NCBI GenBank assembly: GCA_016782445.1
Contig: JADHYM010000006.1
Coordinates: 1 to 45,990 of the forward strand
DNA length: 45,990 bases
Reading direction: 5' to 3'
From: Candidatus Omnitrophota bacterium
Lineage (GTDB): Bacteria; Omnitrophota; Gorgyraeia; JABMRN01; RBG-13-46-9
Shown here one piece after another: positions 1 to 45,990 of the stretch. The position numbers and the translations under genes are program-made. Every line of letters starts with the position of its first letter. Positions within the stretch are counted from its first letter, which is position 1. The notes under the pieces were generated by a model. That model did not search any database. It saw only the letters and a list, made by a program, of their open reading frames with translations, and was not told the origin of the DNA.

Positions 1-440
1 TCAGAGGCTTCTCCATCGTAGGTTAAGGTAGCTATGGGAGAGCCGGCTTTTTTATCGTAGGATACCGATTGCGTGCCCTTATAGGTGAAGTAGGTCTCAC
101 CTGCTTTAGTGGGCTTCGCAAGGGTCTTTGATGTAAGATTTGAGTTTTCATCAGAGGCTTCTCCATCGTAGGTTAAGGTAGCTATGGGAGAACCGTCTTT
201 TTTATCGTAGGAGACGGACGTTTTGCCTGAGTAGGTAAAGTACTGTTCGCCATCCTTGTTCGGCTCAAGAAGACGCTTTGAAAAAAGTACTGAATTTTCG
301 TCAAACGGGTCGCCTTTGTCTTTGTATCTGTAGTACGCGTTTTCGCTCGGGTTATTGGGGTCTACGACTTTTTTCATTACATCGCTTTCACGCTCCTCTA
401 TCTTGCCGTTGGCCCATTCGATGCTTTCAATAATGCCCTG
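1..440 (-). repeat. 150-bp tandem repeats encoding 50-residue units
   Basis: Bases 1-150 and 151-300 are two copies of one unit, starting identically (TCAGAGGCTTCTCC on the plus strand). A third, more divergent copy covers about 301-440. The unit is exactly 50 codons and in frame with the giant gene. It encodes DENSxLxSK, then YFTYxG, then SVSYDKK, then GSPIATLTYDG. The array continues beyond the window, so the copy number is unknown. The pattern is rich in aromatic and beta-forming residues, as in surface-protein repeats; I cannot assign it to a named family. Confidence 0.9.
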
Positions 441-3400
441 TTTGTAGTTTTCTTCATCTACAACAAGCGGTCCTTCCCGGAGATAATTAAACGTGTTGCC
501 TAAAACATCGGTTATGCTTTTTACGAGCATGTAATCACTGGAGCCTGGTTCCTTTGAGAAAAATTCTATCGTCTTTCCGCTTTCGAATACATCGTTAAGT
601 ATAGCGAGCATTTCTTCGAGCGTTTTTATTTCTTCTTTATCCGGCTTTTCCGCGCCTCGCGCCAAACGCAATGCCTTATTTAAGTTCATTTGCACAGTCA
701 GCAGTTTGCCAAACGGAGGATTTCCCTTTTCGCTGCGCGCTCTCGCAAGAAGCGCTTTGATTTCCTGCGCAAGCTCCTTTGTGGAAACTTCCTCTGCCTT
801 TACGGCTTTTGCCGCTTTTTCACTGGCCGCGAGCAGGCGGGGATCGATGCGCCTTTGTAAAAAAGCGCCCTTTATTGAGAGAAGTTTATCAAGTTTTTCG
901 ATTGCCTTTCTATATATCTCTTCGCCCGGCAGAATTTGTTTCAATCTTCCGTTCTCATCATATTTTCTTATTTCTATCGATTTCCCGCCGGGAATGGTAA
1001 GCGTCGTTTCGTCGAAGACGCCCCGGCAGGATTCTTTGGAAAGAATTTTTCCATTTTTATCTTCTGCTCCTCCGAGTTTTTTGCTGTAGCCGACATGCAC
1101 GACCTTATTTTTCTTATCGGGGCTGAACACGACGAGGGTATGGTACCTTGCATCCTGTAAAGCCCACGATTTAAGCTTTCCTTTTTCGTCGTAAATCGTC
1201 ACCCGCAATGCGCCGGAAGTTTTTATTGTCTTTCCGTTCGGGAGAAGTACTTCTTCCATTTTCTTGATCTTATTTTTACGTATTAAAGATGCGATTGCCT
1301 CGGTTTTATAAACGTCTTCTATTTTTAAATCTTCGATGACAATTTCGGTTTCGCCTTCCGAGTTTGTTGTTTCCGTTATTTTTATCCGCAGTTTCGCCAC
1401 GGCTGATTCGGCGTAACCTACGATAATAAAGCAATCCGCGTATCCGGCTAAATCTTTGTCAGGGCTTATTCTTAAAACCGCTTTTTTCTCCACAACTTCG
1501 CCATTTTTGCCGAGCTCACGTATTTCGATATCTTCGCTTTCCGCTTCCTGTCCGGTATCAGCGCTTAAGATAGTGCGGTACGTTCTTATAAAATCTATCT
1601 TTCCCCCATCCGTCGAAGGCGCGGCCCAGGAAATCGTTATGGTATCGCTTAAATTGCGCGGATTCGGAACGGAGATAACTTTCCCGCCGTTGGATCTCTT
1701 TATATTCTTTATACTCCAGTCGTTTCTTTCGCTTACATCGTCACCAGTGCGCCAATCCCTGTATTTCTGGTTGCCGAAACGCACCCTGTATTCCTGAAAG
1801 CCGTCCTTTTGTCCGCCCCGGGGAACAAGGCTTGTTTTTCCGGCAACAGGGTATTCCGCGGTAACTGCATTTTCTCTGTTAAAGTGTGTCACATTCTGCG
1901 TATAATCAGTTTCTTCTCCTTTTACAAGGCCCTCGGGGTACTCATAATCGCTGTATTTTCTGCCTGTAGCGTTTCCTTCTGCGTCAAACTCCGCTTCTTC
2001 TATTGTTTTCGGCCTGCAATACGTGATCATTTCTCCGTCCGGGGCCTTTTCTACCACCTGAACAATATCATGCGTCTGATATAAATAAACATTTCTCTGT
2101 CCTTCTCGAAGCGTGTAAATTTCTTTTTTCCAGGATGTTTCTTCGTGAAAGCCTCTTATTTTTCTCTGAGTCCATTGCGCAAGGCCTGTAATACCATCCC
2201 GCGCATGCTTTATTCCGGGCCAGTTCATGGGGTGGTTCTTTGAAAGCGCGTCGTAAAGCAGGTACCTGGCTTCCTTGAAAAAACTTGTTTCCTCCACAAG
2301 CTCCCTGTCCTCAGGCTGAACTACTTCGATCATTAATGCAAAGCCGTTTTCTCTCTCTTTAAGGCTCGCTGTCCGCATGACATAAATTGTTCCGTCCTTA
2401 TCCAGGCTAAACGCCGTGACAACCCTGCCGTCAGGATATCTTTCTGAGGGTTCATAAAATGTCGTGGTAGTGTGGCCCGCGCGTTCGCCTTTTTCGTCAA
2501 TCACTATATCGTGTATCTGAAAATAACCATTTTTTGAGTTTGAGACTACGTCCTCTGTAAGCGTTCGGTAATGCCTTATATATTTAGGGGAAGAGCCTAT
2601 TTTTTTATCTCCCGTAGAGCGCGCAAGCCTGTCATGTCTATTAATGAGGTACCACGCGAGCTGTTGCGGGGACCTAATGTGCGCTTTTTCTTGAGTAAGG
2701 GACTTATTCTCTCTTTCAATAGCTTCAAGTTCCCCTTCTTTCACTTTTATGCCACCGAGTATTTTATGAAATACATCGACTGAAATAGCTATATTATTTT
2801 GTATGATGCCTTCCTGCGTTTCGTGATCCGCGTTTTTGAATATATCGGAATCTATCGGAACGAAACTGTCCCATCGCCCGTGCGCGGCAAAAAGGACGCC
2901 GAGGTCGTCATCGCAGGTTACGGTTGATGAGGAAAGTACCTGATTCTCAAGGTCAACTTTCAGCATTTCAGTCGTATTCCTGTATCCGCCGGTGCCGTAA
3001 TGCGGCGCATAAGGCCTAACCCCTACCACGTTTACGCCGTTCATGTTCTTTAGCCTGTATCTTGTTGTTTCCTTTGTGAAAAGACCCCAGAAAAGATCGC
3101 TTCCAAGCCTTGCGGCATGAAAATGGCCTCCGGCAGGCCTGACAAAACTGGTAGCCTGTTTTGAAGCGCCTTCCGCGACCGCTAAGCCGGCTCGGGACCA
3201 GCCAATCCACTCATCAGACATGTGTTCAGCCGGATGCGGGGTGAATGTTTCTCCCGGTTGGAAATTTCTTAAACCTTCCAGATTTTCTACGGAACGCTTT
3301 GGACCGATTTTAACAAAGGCAATTCTGCCTTTTACCCCTTGTGTATTCATATTCTTCGGCAATATACCGAGTTCCACATTAAGCCCGTAAACAATACCGC

Positions 3401-6400
3401 CTATATCATCTGCCTCCAGCCATCCTGTTTCATCCGGCTCTAATTCCCACGTAGTGGTATCCTTTATGTATTGACCGCTTAAATTCATGCTTATGCTTCC
3501 GACTACAGATTCAGCGTCAAGACGAATATGCTCTCCTATTAAATTCCAGAGTTCTGTAATGTCGAGTTCGCCTGTAAAATACCTTACTCTCGTGCGCCCT
3601 TCTGTCACATGAGTTGCTTCCCATTCTGTATCTTCTCCCGGATGCCATTCCTCGCGCACTGTAAAATCACCGGTATTCGGATCTATCACTATTTGCGTCT
3701 CAGACCAGGGCCTACCAGGCGACCTTCCGGAATCTGTTTCGATCTTATAATATCTATCGAATTTATTACCCATGTTAGGTAAACTATGCACTTCCGGTAT
3801 GAGTTCACCTATTTTTCTCACTATATCCTTCGCCACATCAGAAGGTATCTTTACCGGTTTTTCGGCGATATAAAGCACGCCTCTTTCATCCTTGATACCT
3901 CTATAAGCGGCGGATGCGGTTTCTTGTTTTTTAATGGCTGCCGGAATATCTTTGACCCCCGCGTAATAGCCTCTCATCACGTTCTCCGGCCACTCTCTTT
4001 TATGAAGCTCAACAACGGAATCAGCCACATCCTCGGTGAGCCTTTCAAGCTCTTCTCTCTTAGCCCTTCTCTCGATTTCCTGTTTATTTAGCATTAGACA
4101 CTCTGTTTTCTTCTTTGAGGCGCCTTTATGATCTGGGTTTAAGTCGAGCGCCGTCTCAAAAGCTACAAGCGCAAGGTCATAAGAACCGTCGAAAAGCCGC
4201 ACGCAGCCGTCCGTGTAATACCGCTCTGCGGCCTCTTCCCATGCTGAAATATCTACCACATTGCCGGCCTCATCAAGGAAGGAAGCGTTGCGTTTTATGT
4301 CTTTATCAAAGAAACTTTTTTCAAGAACAATATCACCTTCATCAGACCTTAAAAGAGCGAATCTTTTCGTTATTGTGTATCTTCTTCCATTCGCGTCTCT
4401 GGCGTAATTGGCTGCATCGAGGGGTTCTTCTTCAAGCACGTCTTCTCTTGTGTATATAATTTCCTGTTCCTCTTTTTCATCTCCTGCAAACAGTTGCAGT
4501 CCGCACATTTGTGCCTCGATACCAGAGGCAATATGCATCTTTTTATCAGGCAGTAAGAATCTATCGTACCGTAGTTCGTAGCAGGCATAGACATCATAGA
4601 TATTACCTTTTATTTGCACCTGCGTGATTTTTCCAAATAAGCTTTTGTGCCCCGCCTGTATCATTGCATCTTCATCGCTGGAGGCACTAAACGCTGTCGG
4701 CTTCTCTGGTTTTACCGGCACTACTACTTCTTCAGGCACTACCAATGTTTCCGCTGTTTCAACTGGTTCGGTAGTTTTAACTGCTCCGGTTACTTCAGTA
4801 GCTCCAGCCTCTGCTTTTTCTTGTACAACTTCAGTTTCCATTCCCCCTATTTCCGCAAGAATCTCGTTTACGCTATCTGTTTTACCTTCAAGCGCGTCCT
4901 CAAACGCCATTTCAAGGTATGAGGTATCGGCTTCTCTGTATTTCAATGCATCAATGGCGCCCTTGGCAAGACTCCAGGCTTTTCCCTCTTCTGTCCAGGG
5001 GAATTTTATTTGTGTTTTACGGGCGAATACAGGTATCATCGCAGTCGCGGTTTGCCTTAATTCTTCTTCGGTCCCTGACTTATAATTTTTCTTGGCCTCG
5101 CGGTAAAGCTCTTCAAATGTCGGCTGGGCGGATACGCGCGCCGGTACGGCAACAACGGTTTCCGGTTTCGCGGACTCTGCTTTTTCAAGGGCTATGATGA
5201 TTGAGAGGCTATTTCGTGTTGTTCTGCTTAACGTGGTATCAGGCAATATCCTTCTCAGCTTCATCCAGTTATGTTGTTTTTTGTAATACCGTCCGCCTTG
5301 ATATAGGTATATAGCGCGCCCTTTAGAGTCAATTTCCAATAGTTCGGCGGGTTGTATACTCGCTGTGTCAATAAGCAGGGCGCTACCCTTTGTAATAAGT
5401 TCCTGCGCTTTATTCTGACCTAGAGAACGCTCTTTATCCAGTTCACTTCTGAACGATCCGTCATCAGAGAGCATGTATTTTATGCCGAAGTAATAGAGCA
5501 CGCTATTTGTGGAGAACGCCGGGGTTTCTTCGGTTATTCCGGCAACTTCGGGTTCGGTTTGTGCAATATCAAAAATATTTGTCGCGGCGGACACATCAAG
5601 TCCCTCAATAGAGGTGGCTTGAGAGCTTATGGTATCGAGTTGCGCTAAGAGCACGCTGTCAGAAGCGGCAAAAGAAGCTTCTCCTCCGGTAGGCGCCATA
5701 TCGCTATCGGGCGTTCCCTGGAACGAAGTATTTACTGTTACAGCGCCCAAGGCGGCCGGTAAAAGAAGAATCAAAGCCATCGCTGCGTATCCTAAACTAG
5801 CTAAGGCCGGCCTCTTGGCCGGCATTAATCTGGGCATCTCAAATCTCGCGAGCGATTCTTTAATGCGGCCCATACGGTAGCTGAACCCTCCCGTTATATT
5901 AGAATAGCCGTTAGTTCCGCGGAAAATCAAGCGCAAGGCAAGCAATATATTCTCGAACCTCTCCATGCCTCTTGCGCCAAGCAGCTCCCGTGTTTTTGCC
6001 GCGTCTATTGAGCCGTCTTTTGAGCGGGCCGGCTCCACGCCCATCACTTGCAGGATGCATTTATCGGTAAGTATTTCAAAAGTCCTCGCATTTTTCTCGA
6101 AATAAGCGTTTGCCCTGCTTGCCATCGATTCTCCCATCAATTTGAGGAATTGCGCGTATGTTTTACCCCAAACAGAATCGATGTCGATCTGCATAAAATG
6201 CATGAGGCCGGCAAAAGCCTCATAACCGCCCTGTTCTACGATTTCGGCGAAATATGAAGGGCTTACCGTTTCTTTTACAAGGTCATGATTTAAAGCCGCT
6301 GCGATTGCCATTTTCAAGGCTATACTGCTTTTTTTGTGCATCTTTCTTTCGCGCGAAAGAAGCAGGTTTACCCGATTCATTCCTTCTTTGGAAATTATCC

Positions 6401-9400
6401 CCTTTCTTTTCAGAGAATCAAATATAGCCGCTCCGTTTATTTTGCCGTCGTTATATAAAATAGCTTTGTACAGATATGAAGCATGTAAGATCTTATCCTC
6501 TAAAGTAGTTTCTCCGGGAAGGGGCGCTGCTATCATTTTGGCGTGGTTTTCTATGGCACTGCTTACAATCTCTCTTTTGGTAAGACGTATCGTTTGCTCG
6601 TCTACTACGCCTTTGCCGTTAAACCTGTATAAAAGCCTGCCTTTTTCGGCAAGAGTCTCGGCCCTGTAGAAAAGAAGGGAGGGTTTGATGGGTAAATTAA
6701 GCCGCAAAAGAATTTTTATTCTTTCTTCAAATTCTTCTTTGGATACATTTTTATTTGCGAGAATGCGCTTATAATACGATGGCGTAAGAAGCCCGGCAAG
6801 GTATTTACTCTCCATGCCAGCTTGTTTCAGCATTAAAAGCTTACCAATACAATCTACGAGCGCGTCTTTGAGAGCCGGATTATTCAAGGCATCGGAAAGG
6901 AGCCCGGGATTTTTGATAACTTCTAATATGCGGTCAAGATTATTGATAACCGTAAGTTCCTGCTTTATTTTTTCCGTGTTCCGACCGGATCGTATTGCGC
7001 GCTCATGCATGTCCGCAAAACGCGTTCTTTTCTCTGCTATTTTCGAACGAAGCGTTGCCTCTTGAGTTGTTAATCTATCGCCTAGTTCCCGCGCGAAAAA
7101 CTCCACATTGTGCTGGATAGCTCTTTTTTCTCTATACTCCCTTGAGGTTATCAAAAGATAAATGTCTTTTAAGAAATTCAGAAAAGTGGTTGTTCCTTTT
7201 TGGTATGTGCTTGTTTCACCTTCTGCCACGCCCTTGGAAACGCCATAATAGCCTGCGAGCGTGTTAAGTATGCCGTGCGATAAAATATCAAGAATCGCGA
7301 ACGCAACTAAAGGATGGATGTATAAAGAGCCTGCGGAGAGAAAAGTCGCTAAGGGGACCGCTAAAAACGCGAATCCGATACGGAAAGCAGGTATTGAGAG
7401 CGGCACGATTTCATGTTTTATTTCTTTGAGCGTAGGCGGAGCCCTCTTGGGCAATAATAAGTTAAGAACTGCTTTGTTTGCTTCCGGGTGATGTTTTATG
7501 AATAATATGCCTGCTATTCCGAGGCCCAAAAGCACTGGCCATGATGCAAGATTCAGGTTGAAAATCCACGCTGTGAGCATCACCGGAAAAGAATAACTAA
7601 TATATTCTATGAAAGGCACAAGGATATTTTCGAATCTGTTTTTCTCGCGAACTAACCGCTTTCCTTCTTCATTAAGATTTTGCGCCTCACGCCAGAAAAA
7701 CTCTTCCAATCCTTCAACTGGCTCGAGGCGTTCTATTTCGTTTATCACGTACGCCTGTACAGCGATTTCTTCGGCGAGCTTCTCATCTATTTCCACTCCC
7801 GAAATATCATTTTTTATGAACGTAACATGGGCCCCGAACGTTATGACGTAGCGGTACTTTCTAATATCCTCTTCGGGGGCTCGTGCTGTTTTCTCATCTA
7901 TGGTATCAAGTATTTTCAAATATAAAGCCCATTTCTCGCCTTTGTTCATGCGGACGTACTTTTCGCGAGCGGCATCGATCCACTGGGACCCTTTATGATT
8001 GAACATATAACGCGCGGGTAAGGTAATACTTTCGTCTTCTATTAAAAGTGCATTATCAAGGCTCCTGGCATGTTCTCTGCTTTTTTCCATTTCTCCCGTG
8101 TCGGGCTTTGTCTTTACCTTTTCCCAGAGCCAGCGCGAAATGGTTGAAACACCTTTTGAAGGTTTTTCTCCATATGTTTTTTCCAAGGAGGTTAATACTT
8201 TTGTTGCTTGTTTTTCTCGTTGCGCCTGGCGAGCATCTCTATCTTCTTTTTTTTGAGCTCTTCGCGTATTTCTCTCTCGAATAAAGCTACGAATCGTACG
8301 AAAACTCCATTTCATGAACCTCCTGAAGCCCCACAAAGCTGCCCCAATGATTGTTATCACCAAAATAACTCTTACAAAATAGGGGCTCCAATCAGTTGCT
8401 GTGAGAGATTCTGCTCTTCTGGCAAGCTCCTCTTCCGTGGGAATCGCCTGGCCTCTCGCTACAGTTGCAATGAGGGATATGCCGGATATAATAAGGGTTG
8501 TGAGCTTTCCTTTTTTTACGTGTTTTTTCCAAAAATCTGCGAGCTTTATAGGAACAAAGCCCACAAGTGTGACACCGGATATTACTTTGATAGCGGTCCA
8601 GAAACGCGACCAGTCTTTTACCAATTCGCCTTGCATATCCGGCGTTACAACAGCTTTCCACCAGCTTTGCATAAAAGCCGGAAAACCGCTCTTTAGGCTT
8701 ACCGCAAAGTTTTGTATTGACACAAATACTTCTTGCGCACCGGCAGGGTCGGGCTTGTACCATAAGAAATAAGCTAAAACGAATATCGCGGTCGCTATAC
8801 CTATAATATAGGGAAACATCGCAATCATTGACGCGCCTTCTTTCGGCCCCATGGGTTCTTCCGGGGTTTCGGGTATTTCTAATATTTTATCCGGCCTTTT
8901 CAGGCGCGTTGTTACTTCTCGCATTCTTTTTCTTCGGTTCATAATAGTTTTTACCATATCTGCTACACTATCATCGTTTATTTGGAAACCTCTTTTTTCA
9001 AGTTCAGCCTTAATAGCAGTCGATAACTCATTTTCGGGTATTGCCGGTTTGTTAAGGTCGCCCACAAGGCCATATATGATTTCTTCTTTTAATGCCTGTG
9101 TAAGAACAGCTGCTTCTTTTTGTGGTGTTTGCGGGAAACGCGCCCGTATGTCACGAAGAAGTTTTTCTCTTGTTTCATCGTTTTGTTGAATATCTTTCGA
9201 GATTATATCGTATCCTTTCGCTTGTGCTTTAGTTACGAAAATGGTTAAAATGGCTCGTATATTTTTCGCGTCGTGAGGATTTATGCCTTTTTCTTTTATT
9301 CTACCTACGGTAAGGTTGATAACTTCTTCTCTTATGCGAGCGCCATCGTCAGTGCCTTTTATTACATCCTCTGACTTTTTATCTTCTTCTTTTAATCTTT

Positions 9401-11582
9401 TTACTTCGGCGCCTTCTCTGCTATCTAAAGTCCTACTTACCCCTCTGCTTACCGGATAAAAATTCCATGTTCCATTATCGTCTTTCTCGAAAGCAAGCTG
9501 CACCTCTACTTCGCTATCTTTTACGTTCTGCACCACTATTATTTTCTTGCCTCCGAATCTCACGCTTTTAACTACAAATCCGGAGCCTTGGTTTTTCTTC
9601 AATTCAAAGGATGTTAATTTTTTATGATCCTCGCTAATCTTCATCGTTTTTATAGTATATCCGAGAAGTTCTGCGAATTGCTTAGGTGTTACCGGTACCT
9701 TGTATTCTCCCGTCCAGTTTTTTACTGCATCGGAATTTCTAAATACAAGCCAATCTTCCGTAAAAAGCCTTATCCAGTGCTTGGCTGTCTCTTCGACATT
9801 CATGTTTTTATCGTAAGTCTTACCGAGAGCGTAAAAAACAGATTCCCGGAGTTGAGTTTCATCTCCTGTGTAGAAATACGCCCGTACCGCTAATACATAG
9901 TCGCCTGCGGCAAGAAGCTCCTCATACGGCTGCTTCTTGTTAGTGAGTACCGCTATATAAGGCCTTTCCTCGCCTTCAGCGTACTTGGGCATAATAACAA
10001 GATACGATAAACCATCGGCCTTCATGATCTCTGCAAGCCCCTTAGAATGAAATCCTCCTGTTATAAGGGCGGCAACTTCCTCGTTATTTATTTTCATGGC
10101 CTTTATGGTATTCGCGATCATGGCGCTGTTACGCTCCTGGGCTATGTTATAAAAGTCTATGGCTTCGTCAAGGTTCCCGAATATGACATCTAGATCGTAA
10201 GCGCCCTCGAAAGCGAGCCTGTATTTTTTGTATGTCTTTGAGATAAATTCGGCGAGCATCGTGCGGTCAAAATAGCGTTTTTTTGAGATTATAAAATCGT
10301 GGTCATTATTGTTTAATGACACGGCGAAAAGCTTCTTCACGGTGCGCGCCATTCTCGTCAGGTTATAAAGCTCCCTTTCCTCGTCGTTTCTGAATATCTT
10401 TTCGCGTATGTAGTCCTCAAATTCGTCCACCTCGCGGAAAAGAGAAAGCAGGTCTATGTCCTCGTAAATCGTTATGTATTTTGTGAATTTTATAAGGTTC
10501 GGATAGGGCGCCGGAGAAACTTTTGCGTCTTCCGCGAGCCTTACCAGATATGAGTGAAAATTCGACTGCGAGATCTTTCCCATTTTGAAAGAAAGGCTTT
10601 CGAGAACAAGCTTCTCAAGCTCTCGCTTTGGAAGCGTTTTGGAAAGTTCGTCTATCAGGAGTTTTCGTTCGGCGTTTGCCTTGTCGAAATCTATTTCTTT
10701 CTCGAGTTTTATTGACTTAAGAAGCTTTGTGAGGTTCTCGAAAATGACGACTTCTATATTGTTTCTTTTCGCGAGCTTTTCTATAAAATCCCAGTGCGCG
10801 GTAAAGGCGAGCTTACCGTCTGTGTGGAGGACGGAATTCTGGTTAAGTTTCAAAAGGCTCCTTGAACAAACTTTTGATTCCAGCGCCTCGAGCGCGACAA
10901 TAAGGCCGTCTATATTCTCAATGCATTTGATCTTATTGTGGACAACGCGGTTAAAGGCCTCGATGTTGGCCTTGTAAAGGGCGTTATTTTCCACGCCGTA
11001 AAGCTTGACGGGTTTTTCGGATATTATGGAATAAAATTCTCCGGCAGACATCTTGCCCTTCCGCATGAGGTATTCGGCTGTCTCTTTTCGAATTTCGGCG
11101 TCAGGAAAGCTCTTGAGAAGGGATATGTCAACCGGGCCTTCCGCGCCCTCAAGCGCGATAAGATCAAGATCATAGTTTGCCGTTAAGTTCTCGAGGATTT
11201 TTACTATGGACTCCTGCGCGGCGAGAGAGGCGTGGGCATCCTGTATGTTTATTATGACTTCTTCGCCACCGTTTGAGAATACTTCCTGGGTCTGGCCGGC
11301 ATCGTAGGGTATCTGGATTCCGTTAAGGCGAGGCCTTCCGTTGATCGCGACTGCAGGTTTGGCACTACGCCATGCAAGGGGCTCACCGCCTTGAGCCCAT
11401 GTTATGTCGTATATAATAAAAGCAAATATTAATAAGACAGCTATAATTTTACAAGGACGGGTTGTACGAAATGTTGAGAGTGGCAGATTCGTGGTCGCAG
11501 GTTTAGTATTCATAGCCTGAAGCCTGAAACCTGAAACCTGAAACTCTTTAATATTACGTTTTTTTCGCTGCCAAGCTTTCAT
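1..11582 (-). CDS. giant multidomain membrane/exported protein, 3' end outside window
   Basis: One uninterrupted minus-strand frame runs from an ATG at 11582 to the window edge (3,860 codons, no stop). The start is preceded by AGAGG about 10 bases upstream. Residues 46-62 are a hydrophobic, signal-like segment ending WAQGG. Residues 107-150 contain IQDAH and ALEGAEG, and about 505-513 contain ITGGFHSKGL, which together resemble the TraB/ChaN (Tiki-like) fold. Four membrane-like segments lie at about 920-1090, a basic charged stretch at 1095-1135, another hydrophobic block at 1320-1455, and a second signal-like helix at about 1925-1943. A TPR-like unit lies at about 2455-2495, a fibronectin-III-like stretch at 3300-3420, and 50-residue repeats at the visible end. 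Function is unknown; a surface or periplasmic role is inferred. Giant genes are known in Omnitrophota. Confidence 0.9.
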   Translation of the reverse strand, partial: MKAWQRKKRNIKEFQVSGFRLQAMNTKPATTNLPLSTFRTTRPCKIIAVLLIFAFIIYDITWAQGGEPLAWRSAKPAVAINGRPRLNGIQIPYDAGQTQEVFSNGGEEVIINIQDAHASLAAQESIVKILENLTANYDLDLIALEGAEGPVDISLLKSFPDAEIRKETAEYLMRKGKMSAGEFYSIISEKPVKLYGVENNALYKANIEAFNRVVHNKIKCIENIDGLIVALEALESKVCSRSLLKLNQNSVLHTDGKLAFTAHWDFIEKLAKRNNIEVVIFENLTKLLKSIKLEKEIDFDKANAERKLLIDELSKTLPKRELEKLVLESLSFKMGKISQSNFHSYLVRLAEDAKVSPAPYPNLIKFTKYITIYEDIDLLSLFREVDEFEDYIREKIFRNDEERELYNLTRMARTVKKLFAVSLNNNDHDFIISKKRYFDRTMLAEFISKTYKKYRLAFEGAYDLDVIFGNLDEAIDFYNIAQERNSAMIANTIKAMKINNEEVAALITGGFHSKGLAEIMKADGLSYLVIMPKYAEGEERPYIAVLTNKKQPYEELLAAGDYVLAVRAYFYTGDETQLRESVFYALGKTYDKNMNVEETAKHWIRLFTEDWLVFRNSDAVKNWTGEYKVPVTPKQFAELLGYTIKTMKISEDHKKLTSFELKKNQGSGFVVKSVRFGGKKIIVVQNVKDSEVEVQLAFEKDDNGTWNFYPVSRGVSRTLDSREGAEVKRLKEEDKKSEDVIKGTDDGARIREEVINLTVGRIKEKGINPHDAKNIRAILTIFVTKAQAKGYDIISKDIQQNDETREKLLRDIRARFPQTPQKEAAVLTQALKEEIIYGLVGDLNKPAIPENELSTAIKAELEKRGFQINDDSVADMVKTIMNRRKRMREVTTRLKRPDKILEIPETPEEPMGPKEGASMIAMFPYIIGIATAIFVLAYFLWYKPDPAGAQEVFVSIQNFAVSLKSGFPAFMQSWWKAVVTPDMQGELVKDWSRFWTAIKVISGVTLVGFVPIKLADFWKKHVKKGKLTTLIISGISLIATVARGQAIPTEEELARRAESLTATDWSPYFVRVILVITIIGAALWGFRRFMKWSFRTIRSFIRERNTRRAQKKEDRDARQAQREKQATKVLTSLEKTYGEKPSKGVSTISRWLWEKVKTKPDTGEMEKSREHARSLDNALLIEDESITLPARYMFNHKGSQWIDAAREKYVRMNKGEKWALYLKILDTIDEKTARAPEEDIRKYRYVITFGAHVTFIKNDISGVEIDEKLAEEIAVQAYVINEIERLEPVEGLEEFFWREAQNLNEEGKRLVREKNRFENILVPFIEYISYSFPVMLTAWIFNLNLASWPVLLGLGIAGILFIKHHPEANKAVLNLLLPKRAPPTLKEIKHEIVPLSIPAFRIGFAFLAVPLATFLSAGSLYIHPLVAFAILDILSHGILNTLAGYYGVSKGVAEGETSTYQKGTTTFLNFLKDIYLLITSREYREKRAIQHNVEFFARELGDRLTTQEATLRSKIAEKRTRFADMHERAIRSGRNTEKIKQELTVINNLDRILEVIKNPGLLSDALNNPALKDALVDCIGKLLMLKQAGMESKYLAGLLTPSYYKRILANKNVSKEEFEERIKILLRLNLPIKPSLLFYRAETLAEKGRLLYRFNGKGVVDEQTIRLTKREIVSSAIENHAKMIAAPLPGETTLEDKILHASYLYKAILYNDGKINGAAIFDSLKRKGIISKEGMNRVNLLLSRERKMHKKSSIALKMAIAAALNHDLVKETVSPSYFAEIVEQGGYEAFAGLMHFMQIDIDSVWGKTYAQFLKLMGESMASRANAYFEKNARTFEILTDKCILQVMGVEPARSKDGSIDAAKTRELLGARGMERFENILLALRLIFRGTNGYSNITGGFSYRMGRIKESLARFEMPRLMPAKRPALASLGYAAMALILLLPAALGAVTVNTSFQGTPDSDMAPTGGEASFAASDSVLLAQLDTISSQATSIEGLDVSAATNIFDIAQTEPEVAGITEETPAFSTNSVLYYFGIKYMLSDDGSFRSELDKERSLGQNKAQELITKGSALLIDTASIQPAELLEIDSKGRAIYLYQGGRYYKKQHNWMKLRRILPDTTLSRTTRNSLSIIIALEKAESAKPETVVAVPARVSAQPTFEELYREAKKNYKSGTEEELRQTATAMIPVFARKTQIKFPWTEEGKAWSLAKGAIDALKYREADTSYLEMAFEDALEGKTDSVNEILAEIGGMETEVVQEKAEAGATEVTGAVKTTEPVETAETLVVPEEVVVPVKPEKPTAFSASSDEDAMIQAGHKSLFGKITQVQIKGNIYDVYACYELRYDRFLLPDKKMHIASGIEAQMCGLQLFAGDEKEEQEIIYTREDVLEEEPLDAANYARDANGRRYTITKRFALLRSDEGDIVLEKSFFDKDIKRNASFLDEAGNVVDISAWEEAAERYYTDGCVRLFDGSYDLALVAFETALDLNPDHKGASKKKTECLMLNKQEIERRAKREELERLTEDVADSVVELHKREWPENVMRGYYAGVKDIPAAIKKQETASAAYRGIKDERGVLYIAEKPVKIPSDVAKDIVRKIGELIPEVHSLPNMGNKFDRYYKIETDSGRSPGRPWSETQIVIDPNTGDFTVREEWHPGEDTEWEATHVTEGRTRVRYFTGELDITELWNLIGEHIRLDAESVVGSISMNLSGQYIKDTTTWELEPDETGWLEADDIGGIVYGLNVELGILPKNMNTQGVKGRIAFVKIGPKRSVENLEGLRNFQPGETFTPHPAEHMSDEWIGWSRAGLAVAEGASKQATSFVRPAGGHFHAARLGSDLFWGLFTKETTRYRLKNMNGVNVVGVRPYAPHYGTGGYRNTTEMLKVDLENQVLSSSTVTCDDDLGVLFAAHGRWDSFVPIDSDIFKNADHETQEGIIQNNIAISVDVFHKILGGIKVKEGELEAIERENKSLTQEKAHIRSPQQLAWYLINRHDRLARSTGDKKIGSSPKYIRHYRTLTEDVVSNSKNGYFQIHDIVIDEKGERAGHTTTTFYEPSERYPDGRVVTAFSLDKDGTIYVMRTASLKERENGFALMIEVVQPEDRELVEETSFFKEARYLLYDALSKNHPMNWPGIKHARDGITGLAQWTQRKIRGFHEETSWKKEIYTLREGQRNVYLYQTHDIVQVVEKAPDGEMITYCRPKTIEEAEFDAEGNATGRKYSDYEYPEGLVKGEETDYTQNVTHFNRENAVTAEYPVAGKTSLVPRGGQKDGFQEYRVRFGNQKYRDWRTGDDVSERNDWSIKNIKRSNGGKVISVPNPRNLSDTITISWAAPSTDGGKIDFIRTYRTILSADTGQEAESEDIEIRELGKNGEVVEKKAVLRISPDKDLAGYADCFIIVGYAESAVAKLRIKITETTNSEGETEIVIEDLKIEDVYKTEAIASLIRKNKIKKMEEVLLPNGKTIKTSGALRVTIYDEKGKLKSWALQDARYHTLVVFSPDKKNKVVHVGYSKKLGGAEDKNGKILSKESCRGVFDETTLTIPGGKSIEIRKYDENGRLKQILPGEEIYRKAIEKLDKLLSIKGAFLQRRIDPRLLAASEKAAKAVKAEEVSTKELAQEIKALLARARSEKGNPPFGKLLTVQMNLNKALRLARGAEKPDKEEIKTLEEMLAILNDVFESGKTIEFFSKEPGSSDYMLVKSITDVLGNTFNYLREGPLVVDEENYKQGIIESIEWANGKIEERESDVMKKVVDPNNPSENAYYRYKDKGDPFDENSVLFSKRLLEPNKDGEQYFTYSGKTSVSYDKKDGSPIATLTYDGEASDENSNLTSKTLAKPTKAGETYFTYKGTQSVSYDKKAGSPIATLTYDGEAS
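11516..11543. repeat. 7-bp tandem repeat (CCTGAAA x4) inside a coding region
   Basis: Four contiguous heptamers (one CCTGAAG, three CCTGAAA) lie within the N-terminal codons of the giant gene and are translated as the FQVSGFRLQ stretch before the signal-like segment. Seven is not a multiple of three, so copy-number change would shift the frame unless translation begins at the later ATG (11513). Confidence 0.85.
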
Positions 11583-11629
11583 TGTAAGGTTACCTCTTTA
11601 CTTTATTTACCCTGAAAACATGTTAGGAC

Positions 11630-11653
11630 AAAAAAGACGCTAAAACTAGCGTT
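11630..11653 (-). terminator. hairpin plus T-tract upstream of the giant gene
   Basis: On the minus strand a 6-bp stem (ACGCTA, loop GTTT, TAGCGT) is followed by CTTTTTTG. It lies between the best promoter (about 11698-11725) and the giant gene start at 11582. It could therefore be the terminator of the RND operon, which ends at 11866, or an attenuator in the giant gene's leader. Confidence 0.6.
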
Positions 11654-11697
11654 TAACCAAGCTAACATTAACTTTTTCGTTCGCTAACTACATAACA

Positions 11698-11725
11698 AGT
11701 ATAGCATACTATATATAAGAGTCAA
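11698..11725 (-). promoter_or_regulatory. sigma70-like promoter for the giant gene
   Basis: TTGACT (11720-11725) and TATACT (11698-11703) are separated by 16 bases, reading leftward toward the giant gene. The predicted start near 11691 gives a leader of roughly 110 bases that contains the hairpin at 11637-11652. Confidence 0.6.
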
Positions 11726-11791
11726 GAAAGAAAATCTTACTATTTTGATGCCTAACATTGCGTAACTGCTTTAGTTTCAGGTAGTTAAGCC

Positions 11792-11824
11792 TGTTACATT
11801 GCTGTTACACTGCTATTACACGTG
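11792..11824. repeat. three 11-bp direct repeats upstream of the giant gene promoter
   Basis: TGTTACATTGC, TGTTACACTGC and TATTACACGTG follow each other without spacing. One helical turn per unit suits side-by-side regulator binding. They lie 40-75 bases past the RND stop codon and about 70-100 bases upstream of the -35 box at 11720. Confidence 0.5.
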
Positions 11825-11865
11825 TTTTTTGTGACTTTTAGGTTTTTTTTCGGATTAGACGGGTT

Positions 11866-14800
11866 TTATTGGAGTTTTCTCGTAATTGCAGTTTTTATAC
11901 TCTCAACTGTTGAGTATATCGCCGGAACCAAAAAAAGCGTCAAAGGCGTTGCGACTAGCATGCCGCCAATAACTGTTATTGCCAACGGCTTCCAGAGATT
12001 TGAGCCCTCTGAGGTATCAAGGGCCATAGGTAAAAGTCCCATAATCGTTGTCGCCGTGGTCATTATAACGGGCCGCAAGCGATCATTTGCAGCCTGCGCG
12101 ACTATCTGCGGGAGGTTTTTATTGGAGATGTGTAGAATATTTATATGATCCACCAGTATTATTCCGTTATTAACAACGATACCTGCCAGCATCATCATCC
12201 CTATGAGCGCGCCCATTCCTATGGATGTGCCCGTAATGAATAAAGCCAAAACCGCACCTATAGACGCCATGAGAACGGTCCCCATAATTATGAAAGGCTG
12301 GTAATACGATTCAAAAAGTGACGCTAAAACGATATATATAAGAATAAGTATTACCCATATGATAACGGCGAATTCTTTCTGCGTTTTGATCATAGTGGGA
12401 TAATTCCCCCCGAGTCTGTAGAAATAATTTTCCGGGAATTTAATGTCGTTTAAGGCCTCTTTTATCTGTTCTGCTGCTTTGCTTAACGGAATATCAGCGA
12501 TATTGGAGCTTACCTGTATCATGCGAGAACGGTCCTTTCTCCATATTTCACTGGGTCCCAGGCCGTATTTAAACTCCGCCACCTGATCCATGAGAACATT
12601 GTCACCTTCCAGAGAAATAAGCGCCAGCTTATGAACATCTTTAAAGGTCCTTCTATACTTTTCTTCAAGGCGCGCTATAGTTTCTACCTCCCGACCCTCC
12701 GTGTGAAAAAGCGTGGCCCTTAAGCCCCGCATCTGCGCGTGAACGTCAGTGGCTATGTCGCTTACGGTAAAATCAAACTGCGCTGCTTTCTTTTTATCTA
12801 TTTTAAGGCCAAGCTCCGGACGGCCTTCTCTCATGCGTATTTTCGTATCGCTGAATTTAGGAACTGATCCGAGCCGCGTTGCCATCGAAATGGCAAGTTC
12901 CCGCAAGACGTCATAGTCATAGCCAAACACGTCCAGGATTATTTCTTTTGTCCCTACTTCCTGCTGCTCCTCGAAATATATGAAAGCCGGTTTTATCCTG
13001 CCTACCTTGGGCCGGAGGCTCTCCATAACCTCGGCTACCGTGCGCTTCCTTTCAGCTATGGCCACGAGCTCCACGTAAACCTTGCTCGACCATGGCTCCA
13101 CAATAGCGGTAAATTTCTCCACCTCGGGCACTTCGTTCAAAAGTTTCTCGACCTGCTTTACGACCTTATCACTTACCTCGAGCTTGGCGCCGGTCGGCAT
13201 TTCAATAAAAACCGTAAACTTGTTTTGTTCGGTCGTTCCCAGGTATTCCTTGCCTATGCGTTTTGAGAGGATTAGCGTTCCGACAAATGCCACTATGACA
13301 AAAAGAAATATCCAGACCTTCTTCTTGAGGACAAATGCGATTATGGCTCGCTGGATATTATAAAGAGGGCTGAGGATCTCTGTTTTACCCTTTACGATAG
13401 CTACCCTCGATGAAAGAAGCGGCACAACCGTGAGAGCGACGAAGAGAGATACAATGAGAGAAAATGTCACTGTCCAGGCCACTCCGCTATAAAGAAGCCT
13501 CATCTCCTGTCCGACGAACATCATGGGTAAAAATACTATTATCGTGGTAAGCGTTGATGCTATGATTACAATGTTCATTTCCGTCGCGCCGAGAATAGCC
13601 GCTTTTTCAATTGGCTCGCCTTCTTCGTTTTTCTTCAGTATGTTCTCAAAAACAACGATTGAGTTGTCAACCAGCATTCCGACCCCAAGCGCCAGGCCGA
13701 ACATCGTAATATAGTTTATAGTGAGCGGCACCGCGCGCGTTAAAAACGCGTTTGAAAGCTCCATAAGGCCAAACGTTATGATTACGGATATGGGAATGGA
13801 AACCGCTACAATCATTATCGGCCGCAGGGATTTTTTGATCAAAAAAACTATCACGAAACCCAGAAGCAGTATGTAAACGAGCTTTGTAGGGACAAATAGT
13901 ATGCCCACAAGAAGGAGAAGCACGTAAATAGAGTGTTCTTTCTTTATCCTTCCGAGAAAAAATGCCAGGGTAAGCATAATGAGTATGGCGCCCTTAAGAA
14001 GCGAATCCTTCAGATTGTTTATTGACTTCTTTATGAAATCCGCCTGGTTACTTGTCTCCATAAGGTCGATATCCGGAGGTATGATACGCTTTATTTTTTC
14101 CACCTCTTTTGTGACGCCTTCTGCTATCTGTATCGTATTGCCGGTAGATTCCTTCTGAACCCTTAGCGAAACGATTGGCTTGACGTTGATCCTGGCATAT
14201 CCTTTAGGCTCAAGGTAAGAATCCCGCACCTGGGCTATATCCTCAAGCCTTACGATCGAGCCCTCGGGCGTGGTAGATATGACGGTTTTCTTTATATCGT
14301 CGACAGATTTAAACTCTCCTATTGTGCGTATGAGGTATTTATCCTTTACCCTATTTATCTCGCCGGATAAAAGGTTCAGATTATTTAACCCCAGAATATT
14401 TATAACTCTCTGAAGCGGGAGCGAGTATTTCACGAGTGCTCTTTGGTCAACTTCTACAAGAATTTTTCTTTCTCTTCCGCCCACAACCTCTATGTTGGCG
14501 ACACCCGTTACACGCTTCAACCTTTCCTTTATAATCTCGTCAACGACTTTCCTTATTTGCTCCGTTGTTTTGCGCTTACTTGTAGCCGCGAGAATAACTA
14601 TGGGGTAATCGGATTTTTTGAACTGCGCAATAATCGGTTTTTCTGCCTGCTCAGGAAGTTTGTTCCTCACCTTGGCAAATTTTTCCCTTACCTCAAGTGC
14701 CGCGAAATTCATATCTGTGCCCGGTTTAAAACTTAATACTATGGTAGCTTCACCCTCTTTTGAAATTGAAAGCATGGTTTCAAGATAACTTACCGTAAAT

Positions 14801-15015
14801 AGCGCCTCCTCGATGGGCTTGATGACCATCGATTCAACCTCTGTAGGCGGAATGCCGCCGCGTATATATATGATTATGCTTATTTCTCCGAGACTAACGT
14901 TCGGAGAAAGCTCGACAGGGAGCCGGGAAAGGGATATGAGGCCCACCAATATAAGGGCCAGGAACGCCATAGCCGTGGATATGGGCCTTGTTATGGCGAG
15001 TTTTGGTAAATTCAT
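11866..15015 (-). CDS. RND (HAE1-type) efflux transporter, second pump
   Basis: Inner-membrane proton-driven pump subunit of 1,049 residues, the usual RND size. It begins MNLPKLAITRPISTAMAF, the typical cytoplasmic start before TM1. The fourth-helix motif GVGMLVDNSIVVFEN carries the proton-relay Asp, and the tenth-helix region reads GIVVNNGIILVDHI. Residues about 357-392, between TM2 and TM3, hold an additional hydrophobic stretch (SIYVLLLLVGILFV, then LVYILLLGFVIVFLI), which would add two helices to the usual twelve. It overlaps the upstream RND gene by 4 bases (ATGA), so they are translationally coupled. The substrate cannot be deduced. A pair of different RND genes with one adaptor resembles MdtABC. 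Confidence 0.93.
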   Translation of the reverse strand: MNLPKLAITRPISTAMAFLALILVGLISLSRLPVELSPNVSLGEISIIIYIRGGIPPTEVESMVIKPIEEALFTVSYLETMLSISKEGEATIVLSFKPGTDMNFAALEVREKFAKVRNKLPEQAEKPIIAQFKKSDYPIVILAATSKRKTTEQIRKVVDEIIKERLKRVTGVANIEVVGGRERKILVEVDQRALVKYSLPLQRVINILGLNNLNLLSGEINRVKDKYLIRTIGEFKSVDDIKKTVISTTPEGSIVRLEDIAQVRDSYLEPKGYARINVKPIVSLRVQKESTGNTIQIAEGVTKEVEKIKRIIPPDIDLMETSNQADFIKKSINNLKDSLLKGAILIMLTLAFFLGRIKKEHSIYVLLLLVGILFVPTKLVYILLLGFVIVFLIKKSLRPIMIVAVSIPISVIITFGLMELSNAFLTRAVPLTINYITMFGLALGVGMLVDNSIVVFENILKKNEEGEPIEKAAILGATEMNIVIIASTLTTIIVFLPMMFVGQEMRLLYSGVAWTVTFSLIVSLFVALTVVPLLSSRVAIVKGKTEILSPLYNIQRAIIAFVLKKKVWIFLFVIVAFVGTLILSKRIGKEYLGTTEQNKFTVFIEMPTGAKLEVSDKVVKQVEKLLNEVPEVEKFTAIVEPWSSKVYVELVAIAERKRTVAEVMESLRPKVGRIKPAFIYFEEQQEVGTKEIILDVFGYDYDVLRELAISMATRLGSVPKFSDTKIRMREGRPELGLKIDKKKAAQFDFTVSDIATDVHAQMRGLRATLFHTEGREVETIARLEEKYRRTFKDVHKLALISLEGDNVLMDQVAEFKYGLGPSEIWRKDRSRMIQVSSNIADIPLSKAAEQIKEALNDIKFPENYFYRLGGNYPTMIKTQKEFAVIIWVILILIYIVLASLFESYYQPFIIMGTVLMASIGAVLALFITGTSIGMGALIGMMMLAGIVVNNGIILVDHINILHISNKNLPQIVAQAANDRLRPVIMTTATTIMGLLPMALDTSEGSNLWKPLAITVIGGMLVATPLTLFLVPAIYSTVESIKTAITRKLQ

Positions 15016-18000
15016 CGTTTTTTAAATATGTTGGATTCTTCTACTAAAAGATATATCGCGGGAATGACGAACAGGGTAAGGAAAGTTGATATGAAAAGAC
15101 CCCCTATGACGCTTATCGCAAGCGGGCTCCTGAGCTCAGAGCCTTCTCCGATCGCCATGGCCATGGGAAAAAGCCCGAGTATTGTGGTAAGAGCGGTCAT
15201 GAGGATCGGGCGGAGTCTCGCCTTAGAGGCTTCGAGCACTGCCTCGTATGTCGCCACTCCGCGGGCGCGCAGGATATTGAGAAAATCTATGAGCACTATG
15301 CCGTTATTTACCACTATTCCGCCCAGCATTATGAGCCCGAGAAGCGCCACGACGTTTACCGAGGTTCCCGTAACAAAAAGCCCTAATAAAACTCCTATAA
15401 CAGAAAGAGGTACGGCCATCATAATTATAAAAGGCTGCCACAAGCTTTCAAACTGCGCCGCCATTATCATATAAACTAAAAGTATAGAGAATATAAGGGC
15501 AAATCTCAAACTATTGAAGGATTCTGCCATTTCCTCGGATTCGCCCGTAAGTTTTACCGTATAATCGGACGGAATGTCGAGTTTTTTTATTGCTTTTTGT
15601 ATATCATTCGTCACGTCTTTTAATGCCCTTTTGAAAATATTGGCGGATACAAGGATGGTTCTTTCCTGGTCCAGGCGCTTTATTTCGCTGGGACCCTTGC
15701 CTATGCCGAATCTCGCGACAGAAAAAAGCGGCAGTATTTTTCCGTCAGGGGCGTGAAGCTCAATTCTATTAAGCTTGTTAAAGTCATCCCTGTCCGTTTC
15801 CCGTAATCGCACCCGTATATCTATTTCCTGCCCCTTCTCTTTTAATTCGCTCGCTATGTAGCCCTTAAGCCCTATTTGCGCGGTCTGCGCTATGTCAAAG
15901 ACGGAAAGGTTATAAATCCCGGCTTTGTTCTTATCGATAAAAATTTTGGTCTCGGGCGAAGGTTCCGGCATATCGGTTTTTACGCCGTATATTCCTTTTA
16001 TTTTCTCGATTTTTTCTTTTACTTTTTCCGTAATTTTCATGAGGGCCGATATATTCTCACCCTTTATTTCTATAACGACGGGGCTCGCCTCTTCCACTGC
16101 CGCTGAGAATACGCTTTCCTGAAGTATATAGTCTATTCTCGCGCCCTCCGGGTTAAGTTTCGTAAGATCCTTCTTTATTTTTTGTACCGCCTGGGGTGTT
16201 TTCATGCGCCTTCGCTTTTTAAGACTCACGCGTATTTCCACCTGATGCGATCCGAGCCTCTGAAGAACGTCCTGCGCATCCTTGCCACGGGTCGATCCGA
16301 CTATACTTGTTACCTTTTCCACATAAGGGAGGCCCGTAAGATAGCTCTCTATCTTCCGCGCGGCAGCATCTGTTATTTCCAGCCTCGTGCCGCTCGGCAT
16401 ATCTACTTTTATGATAAACTGCCCCTGGTCCACCTTTGGCATAAGCTCCTTATCAAGAGGTATAAATAAAAGCAGGCTTAAAAGAAAAAGTCCGAGCGTA
16501 GCCAGAAGTCCTTTTTTCTTATTTTTCAGGAATTTTACGAGATACTTTTCGTAAATTTTAAGCAAAACAACGTTTGTTTTTTGCGTTTTTTCACTTTTTT
16601 TCTTTTCCTTATGCCGCATGCTCGCCAAGAGCGGTATAAGGGTAAGCGCCACGAAAAGACTCGCCATAAGGGAGAAAATTATGGTAAAGGCAAGCTGCTT
16701 GAAGAGCTGTCCGGCTATCCCGATCACGAACACCATGGGGAAGAAAACTACAACCGTTGTAAGGGTAGATGCCGTTATGGCGTTTGAAACTTCCGAGGCG
16801 CCTTTTATTGAAGAGGTTTTTTCATCCTCGCCGGATTCCTTGTGCCTTGAAATGTTTTCCAGAACGACTATCGCATTATCGACCAGCATCCCGACGCCGA
16901 GAGCCAGGCCGCCCAGGCTCATCATGTTTATCGAAAGTTTTCCCATAAACATAAAGGTAAACACCGCTATAATCGATATCGGCATGCTGAAGGTAACTAT
17001 TACGGCGCTGCGTACGCTGCGTAAAAAGAAAAGAAGCACTATAAAGGCGAGTATGCCTCCCTGGATCGCCGCGTTCCGCACGCCGTTTATCGCTTCTTTA
17101 ATAAATTTCGACTGGTCATAAACTATCTCTATGTTTATGCCCTTGGGGACCTCTTCCCTTATATAGCTTAATGCTTTTTTAACCCCGTTCACCACCAAGA
17201 GGGTGTTAGACTGCGCCTGCTTCTGGATGGAAATAGATATGTTTTCCTCGCCGTTCAGCCTGGAAAAGCTGGTTCTTTCCTTAACCGTGTCGTAGACTTC
17301 TCCTACGTCCTTTACGAAGACAAGGCGCCTTGTGTCGTGTATTGTTGTTTCGTCCTCATCCGGCCTCTTGTATCTTTCTTCGTCATCCTCCGCTCTTACG
17401 GGTATCTCCTCTATCTCTTCAACGCGTTCAAACTCTCCGAGCGTCCTTATGAGATATTCGTAAAAGCTTTCCTTTATCGTTCCCGCGGGATAATTCAGGT
17501 TCGCGTCGGCTATCGACTTTGACACTGTAAGAAGCGGCACCCTTTGCGCCCTGAGCCTTCCCTGATCAACCTCAACGATGATCTCACGCTCAAGCCCGCC
17601 TGATATCGTAGCAGACGCCACGCCATCGAGTTTTTCGAGCTCTTCTTTGATTATTCTTCTTGATATTTCCCGGACGGCTTCGGGCGACCGGTCGCCCGTG
17701 ACGCTCAGGGTCATTATCGGCAGCTCGAAGGGGTTGTATTTCATGACGATGGGTTCTTCTGATTCGCGCGGCAGGCGTTCTTTTATAAGGTCTATTTTTT
17801 CACGCATTCTAAGGGCCGCGAAATCCATGTTCTGGGACCAGCCGAACTCGGCTATAACGATGGATAACCCCTCCCGAGAAACACTCTTTAAACGCCTCAG
17901 GCCGCTTACAGTGCCTATGGCTTCCTCTACCGGTTTCGTAATGAGGGTTTCTATTTCTTCCGGGGCCGCATTCTCATAGGTAGTTACTACCGTAAGTTGG

Positions 18001-18128
18001 GGATAGGTTATCGGAGGAAAAAGTTCCTGGGGTAATTTACTTAAAGAGATAAAGCCAAAAAGCATTACCCCTAAAAATATCATGGACGTTGTTACCGGGC
18101 GCTTTATTGAAAACTGCGGCAGGTTCAT
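15012..18128 (-). CDS. RND (HAE1-type) efflux transporter, first pump
   Basis: RND pump subunit of 1,038 residues with the full two-fold layout: TM1 (TTSMIFLGVMLFGFISL), a large periplasmic loop, TM2-6, and a second half repeating this order. The proton-relay motif is GVGMLVDNAIVVLENISRH, and the C-terminal half has GGIVVNNGIVLIDFLN. There is no extra hydrophobic insertion here, unlike in the downstream paralogue. The start overlaps the adaptor stop by one base. It should work with the adjacent adaptor and TolC-like protein to span both membranes; the two RND proteins may form a mixed trimer, as in MdtBC (inference). Confidence 0.95.
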   Translation of the reverse strand: MNLPQFSIKRPVTTSMIFLGVMLFGFISLSKLPQELFPPITYPQLTVVTTYENAAPEEIETLITKPVEEAIGTVSGLRRLKSVSREGLSIVIAEFGWSQNMDFAALRMREKIDLIKERLPRESEEPIVMKYNPFELPIMTLSVTGDRSPEAVREISRRIIKEELEKLDGVASATISGGLEREIIVEVDQGRLRAQRVPLLTVSKSIADANLNYPAGTIKESFYEYLIRTLGEFERVEEIEEIPVRAEDDEERYKRPDEDETTIHDTRRLVFVKDVGEVYDTVKERTSFSRLNGEENISISIQKQAQSNTLLVVNGVKKALSYIREEVPKGINIEIVYDQSKFIKEAINGVRNAAIQGGILAFIVLLFFLRSVRSAVIVTFSMPISIIAVFTFMFMGKLSINMMSLGGLALGVGMLVDNAIVVLENISRHKESGEDEKTSSIKGASEVSNAITASTLTTVVVFFPMVFVIGIAGQLFKQLAFTIIFSLMASLFVALTLIPLLASMRHKEKKKSEKTQKTNVVLLKIYEKYLVKFLKNKKKGLLATLGLFLLSLLLFIPLDKELMPKVDQGQFIIKVDMPSGTRLEITDAAARKIESYLTGLPYVEKVTSIVGSTRGKDAQDVLQRLGSHQVEIRVSLKKRRRMKTPQAVQKIKKDLTKLNPEGARIDYILQESVFSAAVEEASPVVIEIKGENISALMKITEKVKEKIEKIKGIYGVKTDMPEPSPETKIFIDKNKAGIYNLSVFDIAQTAQIGLKGYIASELKEKGQEIDIRVRLRETDRDDFNKLNRIELHAPDGKILPLFSVARFGIGKGPSEIKRLDQERTILVSANIFKRALKDVTNDIQKAIKKLDIPSDYTVKLTGESEEMAESFNSLRFALIFSILLVYMIMAAQFESLWQPFIIMMAVPLSVIGVLLGLFVTGTSVNVVALLGLIMLGGIVVNNGIVLIDFLNILRARGVATYEAVLEASKARLRPILMTALTTILGLFPMAMAIGEGSELRSPLAISVIGGLFISTFLTLFVIPAIYLLVEESNIFKKR

Positions 18129-19387
18129 TAAAATATCGTCTCCTGCACCTCTGTTATTTCCACCCTGTCCTTATCGCTAAACTCCTGAAAAACGTCAACG
18201 ATTATAAGTTCGCCTTCCTCGAGGCCTTCTGATATTTCGGCCGCATCCTGGGTAAGATACGCTATTTTTATTTTACGCACCTCGACCGCTCCTTGCTCGA
18301 GCACCGGTTCTTTTTCTCCTTTTTTCTTTCTTTCCTTTTCATCCGGCTCAATCGGGTGAACCACGTAGACAAAGTATTCGTTTTCTTTTTTCTTAAAGGC
18401 CGAGGTAGGTATAATAAGCGCACTATCGTTCTCGTAGGTGGCAATAAGGGTCCTCGTAAACATCCCGGGTTTTAAATTGAATTCTTTATTTTTGAGCTCT
18501 ATCTTTATATTCTGGGTCCTGGTCTTTCCCTCTATTATCGGTGATATGGAGTCGATCGTTCCCGTAAACGATTCCGTGGGAAATGCGTCAACGTATATCT
18601 CTGTTTTCTGGCCGAGTTTAAGTTTCGGCGCGTCGCGCTCTATTATGTCGAATTCAGCGTAAACGTTGCCTATTTCGATAAAAGTGCCTATTTTAACGTT
18701 CTCGTTCGCATTTATATACGTCCCGACGTCAATATCCCGGCTTCCGAGTATCCCGTCAGCTATTGCGTAAATGTTTGTTTTTTCAAAGTCGCTTTTTGCG
18801 GACTCGTATTCGAGTTTAGTTTGTTCCAGTTTTATTTTATCTATGCCGCCCGCATCAAAAAGTCTTTGGTTTTTGTTAAGCTCGAGCTCCGCGTATTTAA
18901 GCTTAAGGAGCGCGTCCTTCTGGTTCAGATTTGCTATTATGTCGCCTTCCTGAATGCGTTCGCCTTCCTCGAAATTGAAACTTTCCAAAATTCCGCTTGT
19001 CTCAAATTTAAGGCCAATCTCTTTGAACCCCTTTATAGTGCCCATAGCAGGAAGCGTATCCTTAAACGCCATTTTTTTGATCTTATAGACCTTTACGGGC
19101 ACTGCCTCACCTATGAGTTCAAGTTCCGCCTGCTTTTTCGCTTCCCGCGCGAAAAGAACATTGTGTATCGTGCCGATGGTCCGGGCAAGTATAAGTCCCG
19201 CTACTACGATTACAACGAGGGTTATTATATAATTTTTCTTGGGCTCGCCCGATTTAATCCCTTCTTTTATTTCCTTGTAAATTACTTTACCTTTTTCGAA
19301 AAGATTTTCTGCGGTTTTTTTAAGATCTTTTTCGAGTTCGCCTGTTTTTATTTTCTTTTGTAATTTTTTAAAATCGATTTTTTTCAT
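18128..19387 (-). CDS. RND membrane-fusion (periplasmic adaptor) protein
   Basis: 419 residues. A Lys/Glu-rich N-terminal segment of about 50 residues precedes one membrane helix (NYIITLVVIVVAGLILA, about 52-70). After it come the barrel-sandwich (lipoyl-like) halves, at about 110-160 (FETSGILESFNFEEGERIQEGD) and again after a short alpha-hairpin (LKYAELELNKNQRLFDAGG), then a beta-barrel (IERDAPKLKLGQKTEIY) and a membrane-proximal domain. The long charged cytoplasmic extension is unusual for this family. A charged insert (PDEKERKKKGEKEP) sits near the C-terminus. It lies between the TolC-like gene (28 bases upstream) and the first RND gene (1-base overlap), as expected for a tripartite pump. 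Confidence 0.92.
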   Translation of the reverse strand: MKKIDFKKLQKKIKTGELEKDLKKTAENLFEKGKVIYKEIKEGIKSGEPKKNYIITLVVIVVAGLILARTIGTIHNVLFAREAKKQAELELIGEAVPVKVYKIKKMAFKDTLPAMGTIKGFKEIGLKFETSGILESFNFEEGERIQEGDIIANLNQKDALLKLKYAELELNKNQRLFDAGGIDKIKLEQTKLEYESAKSDFEKTNIYAIADGILGSRDIDVGTYINANENVKIGTFIEIGNVYAEFDIIERDAPKLKLGQKTEIYVDAFPTESFTGTIDSISPIIEGKTRTQNIKIELKNKEFNLKPGMFTRTLIATYENDSALIIPTSAFKKKENEYFVYVVHPIEPDEKERKKKGEKEPVLEQGAVEVRKIKIAYLTQDAAEISEGLEEGELIIVDVFQEFSDKDRVEITEVQETIF

Positions 19388-19415
19388 CTCTCGGCTCCTT
19401 CCATTGCCGTATATA

Positions 19416-20909
19416 TTAATTTTCGAAGTACCCTTCTATACCTACCGCCTTGTTGAGAGAGGCAATCGCCGTATAGTAATCCGCTATAGCCTGAACGCAT
19501 AGGTATTGTTCTTCCGCGAGTTTTAAGAGTTCCTCGGTTACGTCCGAGTATAGCGCTTCTCCCAGCTCACGCCTTATCTCAAGTAGTGCTACCTCTTTTT
19601 CCTGGTACTTTACTTTGCTTTTCGCAAGCTTCATTAGTAATATTGCTTTTTTATATTTAAAATAAACCTCTTTTACCTCAAGTGTTACTTCCTGCTTTTT
19701 TTTGTTCATTTCATTCTGGGATTTTATATATTCTACCTCTCCCTCGGAAAGGCCTTCGATGTCTGTGAGCGCGTCAAGAATGCCAAATGTAATGGTGCTC
19801 GTTCTCGATTGCGTCCCCTGCCAAGCGCTTACGACCGGTTGCCACTCCTCTTCTATCAATGTACACTTAACCGTATTTCCCCAAAATGGCATTGTGGCTT
19901 CAAAGCCAAGATAATATTCGGGCCCCAGGCCGCGTGGGTCGTTGCGGCCGGTGGCCGTCGGAAACACCGGGATCACGTCCGCATCTTGTCTATCGTTTGG
20001 CACCCAATCTTCTCGCATGTTACCGTACATGCCTAAAATGTCAAATTTAGGAGCAAAGGCCTTGGCTTTTTTTATCTTATCACCGTACCTGAAAAAGCCC
20101 TCTCTTAAATACGCTATTTTGAGTTCCGGCCGGTTCATGTAAGCAAGGGTATAGCATGTATCAAGGTCTATTTCTATAACGCGAGGTTCTTTTACCGCGC
20201 GTATCGCGATCTCGTCCTCTATGTTCATCGTCTGCTGAAGCATGAGATTGGCGACAAACATGTTTTCTGTGGCTGATTCAAGGTTAAAGTCTGCCTGGTT
20301 TTTATGCGCGCTTACCTTTAAAAAATCGATCTGGGAAACAGCGTCAGCTTTATAACCGGCCTTCACTATGTCTTGGAACTTTGTTACTTCCTTGTCGAGT
20401 TTTTTCTGTATTTTAATGTTTTTCTGGGTCTTATCAAGGCTATAGTAAGCCTCTTTCACTTCAAGGGTTAAATCGTTCTTTATACGCTCGTAATCCTGCT
20501 TAACCACGTCGAGCGCCAGGCGCTTCTGCTGCAACGTATAAATAAGTTCTCCCCCGCGAAAAATAGGCTGCCTGCCCATGGCCTGGAGCTTTCTCCCGGT
20601 ATAAAGCACGCGATTTACTTTTCCTTGAGAATCCTCTACCAGAAATTTTACTTCCGGCCCCAAGTCGCGCATGGCCTTCATAAGCTGAACACGCGCGAGC
20701 TTTAGTTGTTTTTCCGCTATCCTTATCTGAAAGCTGTTTTGCATGGCTATGGCTATGCAATCCTCAAGCTCAAAAGCATGCTTCATTTCGAGTGTTTTGA
20801 GTCCGCTTTTCACGGGCCTCTCAATATCCTGCGAAAACACGCTCTCCGGCGACGCGAAAACGATTAAAGCAGCAATAGTAATACCATAGAAGGCTTTTAT
20901 TTTCAGCAT
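19416..20909 (-). CDS. TolC-like outer-membrane efflux protein
   Basis: 497 residues with a signal peptide (MLKIKAFYGITIAALIVFA, likely cleaved after SVFSQ). Two heptad-rich helical repeats (about 50-220 and 390-490) match the alpha-barrel of outer-membrane factors, for example LEDCIAIAMQNSFQIRIAEK and VTLEVKEVYFKYKKAILLM. The middle (about 300-370) is rich in Gly/Pro/Trp and unusual; it may be the beta-strand and loop region. It would be the outer-membrane duct of the pump encoded downstream. The start is 2 bases after the stop of the small Cys4 gene. Confidence 0.85.
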   Translation of the reverse strand: MLKIKAFYGITIAALIVFASPESVFSQDIERPVKSGLKTLEMKHAFELEDCIAIAMQNSFQIRIAEKQLKLARVQLMKAMRDLGPEVKFLVEDSQGKVNRVLYTGRKLQAMGRQPIFRGGELIYTLQQKRLALDVVKQDYERIKNDLTLEVKEAYYSLDKTQKNIKIQKKLDKEVTKFQDIVKAGYKADAVSQIDFLKVSAHKNQADFNLESATENMFVANLMLQQTMNIEDEIAIRAVKEPRVIEIDLDTCYTLAYMNRPELKIAYLREGFFRYGDKIKKAKAFAPKFDILGMYGNMREDWVPNDRQDADVIPVFPTATGRNDPRGLGPEYYLGFEATMPFWGNTVKCTLIEEEWQPVVSAWQGTQSRTSTITFGILDALTDIEGLSEGEVEYIKSQNEMNKKKQEVTLEVKEVYFKYKKAILLMKLAKSKVKYQEKEVALLEIRRELGEALYSDVTEELLKLAEEQYLCVQAIADYYTAIASLNKAVGIEGYFEN

Positions 20910-20911
20910 AG

Positions 20912-21265
20912 CTATTCGCCTTTTTCAGCCTGGCCCTGATCTAGACCCTTTCGCTTCCTATATTCCCTCATATAATCCCGCATGTAGTTTCTGTGGCGCT
21001 CCTTGTGAGCATCCCTGTAAAGCTTAAGATACTCCTTGTGCTTCTTCCGCCATTCAAGAGAACGGCTCCTGCAGGTCTCTCTCCAGGAAGAATCTCGCGT
21101 TTCTTTATAGCGGAAGTAGTTCGGGTTGCGCCCCCGCCATTTTGCCATGTTGGTAAGCTGCCGCTGGTACTGGCACTCAACACTTGAACACACGGACTGG
21201 TTCGGCCTGTACTTATTTGGAATAAACCCCTTACCGCAAATTTCGCATTTTCTTTCTTCTGTCAT
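20912..21265 (-). CDS. small Cys4 zinc-ribbon-like basic protein
   Basis: 117 residues. An N-terminal Cys4 knuckle is visible (CEICGKGF then VCSSVEC), followed by a very basic, aromatic helical region with repeated KxxYxKLYRDAHKERHRNYMRDYMREY-like heptads (shown here as separate short motifs: LKLYRDAHKE, NYMRDYMREYRKRK). The composition suggests nucleic-acid binding. I do not recognise a characterised family. It is sandwiched between the ROK regulator (19 bases) and the TolC-like gene (2 bases), so it is probably co-transcribed and may be an accessory regulator of the pump operon. Confidence 0.8.
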   Translation of the reverse strand: MTEERKCEICGKGFIPNKYRPNQSVCSSVECQYQRQLTNMAKWRGRNPNYFRYKETRDSSWRETCRSRSLEWRKKHKEYLKLYRDAHKERHRNYMRDYMREYRKRKGLDQGQAEKGE

Positions 21266-21284
21266 AAGCCACCTCTTTTATACT

Positions 21285-22394
21285 TTACGCTTCTAAAAAT
21301 ATCTCCCTTATAGCAAGAAAACCCGCGCCTTTTGAACAGGCAAAAATGCCTGCTGCCTGCGGTATAATTTTTATTTTGTCCGTCATTTTATCCGCTACGA
21401 ATTGCTGAACGCTCTTTTTGAGGGGTTTAAAAAATATGTCGCCTGCACGCTCTATTCCTCCTCCTATAATTATGAGCGTCGGCTCAAAAATGTTTATAAG
21501 GTACGCTATGCGGACGCCTACAAGAAGGCCTGCTGTCGCTATTAGCTCCGTTGCCAGTTCGTCGCCGGCTATAGCAGCATCGATGATCGTTTCATTAGAA
21601 ACCCCATCAGCTCCTCCGCCAGATATGTCAACTATTTTCGTCCCGACGCCTTCCCGTACACTAGTTTTGGCTTTTTCGGCAATGCTGAATGCCGGCGGCC
21701 ACGGTTTGAGATACGCGTAGCCGGCGCTTTTCTCTCTTGCATCGAAGTATTCAAAATCTTTCAAAAGTATTCCTTCACCCTTGTCGTTATTTATATAAAG
21801 AATTTTTTCCGTACCATGCGCTTCGTGATTTAAAATCTTTTCGGCAAACGCCCTGCAAAGCGTTTCACGGCCCGTTATTGCAGAAATATTAAAACTTTTC
21901 TCGGCTGCTTTCTTTATGGAGAGGCACGCTTCCTCAGGGTTTTTCACGGATTCCGAAACACTGATGCCTATTTTTTTGATTGAGTTTTTACTATTATTTG
22001 GTTTCGGGACTATTTTTTCGAATAACCCGTTTACGTAATCAGCCGGATTTTTATCTTTCGGATAATCCATAGCCGCCTCACTTAGAGTATCCATGGAAAT
22101 GTTTACGGTCGTAGCCCGTAAAGTGCCTTCCCCTATTTCAATCCCGAGACCTGCGCCCCATTCGTTGTTTAATCCCACCAGTTCCGGCCGCCTGCCACCC
22201 GATGAAATATCGTACCCACTCTCGATCAACAGGTCTTTTTTCATATAGCTGTTAATGTAATTTGAGATCGTGACCATGGTCGTGTCGGTCAATTTTGCGA
22301 TTTCGCTTCGCGAAATAGACTTGTTTCTTCTTATTAAATCAAGGAAGGCAAGGTTCTTTTTGGACCGGTCGTTTAAAGGATGCGGAGTAAACAA
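21285..22394 (-). CDS. ROK-family transcriptional regulator
   Basis: 369 residues with an N-terminal winged helix (SRSEIAKLTDTTMVTISNYI, about 28-60; then GGRRPELVGL) and a C-terminal ROK actin-like domain (GAGLGIEIGEGTLRATTVN; LINIFEPTLIIIGGGIERAG). The usual ROK zinc motif CxCGxxGCxE is not visible, so sugar binding may be altered. The start is TTG (22394), supported by AAGGAAG seven bases upstream. It opens the efflux operon and probably regulates it. ROK proteins normally control sugar genes, so pairing with an RND pump is unusual. A CTAAC-N4-GTTAG palindrome lies just upstream. Confidence 0.88.
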   Translation of the reverse strand: MFTPHPLNDRSKKNLAFLDLIRRNKSISRSEIAKLTDTTMVTISNYINSYMKKDLLIESGYDISSGGRRPELVGLNNEWGAGLGIEIGEGTLRATTVNISMDTLSEAAMDYPKDKNPADYVNGLFEKIVPKPNNSKNSIKKIGISVSESVKNPEEACLSIKKAAEKSFNISAITGRETLCRAFAEKILNHEAHGTEKILYINNDKGEGILLKDFEYFDAREKSAGYAYLKPWPPAFSIAEKAKTSVREGVGTKIVDISGGGADGVSNETIIDAAIAGDELATELIATAGLLVGVRIAYLINIFEPTLIIIGGGIERAGDIFFKPLKKSVQQFVADKMTDKIKIIPQAAGIFACSKGAGFLAIREIFLEA

Positions 22395-22426
22395 AGCTAA
22401 GCTTCCTTTTGTTATATTTTACAAGA

Positions 22427-22440
22427 CTAACTTTTGTTAG
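22427..22440. promoter_or_regulatory. palindrome CTAAC-TTTT-GTTAG, candidate operator
   Basis: A perfect 5-bp inverted repeat with a 4-base spacer lies 33 bases upstream of the ROK start, close to where the -35 region of its promoter would lie (a TATAAC lies nearer the gene). Autoregulation by the ROK protein is an inference from position. Confidence 0.45.
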
Positions 22441-22600
22441 AAAGTGTACCATAAAATCAACAAAAAGTCAAATTTCGTCTCAAAAAATTTGCTCGGCCTA
22501 CTTAGTGCCTTTCCGAAATAAGAAATGAGGATTTGAGCCGGTTTAGATAAAAGACTCTCTATGAAAAGGTTGCGTAAATTCTTATAAGGTAGTGCTTTTT

Positions 22601-22639
22601 TGTAGTTTTCGACTGCTTTAAGAGCGAGAGAAAACTACA
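22601..22639. repeat. 10-bp perfect hairpin between ROK and BrnA
   Basis: TGTAGTTTTC (22601-22610) pairs with GAAAACTACA (22630-22639) around a 19-base loop. It lies 25 bases beyond the BrnA stop and could end the toxin-antitoxin transcript, although no clear T-tract follows. The rest of the 270-base gap 22395-22664 shows no gene. Confidence 0.5.
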
Positions 22640-22664
22640 GTGGGCATAATTGTGCGTAAGCTTG

Positions 22665-22931
22665 TTATGCTTTTTCCCGTATACGCCCGGTTACAAACTT
22701 GTGCAAAATGCTTGCGATAAAAGTCTGGTATGGCAAACCTTCTTCCACGGCCCTTTTTTGTATGCCCTCAAGGTCATGTGCGGATACACGTATGTTTATA
22801 CGCTTGTCCTTCTTGAGTGTGGCACGGGCATAAGCAAGGTACTTCTTTAACGAAGAAGAAACCTTCTCTTTTGACTTCCATTCTCCTTTTTCGTATTCTT
22901 CGAGTATTTCTTTCTCTTCTCTATTCATCAT
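22665..22931 (-). CDS. brnA: BrnA-like type II antitoxin
   Basis: 88 residues. It resembles the antitoxins partnered with BrnT: an acidic N-terminus (EEKEILEEYEKGEWKS), then a ribbon-helix-helix-like part with a beta strand (RINIRVSAHD), a helix (LEGIQKRAVEEG) and LPYQTFIASILHKFVTGR. It would neutralise BrnT and repress the shared promoter. It overlaps the toxin gene by 11 bases, in the usual toxin-first order. Confidence 0.82.
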   Translation of the reverse strand: MMNREEKEILEEYEKGEWKSKEKVSSSLKKYLAYARATLKKDKRINIRVSAHDLEGIQKRAVEEGLPYQTFIASILHKFVTGRIREKA

Positions 22932-23211
22932 TTTTCACCTCGCTTAAATATTCTTTAGTAGCTTTTCTTGACGGAATTATTGTCTTCAAAAACACGTCTT
23001 TCTTCCCTTCCACGAAAGGAACAAGATATGCATAATCACCAATCCTTACCACAAACATACGCTGGTTTTTGTACTTTTGCTTATTCGGATGGTCTAAAAC
23101 GTCCAGCAGATTACCTTTTTCGATAAAGAACACAACTTCTTCAAAAGATACCTTCCGCTCTTCTATAAGTTTCTTATTCTTCTCTTCATCCCAGGTATAA
23201 TATTTCATCAT
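22921..23211 (-). CDS. brnT: BrnT-like RNase toxin
   Basis: 96 residues, the normal size for BrnT ribonuclease toxins. Hallmarks are the early WDEEKNKKLIEERKVSFEEV, LDVLDHPNKQKY, RMFVVRIGDYAYLVPFVE, and the C-terminal IIPSRKATKEYL. BrnT has an RelE/RNase A-like fold and cleaves RNA when free of BrnA (family knowledge). The first ATG lies only 4 bases beyond a strong -10 box, so the mRNA is probably leaderless or nearly so. Confidence 0.88.
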   Translation of the reverse strand: MMKYYTWDEEKNKKLIEERKVSFEEVVFFIEKGNLLDVLDHPNKQKYKNQRMFVVRIGDYAYLVPFVEGKKDVFLKTIIPSRKATKEYLSEVKNDE

Positions 23212-23215
23212 TTAA

Positions 23216-23244
23216 AGTATATCACATTGTGTGCCTTATGTCAA
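23216..23244 (-). promoter_or_regulatory. consensus promoter of brnTA with internal palindrome
   Basis: TTGACA (23239-23244) and TATACT (23216-23221) are separated by exactly 17 bases. The perfect palindrome CACATTGTG (23224-23232) fills the spacer and is a good operator candidate for BrnA autorepression. The start codon lies at about +1. Confidence 0.8.
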
Positions 23245-23446
23245 CAGCGAGTACTATTTTTCTTTACTGCCTACGTTTTGTAGTCAATTGCATACAATTT
23301 GTAGTCGAGAACGAGCGTTGGTAATAATGGGCGTGATTCAAGGAGATACAGTGGTTCTGCTAAATTTAACCCATCGGATAAAACCTTGGTGTCGGTATAG
23401 TGACTAAAATTAGTCTTAACTCATACAAATTCGTATAACTTCGTAT

Positions 23447-23488
23447 AAAAACAAAAAGATACTCATTTGCGAGTATCCTCTTGTTTTT
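23447..23488. terminator. bidirectional terminator-like hairpin
   Basis: An 18-bp arm (23447-23464) pairs, with two mismatches, with 23471-23488 around a 6-base loop. The arms carry A- and T-rich runs, so it could stop transcription in either direction. The most likely user is the leftward transcript from the tRNA-Glu/GIY-YIG block. The rest of 23245-23511 has no gene that I can support. Confidence 0.55.
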
Positions 23489-23511
23489 AATAGACTTGCG
23501 TCTATTTATAC

Positions 23512-23527
23512 TGGCAGCCCCACGGGG
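23512..23527 (-). pseudogene. 3' fragment of a tRNA-Glu gene, with CCA
   Basis: On the minus strand this reads CCCCGTGGGGCTGCCA: the 3' half of a T-stem, the acceptor strand, discriminator G and CCA. Fourteen bases (23514-23527) are identical to the 3' end of the intact tRNA-Glu (23944-23957). It begins where the other tRNA-Glu fragment (24281-24467) stops, at the T-loop. Confidence 0.75.
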
Positions 23528-23528
23528 T

Positions 23529-23612
23529 CTACTACGCCACATTGCTTGCGCCCTGCTTCGCTACATTGCTTACGCGTGTAGCTACGCAGAGGCTCGCGTG
23601 TGGCTTCGTAGG
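23529..23612. repeat. nested hairpin with TTC/TTC-type internal loops
   Basis: The outer hairpin is CTAC-TAC-GCCACA (23529-23541) pairing with TGTGGC-TTC-GTAG (23599-23611). Inside it is CTGC-TTC-GCTACA (23553-23565) pairing with TGTAGC-TAC-GCAG (23577-23589). Both have a 4-bp outer stem, a 3x3 unpaired loop and a 6-bp inner stem. Each 5' arm is followed by TTGCTTRCG. The same design recurs at 23900-23937, 26777-26845 and 26885-26921. Confidence 0.85.
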
Positions 23613-23631
23613 ACCTTTTTCGACTGCTTTT

Positions 23632-23883
23632 CTACTTCGCCGCAATAAATCGTTTCTTGAGAAATGCTTGCCCTGAACCTACTTTTAGATATTTTTCGAA
23701 TCGTCGAGCAAGTGCCTTACTGCGAAATATTATATGGGTCTCTAATGACCAAGGAGCAAACCTCTTGCTATAACCAGAAGCTGCAGCATTATGTTCTTGA
23801 AGTCTGCGTTGTAGATTATCGGTAATGCCGATATAATACTTGGCGGGATTTTTTTCACTTATCAGGATGTATACGATATGCAT
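23632..23883 (-). CDS. small GIY-YIG nuclease domain protein, copy 1
   Basis: 83 residues, a stand-alone GIY-YIG domain. The signature is visible as VYILISEKN then YYIGITDN, with conserved Arg (LQRRLQEHN, the catalytic-Arg helix) and the metal-binding Glu position near FRSKALARRFEKYLK. The length matches the YhbQ/UPF0213-like group. Such proteins are related to homing endonucleases and to DNA-repair nucleases; the exact role of short forms is unclear. It lies between a tRNA-Glu 3' remnant and the intact tRNA-Glu, and is bracketed by an inverted repeat. Confidence 0.85.
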   Translation of the reverse strand: MHIVYILISEKNPAKYYIGITDNLQRRLQEHNAAASGYSKRFAPWSLETHIIFRSKALARRFEKYLKVGSGQAFLKKRFIAAK

Positions 23884-23899
23884 ATATTTATGCTGCCAT

Positions 23900-23937
23900 T
23901 CCTACGAAGCCGCAACATGAAAATATTGCGGCGAAGT
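23900..23937. repeat. hairpin with 3x3 GAA/GAA internal loop beside tRNA-Glu
   Basis: On the plus strand CTAC-GAA-GCCGCAA pairs with TTGCGGC-GAA-GTAG around a 10-base loop. It ends 7 bases from the 3' end of tRNA-Glu, on the side of the GIY-YIG copy 1 start. The inner stem differs from the tRNA-Gln copy by compensating changes. Confidence 0.85.
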
Positions 23938-23944
23938 AGAAAAG

Positions 23945-24019
23945 CAGCCCCACGGGGATTCGAACCCCGGTCTTCAGAATGAGAATCTGATGTCCTAGGC
24001 CGGGCTAGACGATGGGGCC
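23945..24019 (-). tRNA. tRNA-Glu (CTC)
   Basis: A complete cloverleaf: acceptor GGCCCCA pairs with TGGGGCT (one terminal G-U pair), D-arm GTC...GAC, anticodon stem TCAGA/TCTGA with loop TTCTCAT (anticodon CTC, codon GAG), and T-arm CGGGG-TTCGAAT-CCCCG with discriminator G. No CCA is encoded; the sequence continues C then T-run. tRNA-Gln and tRNA-Leu nearby, and the tRNA-Glu remnant at 23512, do encode CCA. The 5' end lies inside the 3' end of GIY-YIG copy 2. Confidence 0.95.
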
Positions 24020-24261
24020 ATGTTATTTACTAATCTTTTAAATACTCTATTTCCTTTATAGCTCTTTATTTCTTTTTCTCTTGTAGCCGCTTCGTGTTTT
24101 GTCGAGAATTCTTCTTTATATACAATAAAATACGGACCTTTATTCCTGGTTGAGCGTGTGTGGTTGCCATTATGTTGCCGTATCCTTCTTTCTATATCTT
24201 TAGTGTTTCCAATATAAAAACTGCCTGTTTTTTGGCTTTTCATTATATAAGTACAATACAT
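23995..24261 (-). CDS. small GIY-YIG nuclease domain protein, copy 2, overlapping tRNA-Glu
   Basis: 88 residues: MYCTYIMKSQ, then SFYIGNTKDIERRIRQHNGN (the GIY-YIG core is modified to FYIGN), the Arg helix and Glu-containing AATREKEIKSYKG. The last eight codons and the TAG stop are formed by the 5' part of the intact tRNA-Glu gene, an overlap of 25 bases, so gene and tRNA share sequence. It begins 20 bases from the point where the broken tRNA-Glu copy ends. Differences from copies 1 and 3 show these are not recent duplicates of each other. Confidence 0.8.
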   Translation of the reverse strand: MYCTYIMKSQKTGSFYIGNTKDIERRIRQHNGNHTRSTRNKGPYFIVYKEEFSTKHEAATREKEIKSYKGNRVFKRLVNNMAPSSSPA

Positions 24262-24299
24262 AATATTTCTTTAATCGCTAAACCCCGGTCTTCAGAATG

Positions 24300-24355
24300 C
24301 CCCGCCGCCCCGCTTCGCGGGGGCGGGGTCCCGCCATACGTAAGTAACGGCGGGA
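24300..24355. repeat. palindromic insertion in the tRNA-Glu anticodon
   Basis: It holds two GC-rich hairpins: CCCCGC-family arms around GAA, and, on the minus strand, TCCCGCCGTTACTTACGT followed by ATGGCGGGA, a 7-bp stem. The second hairpin recurs in the D-arm insertion. Confidence 0.8.
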
Positions 24356-24381
24356 AGAATCTGATGTCCTAGGCCGGGCTA

Positions 24382-24454
24382 CCCCGTCGTAACCTCTGCC
24401 TGCTTTCAGCAGGCAAGTATGACGGGGCCCCGCCACACGTAAGTTGCGGCGGGG
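24382..24454. repeat. palindromic insertion in the tRNA-Glu D-arm
   Basis: On the minus strand a hairpin CCCGCC-GCAACTTACGTGT-GGCGGG is followed by a hairpin with CCCCGTC/GACGGGG and an inner GCCTGC/GCAGGC stem. The first is the same repeat as in the anticodon insertion (shared ACTTACGT loop core and CCCGCC/GGCGGG stem). Confidence 0.8.
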
Positions 24455-24465
24455 GACGATGGGGC

Positions 24466-24540
24466 CAAATTTGCGAAGCAAATTTGATACTGAGGAAGTC
24501 TTATGAATCCGACCCACGGGAGGATTCATGACTTCCGAGG
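24466..24540. repeat. two hairpins between tRNA fragment and GIY-YIG copy 3
   Basis: AAATTTGC-GAA-GCAAATTT is a perfect 8-bp hairpin at 24468-24486. Next to it GGAAGTC...ATGAATCC pairs with GGATTCAT...GACTTCC (about 24494-24538). The second follows the stop of GIY-YIG copy 3 and might end its transcript. The full gap 24262-24544 holds no protein gene. Confidence 0.65.
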
Positions 24541-24544
24541 TACC

Positions 24545-24805
24545 TTAATTTTCGCTTATTAACTCCAGCTTTTTCCTGCGTGTAAATCCTTGTATTTCCA
24601 ATTCCCTCTTACGCGCAGCAGAGTTAGTCCCGAGTTTTTCTTTGTAAATGAGCTTTACGGGATATCTATATTTAGTAAAGCGGCAACCTTTACCTTTATT
24701 GTGGGTTGTTACTCGTTTTTCTACGTCGTTTGAAATTCCGGTATAAAGCTTGTCGTCCCTACATCGTACTATATAAACGAACCAAGGCTTTAAAAGCATA
24801 AGCAC
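24545..24805 (-). CDS. small GIY-YIG nuclease domain protein, copy 3
   Basis: About 86 residues from a GTG at 24805, chosen because AAGGA lies seven bases upstream; the upstream TTG at 24829 and the ATG at 24799 are alternatives. The core is WFVYIVRCRDDKLYTGISND, followed by the Arg helix VEKRVTTHNKGKG and the conserved SAARKRELEIQGFTRRKK containing the metal-binding Glu. This is the YhbQ/UPF0213-type layout and the most canonical of the three. It lies downstream of tRNA-Leu and upstream of the broken tRNA-Glu. Confidence 0.88.
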   Translation of the reverse strand: MLMLLKPWFVYIVRCRDDKLYTGISNDVEKRVTTHNKGKGCRFTKYRYPVKLIYKEKLGTNSAARKRELEIQGFTRRKKLELISEN

Positions 24806-24886
24806 GCAAAGGTCCTTCGAAAATGGCAAACGCTCCTCTAAGTCGCGTTTTCTTCATTTTTCTCAGGATTAAATTTTTTCAAAATT

Positions 24887-24971
24887 TGGTGCGCGGGGCG
24901 AGACTCGAACTCGCAATCCTCTCGGAACATGCTCCTCAAGCATGCGCGTATACCAATTCCGCCACCCGCGC
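24887..24971 (-). tRNA. tRNA-Leu (GAG)
   Basis: 85 bases including an encoded CCA. Acceptor GCGCGGG pairs with CCCGCGC; discriminator A. The anticodon loop is TTGAGGA on a CATGC/GCATG stem (anticodon GAG). It has a long variable arm, as expected for leucine, and T-arm sequence GAGTTCGAGTCTC. No GIY-YIG gene overlaps it. Confidence 0.95.
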
Positions 24972-25096
24972 ATTTGTTTTAGATATCATATTCTATAATA
25001 GCTCGTTGCTTTTTACAACACCATTTTTTAACAGTTCATGTAGTCGGCTGCACGACGAGCACATTTAAGGGCGCTTGCAAAGTTGTCGCGGTTATT

Positions 25097-26758
25097 TTAT
25101 TTCTTTTTCTTGCCCGCGATCTTACCCCAGATGTCCTTTAGGGAAACTATTTTATTAAAGATGGGCCTTCCGGGAGAGGAATCTTTCGTGTCTGCTGAAA
25201 AATAGCCGTGCCGTTCAAACTGAAATCTTTCGCCGGGTTTTGCGCCTTTAAGCACGGGCTCCAAAAAACATGACTTCAAAACAATCATGGAATTAGGGTT
25301 AAGGTCTGAGGCGCCTTCCGGGTCGCGCTTAGTAAACAGCGTATCGTATAGCCGAACCTCACCGGCCTGCGCTTCTGAAGCAGATACCCAGTGAAGCGTA
25401 GCTTTTACCTTGCGGCCGTCAGGTGCGTTCCCGCCCTTTGTCGCCGGGTCGTAGGTGCAGCGAAGTTCTTCGATTTCGCCTGTTTTTTTATTTTTTATAA
25501 CTTCCTCGCATTTTATGAAATACGCGTAGCGCAGTCGCACTTCCCTCCCCGGAGCGAGCCTATAAAACTTCTTGGGCGGATCTTCCATGAAATCATCGCG
25601 TTCTATGTAAAGTTCTTTCGAAAAAGGGACCTTGCGCGTACCCATAGAAGGATCCTCAGGGTTATTTATAGCGGCGAGCTCTTCTTTTTTATGGTCAGGG
25701 TAATTGGTTATCACTACTTTAAGCGGTTTTAAAACCGCCATCCGCCTGGGCGCTGTCTTATTTAATTCTTTCCGAATCGCGTTCTCAAGGACCACCAGGT
25801 CTATAATGCTGTTAAACTTCGCGACGCCTATGCTCCCGCAGAAATTCCTTATTGACTCGGGAGTGTATCCGCGCCTCCTAAGGCCCGATAGAGTCGGCAT
25901 CCTCGGGTCATCCCACCCGAAAACGGCCTTTTTTTCAACAAGTTCAAAAAGCCTTCGTTTGCTCAAAACCGTGTGGCCCAAATTAAGCCGCGCAAACTCT
26001 ATCTGCTGCGGGTGGTGAACCCCGAGCTCATCCAGTATCCAGTCATACAAAGGCCTATGCACGTCAAATTCAAGCGTGCATATTGAATGGGTTATACCCT
26101 CGATGGAGTCGGAAAGGCAATGCGTAAAATCATAAGTAGGATAAACGCGCCACTTATCGCCTGTTTTGTAATGAGCGATTTTCTTAATGCGGTAAAGAAC
26201 AGGATCCCGCATGAGCATGTTGGAGTTTGCCATGTCGATTTTTGCCCGCAAGACCTTTGCTCCGTCCGCGAATTTCCCGTCTTTCATTGCTTGAAAAAGT
26301 TCAAGGTTTTCACCGGCCGTGCGATTGCGGTAGGGGCTTTCCTTACCGTGGACAGTAACAGTGCCGCGATATTTACTGATTTCGTCCACACTTAAATCGC
26401 AGACATACGCTTTTTCTTTTTTAATTAAAAGGGCTGCGTATTCCGAAAGTTTCTCGAAGTAATCCGAAGCGTAATATTCTCTGCCTTTCGGGTCAAAGCC
26501 GAGCCATTTAATATCTTCTTTTATAGAATTAACATACTCCATATTTTCGGTTTCCGGGTTGGAGTCATCGAAGCGCAGGTTACAAAGGCCCTTGTAGCTT
26601 TTGGCAATACCAAAGTTCAAGCATATGGATTTCGCGTGGCCTATATGGAGATAGCCGTTCGGCTCCGGCGGAAAACGCGTATGCACGCGGCCGGAATTCT
26701 TGCCTTCTGCAAGGTCCTTATCGATGATTTCACGGATGAAGTTTGTAATTGGTTTCAT
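25097..26758 (-). CDS. glnS: glutaminyl-tRNA synthetase
   Basis: 553 residues, the normal bacterial GlnRS length. Class I signatures are [15 protein letters not shown] (HIGH, about 30-44) and VLSKRRL (KMSKS-type, about 268-274). The C-terminal anticodon-binding beta-barrels are present ([25 protein letters not shown]). It attaches Gln to tRNA-Gln in the cytoplasm. tRNA-Gln lies immediately upstream, and GltX before that. Presence of GlnRS suggests direct Gln-tRNA formation rather than sole use of the amidotransferase route. Confidence 0.97.
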
Positions 26759-26776
26759 GAGTATTTTGGTTTGGTT

Positions 26777-26845
26777 CTTCTTCGCTGAATTGCTTACGTT
26801 CTACTTCGCTAAAGCTTCGTAGGAACTTCACGTTCAGCTTCGAAG
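26777..26845. repeat. nested hairpin with TTC/TTC internal loops, downstream of tRNA-Gln
   Basis: The outer hairpin is CTTC-TTC-GCTGAA (26777-26789) pairing with TTCAGC-TTC-GAAG (26833-26845). The inner one is CTAC-TTC-GC (26801-26809) pairing with GC-TTC-GTAG (26814-26822) around TAAA. TTGCTTACG follows the outer 5' arm, as in the copies at 23542 and 23566. Confidence 0.85.
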
Positions 26846-26884
26846 GAACAACATTCTGCTTCTTGTAAATTAAATTGAAAATTC

Positions 26885-26921
26885 CTGCGAAGCCATGAGC
26901 GAAAGCATCATGGCGAAGCAG
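26885..26921. repeat. hairpin with 3x3 GAA/GAA internal loop abutting tRNA-Gln
   Basis: CTGC-GAA-GCCATGA pairs with TCATGGC-GAA-GCAG around a 9-base loop. It ends two bases from the CCA of tRNA-Gln. Outer stem is CTGC/GCAG where the tRNA-Glu copy has CTAC/GTAG, a compensating change. The gap 26759-26923 holds only these hairpins. Confidence 0.85.
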
Positions 26922-26923
26922 AA

Positions 26924-26997
26924 TGGTTGCCCAACTAGGATTCGAACCTAGACTAGATGCTCCAGAGGCATCTGTGCTACCATTACACCATCGGGCA
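26924..26997 (-). tRNA. tRNA-Gln (CTG)
   Basis: 74 bases including encoded CCA. Acceptor TGCCCGA pairs with TTGGGCA; anticodon loop CTCTGGA on a GATGC/GCATC stem gives CTG; T-arm CTAGG-TTCGAAT-CCTAG; discriminator A. It lies between gltX and glnS, next to the enzyme that charges it. Confidence 0.95.
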
Positions 26998-27041
26998 GCA
27001 TTATCATTCGTTGTTATTCGGCTCAAGAAATTGTGCCGAAA

Positions 27042-27061
27042 CCACCCGCTAAAGTGGGTGG
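27042..27061 (-). terminator. hairpin at the end of gltX
   Basis: CCACCC and GGGTGG pair around an 8-base loop that contains the gltX stop codon, followed on the minus strand by TTTC. The T-run is short, so it may only weaken read-through into tRNA-Gln or act as a processing signal. Confidence 0.4.
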
Positions 27062-28344
27062 CTAAAAATCCTCTTTAACCTTTCGATTACGCGCTCCTTA
27101 CCAAGAACCTCCATCATTTCAAAGATACCGGCGCCGGTAGATCTTCCGCTTATTGCTGCGCGGGTAGGGTGAATGAGAGATGCGGCTTTTATATTAAATT
27201 TTTTCGCGGTTTTTCTGCAAATATTTTCTATTTCGCCGTGCGTAAATGTATTCGATTTCTCGAGTTCTTTTGTAAAGTCCATTATCGCTTTTTTTGTATT
27301 TTCATCTTTAAGGAACTTATCCATCTTTTTTTTGGCGTCTTCTTCTATTTTGAAATCATCTTTGAAAAAATTTTCGGTCATATCTGTAAATTCGCTTAAC
27401 GTTTTAAGCCGGGTTTTGTACAGCTCTACTACCTTTTCGAAGTACGTATTATCGGTTTCGCTCGAGGAACGGCTCTTTAGAAGCTTTGCCAGGCTTTTCG
27501 TATCCATGTTTCGCATGTACTCGCCGTTAAGCCACCTTAGTTTATCAATATCAAATTTTGCCTGTACGTTACTTAAATTTTTCACGTCAAAAAGCCCGGC
27601 TGCCTCCTCAAGGCTTATAATTTCTCTTTCTTCGCCCGGGGACCAGCCAAGAAGCAAAAGATAATTTGCCAACGCATCGGGCAAGAATCCTTCTCTTTTA
27701 TATTCGGAAACAGAAACCCCGCCGTGGCGCTTTGAAAGTTTGGCGCCGTCTTTCCCCATCATTAGCGGCATGTGCGCAAAGCACGGAGCCGGTATTGCGA
27801 GCGCCTCGTAAAACAGCATTTGTTTCGGCGTATTCGATATATGATCGTCCCCGCGTATTATGTGGGTTATATTTGTTTCGTGGTCATCTATAACGCAGGC
27901 AAAATTATACGCAGGCAGGCCGTCCGATTTCATAAGAACCTGGTCCTTTATCTGGTCCGTATTAAAGCATATTTCACCATGCACCATGTCGTTTATTTTT
28001 ACTACCCTGGAGGGCGGGACTTTGAATATAATCGCCTCCCCTTCTCTGTAAGCGAGTTTCGCGTCAAGAAGCTTCGTGGCGTATTCAGTGTATTTTTTTA
28101 TTCTTTCGGATTGAAAGATCGGCCCCTCGTCCCAATCAAGGCCCAGCCATTTTATGTCTTCGAGGATTTCGTCCAGGTATTCTTTTTTTGAGCGGGATTT
28201 ATCCGTATCCTCGATGCGAAGAACAAAAACTCCGCCTGTGTGGCGCGCGTAAAGCCAATTAAAAAGCGCAGTTCTTGCGCTACCGAGATGAAGGTATCCG
28301 GTCGGGCTCGGCGCAAAACGGACACGTATGTTGTTTTGTATCAT
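27049..28344 (-). CDS. gltX: glutamyl-tRNA synthetase (short form)
   Basis: 431 residues, on the short side for GluRS (commonly about 470-490). HIGH motif PSPTGYLHLGSARTA lies at 13-27 and KMSKS motif GAKLSKRHG at about 204-212. The stem-contact fold and a reduced helical anticodon-binding domain follow (ISGRSTGAGIFEMMEVLG near the C-terminus). It charges tRNA-Glu; whether it also mischarges tRNA-Gln cannot be told from sequence. The ATG overlaps the stop of the oxidoreductase gamma gene by four bases (ATGA). Confidence 0.96.
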   Translation of the reverse strand: MIQNNIRVRFAPSPTGYLHLGSARTALFNWLYARHTGGVFVLRIEDTDKSRSKKEYLDEILEDIKWLGLDWDEGPIFQSERIKKYTEYATKLLDAKLAYREGEAIIFKVPPSRVVKINDMVHGEICFNTDQIKDQVLMKSDGLPAYNFACVIDDHETNITHIIRGDDHISNTPKQMLFYEALAIPAPCFAHMPLMMGKDGAKLSKRHGGVSVSEYKREGFLPDALANYLLLLGWSPGEEREIISLEEAAGLFDVKNLSNVQAKFDIDKLRWLNGEYMRNMDTKSLAKLLKSRSSSETDNTYFEKVVELYKTRLKTLSEFTDMTENFFKDDFKIEEDAKKKMDKFLKDENTKKAIMDFTKELEKSNTFTHGEIENICRKTAKKFNIKAASLIHPTRAAISGRSTGAGIFEMMEVLGKERVIERLKRIFSHPL

Positions 28345-28874
28345 GCTGCTAGTTCGTAACCTAATTTTATTGCTTTTTTATTAACAGCCATAAGCTCTTT
28401 TTTCAACGGCAGCACCTTGTCTAATTCATCCAGCGCGTTTTTCAGGGGAAATATCTTTTTAAGCCGTATAAGCGCGCCTACGGCTATCATGTTGGCGACC
28501 TTTATGTTTCCGAGCTCCGAGGCGAGTTTCGTTAATGGAAAAGCGGCTATTCTCAGCGCTTTTTTCTCGACAATCTCCTTCGCCATTGAGGTATTAACCA
28601 TTAAAAAGCCGTTTTTTTCTATTCTATCCATAAACTTAACGAGGGATGGCTGGTTCATGATAATACAAGTGGTCGGCTTTAAGATTGTAGGTGATGCTAT
28701 CTCTCGATCACTTATGTGAACCATTGAATGCGCTGTCCCGCCTCTTACCTCTGCGCCGTATGACGGGAGCCATGTTACATAATATCCCAGGCTCATGCCT
28801 GCCTGGGCAAGAAGTTTTCCCATTAACATTATACCTTGTCCGCCGAAACCGGCGCATATTATTTTTTCGTTCAT
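28341..28874 (-). CDS. 2-oxoacid:ferredoxin oxidoreductase, gamma subunit
   Basis: 177 residues. Typical start KIICAGFGGQGIMLMGKLLAQAG, then TWLPSYGAEVRGGTAHSMVHIS, and LANMIAVGALI-type middle (KVANMIAVGALI). This is the gamma domain that completes the active-site region of the alpha/beta/gamma/delta enzyme, which oxidises 2-oxoacids to acyl-CoA with reduction of ferredoxin. It is separated from the beta gene by 134 bases containing a heptad-based hairpin, while all other subunit genes are tightly packed. Confidence 0.93.
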   Translation of the reverse strand: MNEKIICAGFGGQGIMLMGKLLAQAGMSLGYYVTWLPSYGAEVRGGTAHSMVHISDREIASPTILKPTTCIIMNQPSLVKFMDRIEKNGFLMVNTSMAKEIVEKKALRIAAFPLTKLASELGNIKVANMIAVGALIRLKKIFPLKNALDELDKVLPLKKELMAVNKKAIKLGYELAA

Positions 28875-28923
28875 AATTATGTTGCTAATAATCTGTATTA
28901 CGCCTATCGTTGATCGGTGTCGT

Positions 28924-28983
28924 AGCTCGAAACGTCGTACGTCGAACGTACCGTCTAACGTTCAACGTATAACGTTTCGAGCT
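28924..28983. repeat. intergenic hairpin built of ACGTnnn heptads
   Basis: AGCTCGAAACGT (28924-28935) is the exact reverse complement of ACGTTTCGAGCT (28972-28983). Between them are 7-bp units beginning ACGT: ACGTCGT, ACGTCGA, ACGTACC, then ACGTTCA, ACGTATA, ACGTTTC. It lies inside the oxidoreductase operon. Confidence 0.75.
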
Positions 28984-29008
28984 GCGCAACCGTTCAACGT
29001 AAACCAGA

Positions 29009-29743
29009 TCATCCCTTAAGCACTCCCAAAGGATACGTCTTCACCACTTCGTTAGCTATACGTTTTGTAGCCTCTGCCGGGCTCATTCCCCAGTAAGTCG
29101 GGCACATTGAGAGAATTTCTACCATGGAAAAACCGCCGTTTTCAATCTGGATTTCGAACGCTTTCTTTATCGCCTTTTTTGTCCTCAGAATTTCTCTGGG
29201 AGAATGGACAGATGTCCTCTCCACGAATCTCGCCCCGGGAAGCACGGCTATCATCTCGGAAATCTTCAAAGGGTAGCCGTCTCTTTTTACAGTTCTCCCT
29301 TTTTTAGTGGTCGTTGTTTTTTGATCGACTATGGTTGTGGGCGCCATTTGACCCCCTGTCATTCCGTAAACCCCGTTATTTACGAAAACGACCGTAATGT
29401 TTTCTCCCCTGTTTGCCGCGTGTATAATTTCAGCCGTTCCGATAGCGGCGAGATCTCCGTCACCCTGATAGGTAAAAACTATTCTTTCGGGAAGAACCCT
29501 TTTTATGCCCGTTGCCACAGCCGGCGTTCTCCCGTGAGCCGCTTCTGTAACGTCAAAATTCCAGTAGTCATATGCAATAACTGCGCAGCCAACCGGTGCG
29601 ACAGCGATCGTTTTCTCTCTTACCTTGAGCTCGTCTATCACCTCACACACAACGCGATGGACAATACCGTGCCCACATCCAGCGCAATAGTGAGTTACGA
29701 CATCTATCATTGAATCAGGTTTTTTAAAAATTATTCTTTCCAT
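29009..29743 (-). CDS. 2-oxoacid:ferredoxin oxidoreductase, beta (TPP) subunit
   Basis: 244 residues from the ATG at 29743 (MERIIFKKPDS), chosen over an upstream ATG because the upstream extension only translates the end of the alpha gene and a palindrome. The thiamine-diphosphate signature is YQGDGDLAAIGTAEIIHAANRGE, and CAGCGHGIVHR is the CxxCG start typical of beta subunits. NNGVYGMTGGQMAPTT is a strong family marker. It binds TPP at the heart of the enzyme. The start is 10 bases after the alpha stop. Confidence 0.95.
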   Translation of the reverse strand: MERIIFKKPDSMIDVVTHYCAGCGHGIVHRVVCEVIDELKVREKTIAVAPVGCAVIAYDYWNFDVTEAAHGRTPAVATGIKRVLPERIVFTYQGDGDLAAIGTAEIIHAANRGENITVVFVNNGVYGMTGGQMAPTTIVDQKTTTTKKGRTVKRDGYPLKISEMIAVLPGARFVERTSVHSPREILRTKKAIKKAFEIQIENGGFSMVEILSMCPTYWGMSPAEATKRIANEVVKTYPLGVLKG

Positions 29744-29753
29744 ATTTTCTCGC

Positions 29754-30827
29754 TTATAGCCTGCCTGCCGGCAAGCAGGCTTCCTTGATAATGTCTTCCT
29801 CACGCGGTACGCCCCCGCCGGTTCTTCCGTAGAAACGAACCCTCTTATCGCATTGAACTGCAAGCCGTACATCCTCCAACATCTGGCCCGCGCTCATTTC
29901 CACCGTTAAAAATCTCGTCTTTCCTTTGTCGAGCGCCTTAAGCGCCTTATACGGGAAAGGCCATAGGCTTATCGGGCGGAAAAGCCCTGCTTTTATTTTG
30001 TCATTTCTTAGCCGGTTTACGCAGGCTCTGGCAATACGGCTTGAAGTGCCATATGCAACAATCACTATTTTGGCGTCTTCTGTTTTGTATTTTTCGAACC
30101 TGAGTTCGTTTTTATTGATCAGGCTGTATTTCTTCTCGAGTTTCCTGTTAAACTCTTCCAGCGCGCCCTCTTTAAGAAGCAAAGACCTTATCACGTTCGG
30201 CTTTCTTCCCTTACATCCTGTTAGTGCCCACGGCTTCTTAGAGCCTGCGGCCTGCGGCCTGTAACCTGCAACCTGAATAGGTTCCATCATCTGCCCCAGA
30301 ATTCCGTCTCCTAATATCATGACGGGATTTCTGTATTTATCGGCCAAATTGAACGAGGCGTAGGTAAAATCAAACATTTCCTGGCAGGATCCCGGCGCAA
30401 GCACAATGGTTCTGTAGTCTCCGTGACCCCCGCCTCTTGTCGCCTGAAAATAGTCGCTTTGAGCCGGCGAAATATTGCCAAGACCCGGGCCGGCGCGCAT
30501 GATATTTACTATTACTGCAGGGAGTTCGCAGCCCGCAAGGTACGAAATACCTTCTTGCTTTAAGCTTATTCCGGGACTTGACGAAGTGGTTATTGCTCTG
30601 GCCCCGGTTACTGCAGCGCCGAAAACCATGCTTATAGCCGCGAGTTCTGATTCAGCCTGTATAAAAATGCCGCCTACCTCGTCCATTCTCTTCGACATGT
30701 AAGAGGTGAGTTCGTTCTGCGGCGTAATCGGGTAACCCGCGTAAAACTTGCACCCGGCTCGTATCGCCCCCTCGCCGCATGCCTCGTTACCCGTTATAAG
30801 TATTTTTTCTGTATTTTTGGTTTTCAC
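29754..30827 (-). CDS. vorB: 2-oxoacid:ferredoxin oxidoreductase, alpha subunit (VorB/KorA type)
   Basis: 357 residues. Start ILITGNEACGEGAIRAGCKFYAGYPITP and the strongly conserved MRAGPGLGNISPAQSDYFQATRGGGHGDYR point to the VorB-like group (2-oxoisovalerate or related substrate); 2-oxoglutarate cannot be excluded. Residues about 183-193 (QVAGYRPQAAG) come from a 7-bp repeat array not expected in the family, and the C-terminal CLPAGRL comes from a palindrome. Both are likely repeat intrusions at surface-exposed or terminal sites. The gene overlaps the ferredoxin gene by four bases. Confidence 0.93.
   Translation of the reverse strand: MKTKNTEKILITGNEACGEGAIRAGCKFYAGYPITPQNELTSYMSKRMDEVGGIFIQAESELAAISMVFGAAVTGARAITTSSSPGISLKQEGISYLAGCELPAVIVNIMRAGPGLGNISPAQSDYFQATRGGGHGDYRTIVLAPGSCQEMFDFTYASFNLADKYRNPVMILGDGILGQMMEPIQVAGYRPQAAGSKKPWALTGCKGRKPNVIRSLLLKEGALEEFNRKLEKKYSLINKNELRFEKYKTEDAKIVIVAYGTSSRIARACVNRLRNDKIKAGLFRPISLWPFPYKALKALDKGKTRFLTVEMSAGQMLEDVRLAVQCDKRVRFYGRTGGGVPREEDIIKEACLPAGRL
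29758..29784. repeat. palindrome GCCTGCCTGCCGGCAAGCAGGC at the alpha/beta gene junction
   Basis: A near-perfect palindrome forms the last codons of the alpha gene (CLPAGRL). It would read as PACRQAG in the frame that precedes the beta start. Short palindromes with this peptide translation recur in several uncultured bacterial genomes (recollection). Related GC-rich palindromes occur at about 24399-24416 and 40874-40897. Confidence 0.7.
30244..30278. repeat. 7-bp tandem repeat (CCTGnnn x5) inside vorB
   Basis: Five contiguous heptamers all begin CCTG: two CCTGCGG, then CCTGTAA, CCTGCAA and CCTGAAT. Translated in the alpha subunit they give the region around QVAGYRPQAAG. The same CCTG heptad family lies at 11516-11543. 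Confidence 0.85.
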
Positions 30828-31030
30828 TTATATACCTCTATACACGCTTCCGGGCACATGATAGCGCACATGGCGCATCCCGTGCATTGGAGCCCCGCAG
30901 GCAAGAATTCAACGTACATTACGCCGCGTTTATTGACTTTTCCGGATTCTTTTATAAGTTTCCGCGGGCATGCCAGAACACAAAACATACACCCCTTACA
31001 TCTGTCTTTCCTGATTTTTATACGCGTCAT
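30824..31030 (-). CDS. 2-oxoacid:ferredoxin oxidoreductase, delta (2[4Fe-4S]) subunit
   Basis: 68 residues with two 4Fe-4S motifs, CKGCMFCVLACP and CTGCAMCAIMCP. It passes electrons from the TPP site to ferredoxin. Its start overlaps the dxs stop by four bases, and its stop overlaps the alpha gene start by four bases, so it is translationally coupled to both. Confidence 0.95.
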   Translation of the reverse strand: MTRIKIRKDRCKGCMFCVLACPRKLIKESGKVNKRGVMYVEFLPAGLQCTGCAMCAIMCPEACIEVYK

Positions 31031-32907
31031 TGTTTATTAAAAAGTTCGTTTTTAATCGTTTCGCAGATCTGGCCCGGAGTAAGATGGTATTTTTTAAAAA
31101 GCCTGTCGCGCCTGCCATGCTCGATAAATTTGTCCGGAAGCCCAAGAACCTCTACCTTCACGTTCTTTATGTTTTCTCTTTCGAGAGATTCCAGAACTGC
31201 GCTACCATAGCCTCCCGCAGTAACGCCTTCTTCAAGCGTTATAATCTTTTTCACCCTGCTCGCGATGCGGCCGAGAGTTTCTTTGTCCAAAGGCTTTATA
31301 AAGCGCGCGTTCACAACGCTTGCTTCTATGCCGGAATTTGATAGAAGATCCGCTGTTTTTACTGCCACTGAAACCATGCTTCCAACCGCGAAAATGGCAG
31401 CGTCATTCCCTTCGCGCAACACCTCGGATTTGCCAAGTTCTATGGGCCGGAAGCTCGAACCCGAAAGGTGCGAAGCGCTTTTGCCTCTTGGGTAGCGTAT
31501 GGCAACGGCTTTTCCGGACTGCACGGCAAAATCAAGCATGGCTCTTAACTCAAGCCCGTCGCGCGGCGCCATAAGGATGAGGTTCGGTACGTGCCTTAAA
31601 TACGCTATGTCAAATACTCCGTGATGAGTGGGCCCGTCTTCGCCTACCAGGCCCGCGCGGTCAATACAAAATACAACCGGAAGATTCTGAAGCGCCACGT
31701 CGTGAATGATCTGGTCGTAGCCCCTCTGCAAAAAAGTCGAATAAATGCATACGAAAGGCTTGAAGCCCTCTCTGGCCAACGCCGCCGAGAACGTAACCGC
31801 ATGTTCCTCAGCTATGCCCGTGTCGTAAAACCTGTTCGGGAATTCGGAAGAAAAGCGCGCAAGCCCGGTGCCATCGGTCATCGCAGCTGTTATCGCTACG
31901 ATTTTTTTGTCGTGGCGCGCGAGCTCCGTTATTTTTTCCGAGAAAACGTCCGTAAAGGCCTTCTCATTCTTTTCGGCGAGCGGAATCCCTGTATTCTTAT
32001 CAAATGGCGGTGGGCTATGAAAAAGGCTGGGTTTTTCCTCGGCGAATTTGTACCCCTTGCCTTTCTTTGTAACAACATGCAAAATGAGCGGCCCTTTTAA
32101 AGAGGATATGTTGCGCAGGGTTCCTATAAGCTCACCTATATTATGACCGTCTATGGGCCCAAAATACCTTAATCCCAGCTCCTCAAAGATCACGCCCGGA
32201 ATGAGCAATCCTTTTACCGATTCCTCCAGGCGCCGCGCGGCCCTGTATGCCTTGAAGCCGAAAAAAGGTATCCTTTTAACCAGAACCTGGGTCTCTTTTC
32301 TTACTTTATTGTAAATCGGATTTGTCATTATTTTATTGAAGTAGCGGCTGAAGGCCCCTACGCTTTTTGAAATGGAAAGCTCATTGTCATTAAGAATAAT
32401 GACCAGGTTCTTTTTTAAATGGCCCGCGTGGTTTAGGGCTTCCAGCGCCATTCCGTTCGCGAGAGAGGCGTCGCCTATTACCGCTATGACTTTGCCTTTT
32501 TCGTGTTTGAGTTCTTTCGCGCAGGCTATTCCCAGGGCCGAAGAAATCGAGGTAGACGAATGGCCCGAAGTAAATATGTCGTAGGGGCTTTCTTCCTTAA
32601 GCGGGAAACCGCTTATCCCGCCCAACTGCCGTAAGGTGGAAAAAGAATTCGCGCGGCCGGTGAGTATCTTATGCGCGTAGCTTTGGTGTCCGACATCCCA
32701 CAGTATTACGTCTTTCGGCATGTCAAAAATGTAATGAAGCGCTATTGCAAGTTCTACTGACCCAAGGCTTGAAGCCAGGTGCCCGCCGGAACGCGAGACA
32801 ACGTCTATAATGCGCTCTCTTATTTCTACGGCCAGACAGGCAAGCTTATTGCGCTTAAGCTTTTTAAGGTCTCGCGGAGAATATATGTTTTGCAAAAGTG
32901 TTTGCAT
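31027..32907 (-). CDS. dxs: 1-deoxy-D-xylulose-5-phosphate synthase
   Basis: 626 residues, the full family length. TPP motif GDASLANGMALEALNHAG (about 142-160), GHQSYAHK with the catalytic-site His, and the transketolase-like IDRAGLVGEDGPTHHG (about 405-420). It condenses pyruvate and glyceraldehyde 3-phosphate, the first step of the MEP isoprenoid route. The xseA-xseB-dxs order seen here is common in bacteria; the usual ispA between xseB and dxs is absent. Confidence 0.97.
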   Translation of the reverse strand: MQTLLQNIYSPRDLKKLKRNKLACLAVEIRERIIDVVSRSGGHLASSLGSVELAIALHYIFDMPKDVILWDVGHQSYAHKILTGRANSFSTLRQLGGISGFPLKEESPYDIFTSGHSSTSISSALGIACAKELKHEKGKVIAVIGDASLANGMALEALNHAGHLKKNLVIILNDNELSISKSVGAFSRYFNKIMTNPIYNKVRKETQVLVKRIPFFGFKAYRAARRLEESVKGLLIPGVIFEELGLRYFGPIDGHNIGELIGTLRNISSLKGPLILHVVTKKGKGYKFAEEKPSLFHSPPPFDKNTGIPLAEKNEKAFTDVFSEKITELARHDKKIVAITAAMTDGTGLARFSSEFPNRFYDTGIAEEHAVTFSAALAREGFKPFVCIYSTFLQRGYDQIIHDVALQNLPVVFCIDRAGLVGEDGPTHHGVFDIAYLRHVPNLILMAPRDGLELRAMLDFAVQSGKAVAIRYPRGKSASHLSGSSFRPIELGKSEVLREGNDAAIFAVGSMVSVAVKTADLLSNSGIEASVVNARFIKPLDKETLGRIASRVKKIITLEEGVTAGGYGSAVLESLERENIKNVKVEVLGLPDKFIEHGRRDRLFKKYHLTPGQICETIKNELFNKQ

Positions 32908-32913
32908 GAAAAA

Positions 32914-33219
32914 TTATTTTTTCGTTTTTTTAGCTCCGCCTCTTGGGGTAACGCTTGAGTATTCCGTATCAAACGATTCGAGCTTAAATCTGCCGTCCTT
33001 TGTCTTTACAAGGATCTCTATTTTTTTCTTCGCCTCTTCAAGCTTTTTCTGGCAGAGCCTCACGAGTTTTATGCCTTCCTCGTATTTCTCGAGCGAAGCG
33101 TCCAGCGAGAGCTCACCTGTCTCAAGGGCCTCTACTATTTTTTCCAGTTTTTTAAGTGCGTCCTCAAATTTTACCCCGTTAGAAATTCTACTTACTTTTT
33201 TGTTTATACTATCATCCAT
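32914..33219 (-). CDS. xseB: exodeoxyribonuclease VII small subunit
   Basis: 101 residues. The hallmark is FEDALKKLEKIVEALETGELSLDASLEKYEEGIKLVRLCQKKL, given here by its key blocks LEKIVEALETGELSLDASL and YEEGIKLVRLC. It forms the multi-copy partner of XseA that processes single-stranded DNA ends. A clear ribosome site (AGGAGTGG) precedes the start. dxs follows after six bases. Confidence 0.95.
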   Translation of the reverse strand: MDDSINKKVSRISNGVKFEDALKKLEKIVEALETGELSLDASLEKYEEGIKLVRLCQKKLEEAKKKIEILVKTKDGRFKLESFDTEYSSVTPRGGAKKTKK

Positions 33220-33289
33220 TTTTCCACTCCTAGCAATTTATTTTGCTGCTTGCTTTGAAATTTTAGATTTCTAACGGGGTTTATTTCTG

Positions 33290-34489
33290 TCATACGTCCT
33301 CCACCCTGCTTAAGACCTCTCCCTTCGCAAGCTTTGTCCTTATAATTTCCTTCCGCTTTAATTCAGAGGAGCTTTTAATGATCTTTTTATCTCTTTCCCG
33401 CATGGTTACGCTGTAGCCTCGATTCAAAATACCGAGGGGATTCAAAACCTCAAGCTTTCCGGCCAGACTTTTAAAAGGCTCCTCTTTAAGCTTTAGCATG
33501 TTTTTTCCCTTAAACATGATTTCCTCTAAAATATCGTCTATCTCCTGTTCGTGTTGCGCAATCATGTTTAAAGGCTCTCTTAAAATATAGCTTTGCGCGA
33601 GACGCGCGAGTGTTTCATTCAGAAATTCCACTTTTGAGCTAAGTGCCAATTTCATACGTTCGGAAAACCTCGCAAGGTTTGAAACCAAATCCTCTTTTTT
33701 CGGTATGAGGAGCTCTGCTGCTGCCGAAGGCGTGGCAGCACGAAAATCAGAGACAAAGTCGCTTATGGTCCAGTCTATCTCGTGGCCTATAGCGCTCATA
33801 ATAGGAATTTCTGAATCGCGAATGGCCCGCGCGACTGTCTCTTCGTTGAAAGGCCAGAGATCTTCGAGGCTTCCTCCTCCGCGCGTGAGGACGATCACCT
33901 CGACGCTTCGAAGCGTGTTCAGAAGCTCTATTGCTTCTTTTATCTCTTCTTTGGCACCCTCACCTTGCACTTTCGTGGGGGCTATTATTATTTCCAGGTT
34001 TGAAAACCTTCTCCCCGCAACGTTCAATATGTCGCGTATAGCCGCGCCGGTGGGAGAAGTAACTATGCCCACCCGTTGTGGAAGATACGGGATAGGACGC
34101 TTTCTTTCTTTATCAAAAAGCCCTTCTTTGGCAAGTTTTTCCTTGAGTTGCTCAAATGCAACTTGGAGCGCGCCAGCGCCCTTAGGCTCTATTCCTTCCA
34201 CTATCAGCTGATACTGCCCGCGCTTATCATAAACACTTATCTTTCCGAAACACAGCACTTTCATGCCGTTTTTTATCTCGAATTTAAGCGAGGCGTTTAC
34301 CCGGCGGAACAAAACAGAAGAAAGCACGCTCCCCTCGTCCCGAATGCTGAAATACATATGCCCCGACTGGTGACTTACAAAATTAGCGACTTCGCCCTCT
34401 ACCCAGACCGCGCCGAAGTCTTTTTCGAGAGTCGTTCGAATATTTCTTGTAAGCTCGCTTACTGTATAAACACGTTTATTTAACAGCAT
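33290..34489 (-). CDS. xseA: exodeoxyribonuclease VII large subunit
   Basis: 399 residues. N-terminal OB fold (VWVEGEVANFVSHQSGHMYFSIRD, about 29-52) and catalytic core with VGIVTSPTGAAIRDI, LTRGGGSLEDLWPFNEE and AIGHEIDWTISDFVSDFRAATPSAAAE (the conserved His and Asp lie here). The coiled-coil C-terminal part is somewhat shorter than in E. coli. The start overlaps the YmdB-type gene by ten bases. A short spacer of 70 bases precedes xseB. Confidence 0.96.
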   Translation of the reverse strand: MLLNKRVYTVSELTRNIRTTLEKDFGAVWVEGEVANFVSHQSGHMYFSIRDEGSVLSSVLFRRVNASLKFEIKNGMKVLCFGKISVYDKRGQYQLIVEGIEPKGAGALQVAFEQLKEKLAKEGLFDKERKRPIPYLPQRVGIVTSPTGAAIRDILNVAGRRFSNLEIIIAPTKVQGEGAKEEIKEAIELLNTLRSVEVIVLTRGGGSLEDLWPFNEETVARAIRDSEIPIMSAIGHEIDWTISDFVSDFRAATPSAAAELLIPKKEDLVSNLARFSERMKLALSSKVEFLNETLARLAQSYILREPLNMIAQHEQEIDDILEEIMFKGKNMLKLKEEPFKSLAGKLEVLNPLGILNRGYSVTMRERDKKIIKSSSELKRKEIIRTKLAKGEVLSRVEDV

Positions 34490-35262
34490 TTCTCTTTTAA
34501 TCGTTTTATCGAGTTAGCTTTTCCTGTCTTCTCGTCAAAATCTATGATGACAGCATTAATCCAAACGTCTTCTTCCGCCATCTCGAAACGCGTCGGGCGC
34601 TGGGTAATGAACCGCGTGAGTATCTGTTCTTTTTTCCTGCCTATCACGGAATCGAAAGGCCCTGTCATGCCTACATCAGTTATATAGGCCGTGCCCTGGG
34701 GCAGTATTTTTTCGTCGGCTGTCTGTACATGCGTATGGGTTCCTGTCAGAGCCGTTACAAGGCCGTCGAGATACCATCCGAGGGCTATCTTTTCACTGGT
34801 AGCTTCCGCGTGTATGTCGACAAAGATGTTCGGTGTTTCTTTTCTTATATTTTCCACTTCCTCTTTTGCCGCCTTAAAAGGACAATCGACCGATTGCATA
34901 AACACCCTGCCGACAAGGTTCACAACGGCCATTTTGACTCCACTTTCTGTTTTCATTATTAAAGAACCTTTACCGGGAGCGCCTTCAGGATAGTTCAGGG
35001 GCCTTAAAACGTTTTGGTGTTCCTCTAAAAGTTCGGCGGCCTCTTTCCTCTTCCATATGTGATCCCCGCTTGTGAGAACATCACAGCCGTAGCTTTCCAG
35101 CTCCTTCGCAATAGAGGGCGTAATGCCGCTTCCACCGGCGGAATTTTCAGCGTTTGCCACGGTGCAGTCTATTTTGTGTTTTTTTACAAGCGCCGGGAGA
35201 AGTTTTTTTACAGCCTCTCTTCCGGGACGGCCCACTATGTCACCTATGAATAATAGTTTCAT
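34480..35262 (-). CDS. ymdB: YmdB-type metallophosphoesterase (TIGR00282 family)
   Basis: 260 residues from the ATG at 35262 (MKLLFIGDIVGRPGR); a longer start only translates the upstream heptad repeat. Dinuclear metal-site motifs are GDIVG, VANAENSAGG, TSGDHIW, DIHAEATSEK and TGTHTHVQT. Members hydrolyse 2',3'-cyclic nucleotides. The rny-ymdB gene pairing seen here is known from Firmicutes. It starts 97 bases after rny, with a heptad hairpin between them. Confidence 0.93.
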   Translation of the reverse strand: MKLLFIGDIVGRPGREAVKKLLPALVKKHKIDCTVANAENSAGGSGITPSIAKELESYGCDVLTSGDHIWKRKEAAELLEEHQNVLRPLNYPEGAPGKGSLIMKTESGVKMAVVNLVGRVFMQSVDCPFKAAKEEVENIRKETPNIFVDIHAEATSEKIALGWYLDGLVTALTGTHTHVQTADEKILPQGTAYITDVGMTGPFDSVIGRKKEQILTRFITQRPTRFEMAEEDVWINAVIIDFDEKTGKANSIKRLKEKCC

Positions 35263-35265
35263 ATC

Positions 35266-35358
35266 AGCTTTAAGCTTTAAGCTGTAAGCTGTATTGCGCT
35301 TCAAGCAACGTTTTATGCTATTTTTTGCTTAAAGCTTATAGCTTACGGCTTATAGCTT
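35266..35358. repeat. intergenic inverted arrays of AGCTnnn heptads
   Basis: Left array 35266-35293 has four heptamers (two AGCTTTA, two AGCTGTA); right array 35327-35354 has four (GCTTAAA, GCTTATA, GCTTACG, GCTTATA), roughly complementary to the left. It fills the gap between rny and ymdB and can fold into a long hairpin, which may affect read-through. Confidence 0.8.
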
Positions 35359-36927
35359 TTATTTAGCGTATTCTATTGCCCTTGTCTCGCGTATCACTGT
35401 AACCTTAATCTGCCCCGGGTACTCAAGGCTTTCCTCTATCTTCTTCTTTATGTCCCGCGCGAGGTTTATCGCCTGTGCGTCGTCGATCGCCTGAGGTTTT
35501 ACCATAATGCGTATCTCGCGGCCCGCTTGTATCGCGAACGACTTATCAACGCCCGTGAAGGAATCCGCTATACCCTCGAGTTTTTCGAGGCGCTTTATGT
35601 ATGTCTCAAGCGTTTCCCTTCGCGCGCCCGGGCGCGAGGCGCTAATCCCGTCGGCTGCCTGCGCAAGAACCGCAAGAATCGTCTTAGCCTCTATGTCCTG
35701 GTGGTGCGCCTCTATCGCGTGAATTACGGTTTCCGGCTCGCGGTATTTTCTGGCGAGTTCCGAGCCTATTTTCGCGTGCGTACCTTCTACCTCGTGGGTT
35801 ACGGCTTTTCCAATATCATGCAATAATCCTATGCGTTTTGCAAGGTTAAAATCAAGCTTCAGCTCCGACGCCATGACGCCCATAAGATACGCCACTTCCT
35901 TAGAGTGCTGCAGTACGTTCTGGCCGTAGCTGGTCCTGTATTTAAGCCGGCCTACAAGTTTTACTATTTCCGGGTGAACGTTGCTTAAACCGAGGTCGAA
36001 GACGGTCTTTTCCCCTTCCTCTCTTATGTTAGTTGCCATTTCCTTTTTAGATTTTTCGACAACCTCTTCTATCCTTGCGGGGTGTATCCTGCCATCCTCT
36101 ATGAGGCGCTCAAGAGAAACTCTGGCGATTTCACGCCTTACCTTGTCAAATGCGGACAAAATAACAGCCTCAGGTGTATCATCGATAATAACATCAACGC
36201 CCGTCGCCATTTCCAGCGCCCTTATGTTCCGTCCCTCGCGGCCGATAATCCTGCCCTTCATGTCGTCAGAAGGGAGATTCACCACGCTTATTGTAGTCTC
36301 CGTCGTGTGATCAGTAGCGCATTTTTGTATTGCCAGCCCTATAATTTTCCGCGCTTCCTTGTCGGCCTTTTCTCTTGTTTCCTCCTCGATACGTTTTATC
36401 GTGTAAGCCGCTTCCTGCTTTACCTCATTTTCCAGCCTTTTCAGAAGTATCCGCTTTGCTTCATCCACGGTCATGCCTGATATTTTTTGAAGTTTTTCAC
36501 GCTCCTCCTGGAGCAGCCTATGAAGCTCTTTCTCCTTGTTCTCCAGGTCCTTTTCACGACGCTCGGCCCCGCGGTATTTATGCTCTATTTCTTTTTCTTT
36601 CTTGTCGAGAACGTTCATTCTCCGCTCGAGATTTTCCTCTCTCTGTGTAAGACGTTTCTCGAGATGCGAGAGCTCCTCGCGACGCTCCTTGGAATCTTTC
36701 TCAAATTCGTTGCGTATCCTGAGGAGGAGATCCTTCGCCTCAAGCTGGGCCTCCCTCTTTCTTTCCTCTGCCTCTTTTTTCGCTTCTGCGAGAATTATCT
36801 TTGACTTTTCTTCGGCATAGCGTATTTTCATGCGTGCGGTATACTTCCGCAGGAAATACCCGAGGAGTATGAAAAAGAACGCCCCTATCGCGGCAAAGCT
36901 TATGTAGATCATATTTACGTTTTGCAT
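35359..36927 (-). CDS. rny: ribonuclease Y
   Basis: 522 residues, the family norm. One N-terminal membrane helix ([21 protein letters not shown]), a long coiled coil (about 40-200, rich in Glu/Lys/Arg), the KH domain ([17 protein letters not shown], about 225-242) and the HD domain with [10 protein letters not shown] and [15 protein letters not shown]. It is a membrane-bound endonuclease that starts mRNA decay. Next to a ymdB gene as in Bacillus. Upstream it follows the 5-FTHF cyclo-ligase gene after 153 bases. Confidence 0.97.
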
Positions 36928-36965
36928 TGTTAGTTACCTCCTTAAAATCGTTAATCGTCGGTCGG

Positions 36966-37062
36966 TTTCGGTTGCGTCGCGAGAAACGGTTGCGTCGATG
37001 GGTTGCGTAAATAAAAACCGCAACCGATCAGCGATTGACGTTTCGCGCGACGCTACCGCGAC
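36966..37062. repeat. intergenic long hairpin upstream of rny
   Basis: GGTTGCGTCGCGAGAAAC (36970-36987) pairs with 37040-37057 with two mismatches. Inside, GGTTGCG (about 37001) pairs with CGCAACC (about 37020). Units resembling GGTTGCG recur. No 6S RNA or other known RNA is visible here although the neighbour is the ygfA-type gene. Confidence 0.65.
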
Positions 37063-37080
37063 CGGATAACGTAATTGTTT

Positions 37081-37632
37081 TTAGTTAGTTATTACTCTCG
37101 AGACGGGGATATCGTGTGAGTCTTTAGGCAGTTTATCTAGAAGCTGGAAATCAAACGCTAATCCGATTGTAGTTGTTCGCGGGGGAAGAGCTTTGAGAAA
37201 TCTGTCGTAACAGCCTTTTCCTTTTCCAAGCCTATTATTATCTCTGTCATAAGCCACTCCCGGAACGACTACTAAATCTATTTCCTCGATTTCAACATTT
37301 TGCTGTGAGTTCCTCGGTTCATAAATGCTGTAGGTGCCTTTCTCAAGGTCGATGTCGGTATCGGTTATTTCCTTTGGTAAAACTTTTGCCTGACTCACGC
37401 AGCGCGGAAGCGCTACTTTTTTCCCCATCGCAAGCGCCTCGTTGATTATCTCCCAGGTGGAAACCTCTTCGTCTCGCGAGGCGTAAAGCATCACAACTTT
37501 CGCCTTTTTAAACCCCGGGTCCAGTAAGAGTTTTTCTTTTATAACCCCGCTTTTCAGCAGGGCCTCTTCCGGAGCCTGGGCCCGTAGCTTGTCGAGTATC
37601 TCCTTTCTGGTAATATCTTTTGCTTTACTCAC
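37081..37632 (-). CDS. 5-formyltetrahydrofolate cyclo-ligase
   Basis: 183 residues. Conserved blocks: KAKVVMLYASRDEEVSTWEII, LPRCVSQAK, and the phosphate-binding VPGVAYDRDNNRLGKGKGCYDRFL. It makes 5,10-methenyl-THF from 5-formyl-THF with ATP. It starts six bases after the TlpA-like gene's stop and belongs to the same transcription run. Confidence 0.93.
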   Translation of the reverse strand: MSKAKDITRKEILDKLRAQAPEEALLKSGVIKEKLLLDPGFKKAKVVMLYASRDEEVSTWEIINEALAMGKKVALPRCVSQAKVLPKEITDTDIDLEKGTYSIYEPRNSQQNVEIEEIDLVVVPGVAYDRDNNRLGKGKGCYDRFLKALPPRTTTIGLAFDFQLLDKLPKDSHDIPVSRVITN

Positions 37633-37638
37633 CGTCTA

Positions 37639-38166
37639 TTATATACCAAATGGCTTCGGTTTTCCAGAGTTTTTTAAGCAGGATTTAATATCGCTTGCGA
37701 ATACCTCTTTTGTCCTGGCACCCACGTACTGCTTGGCTATGTTGAAATCCCTGTCAATAATGACCGTAACGGGTATGGCTCGTATCGGACCGTAAAGGGC
37801 CCCGAGGCGGCCGTCGTCTATCACAACCGGGAAAAGAAGCCCGTATCGATCGACAAACTCTTTCACCTTCGCCGGGCTTTCTTTGCCGACGTTTATGCCT
37901 ATTATCTTAACGTCGTTTCTGAATTCTTCGGCTATTTCGTTAAAATCAGGCATTTCCATCCTGCACGGCGGGCACCAGGTAGCGAAAAAGTTGAGCATGA
38001 TCACTTTGCCCTTATAGTTTGAAAGCCGGATAGGGCTTCCGTTTATGTCGTTTGCCGTAAAGTCATGCGCCTTTACGGGAGACGCGTTCTCCGTGCGTCC
38101 ACTTTCACACCCTAGAGAAAACAGAAAAAGGAAAGCCAAAAGTATCGCTATTATGTTTTTTTTCAT
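37639..38166 (-). CDS. TlpA/ResA-like thioredoxin lipoprotein
   Basis: 175 residues. A lipoprotein signal (AILLAFLFLFSLGC, lipobox LFSLGC) precedes a thioredoxin fold with MLNFFATWCPPCRMEMPDF (active-site CPPC at about 72-75) and the cis-Pro loop RAIPVTVIID. It should be a periplasmic, membrane-anchored thiol reductase, supplied with electrons by the CcdA-like protein encoded directly upstream (3-base gap). Confidence 0.93.
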   Translation of the reverse strand: MKKNIIAILLAFLFLFSLGCESGRTENASPVKAHDFTANDINGSPIRLSNYKGKVIMLNFFATWCPPCRMEMPDFNEIAEEFRNDVKIIGINVGKESPAKVKEFVDRYGLLFPVVIDDGRLGALYGPIRAIPVTVIIDRDFNIAKQYVGARTKEVFASDIKSCLKNSGKPKPFGI

Positions 38167-38169
38167 TTT

Positions 38170-38865
38170 TTACCCCCTTATTAATAAAAGCACTCCGAAT
38201 ACAACGAGGACGAATCCGGCTACTACAGATATTATTTTTAGTTTTCTTTCTATTCTCTTGAAGTACGCGAGAAATGTATTAAGCGCCAAAGCCGAAAGTA
38301 TAAAAGGAACCCCGAGCCCAAGAGAAAATACAAAAAGAAGCGCTATGCCTTTTTTGAGTTCCGCGGTACCTGAGGCATACACGAGGATGGAGCCAAGAAT
38401 CGGCCCAACGCACGGCGTCCACGCGACGGCAAACGCGCACCCCACAAAAAAAGACCCTATGAATGAGATGCTCTTTTTTGTATACGAAAACTTTTTTCCT
38501 TTTTCGAGAAATGGTATTCGTATTATTCCGGCTATTATGAGTCCGAAAAATATTATCAAGACTCCGCTTAAGTTTTTTAAGAGCCCTTGGTATTCAAGAA
38601 GAAAATGTCCCAAAAAAGTCGCTGTCGCCCCGAGAAGAACGAAGATCGCGGTAAATCCGGCGACAAAAAACAATGAATGTGAAAATGTTTTAAGGGCTAT
38701 TTCTTTTTTTGCCGAACGGGAGCTATCCCCCGAGAGTTCTCTGAAAGAGAGCCCTGTAAGGTAGGAGAGATAGCTCGGTATAAGCGGTAAAATACAGGGA
38801 GAGAGAAAGCTTGCCACTCCCGCTATAAACGCCACTAAAAAAGATATGTTTGCCGCGCTATTCAT
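38170..38865 (-). CDS. CcdA-like transmembrane electron carrier
   Basis: 231 residues with six predicted membrane helices. The paired reactive cysteines are in SFLSPCILPLIPSY and AWTPCVGPILGS. Such proteins move reducing power from cytoplasmic thioredoxin to periplasmic partners such as TlpA/ResA. It overlaps the RseC-like gene by four bases. Confidence 0.94.
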   Translation of the reverse strand: MNSAANISFLVAFIAGVASFLSPCILPLIPSYLSYLTGLSFRELSGDSSRSAKKEIALKTFSHSLFFVAGFTAIFVLLGATATFLGHFLLEYQGLLKNLSGVLIIFFGLIIAGIIRIPFLEKGKKFSYTKKSISFIGSFFVGCAFAVAWTPCVGPILGSILVYASGTAELKKGIALLFVFSLGLGVPFILSALALNTFLAYFKRIERKLKIISVVAGFVLVVFGVLLLIRG

Positions 38866-39284
38866 TGATTATCTGAAAACGCTACTATTCTTATATTAAT
38901 GTTACCGGCCAGGTCCCGCACTAATTTTCGATTCAGCATATAAAATAAAAGGCTCGCCAGAATCGCTGACGCCAGCGTATATACTTCATGATATGAAATA
39001 TTAAAGATTTTCGCGAAAAAAAAGTGCCCCAGGAGCACTCCTATTATAAATCCGAGAAACGGCATGCCGTAAAACATGAAGGTTGTTTTCGCTATAAGAT
39101 TATCGTCTATCTCAACCATAACCCTGTCTCGCGGTTTCGCGCCTACTATATTTTCCGCGTCCAGAAAAGGCTCATTTTTCCCGGGGCCTTGGCATGCCTT
39201 GCATTTTTTGCAAGCTTGGGGCCTTATTAATTTAACCGTGGCGCGGCTTTTTTGCGCGCTTTCGACAAATGCCTCTTCTATCAT
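38862..39284 (-). CDS. RseC/MucC-like (SoxR-reducing system) membrane protein
   Basis: 140 residues. A Cys cluster CKKCKAC (about 25-31) lies before two membrane helices (FMFYGMPFLGFIIGVLLGHFF and VYTLASAILASLLFYML). The pattern matches the RseC/MucC family, whose members take part in redox signalling or SoxR reduction. Its place just before CcdA and TlpA fits a thiol-redox role. Confidence 0.85.
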   Translation of the reverse strand: MIEEAFVESAQKSRATVKLIRPQACKKCKACQGPGKNEPFLDAENIVGAKPRDRVMVEIDDNLIAKTTFMFYGMPFLGFIIGVLLGHFFFAKIFNISYHEVYTLASAILASLLFYMLNRKLVRDLAGNINIRIVAFSDNQ

Positions 39285-39287
39285 GCG

Positions 39288-40496
39288 TTACTCTTTAATC
39301 GGACGTTCCCTTAAAGGGCGAAATTTGTGCCCTGATTCTGCCGAAGGCAGAGGCTTGACGTGTTCCGTGAGGAGAAATGTGCCTTTTTGTATCTCTTTTT
39401 TAAGCTTTTCCGATATCTCGCGCGCTTTTGAGTAGCTTGAAAGAGAAGCAGTAGGAACGCTTTTTCCGTGAATTTTAATCGAACCGGATCTTAATTCTTT
39501 ATAATTTACCTCGCCGAGAGAATGGGATATCCCGTTCGGATAATCATGCGAGTAATCAACAATCTGGGCATAGATATCCTCATCCCTGACTGCGGTGTAA
39601 CGGACTATTTCCTCATTCAATATGGGGATGGGGACCCCAATCCCTACCATTAGCGTAACGCCGTACCCTTCGAACGAGGCACCTCTTAGCCATTCCGATT
39701 TCATTTCCTTCAGGTTCCCTATTACAGCAATGGTCCCGGCCGGGACCTGGGGCGTGCCGCCATGGGCCCTTTTAACTGCCGGATTATGCTGTGTCCCGTG
39801 CCACGCAACATAGCCTGTGCCACCACCTAAGAATATCCTGGTACCCACGCCTATTGTTTTATAAAACGGGTCGTTTAAAAGCGGGGAAAGCTGCCCTGCG
39901 GAGCAATAATTAGCGTTCCCGAAATCGGGTTTCAGGATCCCCATGTAGGTGTGTATGGATTTTTCCTTACCGACGTTCACCGCTACGTTGTAGTTCTGAT
40001 AGGCGTTACGATAGTTGAAAAGGACCGCCTCGTTTAAGTCCTTTATATTTATCAATGTTTCTATTTTTTTTCTCGGATAACAATCCGTCCCATATGCCGA
40101 CGCGGACAGCTTGATATCCTTGCCTGCGACGAGGTCCTCTATGACATGTCCCCCGCCGTATTCAAATTTACCCGGATATACCTTATTGGTTGGATCGTCT
40201 TCCGGAAGAGACGTAGCCCCTATCTGCACATCTAAAGCAGCGAACCCGGCGTAAGCAGCAACATTGTTTAGCGTAACACGGCCGCTTCCCAGCTTTATTT
40301 TCGGCTTTGAGTGGCCTACGTTAAAATAGGTGCCCGAGGAACACATCGGGCCGAAGGTTCCCGTCGTGACAACATCTACCCTCCGGGCGGCTCTTTCAGC
40401 GCCTTCATGCTCGACGATGTCAATTATTTCCTCGGCCGTCACTACAACGGCTTTGCCATTTTTTATCTTTTCGTTTATTTCCTGTATCGTCTTCAT
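39288..40496 (-). CDS. homocysteine biosynthesis protein (DUF39/COG1900)
   Basis: 402 residues. Start TIQEINEKIKNGKAVVVTAEE, TTGTFGPMCSSGTYFN, GHVIEDLVAGK and YGTDCYPRKKIETLI (conserved cysteines), and RIFLGGGTGYVAWHGTQHNP are hallmarks. In methanogens DUF39 proteins take part in making homocysteine from sulfide and aspartate semialdehyde. The usual ferredoxin-like partner is not next to it; the RseC-like/CcdA/TlpA genes follow instead. The C-terminal PLPSAESG spans a small palindrome (TCTGCCGAAGGCAGA). The start has GGTGG four bases upstream and follows a structured leader or 6S-like RNA. Confidence 0.92.
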   Translation of the reverse strand: MKTIQEINEKIKNGKAVVVTAEEIIDIVEHEGAERAARRVDVVTTGTFGPMCSSGTYFNVGHSKPKIKLGSGRVTLNNVAAYAGFAALDVQIGATSLPEDDPTNKVYPGKFEYGGGHVIEDLVAGKDIKLSASAYGTDCYPRKKIETLINIKDLNEAVLFNYRNAYQNYNVAVNVGKEKSIHTYMGILKPDFGNANYCSAGQLSPLLNDPFYKTIGVGTRIFLGGGTGYVAWHGTQHNPAVKRAHGGTPQVPAGTIAVIGNLKEMKSEWLRGASFEGYGVTLMVGIGVPIPILNEEIVRYTAVRDEDIYAQIVDYSHDYPNGISHSLGEVNYKELRSGSIKIHGKSVPTASLSSYSKAREISEKLKKEIQKGTFLLTEHVKPLPSAESGHKFRPLRERPIKE

Positions 40497-40509
40497 TTAG
40501 CCACCATTT

Positions 40510-40677
40510 ATAAGCGCCCTGCCAGAGCCGTGTAAGAGTGAAAAACTTTAGTCCCTTTAAGTAAAGGTGGGTGCCCTCCGCCCAGATCCAAAGATAAGAG
40601 CAAGTTAGGCTCCCGTTAACTATTTATTGGCAAAAGTTTTCGCACCCCGGTTCACGCGAACGGCAGGGCATATATCT
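40510..40677 (-). ncRNA. 6S-RNA-like structured transcript
   Basis: About 168 bases on the minus strand. The ends pair perfectly (GCCCTGCC at 40662-40669 with GGCAGGGC at 40516-40523). The 5' GCCCTGCCGTTCGCG and the 3' block GGGCGGAGGGCACCCACC, followed by a small hairpin, resemble 6S RNA. A good promoter sits just upstream. Because the next gene begins 14 bases after the closing stem, a regulatory leader for the DUF39 gene is the alternative. Confidence 0.6.
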
Positions 40678-40683
40678 ATCTTT

Positions 40684-40713
40684 ATTATACTCCCGCCCAA
40701 TCGTAAAAATCAA
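40684..40713 (-). promoter_or_regulatory. promoter of the 6S-like RNA and possibly the following operon
   Basis: TTGATT (40708-40713), 18 bases, TATAAT (40684-40689), reading leftward. The predicted start near 40677 lies a few bases before the closing stem of the structured RNA. Confidence 0.75.
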
Positions 40714-40773
40714 CGATTATTCGCGCGCATAAGCCGGCTGCAAACCAATCATCCTTCCGGCGACTTGATTTAT

Positions 40774-40964
40774 AGAGGGTTACGGGCATTGCTTTCGCTT
40801 GACGTTCGCTCGGGGATACGCGCCCCTCGCTCACTCTACAAAAGTCGCTCATGCCCTACTGCGCAAAAGATTGCCCGCCTGACCGGACGGGCAGGCGCAA
40901 CGAAATGGCGCGATAAGGGATTCACGACTTTTGTACGCCGCTCAAGCAACGCCCGCAACCCTCT
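40774..40964 (-). repeat. 191-bp long hairpin element
   Basis: A 21-bp arm (40774-40794) pairs with 40944-40964. As plus-strand RNA there are two A-C mismatches; as minus-strand RNA both become G-U pairs. An inner 11-bp perfect arm, TACAAAAGTCG (40838-40848), pairs with CGACTTTTGTA (40924-40934). A GC-rich palindrome lies at 40874-40897. It contains no plausible protein gene. Confidence 0.7.
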
Positions 40965-40973
40965 TTATTCTAG

Positions 40974-41003
40974 TTGTTACCTTAAGGGCGCTTGTCGTAT
41001 ATA
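40974..41003 (+). promoter_or_regulatory. candidate plus-strand promoter
   Basis: TTGTTA (40974-40979), 18 bases, TATATA (40998-41003). It would drive the structured RNA that begins around 41010-41054. It is the only promoter candidate on this strand that I could tie to a downstream structure. Confidence 0.45.
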
Positions 41004-41009
41004 AAGCTT

Positions 41010-41398
41010 CTATTAATTTTCCCTCATTCCGCCCTGGGTCGGAAGGGATCCATAACAGCTTTCAGAGGGCACTTGCCTAAGCGGCGAGTGCATTCAACCG
41101 TAGAATTCAGCAATTTACGAAGTTGATGTTCAAGAAAATGCGCCCGAGTCCTTACTAGCTTGGGCGCGAAAGACCTTACTATCTCAACGAGTAAATTGCA
41201 TGTCAGCCTTCGCCGTGTAGAATCTCAGGATGGCAAGCTTCGGCTGATCCGCCGAAGCTCTACGCGACAGCAATAGAGCGAAGGCGGAAATTCGAGGGCA
41301 GAATGCTCACGTGCATTATTTTAAGATATTTATCATAAGTTTATGCCGAGCAGCGTGGCAAGTGCCATCTGAAAGCAGTTATTGTTTTTGTTGTTTAG
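41010..41398 (+). ncRNA. candidate novel structured RNA, plus strand
   Basis: A 24-bp closing stem (41054-41077 with 41357-41380; two mismatches) is followed by the T-rich TTATTGTTTTTGTTGTTT. Inside are two long arms. Arm one: GCAATTTAC with GTAAATTGC (9 bp), GTTGA with TCAAC, and GCGCCCGAG with CTTGGGCGC. Arm two: GCCTTCGC with GCGAAGGC (8 bp), GTGTAGA with TCTACGC, and AGCTTCGGC with GCCGAAGCT (9 bp). A 6-bp pairing GCATTC/GAATGC joins them. I see no match to tmRNA, RNase P RNA or SRP RNA. The strand is inferred from the promoter and T-tract. Confidence 0.6.
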
Positions 41399-41440
41399 TT
41401 AGCGGAAGGAGATATTGAGTTCGCCGGAATGAGTGTTTGG

Positions 41441-44400
41441 TTACGCAGAGCGCAGCCTGAGAAGCGCGGCCTGGAGTTTTCTCTCGAGCCTGCGCATCAT
41501 TTTGGCCGGTATATCTATTGGCGGTAGCTTGCAAACCGTAGAGTAGCGCTCATTTCGGATTTCAGTAAGCCAGTCGTTTAACATGGCGGAAAGAGAAAAT
41601 AGCGTTTTGCCTTTCGCATGCATTACCGGTATTCGTATAGATATATTTTTTGAGAGCACGCCTTCTAGAATTCCCGCAAGCTGATCAGCTTCCTCTTCAA
41701 TTGCGGGTTCGGTGATCATGATCATAACTTCATATTTGTCCAAAGGCCTTCTTTTGAGTTCCAATCCGCGGATCGCTTCTGTCCGCAGAAATTCGTACGG
41801 CAGGCCGTTTCGCGGGTCGGTCAGGCGCTGATCGGAAGCTTGTATCTTTTCTTCTATGGCTTTTTCTTCAAGCGGTATAAGAGCAAGGTCCGGCAGGCTA
41901 AGTTCGTTTTTAAACCTCGTAAGACCTTCAACGATCCAGCGATTTTCATCGGTTACGCCCGTTACTATAATTTCCGCATTCCTGAGCCGTTTTAGTGTGA
42001 GCGCGATGTCAGGTGAATTTTCAATAACGCTTATGCTTACGCATATACGGCGAATGCCATGCGTTTTTTGTAAAATTGAACCAAGCTTGCTTATCCAGCT
42101 ATTAACCGGCGTTTTTCTTACTTTATTATTAAGCACTTTAAAAGCGTTTTTTAACGCTTTTATTTTTAATGCAATATTTGTATTTTGAGGATGTATGCTC
42201 CTGCCTCTCAGCCGCTGTATTGCCAGATCGCCCAAAACCCTGGGTTCGGTATCTATGATTTTCATCTCCTCGAGAAAACCCACCGGCATCTTGTTATATG
42301 CAGCTTCAGCAGGAAATCCGTGTTCAATAAGAAATCTCGCGAGTCGTATATATTCGTCGTGCTCCATTTCTATTTCCTGAGGAGTAAAATCAGGTTTCAT
42401 GGTTTCGTCGAACATTAAAATTGTACCTTCATTATTTACTATCCCGCTTATTACACCTCTCTTTAGCGCAGGGTGCGTAAGTTGCGTATGTCCTCTCTCT
42501 GTCGAGCAATGCAAATGGCGGGAAACGATTTCGATATTAATCGTGTTATCGGTTATTAAAGCGTTAAAGATGTGCTCTCCGTTACTTAATGTCGATACGG
42601 CGCTACGGGCTTCTTCCGGCGTAACGGGCAAGCCGTTCAGGATTATCGTCTCTATTCCGCTCGGCGGCGTAGGCACGGATCGAGTTAAAGTGTCCTCTTC
42701 TCCATATGCCTTTAAAATTTTCATTGCTTCAGAATAGCTACAGTTTTCGTGCTCTATGCGCACGTGCTCCAGAAGACCTCCTAAACTTGCTCTTCTTTTC
42801 CTGCCTTCAGATTCCCACTCAACAGGTTCAAACATACGCCCCGTGCCCAGGTCCGCCACTTCTAAATTTAGAGAGAATCCTTCATTGAGTTTTTGCGCAA
42901 GCTCCTTCATAAACTTTACCCGCATTGGTTCCGTAGTTCTGCCCCATCGTATTTTTACGTTTACAAACGCGTCCAGTGCTTCTTCGTATGTCTGGTATGG
43001 GGCGCTTCTTGGCTTTCTAAGCAAAAAAAGCTTTAACGCGTTATAAACCTTCCATACATCTTGTGCGGGAATTTTTCTATCAAAGAATGTAATGGCGTCG
43101 GTGCGTAAAAGATCCTCTATGGTAGCTAAACGATGTGCGCTTAAAAAAGTGCTGACAATCGCAGCATCGTGCGCCCTTCGCGGCGATTCGGATATTCTGC
43201 CATCAAGCCAGTCGTGCGCGCGCCTTGAAAAGCTTTCCGTATCTTCCGGAGAAAGTCCGAGTGCCGTCTCCATGGTAAGCGCGTATCCTTTTTGAGCGGC
43301 AAGCACGCATACTTTCTTGAAGTTATTCGGGCTTAGGCCTTTAGTCTTTAAAAGTTCCGGCCATTTCCTGATAAGCGCATGGAATTTAGTTATACGGCAC
43401 TTACGAAGCACTTTTTGCGAATGTGAACCCAAGTTTCCTGTCGGTATTTTTTCGTCTTTTACTACCGTATCTCCTACGAGATATCCGATTTCGTAATCCA
43501 TCTTCGGCTCGGTACCTGGCGGAAGTTCCGCCGCGCCGGCTGAATGCGGGCCGAATGTTCTTAAGGGGACGTTTCCTGGAAATACGCTATCGAGCGCAAT
43601 TATTCTTTCCATTACATCTATCAATAACGCATCGTTTTCCGCAGCAATCTTTTTTTGATACCGTGCTATGCGTGCGGCCTCAGGTAAATTACGACTCCAC
43701 AAAGCTCTTTTTATATCGATAATATCAGGAGAAGCCATATGTGATGTCGCAACGCGCTCTAAATCTTCGAGTATGCGCTCAAGCTCAACGTTATTACTAC
43801 TCGGTACTGCATGACCCGGCTTAACAGGGCCTGGGATATTTGGCGCTGCCGCAGCTATGAGCATTTTTTCGAATACCGGCCAGGGGGAGGTGTCTATTTT
43901 TGACAAAAGAGGAAATAGTTCCTTTAATATTTCTTTTTCTCTATCCTCTACGCCTTTAAGCATTTCGATATCTTTATGCGAAAGGAGCCCTTTTTCCGCC
44001 ATCCACGCAAGCACAAGAAGCCCCCTCATTTTTGAGGGAATACCATCTGTATTTCTGCTTGAAAACGTCAGGGACATCTCTTTAAGCTGGCTTATGTTTA
44101 GCTTATCCCCTGCCATCCTGGCAACCCGGGCAGATGATACAGGTTTCATGCCGAGCCCATAAGTGCAATAAGACGACACTAAAGAAACAGGATAAAAGGT
44201 TAGTAAAATACGTGTTTTTTCGGATTCGTCCATAGGCATTCCACCGGCATTAATTAGCTTTAATTGCGTTAGGCCGTAAAAGGAACCGGTTGTCTCGTCC
44301 CAGTCTATGAGGTTTACGTTCCTTACGCCGAAACGCCGAACCATAGCATAATGCGCGGTTCCTCTAACATTTATCATTGCGCGATCGGGGAATTTTTGAA

Positions 44401-45990
44401 GAAGCATGCCATTTTGTCTCATTAAACGGGCGTCCCTGTTTTTAACAGACTCGTTCATTAGCGATATGGCGCTTTCAAGAGTTTTTTGATAATCAGCAAA
44501 TTTTCCTTTTTCGAAGCAGGAAAATGATTCTTTTATCTTGGCAAGGAATTTCAGCGTAAGCACATAGTCTTTAAAGCTTAGGTCTTCGATTTTTATATCT
44601 TCTATCGCCTTAAGATTCTCATGGAGAAATTTATTGTATGCCCATCCAAAATAATTGAAGCCTGTCTGCGTCTGGTACACCTCTTCAGGCAATAGATATC
44701 CGGAAACAAGTCTTTTTAAATTGTTTCTTTCCACTTTTTTCGCTGCCTCGAACCATTTTCGCGCTAAGCCATCGGGATTTCGTTCGCAGAACTCAAGCCA
44801 CTCAAAAGACGGAATGCTAAATTTTTGCACCTTGCCGCCTATAGGTATCTCGGCTTTAAAGCCCAGGCCGCCGAGTTCATGCACAATAACCGCTTTTTTC
44901 TTTTTCCTTTTTATTTCATCAAATAATGCTATCAGATGTTTTCTGACAATTTCAAAATCGCCCTTTGTTTTGTGGCCGGCAAATATAAAATGTGCTTCAC
45001 GCGCCGCGAGTTTTACCGAATCGTCGGCATCTTCGGAAAGAACTAAACAGGCTCTTTTAACGGCCGGAATGCTTAATGCTATCGCTGCCGCCGTACCGGC
45101 TACCCACGCCAGAACTGAGCGCCTTGAAAACCCGCTTTTATGCGCATCTTTGCCATGTTGCCCGGCTCGAACTGCTTTAAAAGAATCCATATTTGGCGTG
45201 GGCACTTCATCACTATATCCGTATTGTTCCTCATAATCCATTTTTGGTTCTGTGCCGGGAGGAAGTTCGGCCGCGCCGGCGGAATGCGGGCCGAACGTAT
45301 CGCGGGCTATTCTAAGCCGATAAACCTTACTAGTGGCGTCCGGGGCCTGTTCGAAATCGAGTTTTTTGAGAATGCTTCCAACTTGTTCATTAGGGGAAAT
45401 ATCCTCTATCCATATTTCAGTAATATCATCTTTTGTTTTTAGGCTTTCTATAGCGCGGATCAATAAAGATCTTCCTACGCCCAGGCGCTGATAAATAGAA
45501 TCGACCGCCATGTATTCGAGCCAGCCTATCGGATAGCCAGGCTCGATGCTTGACATAATAAAGCCGATTACAGTATCGCCACGTCTCGCTATAAAAACCT
45601 CGCGTTCGTCCTTTTGTAGCGCGGACCTTACATACGATTCGATGTCCTGATGTCTTTCTTCTTTATCAACCTCAGTATCCCGATATGAATTAAGCCTGGG
45701 CTCCAATTCTTTTTCCCAGATTTCGGCTATCCGCTCAACTTGTTTCGGCGAGGCTTTTTCTATAATAAACGGCGCCTCTTGCGCGCTTTTTGCGTGCGCC
45801 TTGAGAGCGCGCAAATAGTCTTGCGGATTACTAAATCCTTCGGGGGTCATCATGGTCCGGTCTGAAGGAAGAGGAAGTGAGGCTGCGCCCTGGCGGCGCA
45901 GAGTATCTAAAAGCGGGCCTTCGGAAACCGGGAAGATGTGTTCCCGGCTTGCGGCGGTTCTGCCGCGATATAACTCCACGGCTTTATGAG
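41441..45990 (-). CDS. giant multidomain protein, 5' end outside window
   Basis: The frame is open to the right edge (no stop), so the GTG at 45979 is probably internal; at least 1,512 residues are visible. Numbering from that GTG: a GNAT acetyltransferase domain (about 55-225, acetyl-CoA loop YQRLGVGRSLL), a PHSAGAAELPPGTEP linker (about 230), a Tat-like SRRSVLAWVAGTAAA segment (about 285-310), and a TraB/GumN-like domain (RDARLMRQNGMLLQ, then INVRGTAHYAMVRRF). The same linker recurs near 808. The C-terminal 650 residues are unrecognised. Function unknown; export of at least part is inferred. Confidence 0.9.
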   Translation of the reverse strand, partial: HKAVELYRGRTAASREHIFPVSEGPLLDTLRRQGAASLPLPSDRTMMTPEGFSNPQDYLRALKAHAKSAQEAPFIIEKASPKQVERIAEIWEKELEPRLNSYRDTEVDKEERHQDIESYVRSALQKDEREVFIARRGDTVIGFIMSSIEPGYPIGWLEYMAVDSIYQRLGVGRSLLIRAIESLKTKDDITEIWIEDISPNEQVGSILKKLDFEQAPDATSKVYRLRIARDTFGPHSAGAAELPPGTEPKMDYEEQYGYSDEVPTPNMDSFKAVRAGQHGKDAHKSGFSRRSVLAWVAGTAAAIALSIPAVKRACLVLSEDADDSVKLAAREAHFIFAGHKTKGDFEIVRKHLIALFDEIKRKKKKAVIVHELGGLGFKAEIPIGGKVQKFSIPSFEWLEFCERNPDGLARKWFEAAKKVERNNLKRLVSGYLLPEEVYQTQTGFNYFGWAYNKFLHENLKAIEDIKIEDLSFKDYVLTLKFLAKIKESFSCFEKGKFADYQKTLESAISLMNESVKNRDARLMRQNGMLLQKFPDRAMINVRGTAHYAMVRRFGVRNVNLIDWDETTGSFYGLTQLKLINAGGMPMDESEKTRILLTFYPVSLVSSYCTYGLGMKPVSSARVARMAGDKLNISQLKEMSLTFSSRNTDGIPSKMRGLLVLAWMAEKGLLSHKDIEMLKGVEDREKEILKELFPLLSKIDTSPWPVFEKMLIAAAAPNIPGPVKPGHAVPSSNNVELERILEDLERVATSHMASPDIIDIKRALWSRNLPEAARIARYQKKIAAENDALLIDVMERIIALDSVFPGNVPLRTFGPHSAGAAELPPGTEPKMDYEIGYLVGDTVVKDEKIPTGNLGSHSQKVLRKCRITKFHALIRKWPELLKTKGLSPNNFKKVCVLAAQKGYALTMETALGLSPEDTESFSRRAHDWLDGRISESPRRAHDAAIVSTFLSAHRLATIEDLLRTDAITFFDRKIPAQDVWKVYNALKLFLLRKPRSAPYQTYEEALDAFVNVKIRWGRTTEPMRVKFMKELAQKLNEGFSLNLEVADLGTGRMFEPVEWESEGRKRRASLGGLLEHVRIEHENCSYSEAMKILKAYGEEDTLTRSVPTPPSGIETIILNGLPVTPEEARSAVSTLSNGEHIFNALITDNTINIEIVSRHLHCSTERGHTQLTHPALKRGVISGIVNNEGTILMFDETMKPDFTPQEIEMEHDEYIRLARFLIEHGFPAEAAYNKMPVGFLEEMKIIDTEPRVLGDLAIQRLRGRSIHPQNTNIALKIKALKNAFKVLNNKVRKTPVNSWISKLGSILQKTHGIRRICVSISVIENSPDIALTLKRLRNAEIIVTGVTDENRWIVEGLTRFKNELSLPDLALIPLEEKAIEEKIQASDQRLTDPRNGLPYEFLRTEAIRGLELKRRPLDKYEVMIMITEPAIEEEADQLAGILEGVLSKNISIRIPVMHAKGKTLFSLSAMLNDWLTEIRNERYSTVCKLPPIDIPAKMMRRLERKLQAALLRLRSA

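Follow-up and report, generated by a model that had tools for sequence, protein, structure and literature searches.

A giant open reading frame at the end of a contig

The window analysed here is a 45,990-nucleotide stretch of contig JADHYM010000006.1 (C27) from a Candidatus Omnitrophota bacterium. It corresponds to the left end of that contig, in an assembly of 1.0 Mb in 37 contigs that is 86% complete. Positions 3-11582 on the minus strand hold a giant ORF, which starts at an ATG, shows 3860 codons and is still open where the contig ends. A first-pass annotation had proposed a single gene of more than 3,860 codons at this position, and a check for frameshifts or stops that would split it into separate genes found none. 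Given the base composition of the coding strand, the probability of meeting no stop in 3860 codons is ~1e-103. The remaining five frames over the ORF contain 109-278 stops each, with a longest open run of 184 codons, and GC content shows codon-position periodicity over its full length. A chance ORF or a frameshift is excluded for window positions 3-11582, and we are practically certain that the ORF is one real gene.

The start codon is preceded by a likely ribosome-binding site (GAGGT) and, further upstream on the same strand, by a sigma-70-like promoter with an extended -10 element (TTGACT-16-TATACT, 11698-11725). A terminator-like hairpin is located between promoter and start codon (11652-11637, minus strand). 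Attenuation in the leader was considered and rejected, since a hairpin was found at just 3 of the 71 loci that carry the N-terminal domain described below (the head). Directly upstream of the giant gene, on the same strand, lies a gene for an AcrB-type RND pump (11866-15015), in a cluster that also includes a gene for a HlyD/CusB-type membrane-fusion protein (18128-19387, minus strand). Of the 58 head loci whose flank is long enough to tell, 15 have the RND gene as their immediate upstream neighbour, which makes the association a feature of one branch of heads and not of heads in general.

Elsewhere in the window are three tRNA genes (23944-26997) and a match to 6S RNA (40512-40672, minus strand; 48.4 bits against an Rfam gathering threshold of 46.4). 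At the other contig end, a further long frame (P0002, 41441-45988, minus strand) shows 1515 codons and is open at its 5' side. It contains a GNAT acetyltransferase domain above the Pfam cut-off and a 20-residue element, FGPHSAGAAELPPGTEPKMDY, that is present twice; visual inspection also suggests a TAT-like signal and another stretch of the form H..E..GTAH. Comparison of P0002 with the head proteins gave no match, and no relation between them was found.

Architecture of the encoded protein

All features of the giant protein are encoded on the minus strand. Its N-terminus resembles a signal peptide (11385-11477), with a basic stretch, a hydrophobic core (aa 44-62) and a cleavage-like site between TWA and QG, which bears out what had been noticed at first sight. 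The head domain follows (9843-11384; aa 67-580, modelled from residue 58) and consists of a probable TIKI/TraB/ChaN-like core that is interrupted by a long stretch of helices. Behind it, the groups of membrane segments that had been described were found again: besides the N-terminal segment there are seven more, arranged as three segments at aa 919-1086 (8325-8828), three at aa 1344-1443 (7254-7553) and a single hydrophobic stretch at aa 1932-1950 (5733-5789) that is membrane-like or an internal signal-like segment.

Two other modules of the first-pass annotation did not hold up. The TPR-like unit is a single sub-threshold match at aa 2456-2485 (4128-4217; 21.1 bits, cut-off 27.8), and the proposed fibronectin-III-like stretch is without profile support, as fn3 gave no match to the giant ORF in Pfam or NCBIfam searches. 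Hardly any domain can be recognised in the middle of the tail, Pfam matches are nearly absent, and a single-sequence fold of residues 3170-3600 was uninformative (pLDDT 34). The C-terminal repeats, in contrast to these two claims, were confirmed as a tandem repeat with a 150-base unit at window 1-281 (about 50 aa, beta-rich and YD-like in appearance), and this is the point where the contig breaks off. Searches with RHS/YD repeat profiles of Pfam and NCBIfam gave no match in the C-terminal 470 aa or in the ORF on C17, another contig of the same genome. Intein and MORN matches at the C-terminus of the giant ORF fell far under their cut-offs and were discarded.

The gene probably continues on a contig in another bin

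Window positions 1-139 overlap exactly with the end of contig G003:C14 (L157), which has been assigned to a different MAG from the same family: in coding orientation, the last 139 bases of the giant gene are the first 139 of that contig. G003:C14 is 8470 bases long and open throughout (2822 codons), and its open frame (offset 2) is in phase with the giant gene, so that the reading frame is continuous across the overlap. In tetranucleotide composition it is closer to the contig of the window than to the bin in which it was placed (0.65 and 0.62 versus 0.52 and 0.49), and the same holds for codon usage (0.95 versus 0.85). Compositional fit and overlap suggest that G003:C14 is probably a mis-binned continuation of the giant gene, and contigs bearing giant genes may be systematically mis-binned in this way. 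The complete length, which had been left undecided, is thereby extended from 11.58 kb in the window to about 19.9 kb, or (11582 + 8470 - 139)/3 = about 6,637 codons, with the end of the frame still unreached; this figure is a minimum for the joined gene, to which the copy number of the repeat could add more. We consider a gene of at least 6,600 codons very likely, although the join depends on an overlap that lies within the repeat.

Repeats related to the terminal unit also open G003:C14 and C17. The C17 ORF (C17:2-4825, 1607 codons, 5'-open) was rejected as the direct continuation, since its repeats are just 45-48% identical and there is no overlap; it may be a later part of the giant gene or a separate gene. 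The G003:C14 frame encodes a GT2 glycosyltransferase domain at its residues 2067-2219, above the Pfam cut-off (PF13632), with the motifs TEDAD and QRSRW and a position between membrane segments. In all of these respects the domain is like BcsA-like GT2 synthases, from which it differs in being embedded in a giant chain instead of standing alone. The same frame also contains a HELGH motif. In total, 8 hydrophobic segments were counted in the window part of the giant protein and 14 in G003:C14.

A conserved head with a probable TIKI-like core

An alignment of 27 heads revealed invariant residues at D115, H117, E145, G146, G196, Y369, F477, Y478, R484, G509, G510 and H512 (numbered as in the window protein). 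They include the invariant positions of three motifs, IQDAH (aa 113-117; 11232-11246), LEGAEG (aa 144-149; 11136-11153) and, from the head alignments, GGFH (aa 509-512; 10047-10058), with Arg484 (10131-10133) in the slot that the TraB/GumN arginine occupies in the motif order. D115, H117, E145, R484 and H512 were present in 27/27 heads and also in 76/76 heads of a second set, in which the invariance of H512 is partly by construction because the contig search pattern included GG[FY]H; the 27 heads came from a search without that pattern. An AlphaFold2 model of the head (mean pLDDT 84) placed strands around the motifs and, between the two halves of the core, a long all-helical insertion (about aa 200-465; 10188-10985).

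A hydrophobic N-terminal core was found in 70 of 74 heads and a small-x-A motif in 68 of 74, typically ending in WA before a Q. On these features we predict, with high confidence, that the head is exported.

The order of the conserved residues (H, E, R, GxxH) and their similar spacing parallel TraB/GumN: from H to E there are 28 residues in the head and 26 in TraB/GumN, and from R to the final H 28 in the head and 26 in TraB. Direct TraB/GumN and ChaN profiles found no match in the window's own genome, and no Pfam match to the head lay above the cut-off. Weak ChaN profile matches were obtained for 5 of the 27 heads (best E 0.02), and three ChaN matches from a six-frame search landed on heads. 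Profile-profile alignment of the head with TraB/GumN using hhalign brought R and the last H into register at an E-value of about 0.013-0.019 and a probability of about 3%; controls with one side reversed were weaker (E 0.27-0.48). When the helical insertion was removed, the alignment of the head core found nothing among PDB sequences; EF-hand-like PDB matches to the insertion were set aside as helix matches. A Foldseek search with the head gave no match with E below 0.001. Its highest probability, 0.80, was for HopBA1, which we take to be a TIKI-like protein, followed by the EreA-like structures 2rad (0.41) and 3b55 (0.35). Since no profile or fold match is statistically solid, membership of the TIKI superfamily (TraB/GumN, ChaN, EreA) is probable and not proven. 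The TraB/ChaN-like domain named in the first-pass annotation is likewise probable on the motif alignment, the model and the weak Foldseek and ChaN matches.

Judging from its D-x-H, E, R and G-G-x-H residues, the head would be a metal-dependent hydrolase or peptidase that works outside the cytoplasm. We lean slightly towards predicting that the head is an enzyme.

The head starts giant genes across the phylum

Residues 1-861 of the window protein found matches in 39 of 59 relatives. In a scan of genome contigs, 78 of 78 named head loci belonged to Omnitrophota, these 78 being the loci kept out of 546 confirmed relatives; the nearest, JAUWBJ010000007 (G001), comes from the same family as the window organism. 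When genomes were drawn evenly across the phylum, heads were present in 85 of 145, at up to 18 copies each. The ORFs that bear them range from about 390 to 35,113 codons, with at least 24 above 5000 codons among the ORFs listed, and in relatives from other assemblies the same head sits on frames that stay open for 9518-35,113 codons. Heads also occur on their own, as proteins of about 500-650 residues. The head is N-terminal in all four giants that were checked (35,113, 23,964, 16,199 and 11,896 codons), and at contig loci with an uncut 5' end it begins within 86 codons of the upstream stop.

The window's genome encodes a second head protein on contig C22 (L039, 7527-12341), of 1605 codons and with a weak C-terminal GNAT-like match, whose head is 28% identical to that of the window protein. 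One contig from a viral collection, IMGVR_UViG_3300045144_000334 (L135), also encodes a sequence related to the head core, with 36% identity over about 105 residues; this contig may come from Omnitrophota and have been wrongly classified. Towards the 3' end of the 35,113-codon ORF (G094:C37, 78001-82000; L162), all three coding-strand frames are open for ~700 codons, which suggests highly repetitive sequence.

Tails diverge far faster than heads

Behind the head, residues 581-3033 gave just two short matches in 20 relatives, and residues 2895-3860 found only repeat matches in relatives. In 12 pairs of proteins with 70-79% head identity, mean tail coverage was 10%. The window protein and G001 show this at the same locus: their heads are 74% identical and their upstream pump genes are 74% identical, and no tail match was found, the G001 giant ORF reaching at least 9518 codons (28.6 kb, open at the contig end). 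In G007, which has been placed in the genus of G001, the gene behind a pump that is 74% identical to the window's has just 1148 codons.

Where tails align, their dN exceeds that of heads by a factor of about 4-6, as estimated from forced global alignments of diverged sequence in which synonymous sites were saturated in 3 of 4 pairs. In the closest pair, omega was 0.53 for the tail and 0.19 for the head, suggesting that tails are translated and under a loose constraint. Only 1 of 120 tail matches exceeded the head identity of its pair, and 75 of 120 were shifted by more than 300 residues. Matches that are seldom above head identity and often displaced suggest fast divergence with insertions and deletions and not the exchange of cassettes.

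Domains recognised in the tails of relatives include SecA-like ATPase, glycoamylase/DUF3131, peptidoglycan-binding, outer-membrane efflux (OEP), M23, YkuD and phosphomannomutase-like domains. The SecA-like DEAD and P-loop domains are inside two giant tails, adjoining cell-wall enzymes (G038:C89, L040 and L041; G024:C41, L042 and L043); a domain resembling a preprotein motor is unusual within a giant envelope protein.

The order of elements in the window protein had been read as a fusion of several membrane and exported modules. What stands of this is one gene that combines a predicted exported N-terminus, a probable TraB/ChaN-like domain, membrane groups and repeats. A one-off fusion of several known modules is not the best description of it; the protein is rather a phylum-wide head joined to a nearly lineage-private tail.

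Discussion

The reading that we favour, and hold to be reasonably likely, is that the window gene encodes a giant multi-pass cell-envelope protein with a constant head and a variable tail, in which the head is exported and probably hydrolytic. A Sec-type signal peptide would export the conserved, probably TIKI/TraB/ChaN-like head, which would act as a metal-dependent hydrolase or peptidase outside the cytoplasm. The membrane segments behind it would carry a very long, fast-evolving tail. In the window protein this tail would consist of beta repeats followed by what is very probably a membrane-embedded GT2 glycosyltransferase for glycan synthesis; in relatives it would contain SecA-like ATPase, peptidoglycan-acting or other envelope modules. 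The head most likely does one job for every giant, perhaps by processing the exported chain or guarding it, and lineage-specific surface functions would come from the tail. That the head processes or guards giants is a guess made because of its conserved position before unrelated tails, and we regard an action of the head on the giants themselves as rather doubtful. A bolder version, in which an exported and probably hydrolytic head starts most giants of the phylum, acts on them and frees their tails to diverge almost without limit, seems to us improbable.

Several other explanations were weighed. The protein could be a giant surface adhesin or predation protein, exported in its entirety to bind or break down the surfaces of other cells, with the head as a mere exported cap. 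Such a role has been proposed for Omnitrophota giants, some of which have adhesion domains, and peptides were raised in attached cells of V. archaeovorus (PMC10066038). The weak 3-keto-disaccharide-hydrolase-like match and the repeats on C17 would also fit. However, no adhesion domain above threshold was found in the window chain, a GT2 synthase lies between membrane segments in the probable continuation, and relatives have SecA-like ATPase domains. GT2 synthases and SecA-like ATPases normally need cytoplasmic substrates. We see this as a serious possibility, though one that falls short of even. A head that works as a ligand- or haem-binding receptor like ChaN, without catalysis, would account for the fact that the weak Pfam matches are to ChaN and Cofac_haem_bdg, but the charged set of D, H, E, R and H that occurs in every head examined goes beyond what a haem ligand needs, making this rather unlikely. 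It is unlikely, too, that the head is unrelated to TIKI/TraB/ChaN and has a separate fold with a convergent order of motifs. No significant profile or fold match contradicts that idea, yet the motif order is shared, the spacing is similar, the strand-helix plan around the motifs matches, and the sole high-probability Foldseek match is the TIKI-like HopBA1.

Polymorphic toxin systems combine a constant N-terminal part with a variable C-terminal part, and the giants could be such a system, with a constant head for delivery and tails that are swapped as effector cassettes. The constant N-terminus would be expected of it, as would C-terminal parts that cannot be aligned even where the genes share a locus and the pump gene ahead of them. 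The tails, however, are thousands of residues long and contain membrane segments, and the single tail match in 120 above head identity gives no sign of recent exchange, so that we judge this very unlikely. An artefact of assembly or frameshifting that joined or split separate genes might be suspected from a contig that ends in a tandem repeat and a continuation that lies in another bin. As the origin of the frame at 3-11582 it is largely ruled out by the chance openness of ~1e-103, and the long open frames with the same head in other assemblies also speak against it; overall we give it hardly any weight.

Giant ORFs are common in Omnitrophota, with one of 39,678 aa in Ca. Velamenicoccus archaeovorus, and they are described as poorly conserved, with few annotated domains (Seymour et al. 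2023, PMC10066038). Giant genes of up to about 85,800 aa are attributed to Omnitrophota, Elusimicrobia and CG03 in work cited in PMC12057145 (reference 20). The giant size of the window gene is not new, because giant genes were already known in the phylum. It shares with the giants of Seymour et al. a very long single ORF, membrane segments, few domains and a poorly conserved body, and with the 85,800-aa giants, as far as they are described in PMC12057145, the kind of gene, membrane helices and carbohydrate-acting domains. TraB is absent from the text of PMC10066038, whereas here a conserved head, predicted to be exported, starts many such ORFs, and the difference in divergence between head and tail is quantified. 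A literature search, outside which the original 85,800-aa report and the V. archaeovorus LiM paper lay, found no link between Omnitrophota giants and a TraB/ChaN-like head.

Compared with TraB/GumN (PF01963) and ChaN (PF04187), the head has the same order of H, E, R and GxxH and the same strand-helix plan of the core. It differs in having QDxH and not GxxH as motif 1, a helical insertion of about 265 residues, a giant tail, and no profile match above cut-off. The giants differ from polymorphic toxins in a variable part that is thousands of residues long and membrane-spanning, with no sign of cassette exchange.

ORF length alone under-describes giants, because contigs break in repeats and pieces can fall into other bins. 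The function of these proteins has so far been hard to approach, given their few annotated domains and poor conservation (PMC10066038). A conserved head of roughly 520 residues with invariant catalytic-type residues is a tractable handle that can be expressed and assayed, and as a search probe it retrieves giants that range from 10,000 to 35,113 codons. The contrast between head and tail is, in addition, a measurable evolutionary rule.

Follow-up and report, generated by a model that had tools for sequence, protein, structure and literature searches.

The locus analysed here raises the question of how a tRNA-Glu gene came to be broken into two pieces lying on either side of a complete tRNA-Glu and two small GIY-YIG nuclease genes. 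In the window, the whole 45,990-nucleotide stretch of contig JADHYM010000006.1 of a Candidatus Omnitrophota bacterium, the minus-strand order is tRNA-Leu, GIY3, broken tRNA-Glu, GIY2, intact tRNA-Glu(CTC), GIY1, a palindrome-rich tract and a tRNA-Glu 3' end. The parts are given below, where U-type denotes a GIY-YIG gene that ends at the start of an intact tRNA and D-type one with a tRNA upstream, within the limits stated further on for the class sample.

24545-24829, minus strand: GIY3, third GIY-YIG gene, directly downstream of tRNA-Leu(GAG)
24455-24466, minus strand: outer (displaced) tRNA-Glu 5' piece, nt 1-12, identity to the intact tRNA 12/12
24382-24454, minus strand: 73-nt double hairpin after tRNA nt 12 (D-arm/D-loop), predicted fold -44 kcal/mol
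24356-24381, minus strand: outer tRNA-Glu piece, nt 13-38, identity 26/26
24300-24355, minus strand: 56-nt double hairpin inside the anticodon, after anticodon nt 2, predicted fold -40 kcal/mol
24281-24299, minus strand: outer tRNA-Glu piece, nt 39-57, with its end in the T-loop, identity 19/19
23995-24261, minus strand: GIY2, U-type GIY-YIG gene, 88 aa, PF01541 E 5.9e-16
23944-24019, minus strand: intact (inner) tRNA-Glu(CTC), ARAGORN and Rfam RF00005, 57.1 bits
23924-23947: one arm of the perfect 24-bp inverted repeat that encloses GIY1; extends into the tRNA 3' end
23632-23883, minus strand: GIY1, D-type GIY-YIG gene, 83 aa, PF01541 E 4.8e-14
23624-23647: second arm of the same 24-bp repeat
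23528-23623: palindrome-rich tract from GIY1 to the 3' piece, with partial inverted repeats
23512-23527, minus strand: outer tRNA-Glu 3' end, 16 nt, CCCCGTGGGGCTGCCA

A first-pass annotation, made from the window sequence, had described these parts as a composite element inserted in the T-loop of a tRNA-Glu gene, and ARAGORN, Rfam, PF01541 and sequence comparison placed every part where it had been described or a few bases off; GIY3 was absent from that account. The break does lie in the T-loop, with the 5' piece ending in GGGGTT, the 3' piece starting with CCCC and about CGAAT missing, and the tract between the pieces, put at about 750 bp, measures 753 bp (24280-23528). Over nt 1-57 the outer tRNA-Glu is identical to the intact copy at 57/57 tRNA letters, and GIY2 shares the 3' end of its reading frame with the first 25 nt of the intact tRNA-Glu. 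The 3' piece CCCCGTGGGGCTGCCA begins at the T-stem's 3' strand and contains CCA, which is missing from the intact tRNA-Glu of the window; the same difference occurs in locus L070, where it can be read as an insertion right after nt 73, and we therefore do not claim an RNA origin from it. All three GIY proteins of the window score above the PF01541 cut-off (E 5e-14, 6e-16 and 4e-16). GIY3 is kept in the same place in the related genomes G003, G004 and G007, and was thus regarded as an old resident and a neighbour outside the insertion. Between the tRNA-Glu pieces the only open reading frames are those for GIY-YIG proteins, with no integrase or recombinase gene, which rules out an integrase element, and a group I intron in the window was ruled out by the lack of any RF00028 match in Rfam.

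A DNA search of relatives recovered the order of the window in G024 and G038 as well, at a different locus, preceded there by a coding sequence that we take, by eye, to be gyrA. As a perfect 57-nt copy and a 16-mer flank the same tRNA, and the order recurs in these two genomes, the arrangement exceeds chance. A chance origin was also rejected for the 3' piece, a similar piece of 15-16 nt being present in four other D-type loci.

Elsewhere in the window, a BrnT-like toxin gene and a CopG/NikA-like antitoxin gene, the latter below the Pfam cut-off, lie beside the tRNA locus at 22665-23211. The predicted proteins at 29009-29872 and 29754-30827 contain RKPACRQAGY and CLPAGRL stretches, which from their sequence look as if a palindrome of the CCTGCCTGC type had been inserted in or near the coding sequence. 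A 6S RNA was found at 40512-40672 (48.4 bits, slightly above the Rfam threshold).

Protein searches of 197 genomes of the window's class, which belongs to Omnitrophota, with GIY1 and GIY2 gave GIY1-like matches in 44 genomes and GIY2-like matches in 79. The fetched loci hold 125 distinct GIY domains: 39 of the genes end between -35 and +23 nt from the start of an intact tRNA on the same strand (U-type), 40 lie no more than 265 nt downstream of a tRNA (D-type, a class that takes in some genes tied to a tRNA by distance alone), and 46 have no tRNA neighbour and are neither. A tRNA start at the U-type position would be expected by chance for about 0.0009 per gene (simple density estimate), and GIY genes stand at tRNA starts far more densely than chance would place them. 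The tRNAs of U-type loci include Glu, Pro, Ser, Asp, His, Asn, Gln, Arg, Ala and Tyr. BLAST detected part of the same tRNA, displaced upstream, in 31/39 U-type loci, the Pro assignments of L093, L101 and L123, which have no clear 5' piece by BLAST, being weak, and a displaced 3' piece in 5/40 D-type loci (L023, L031, which is the window, L033, L041 and L141); in the other 35 D-type loci no such piece was detected by BLAST. All five 3' pieces begin at the T-loop/T-stem junction, and the border of the D-type unit is a direct repeat of the tRNA 3' end, 16 nt in L023 (also L033 and L041) and 15 nt in L141. The end points of U-type 5' pieces vary from the D-arm to the T-arm. The proposed targeting of the T-loop thus describes the window locus and the five D-type 3' pieces but is no general rule. 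GIY-YIG genes with pieces of the neighbouring tRNA on either side, which the annotation had suggested looking for, were found in many genomes.

Two further kinds of locus were observed in the sample. Among the GIY-YIG genes without a tRNA neighbour, those of L046, L047 and L095 have a tmRNA gene close by; tmRNA genes may be targeted too. In L089, L110, L145, L130 and L085, a third kind of insert of about 200 nt with shared sequence blocks lies downstream of an intact tRNA, mostly starts near an inverted T-arm piece and ends at a displaced tRNA 3' piece; searches of these five inserts against Rfam gave no match.

The annotation had read the locus as a single element of about 750 bp, made up of GIY2, a complete tRNA and GIY1, inserted once into the T-loop. 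Both breaks of the window do fall in the T-loop and the pieces sum to nearly one tRNA, and in L067, L069, L071 and L006 (Glu and Asp) one GIY gene and an intact tRNA lie between an outer 5' piece and an outer 3' piece. In L006 and L071, however, the outer pieces overlap instead of abutting, and in G024, which has both GIY genes, the 3' piece was not found. Loci with a U unit alone (5' piece, GIY gene and tRNA, as in L064, L091 and L076) and with a D unit alone (tRNA, GIY gene and 3' piece, as in L023, L033 and L041) are common, and D-type 3' pieces share their start position even where there is no U unit. A single composite insertion is therefore quite unlikely. Because relatives have the two units separately, we read the window as probably one U and one D insertion, and the tRNA fragments, taken in the annotation as parts of one split gene, are most likely independent in origin, an outcome that the annotation itself had set against its reading.

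The proteins of the two units are largely separated on the tree as well. They belong to the GIY-YIG superfamily, with a domain carrying the conserved Tyr, Arg and Glu, and Y5, Y16, G18, R26, H30 and E62 are the same in all 17 U-type proteins compared. On a tree of 73 domains, built from 78 columns and with half of its forks open, U and D labels are clustered (6 changes vs 24.6 when shuffled, 0/500). U-type proteins group by the isotype of their tRNA (14 changes vs 25.5 shuffled, 0/300 as low), and D-type proteins hardly do so (21 changes vs 24.3 shuffled, 2/300).

Empty sites in relatives, which the annotation had proposed as a check, were found. In the family of the window, the palindromic flank that lies just before the broken copy leads straight into an intact tRNA-Glu in G003, and a diverged form of it does so in G002 and G007, a comparison that covers the left flank only, the right flank not being conserved. 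Insertion at a site that is empty in a close relative, as in homing elements, was observed in three same-genus pairs, two U and one D, and filled and empty sites differ by a compact block. In the Asp U pair, G034 has a single tRNA behind the shared upstream flank, and the filled site of G063 consists of tRNA nt 1-13, a hairpin, nt 14-24, the GIY gene and the intact tRNA, with 368 bp from start to start; the inner tRNA-Asp of G063 is identical to the tRNA of the empty site at 79/79 positions. In the Glu U pair, G106 is empty and G063 filled, with both flanks about 80% alike. In the Ser D pair, G063 is empty and G034 filled, the unit lying after CCA and ending with a second CCCGACCTCTCCGCCA. A pure assembly artefact was rejected, since the filled U sites of G063 are on one 1.97-Mb contig and the arrangement is also present in Luteirhabdus pelagi A3-108. 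When set against G063 and G106, the tRNA-Glu at G034:C1:270861-271027 (L271, L276) is inverted relative to its flanks.

Three Glu U-type proteins, on which the resulting cross-phylum sample is thus centred, were used to scan 84,980 species genomes; this gave 460 relatives, of which 80 loci were kept. In about 59 of these 80, a tRNA on the same strand is close by. The kept loci belong to Omnitrophota, Patescibacteria, Bacteroidota and Chlorobiota, Zixiibacteriota, Planctomycetota, Saganbacteria and others. In Luteirhabdus pelagi A3-108 (L242, NZ_JAECMS010000001.1; 177x assembly, record without a MAG label), units of a tRNA-Arg 5' piece, a hairpin and a GIY gene are repeated in tandem before an intact tRNA-Arg(TCG), with CCTGCCTGCCGGCAGGCAGG in the D-loop of the tRNA-Arg 5' piece and an assembly gap (a run of N) inside the array. 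The 20-nt palindrome of this locus also interrupts outer tRNAs in Omnitrophota and Patescibacteria. When the Luteirhabdus GIY protein, the one relative tested for carriage by phages or plasmids, was searched against phage and plasmid collections, no match was obtained at 1e-5.

The hairpins were analysed in a U-type set of 79 loci, comprising the class sample and the cross-phylum set. A recognisable 5' start of the same tRNA stands upstream of the nuclease gene in 67 of the 79, and after nine of these had been dropped by hand (hairpin-free, unclear or tandem), 58 loci were left for the statistics. With one-base slippage allowed and loci counted singly, kinship being ignored, the 68 interruptions were compared with a uniform expectation over nt 8-57: 35 are in the D-loop (17 expected), 15 in the anticodon loop (14), 12 in the linker between D-arm and anticodon arm (8) and 6 in stems (24), the avoidance of stems having p = 7e-7. 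Of the inserts in the anticodon loop, 13/15 follow the second anticodon nucleotide. The T-loop of some outer 3' pieces also contains a hairpin (L006, L067, L069 and L071), and in some Pro and Glu loci the anticodon arm is replaced by a hairpin. The outer pieces of L188, L205 and L208 are hairpin-free and also more diverged.

These positions bear on an alternative in which an SLX1-like, structure-specific GIY-YIG enzyme would act on tRNA genes folded as DNA, so that both the palindromic hairpins and the nuclease units would enter at tRNA loops, with the hairpins as non-autonomous partners of the units. Such loop-targeted insertion agrees with the scarcity of hairpins in stems, with the preference for the site after anticodon nt 2, with the T-loop hairpins of the outer 3' pieces and with the 24-bp inverted repeat that encloses GIY1. 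The nearest solved structures, moreover, are UPF0213 proteins and then SLX1, with I-TevI weaker, so that a structure-specific enzyme at tRNA loops is conceivable. On the other hand, no inverted repeat is obvious at U-type units, hairpin-free outer pieces exist, the sequences of the hairpins vary by locus, and the counts take related loci singly. We regard this alternative as unlikely, and the more specific reading that a minimal enzyme opens folded tRNA-gene loops and admits hairpins together with its own gene, one tRNA being kept whole, as likewise unlikely.

In a separate case, the outer and the inner tRNA-Ser(UGA) of L088 (G077:C33, ~1402-1847) both carry the same hairpin of about 30 nt inside the anticodon. 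No other tRNA-Ser(UGA) was found in the G077 genome, which is 92% complete and in which Ser GCT, GGA and CGA were found. Either an intact tRNA-Ser(UGA) is missing from the assembly or the interrupted tRNA is used, and the anticodon hairpin may be removed from the RNA in G077.

The letters of the outer and inner tRNAs agree at 1887/1921 aligned places, with 38/58 loci identical. Since they also match the empty-site relatives, the duplicated part looks native or homogenised. Most duplications begin at about tRNA nt 1, for which an RNA-derived (tRNA-fragment) origin was considered; against it, 7/58 loci share 9-40 nt of upstream flank. These seven resemble tandem duplications that include the flank, and together with L073, where the tRNA 5' part is duplicated with no nuclease between the copies, they fit a further explanation, close to the alternative named in the annotation: a tandem tRNA duplication that later underwent unrelated decay, with GIY-YIG genes arriving by chance. 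The arrangement is found in dozens of loci, with break and hairpin positions repeated among them, which is at odds with that course of events, as are the excess of GIY genes at tRNA starts, the tracking of tRNA isotype by U-type proteins and the compact block by which empty and filled sites differ. The pairs of empty and filled sites already disfavour this reading, and we consider it highly improbable.

The account that we favour, and hold to be reasonably probable, is that of homing-like GIY-YIG elements that duplicate part of a tRNA and leave one working copy, two such units being present in the tRNA-Glu of the window. The annotation's notion of an integrase-free GIY-YIG system in which tRNA genes are broken while an intact tRNA is kept is supported in this form. 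The architecture and its recurrence, the empty and filled sites, the duplication and the grouping of U-type proteins by isotype are observed; we infer that the nuclease would open the tRNA gene and that repair of the break would copy the unit in. At a U-type unit such as that of GIY2, insertion would have left the old 5' part of the tRNA upstream, and the nuclease gene now leads into a whole tRNA that has a 5' part of its own; at a D-type unit such as that of GIY1, insertion would take place at the 3' side of the tRNA and leave its last 16 nt downstream. As part of the tRNA is duplicated at each insertion, one working tRNA would always remain and the host would survive. The tRNA promoter may drive the nuclease gene, and the hairpins in the displaced piece may play a part in the process, for instance by preventing re-cutting or keeping the repeats from recombining. 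Against the homing-like account, the intact inner tRNA would have to escape the nuclease, 35 D-type loci show no 3' piece by BLAST, and 46 GIY genes have no tRNA next to them.

Integrative elements use tRNA 3' ends as attachment sites. The D-type unit resembles them in being bounded by a 15-16-nt repeat of the tRNA 3' end and in leaving an intact tRNA, but it is only about 0.4 kb long, has GIY-YIG as its only gene and encodes no integrase or other recombinase. Group I introns with homing endonucleases occur in bacterial tRNA genes (PMC3984707) and likewise bring GIY-YIG and tRNA genes together; in two of our loci an intron-bearing tRNA is directly behind a GIY gene. In L074 (1750-2139) the group I intron in the anticodon loop was confirmed by Rfam, and in L149 (1755-2063) an apparent group I intron in the anticodon loop is indicated by ARAGORN and the sequence. 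The window and most loci differ in having no intron match, and a whole second tRNA takes the place of splicing. Repetitive or double hairpin elements, short, GC-rich and inserted in genes, are known from mitochondrial DNA (PMC2800124). The single and double hairpins described here are similarly short, GC-rich and within genes, but they lie in the displaced tRNA copy of a nuclease locus and recur at particular loop sites, including the anticodon.

The closest known systems are the mORFs of fungal mitochondria and SegB of phages. Fungal mORFs, found in atp6 of Allomyces and in atp6, atp9 (GIY-YIG), cox2 and nad3 of Glomus, bring an endonuclease ORF and a replacement gene end, whereby the native end is displaced and the replaced end is foreign (PMC3630166). 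The units described here share the endonuclease ORF in an essential gene with a second copy of a gene end and a displaced native end. They differ in that the target is a bacterial tRNA gene of which the 5' or the 3' part is duplicated, that the copies are nearly identical and not foreign (1887/1921 overall and 79/79 for Asp), that the displaced piece contains hairpins, and that the protein is the domain alone, about 80 aa long. Because the supplied part is not foreign, we claim a likeness in architecture and not membership of the mORFs. SegB, according to the accessible text of its report, is a free-standing GIY-YIG homing endonuclease linked to tRNA genes, whose cutting promotes tandem amplification of the tRNA-segB segment, and the 5' end of the tRNA was noted to share microhomology with the 3' end of segB (PMC13096335). 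As in our units, a GIY-YIG enzyme thus adjoins tRNA genes. SegB differs in being phage-borne, and that same text describes neither displaced tRNA pieces nor hairpins for it (PMC13096335), nor does it report an isotype preference, whereas the U-type proteins follow tRNA isotype. A search of the open-licence literature, with subscription papers outside its reach, found no description of the arrangement of GIY-YIG genes and tRNA pieces.

Together, this looks like a widespread kind of mobile element, apparently undescribed in the open literature, that spares its host by leaving it one whole tRNA. If this is true, it would constitute a class of very small bacterial mobile elements, of about 0.35-0.4 kb and with one gene of about 80 codons, and essential tRNA genes have been colonised in many phyla, including ultra-small bacteria, without an integrase, a transposase or an intron. 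Part of the small GIY-YIG gene complement of these genomes could also be explained in this way. With the three pairs of empty and filled sites and the Luteirhabdus pelagi locus, the cutting, the movement and the role of the hairpins are directly testable.
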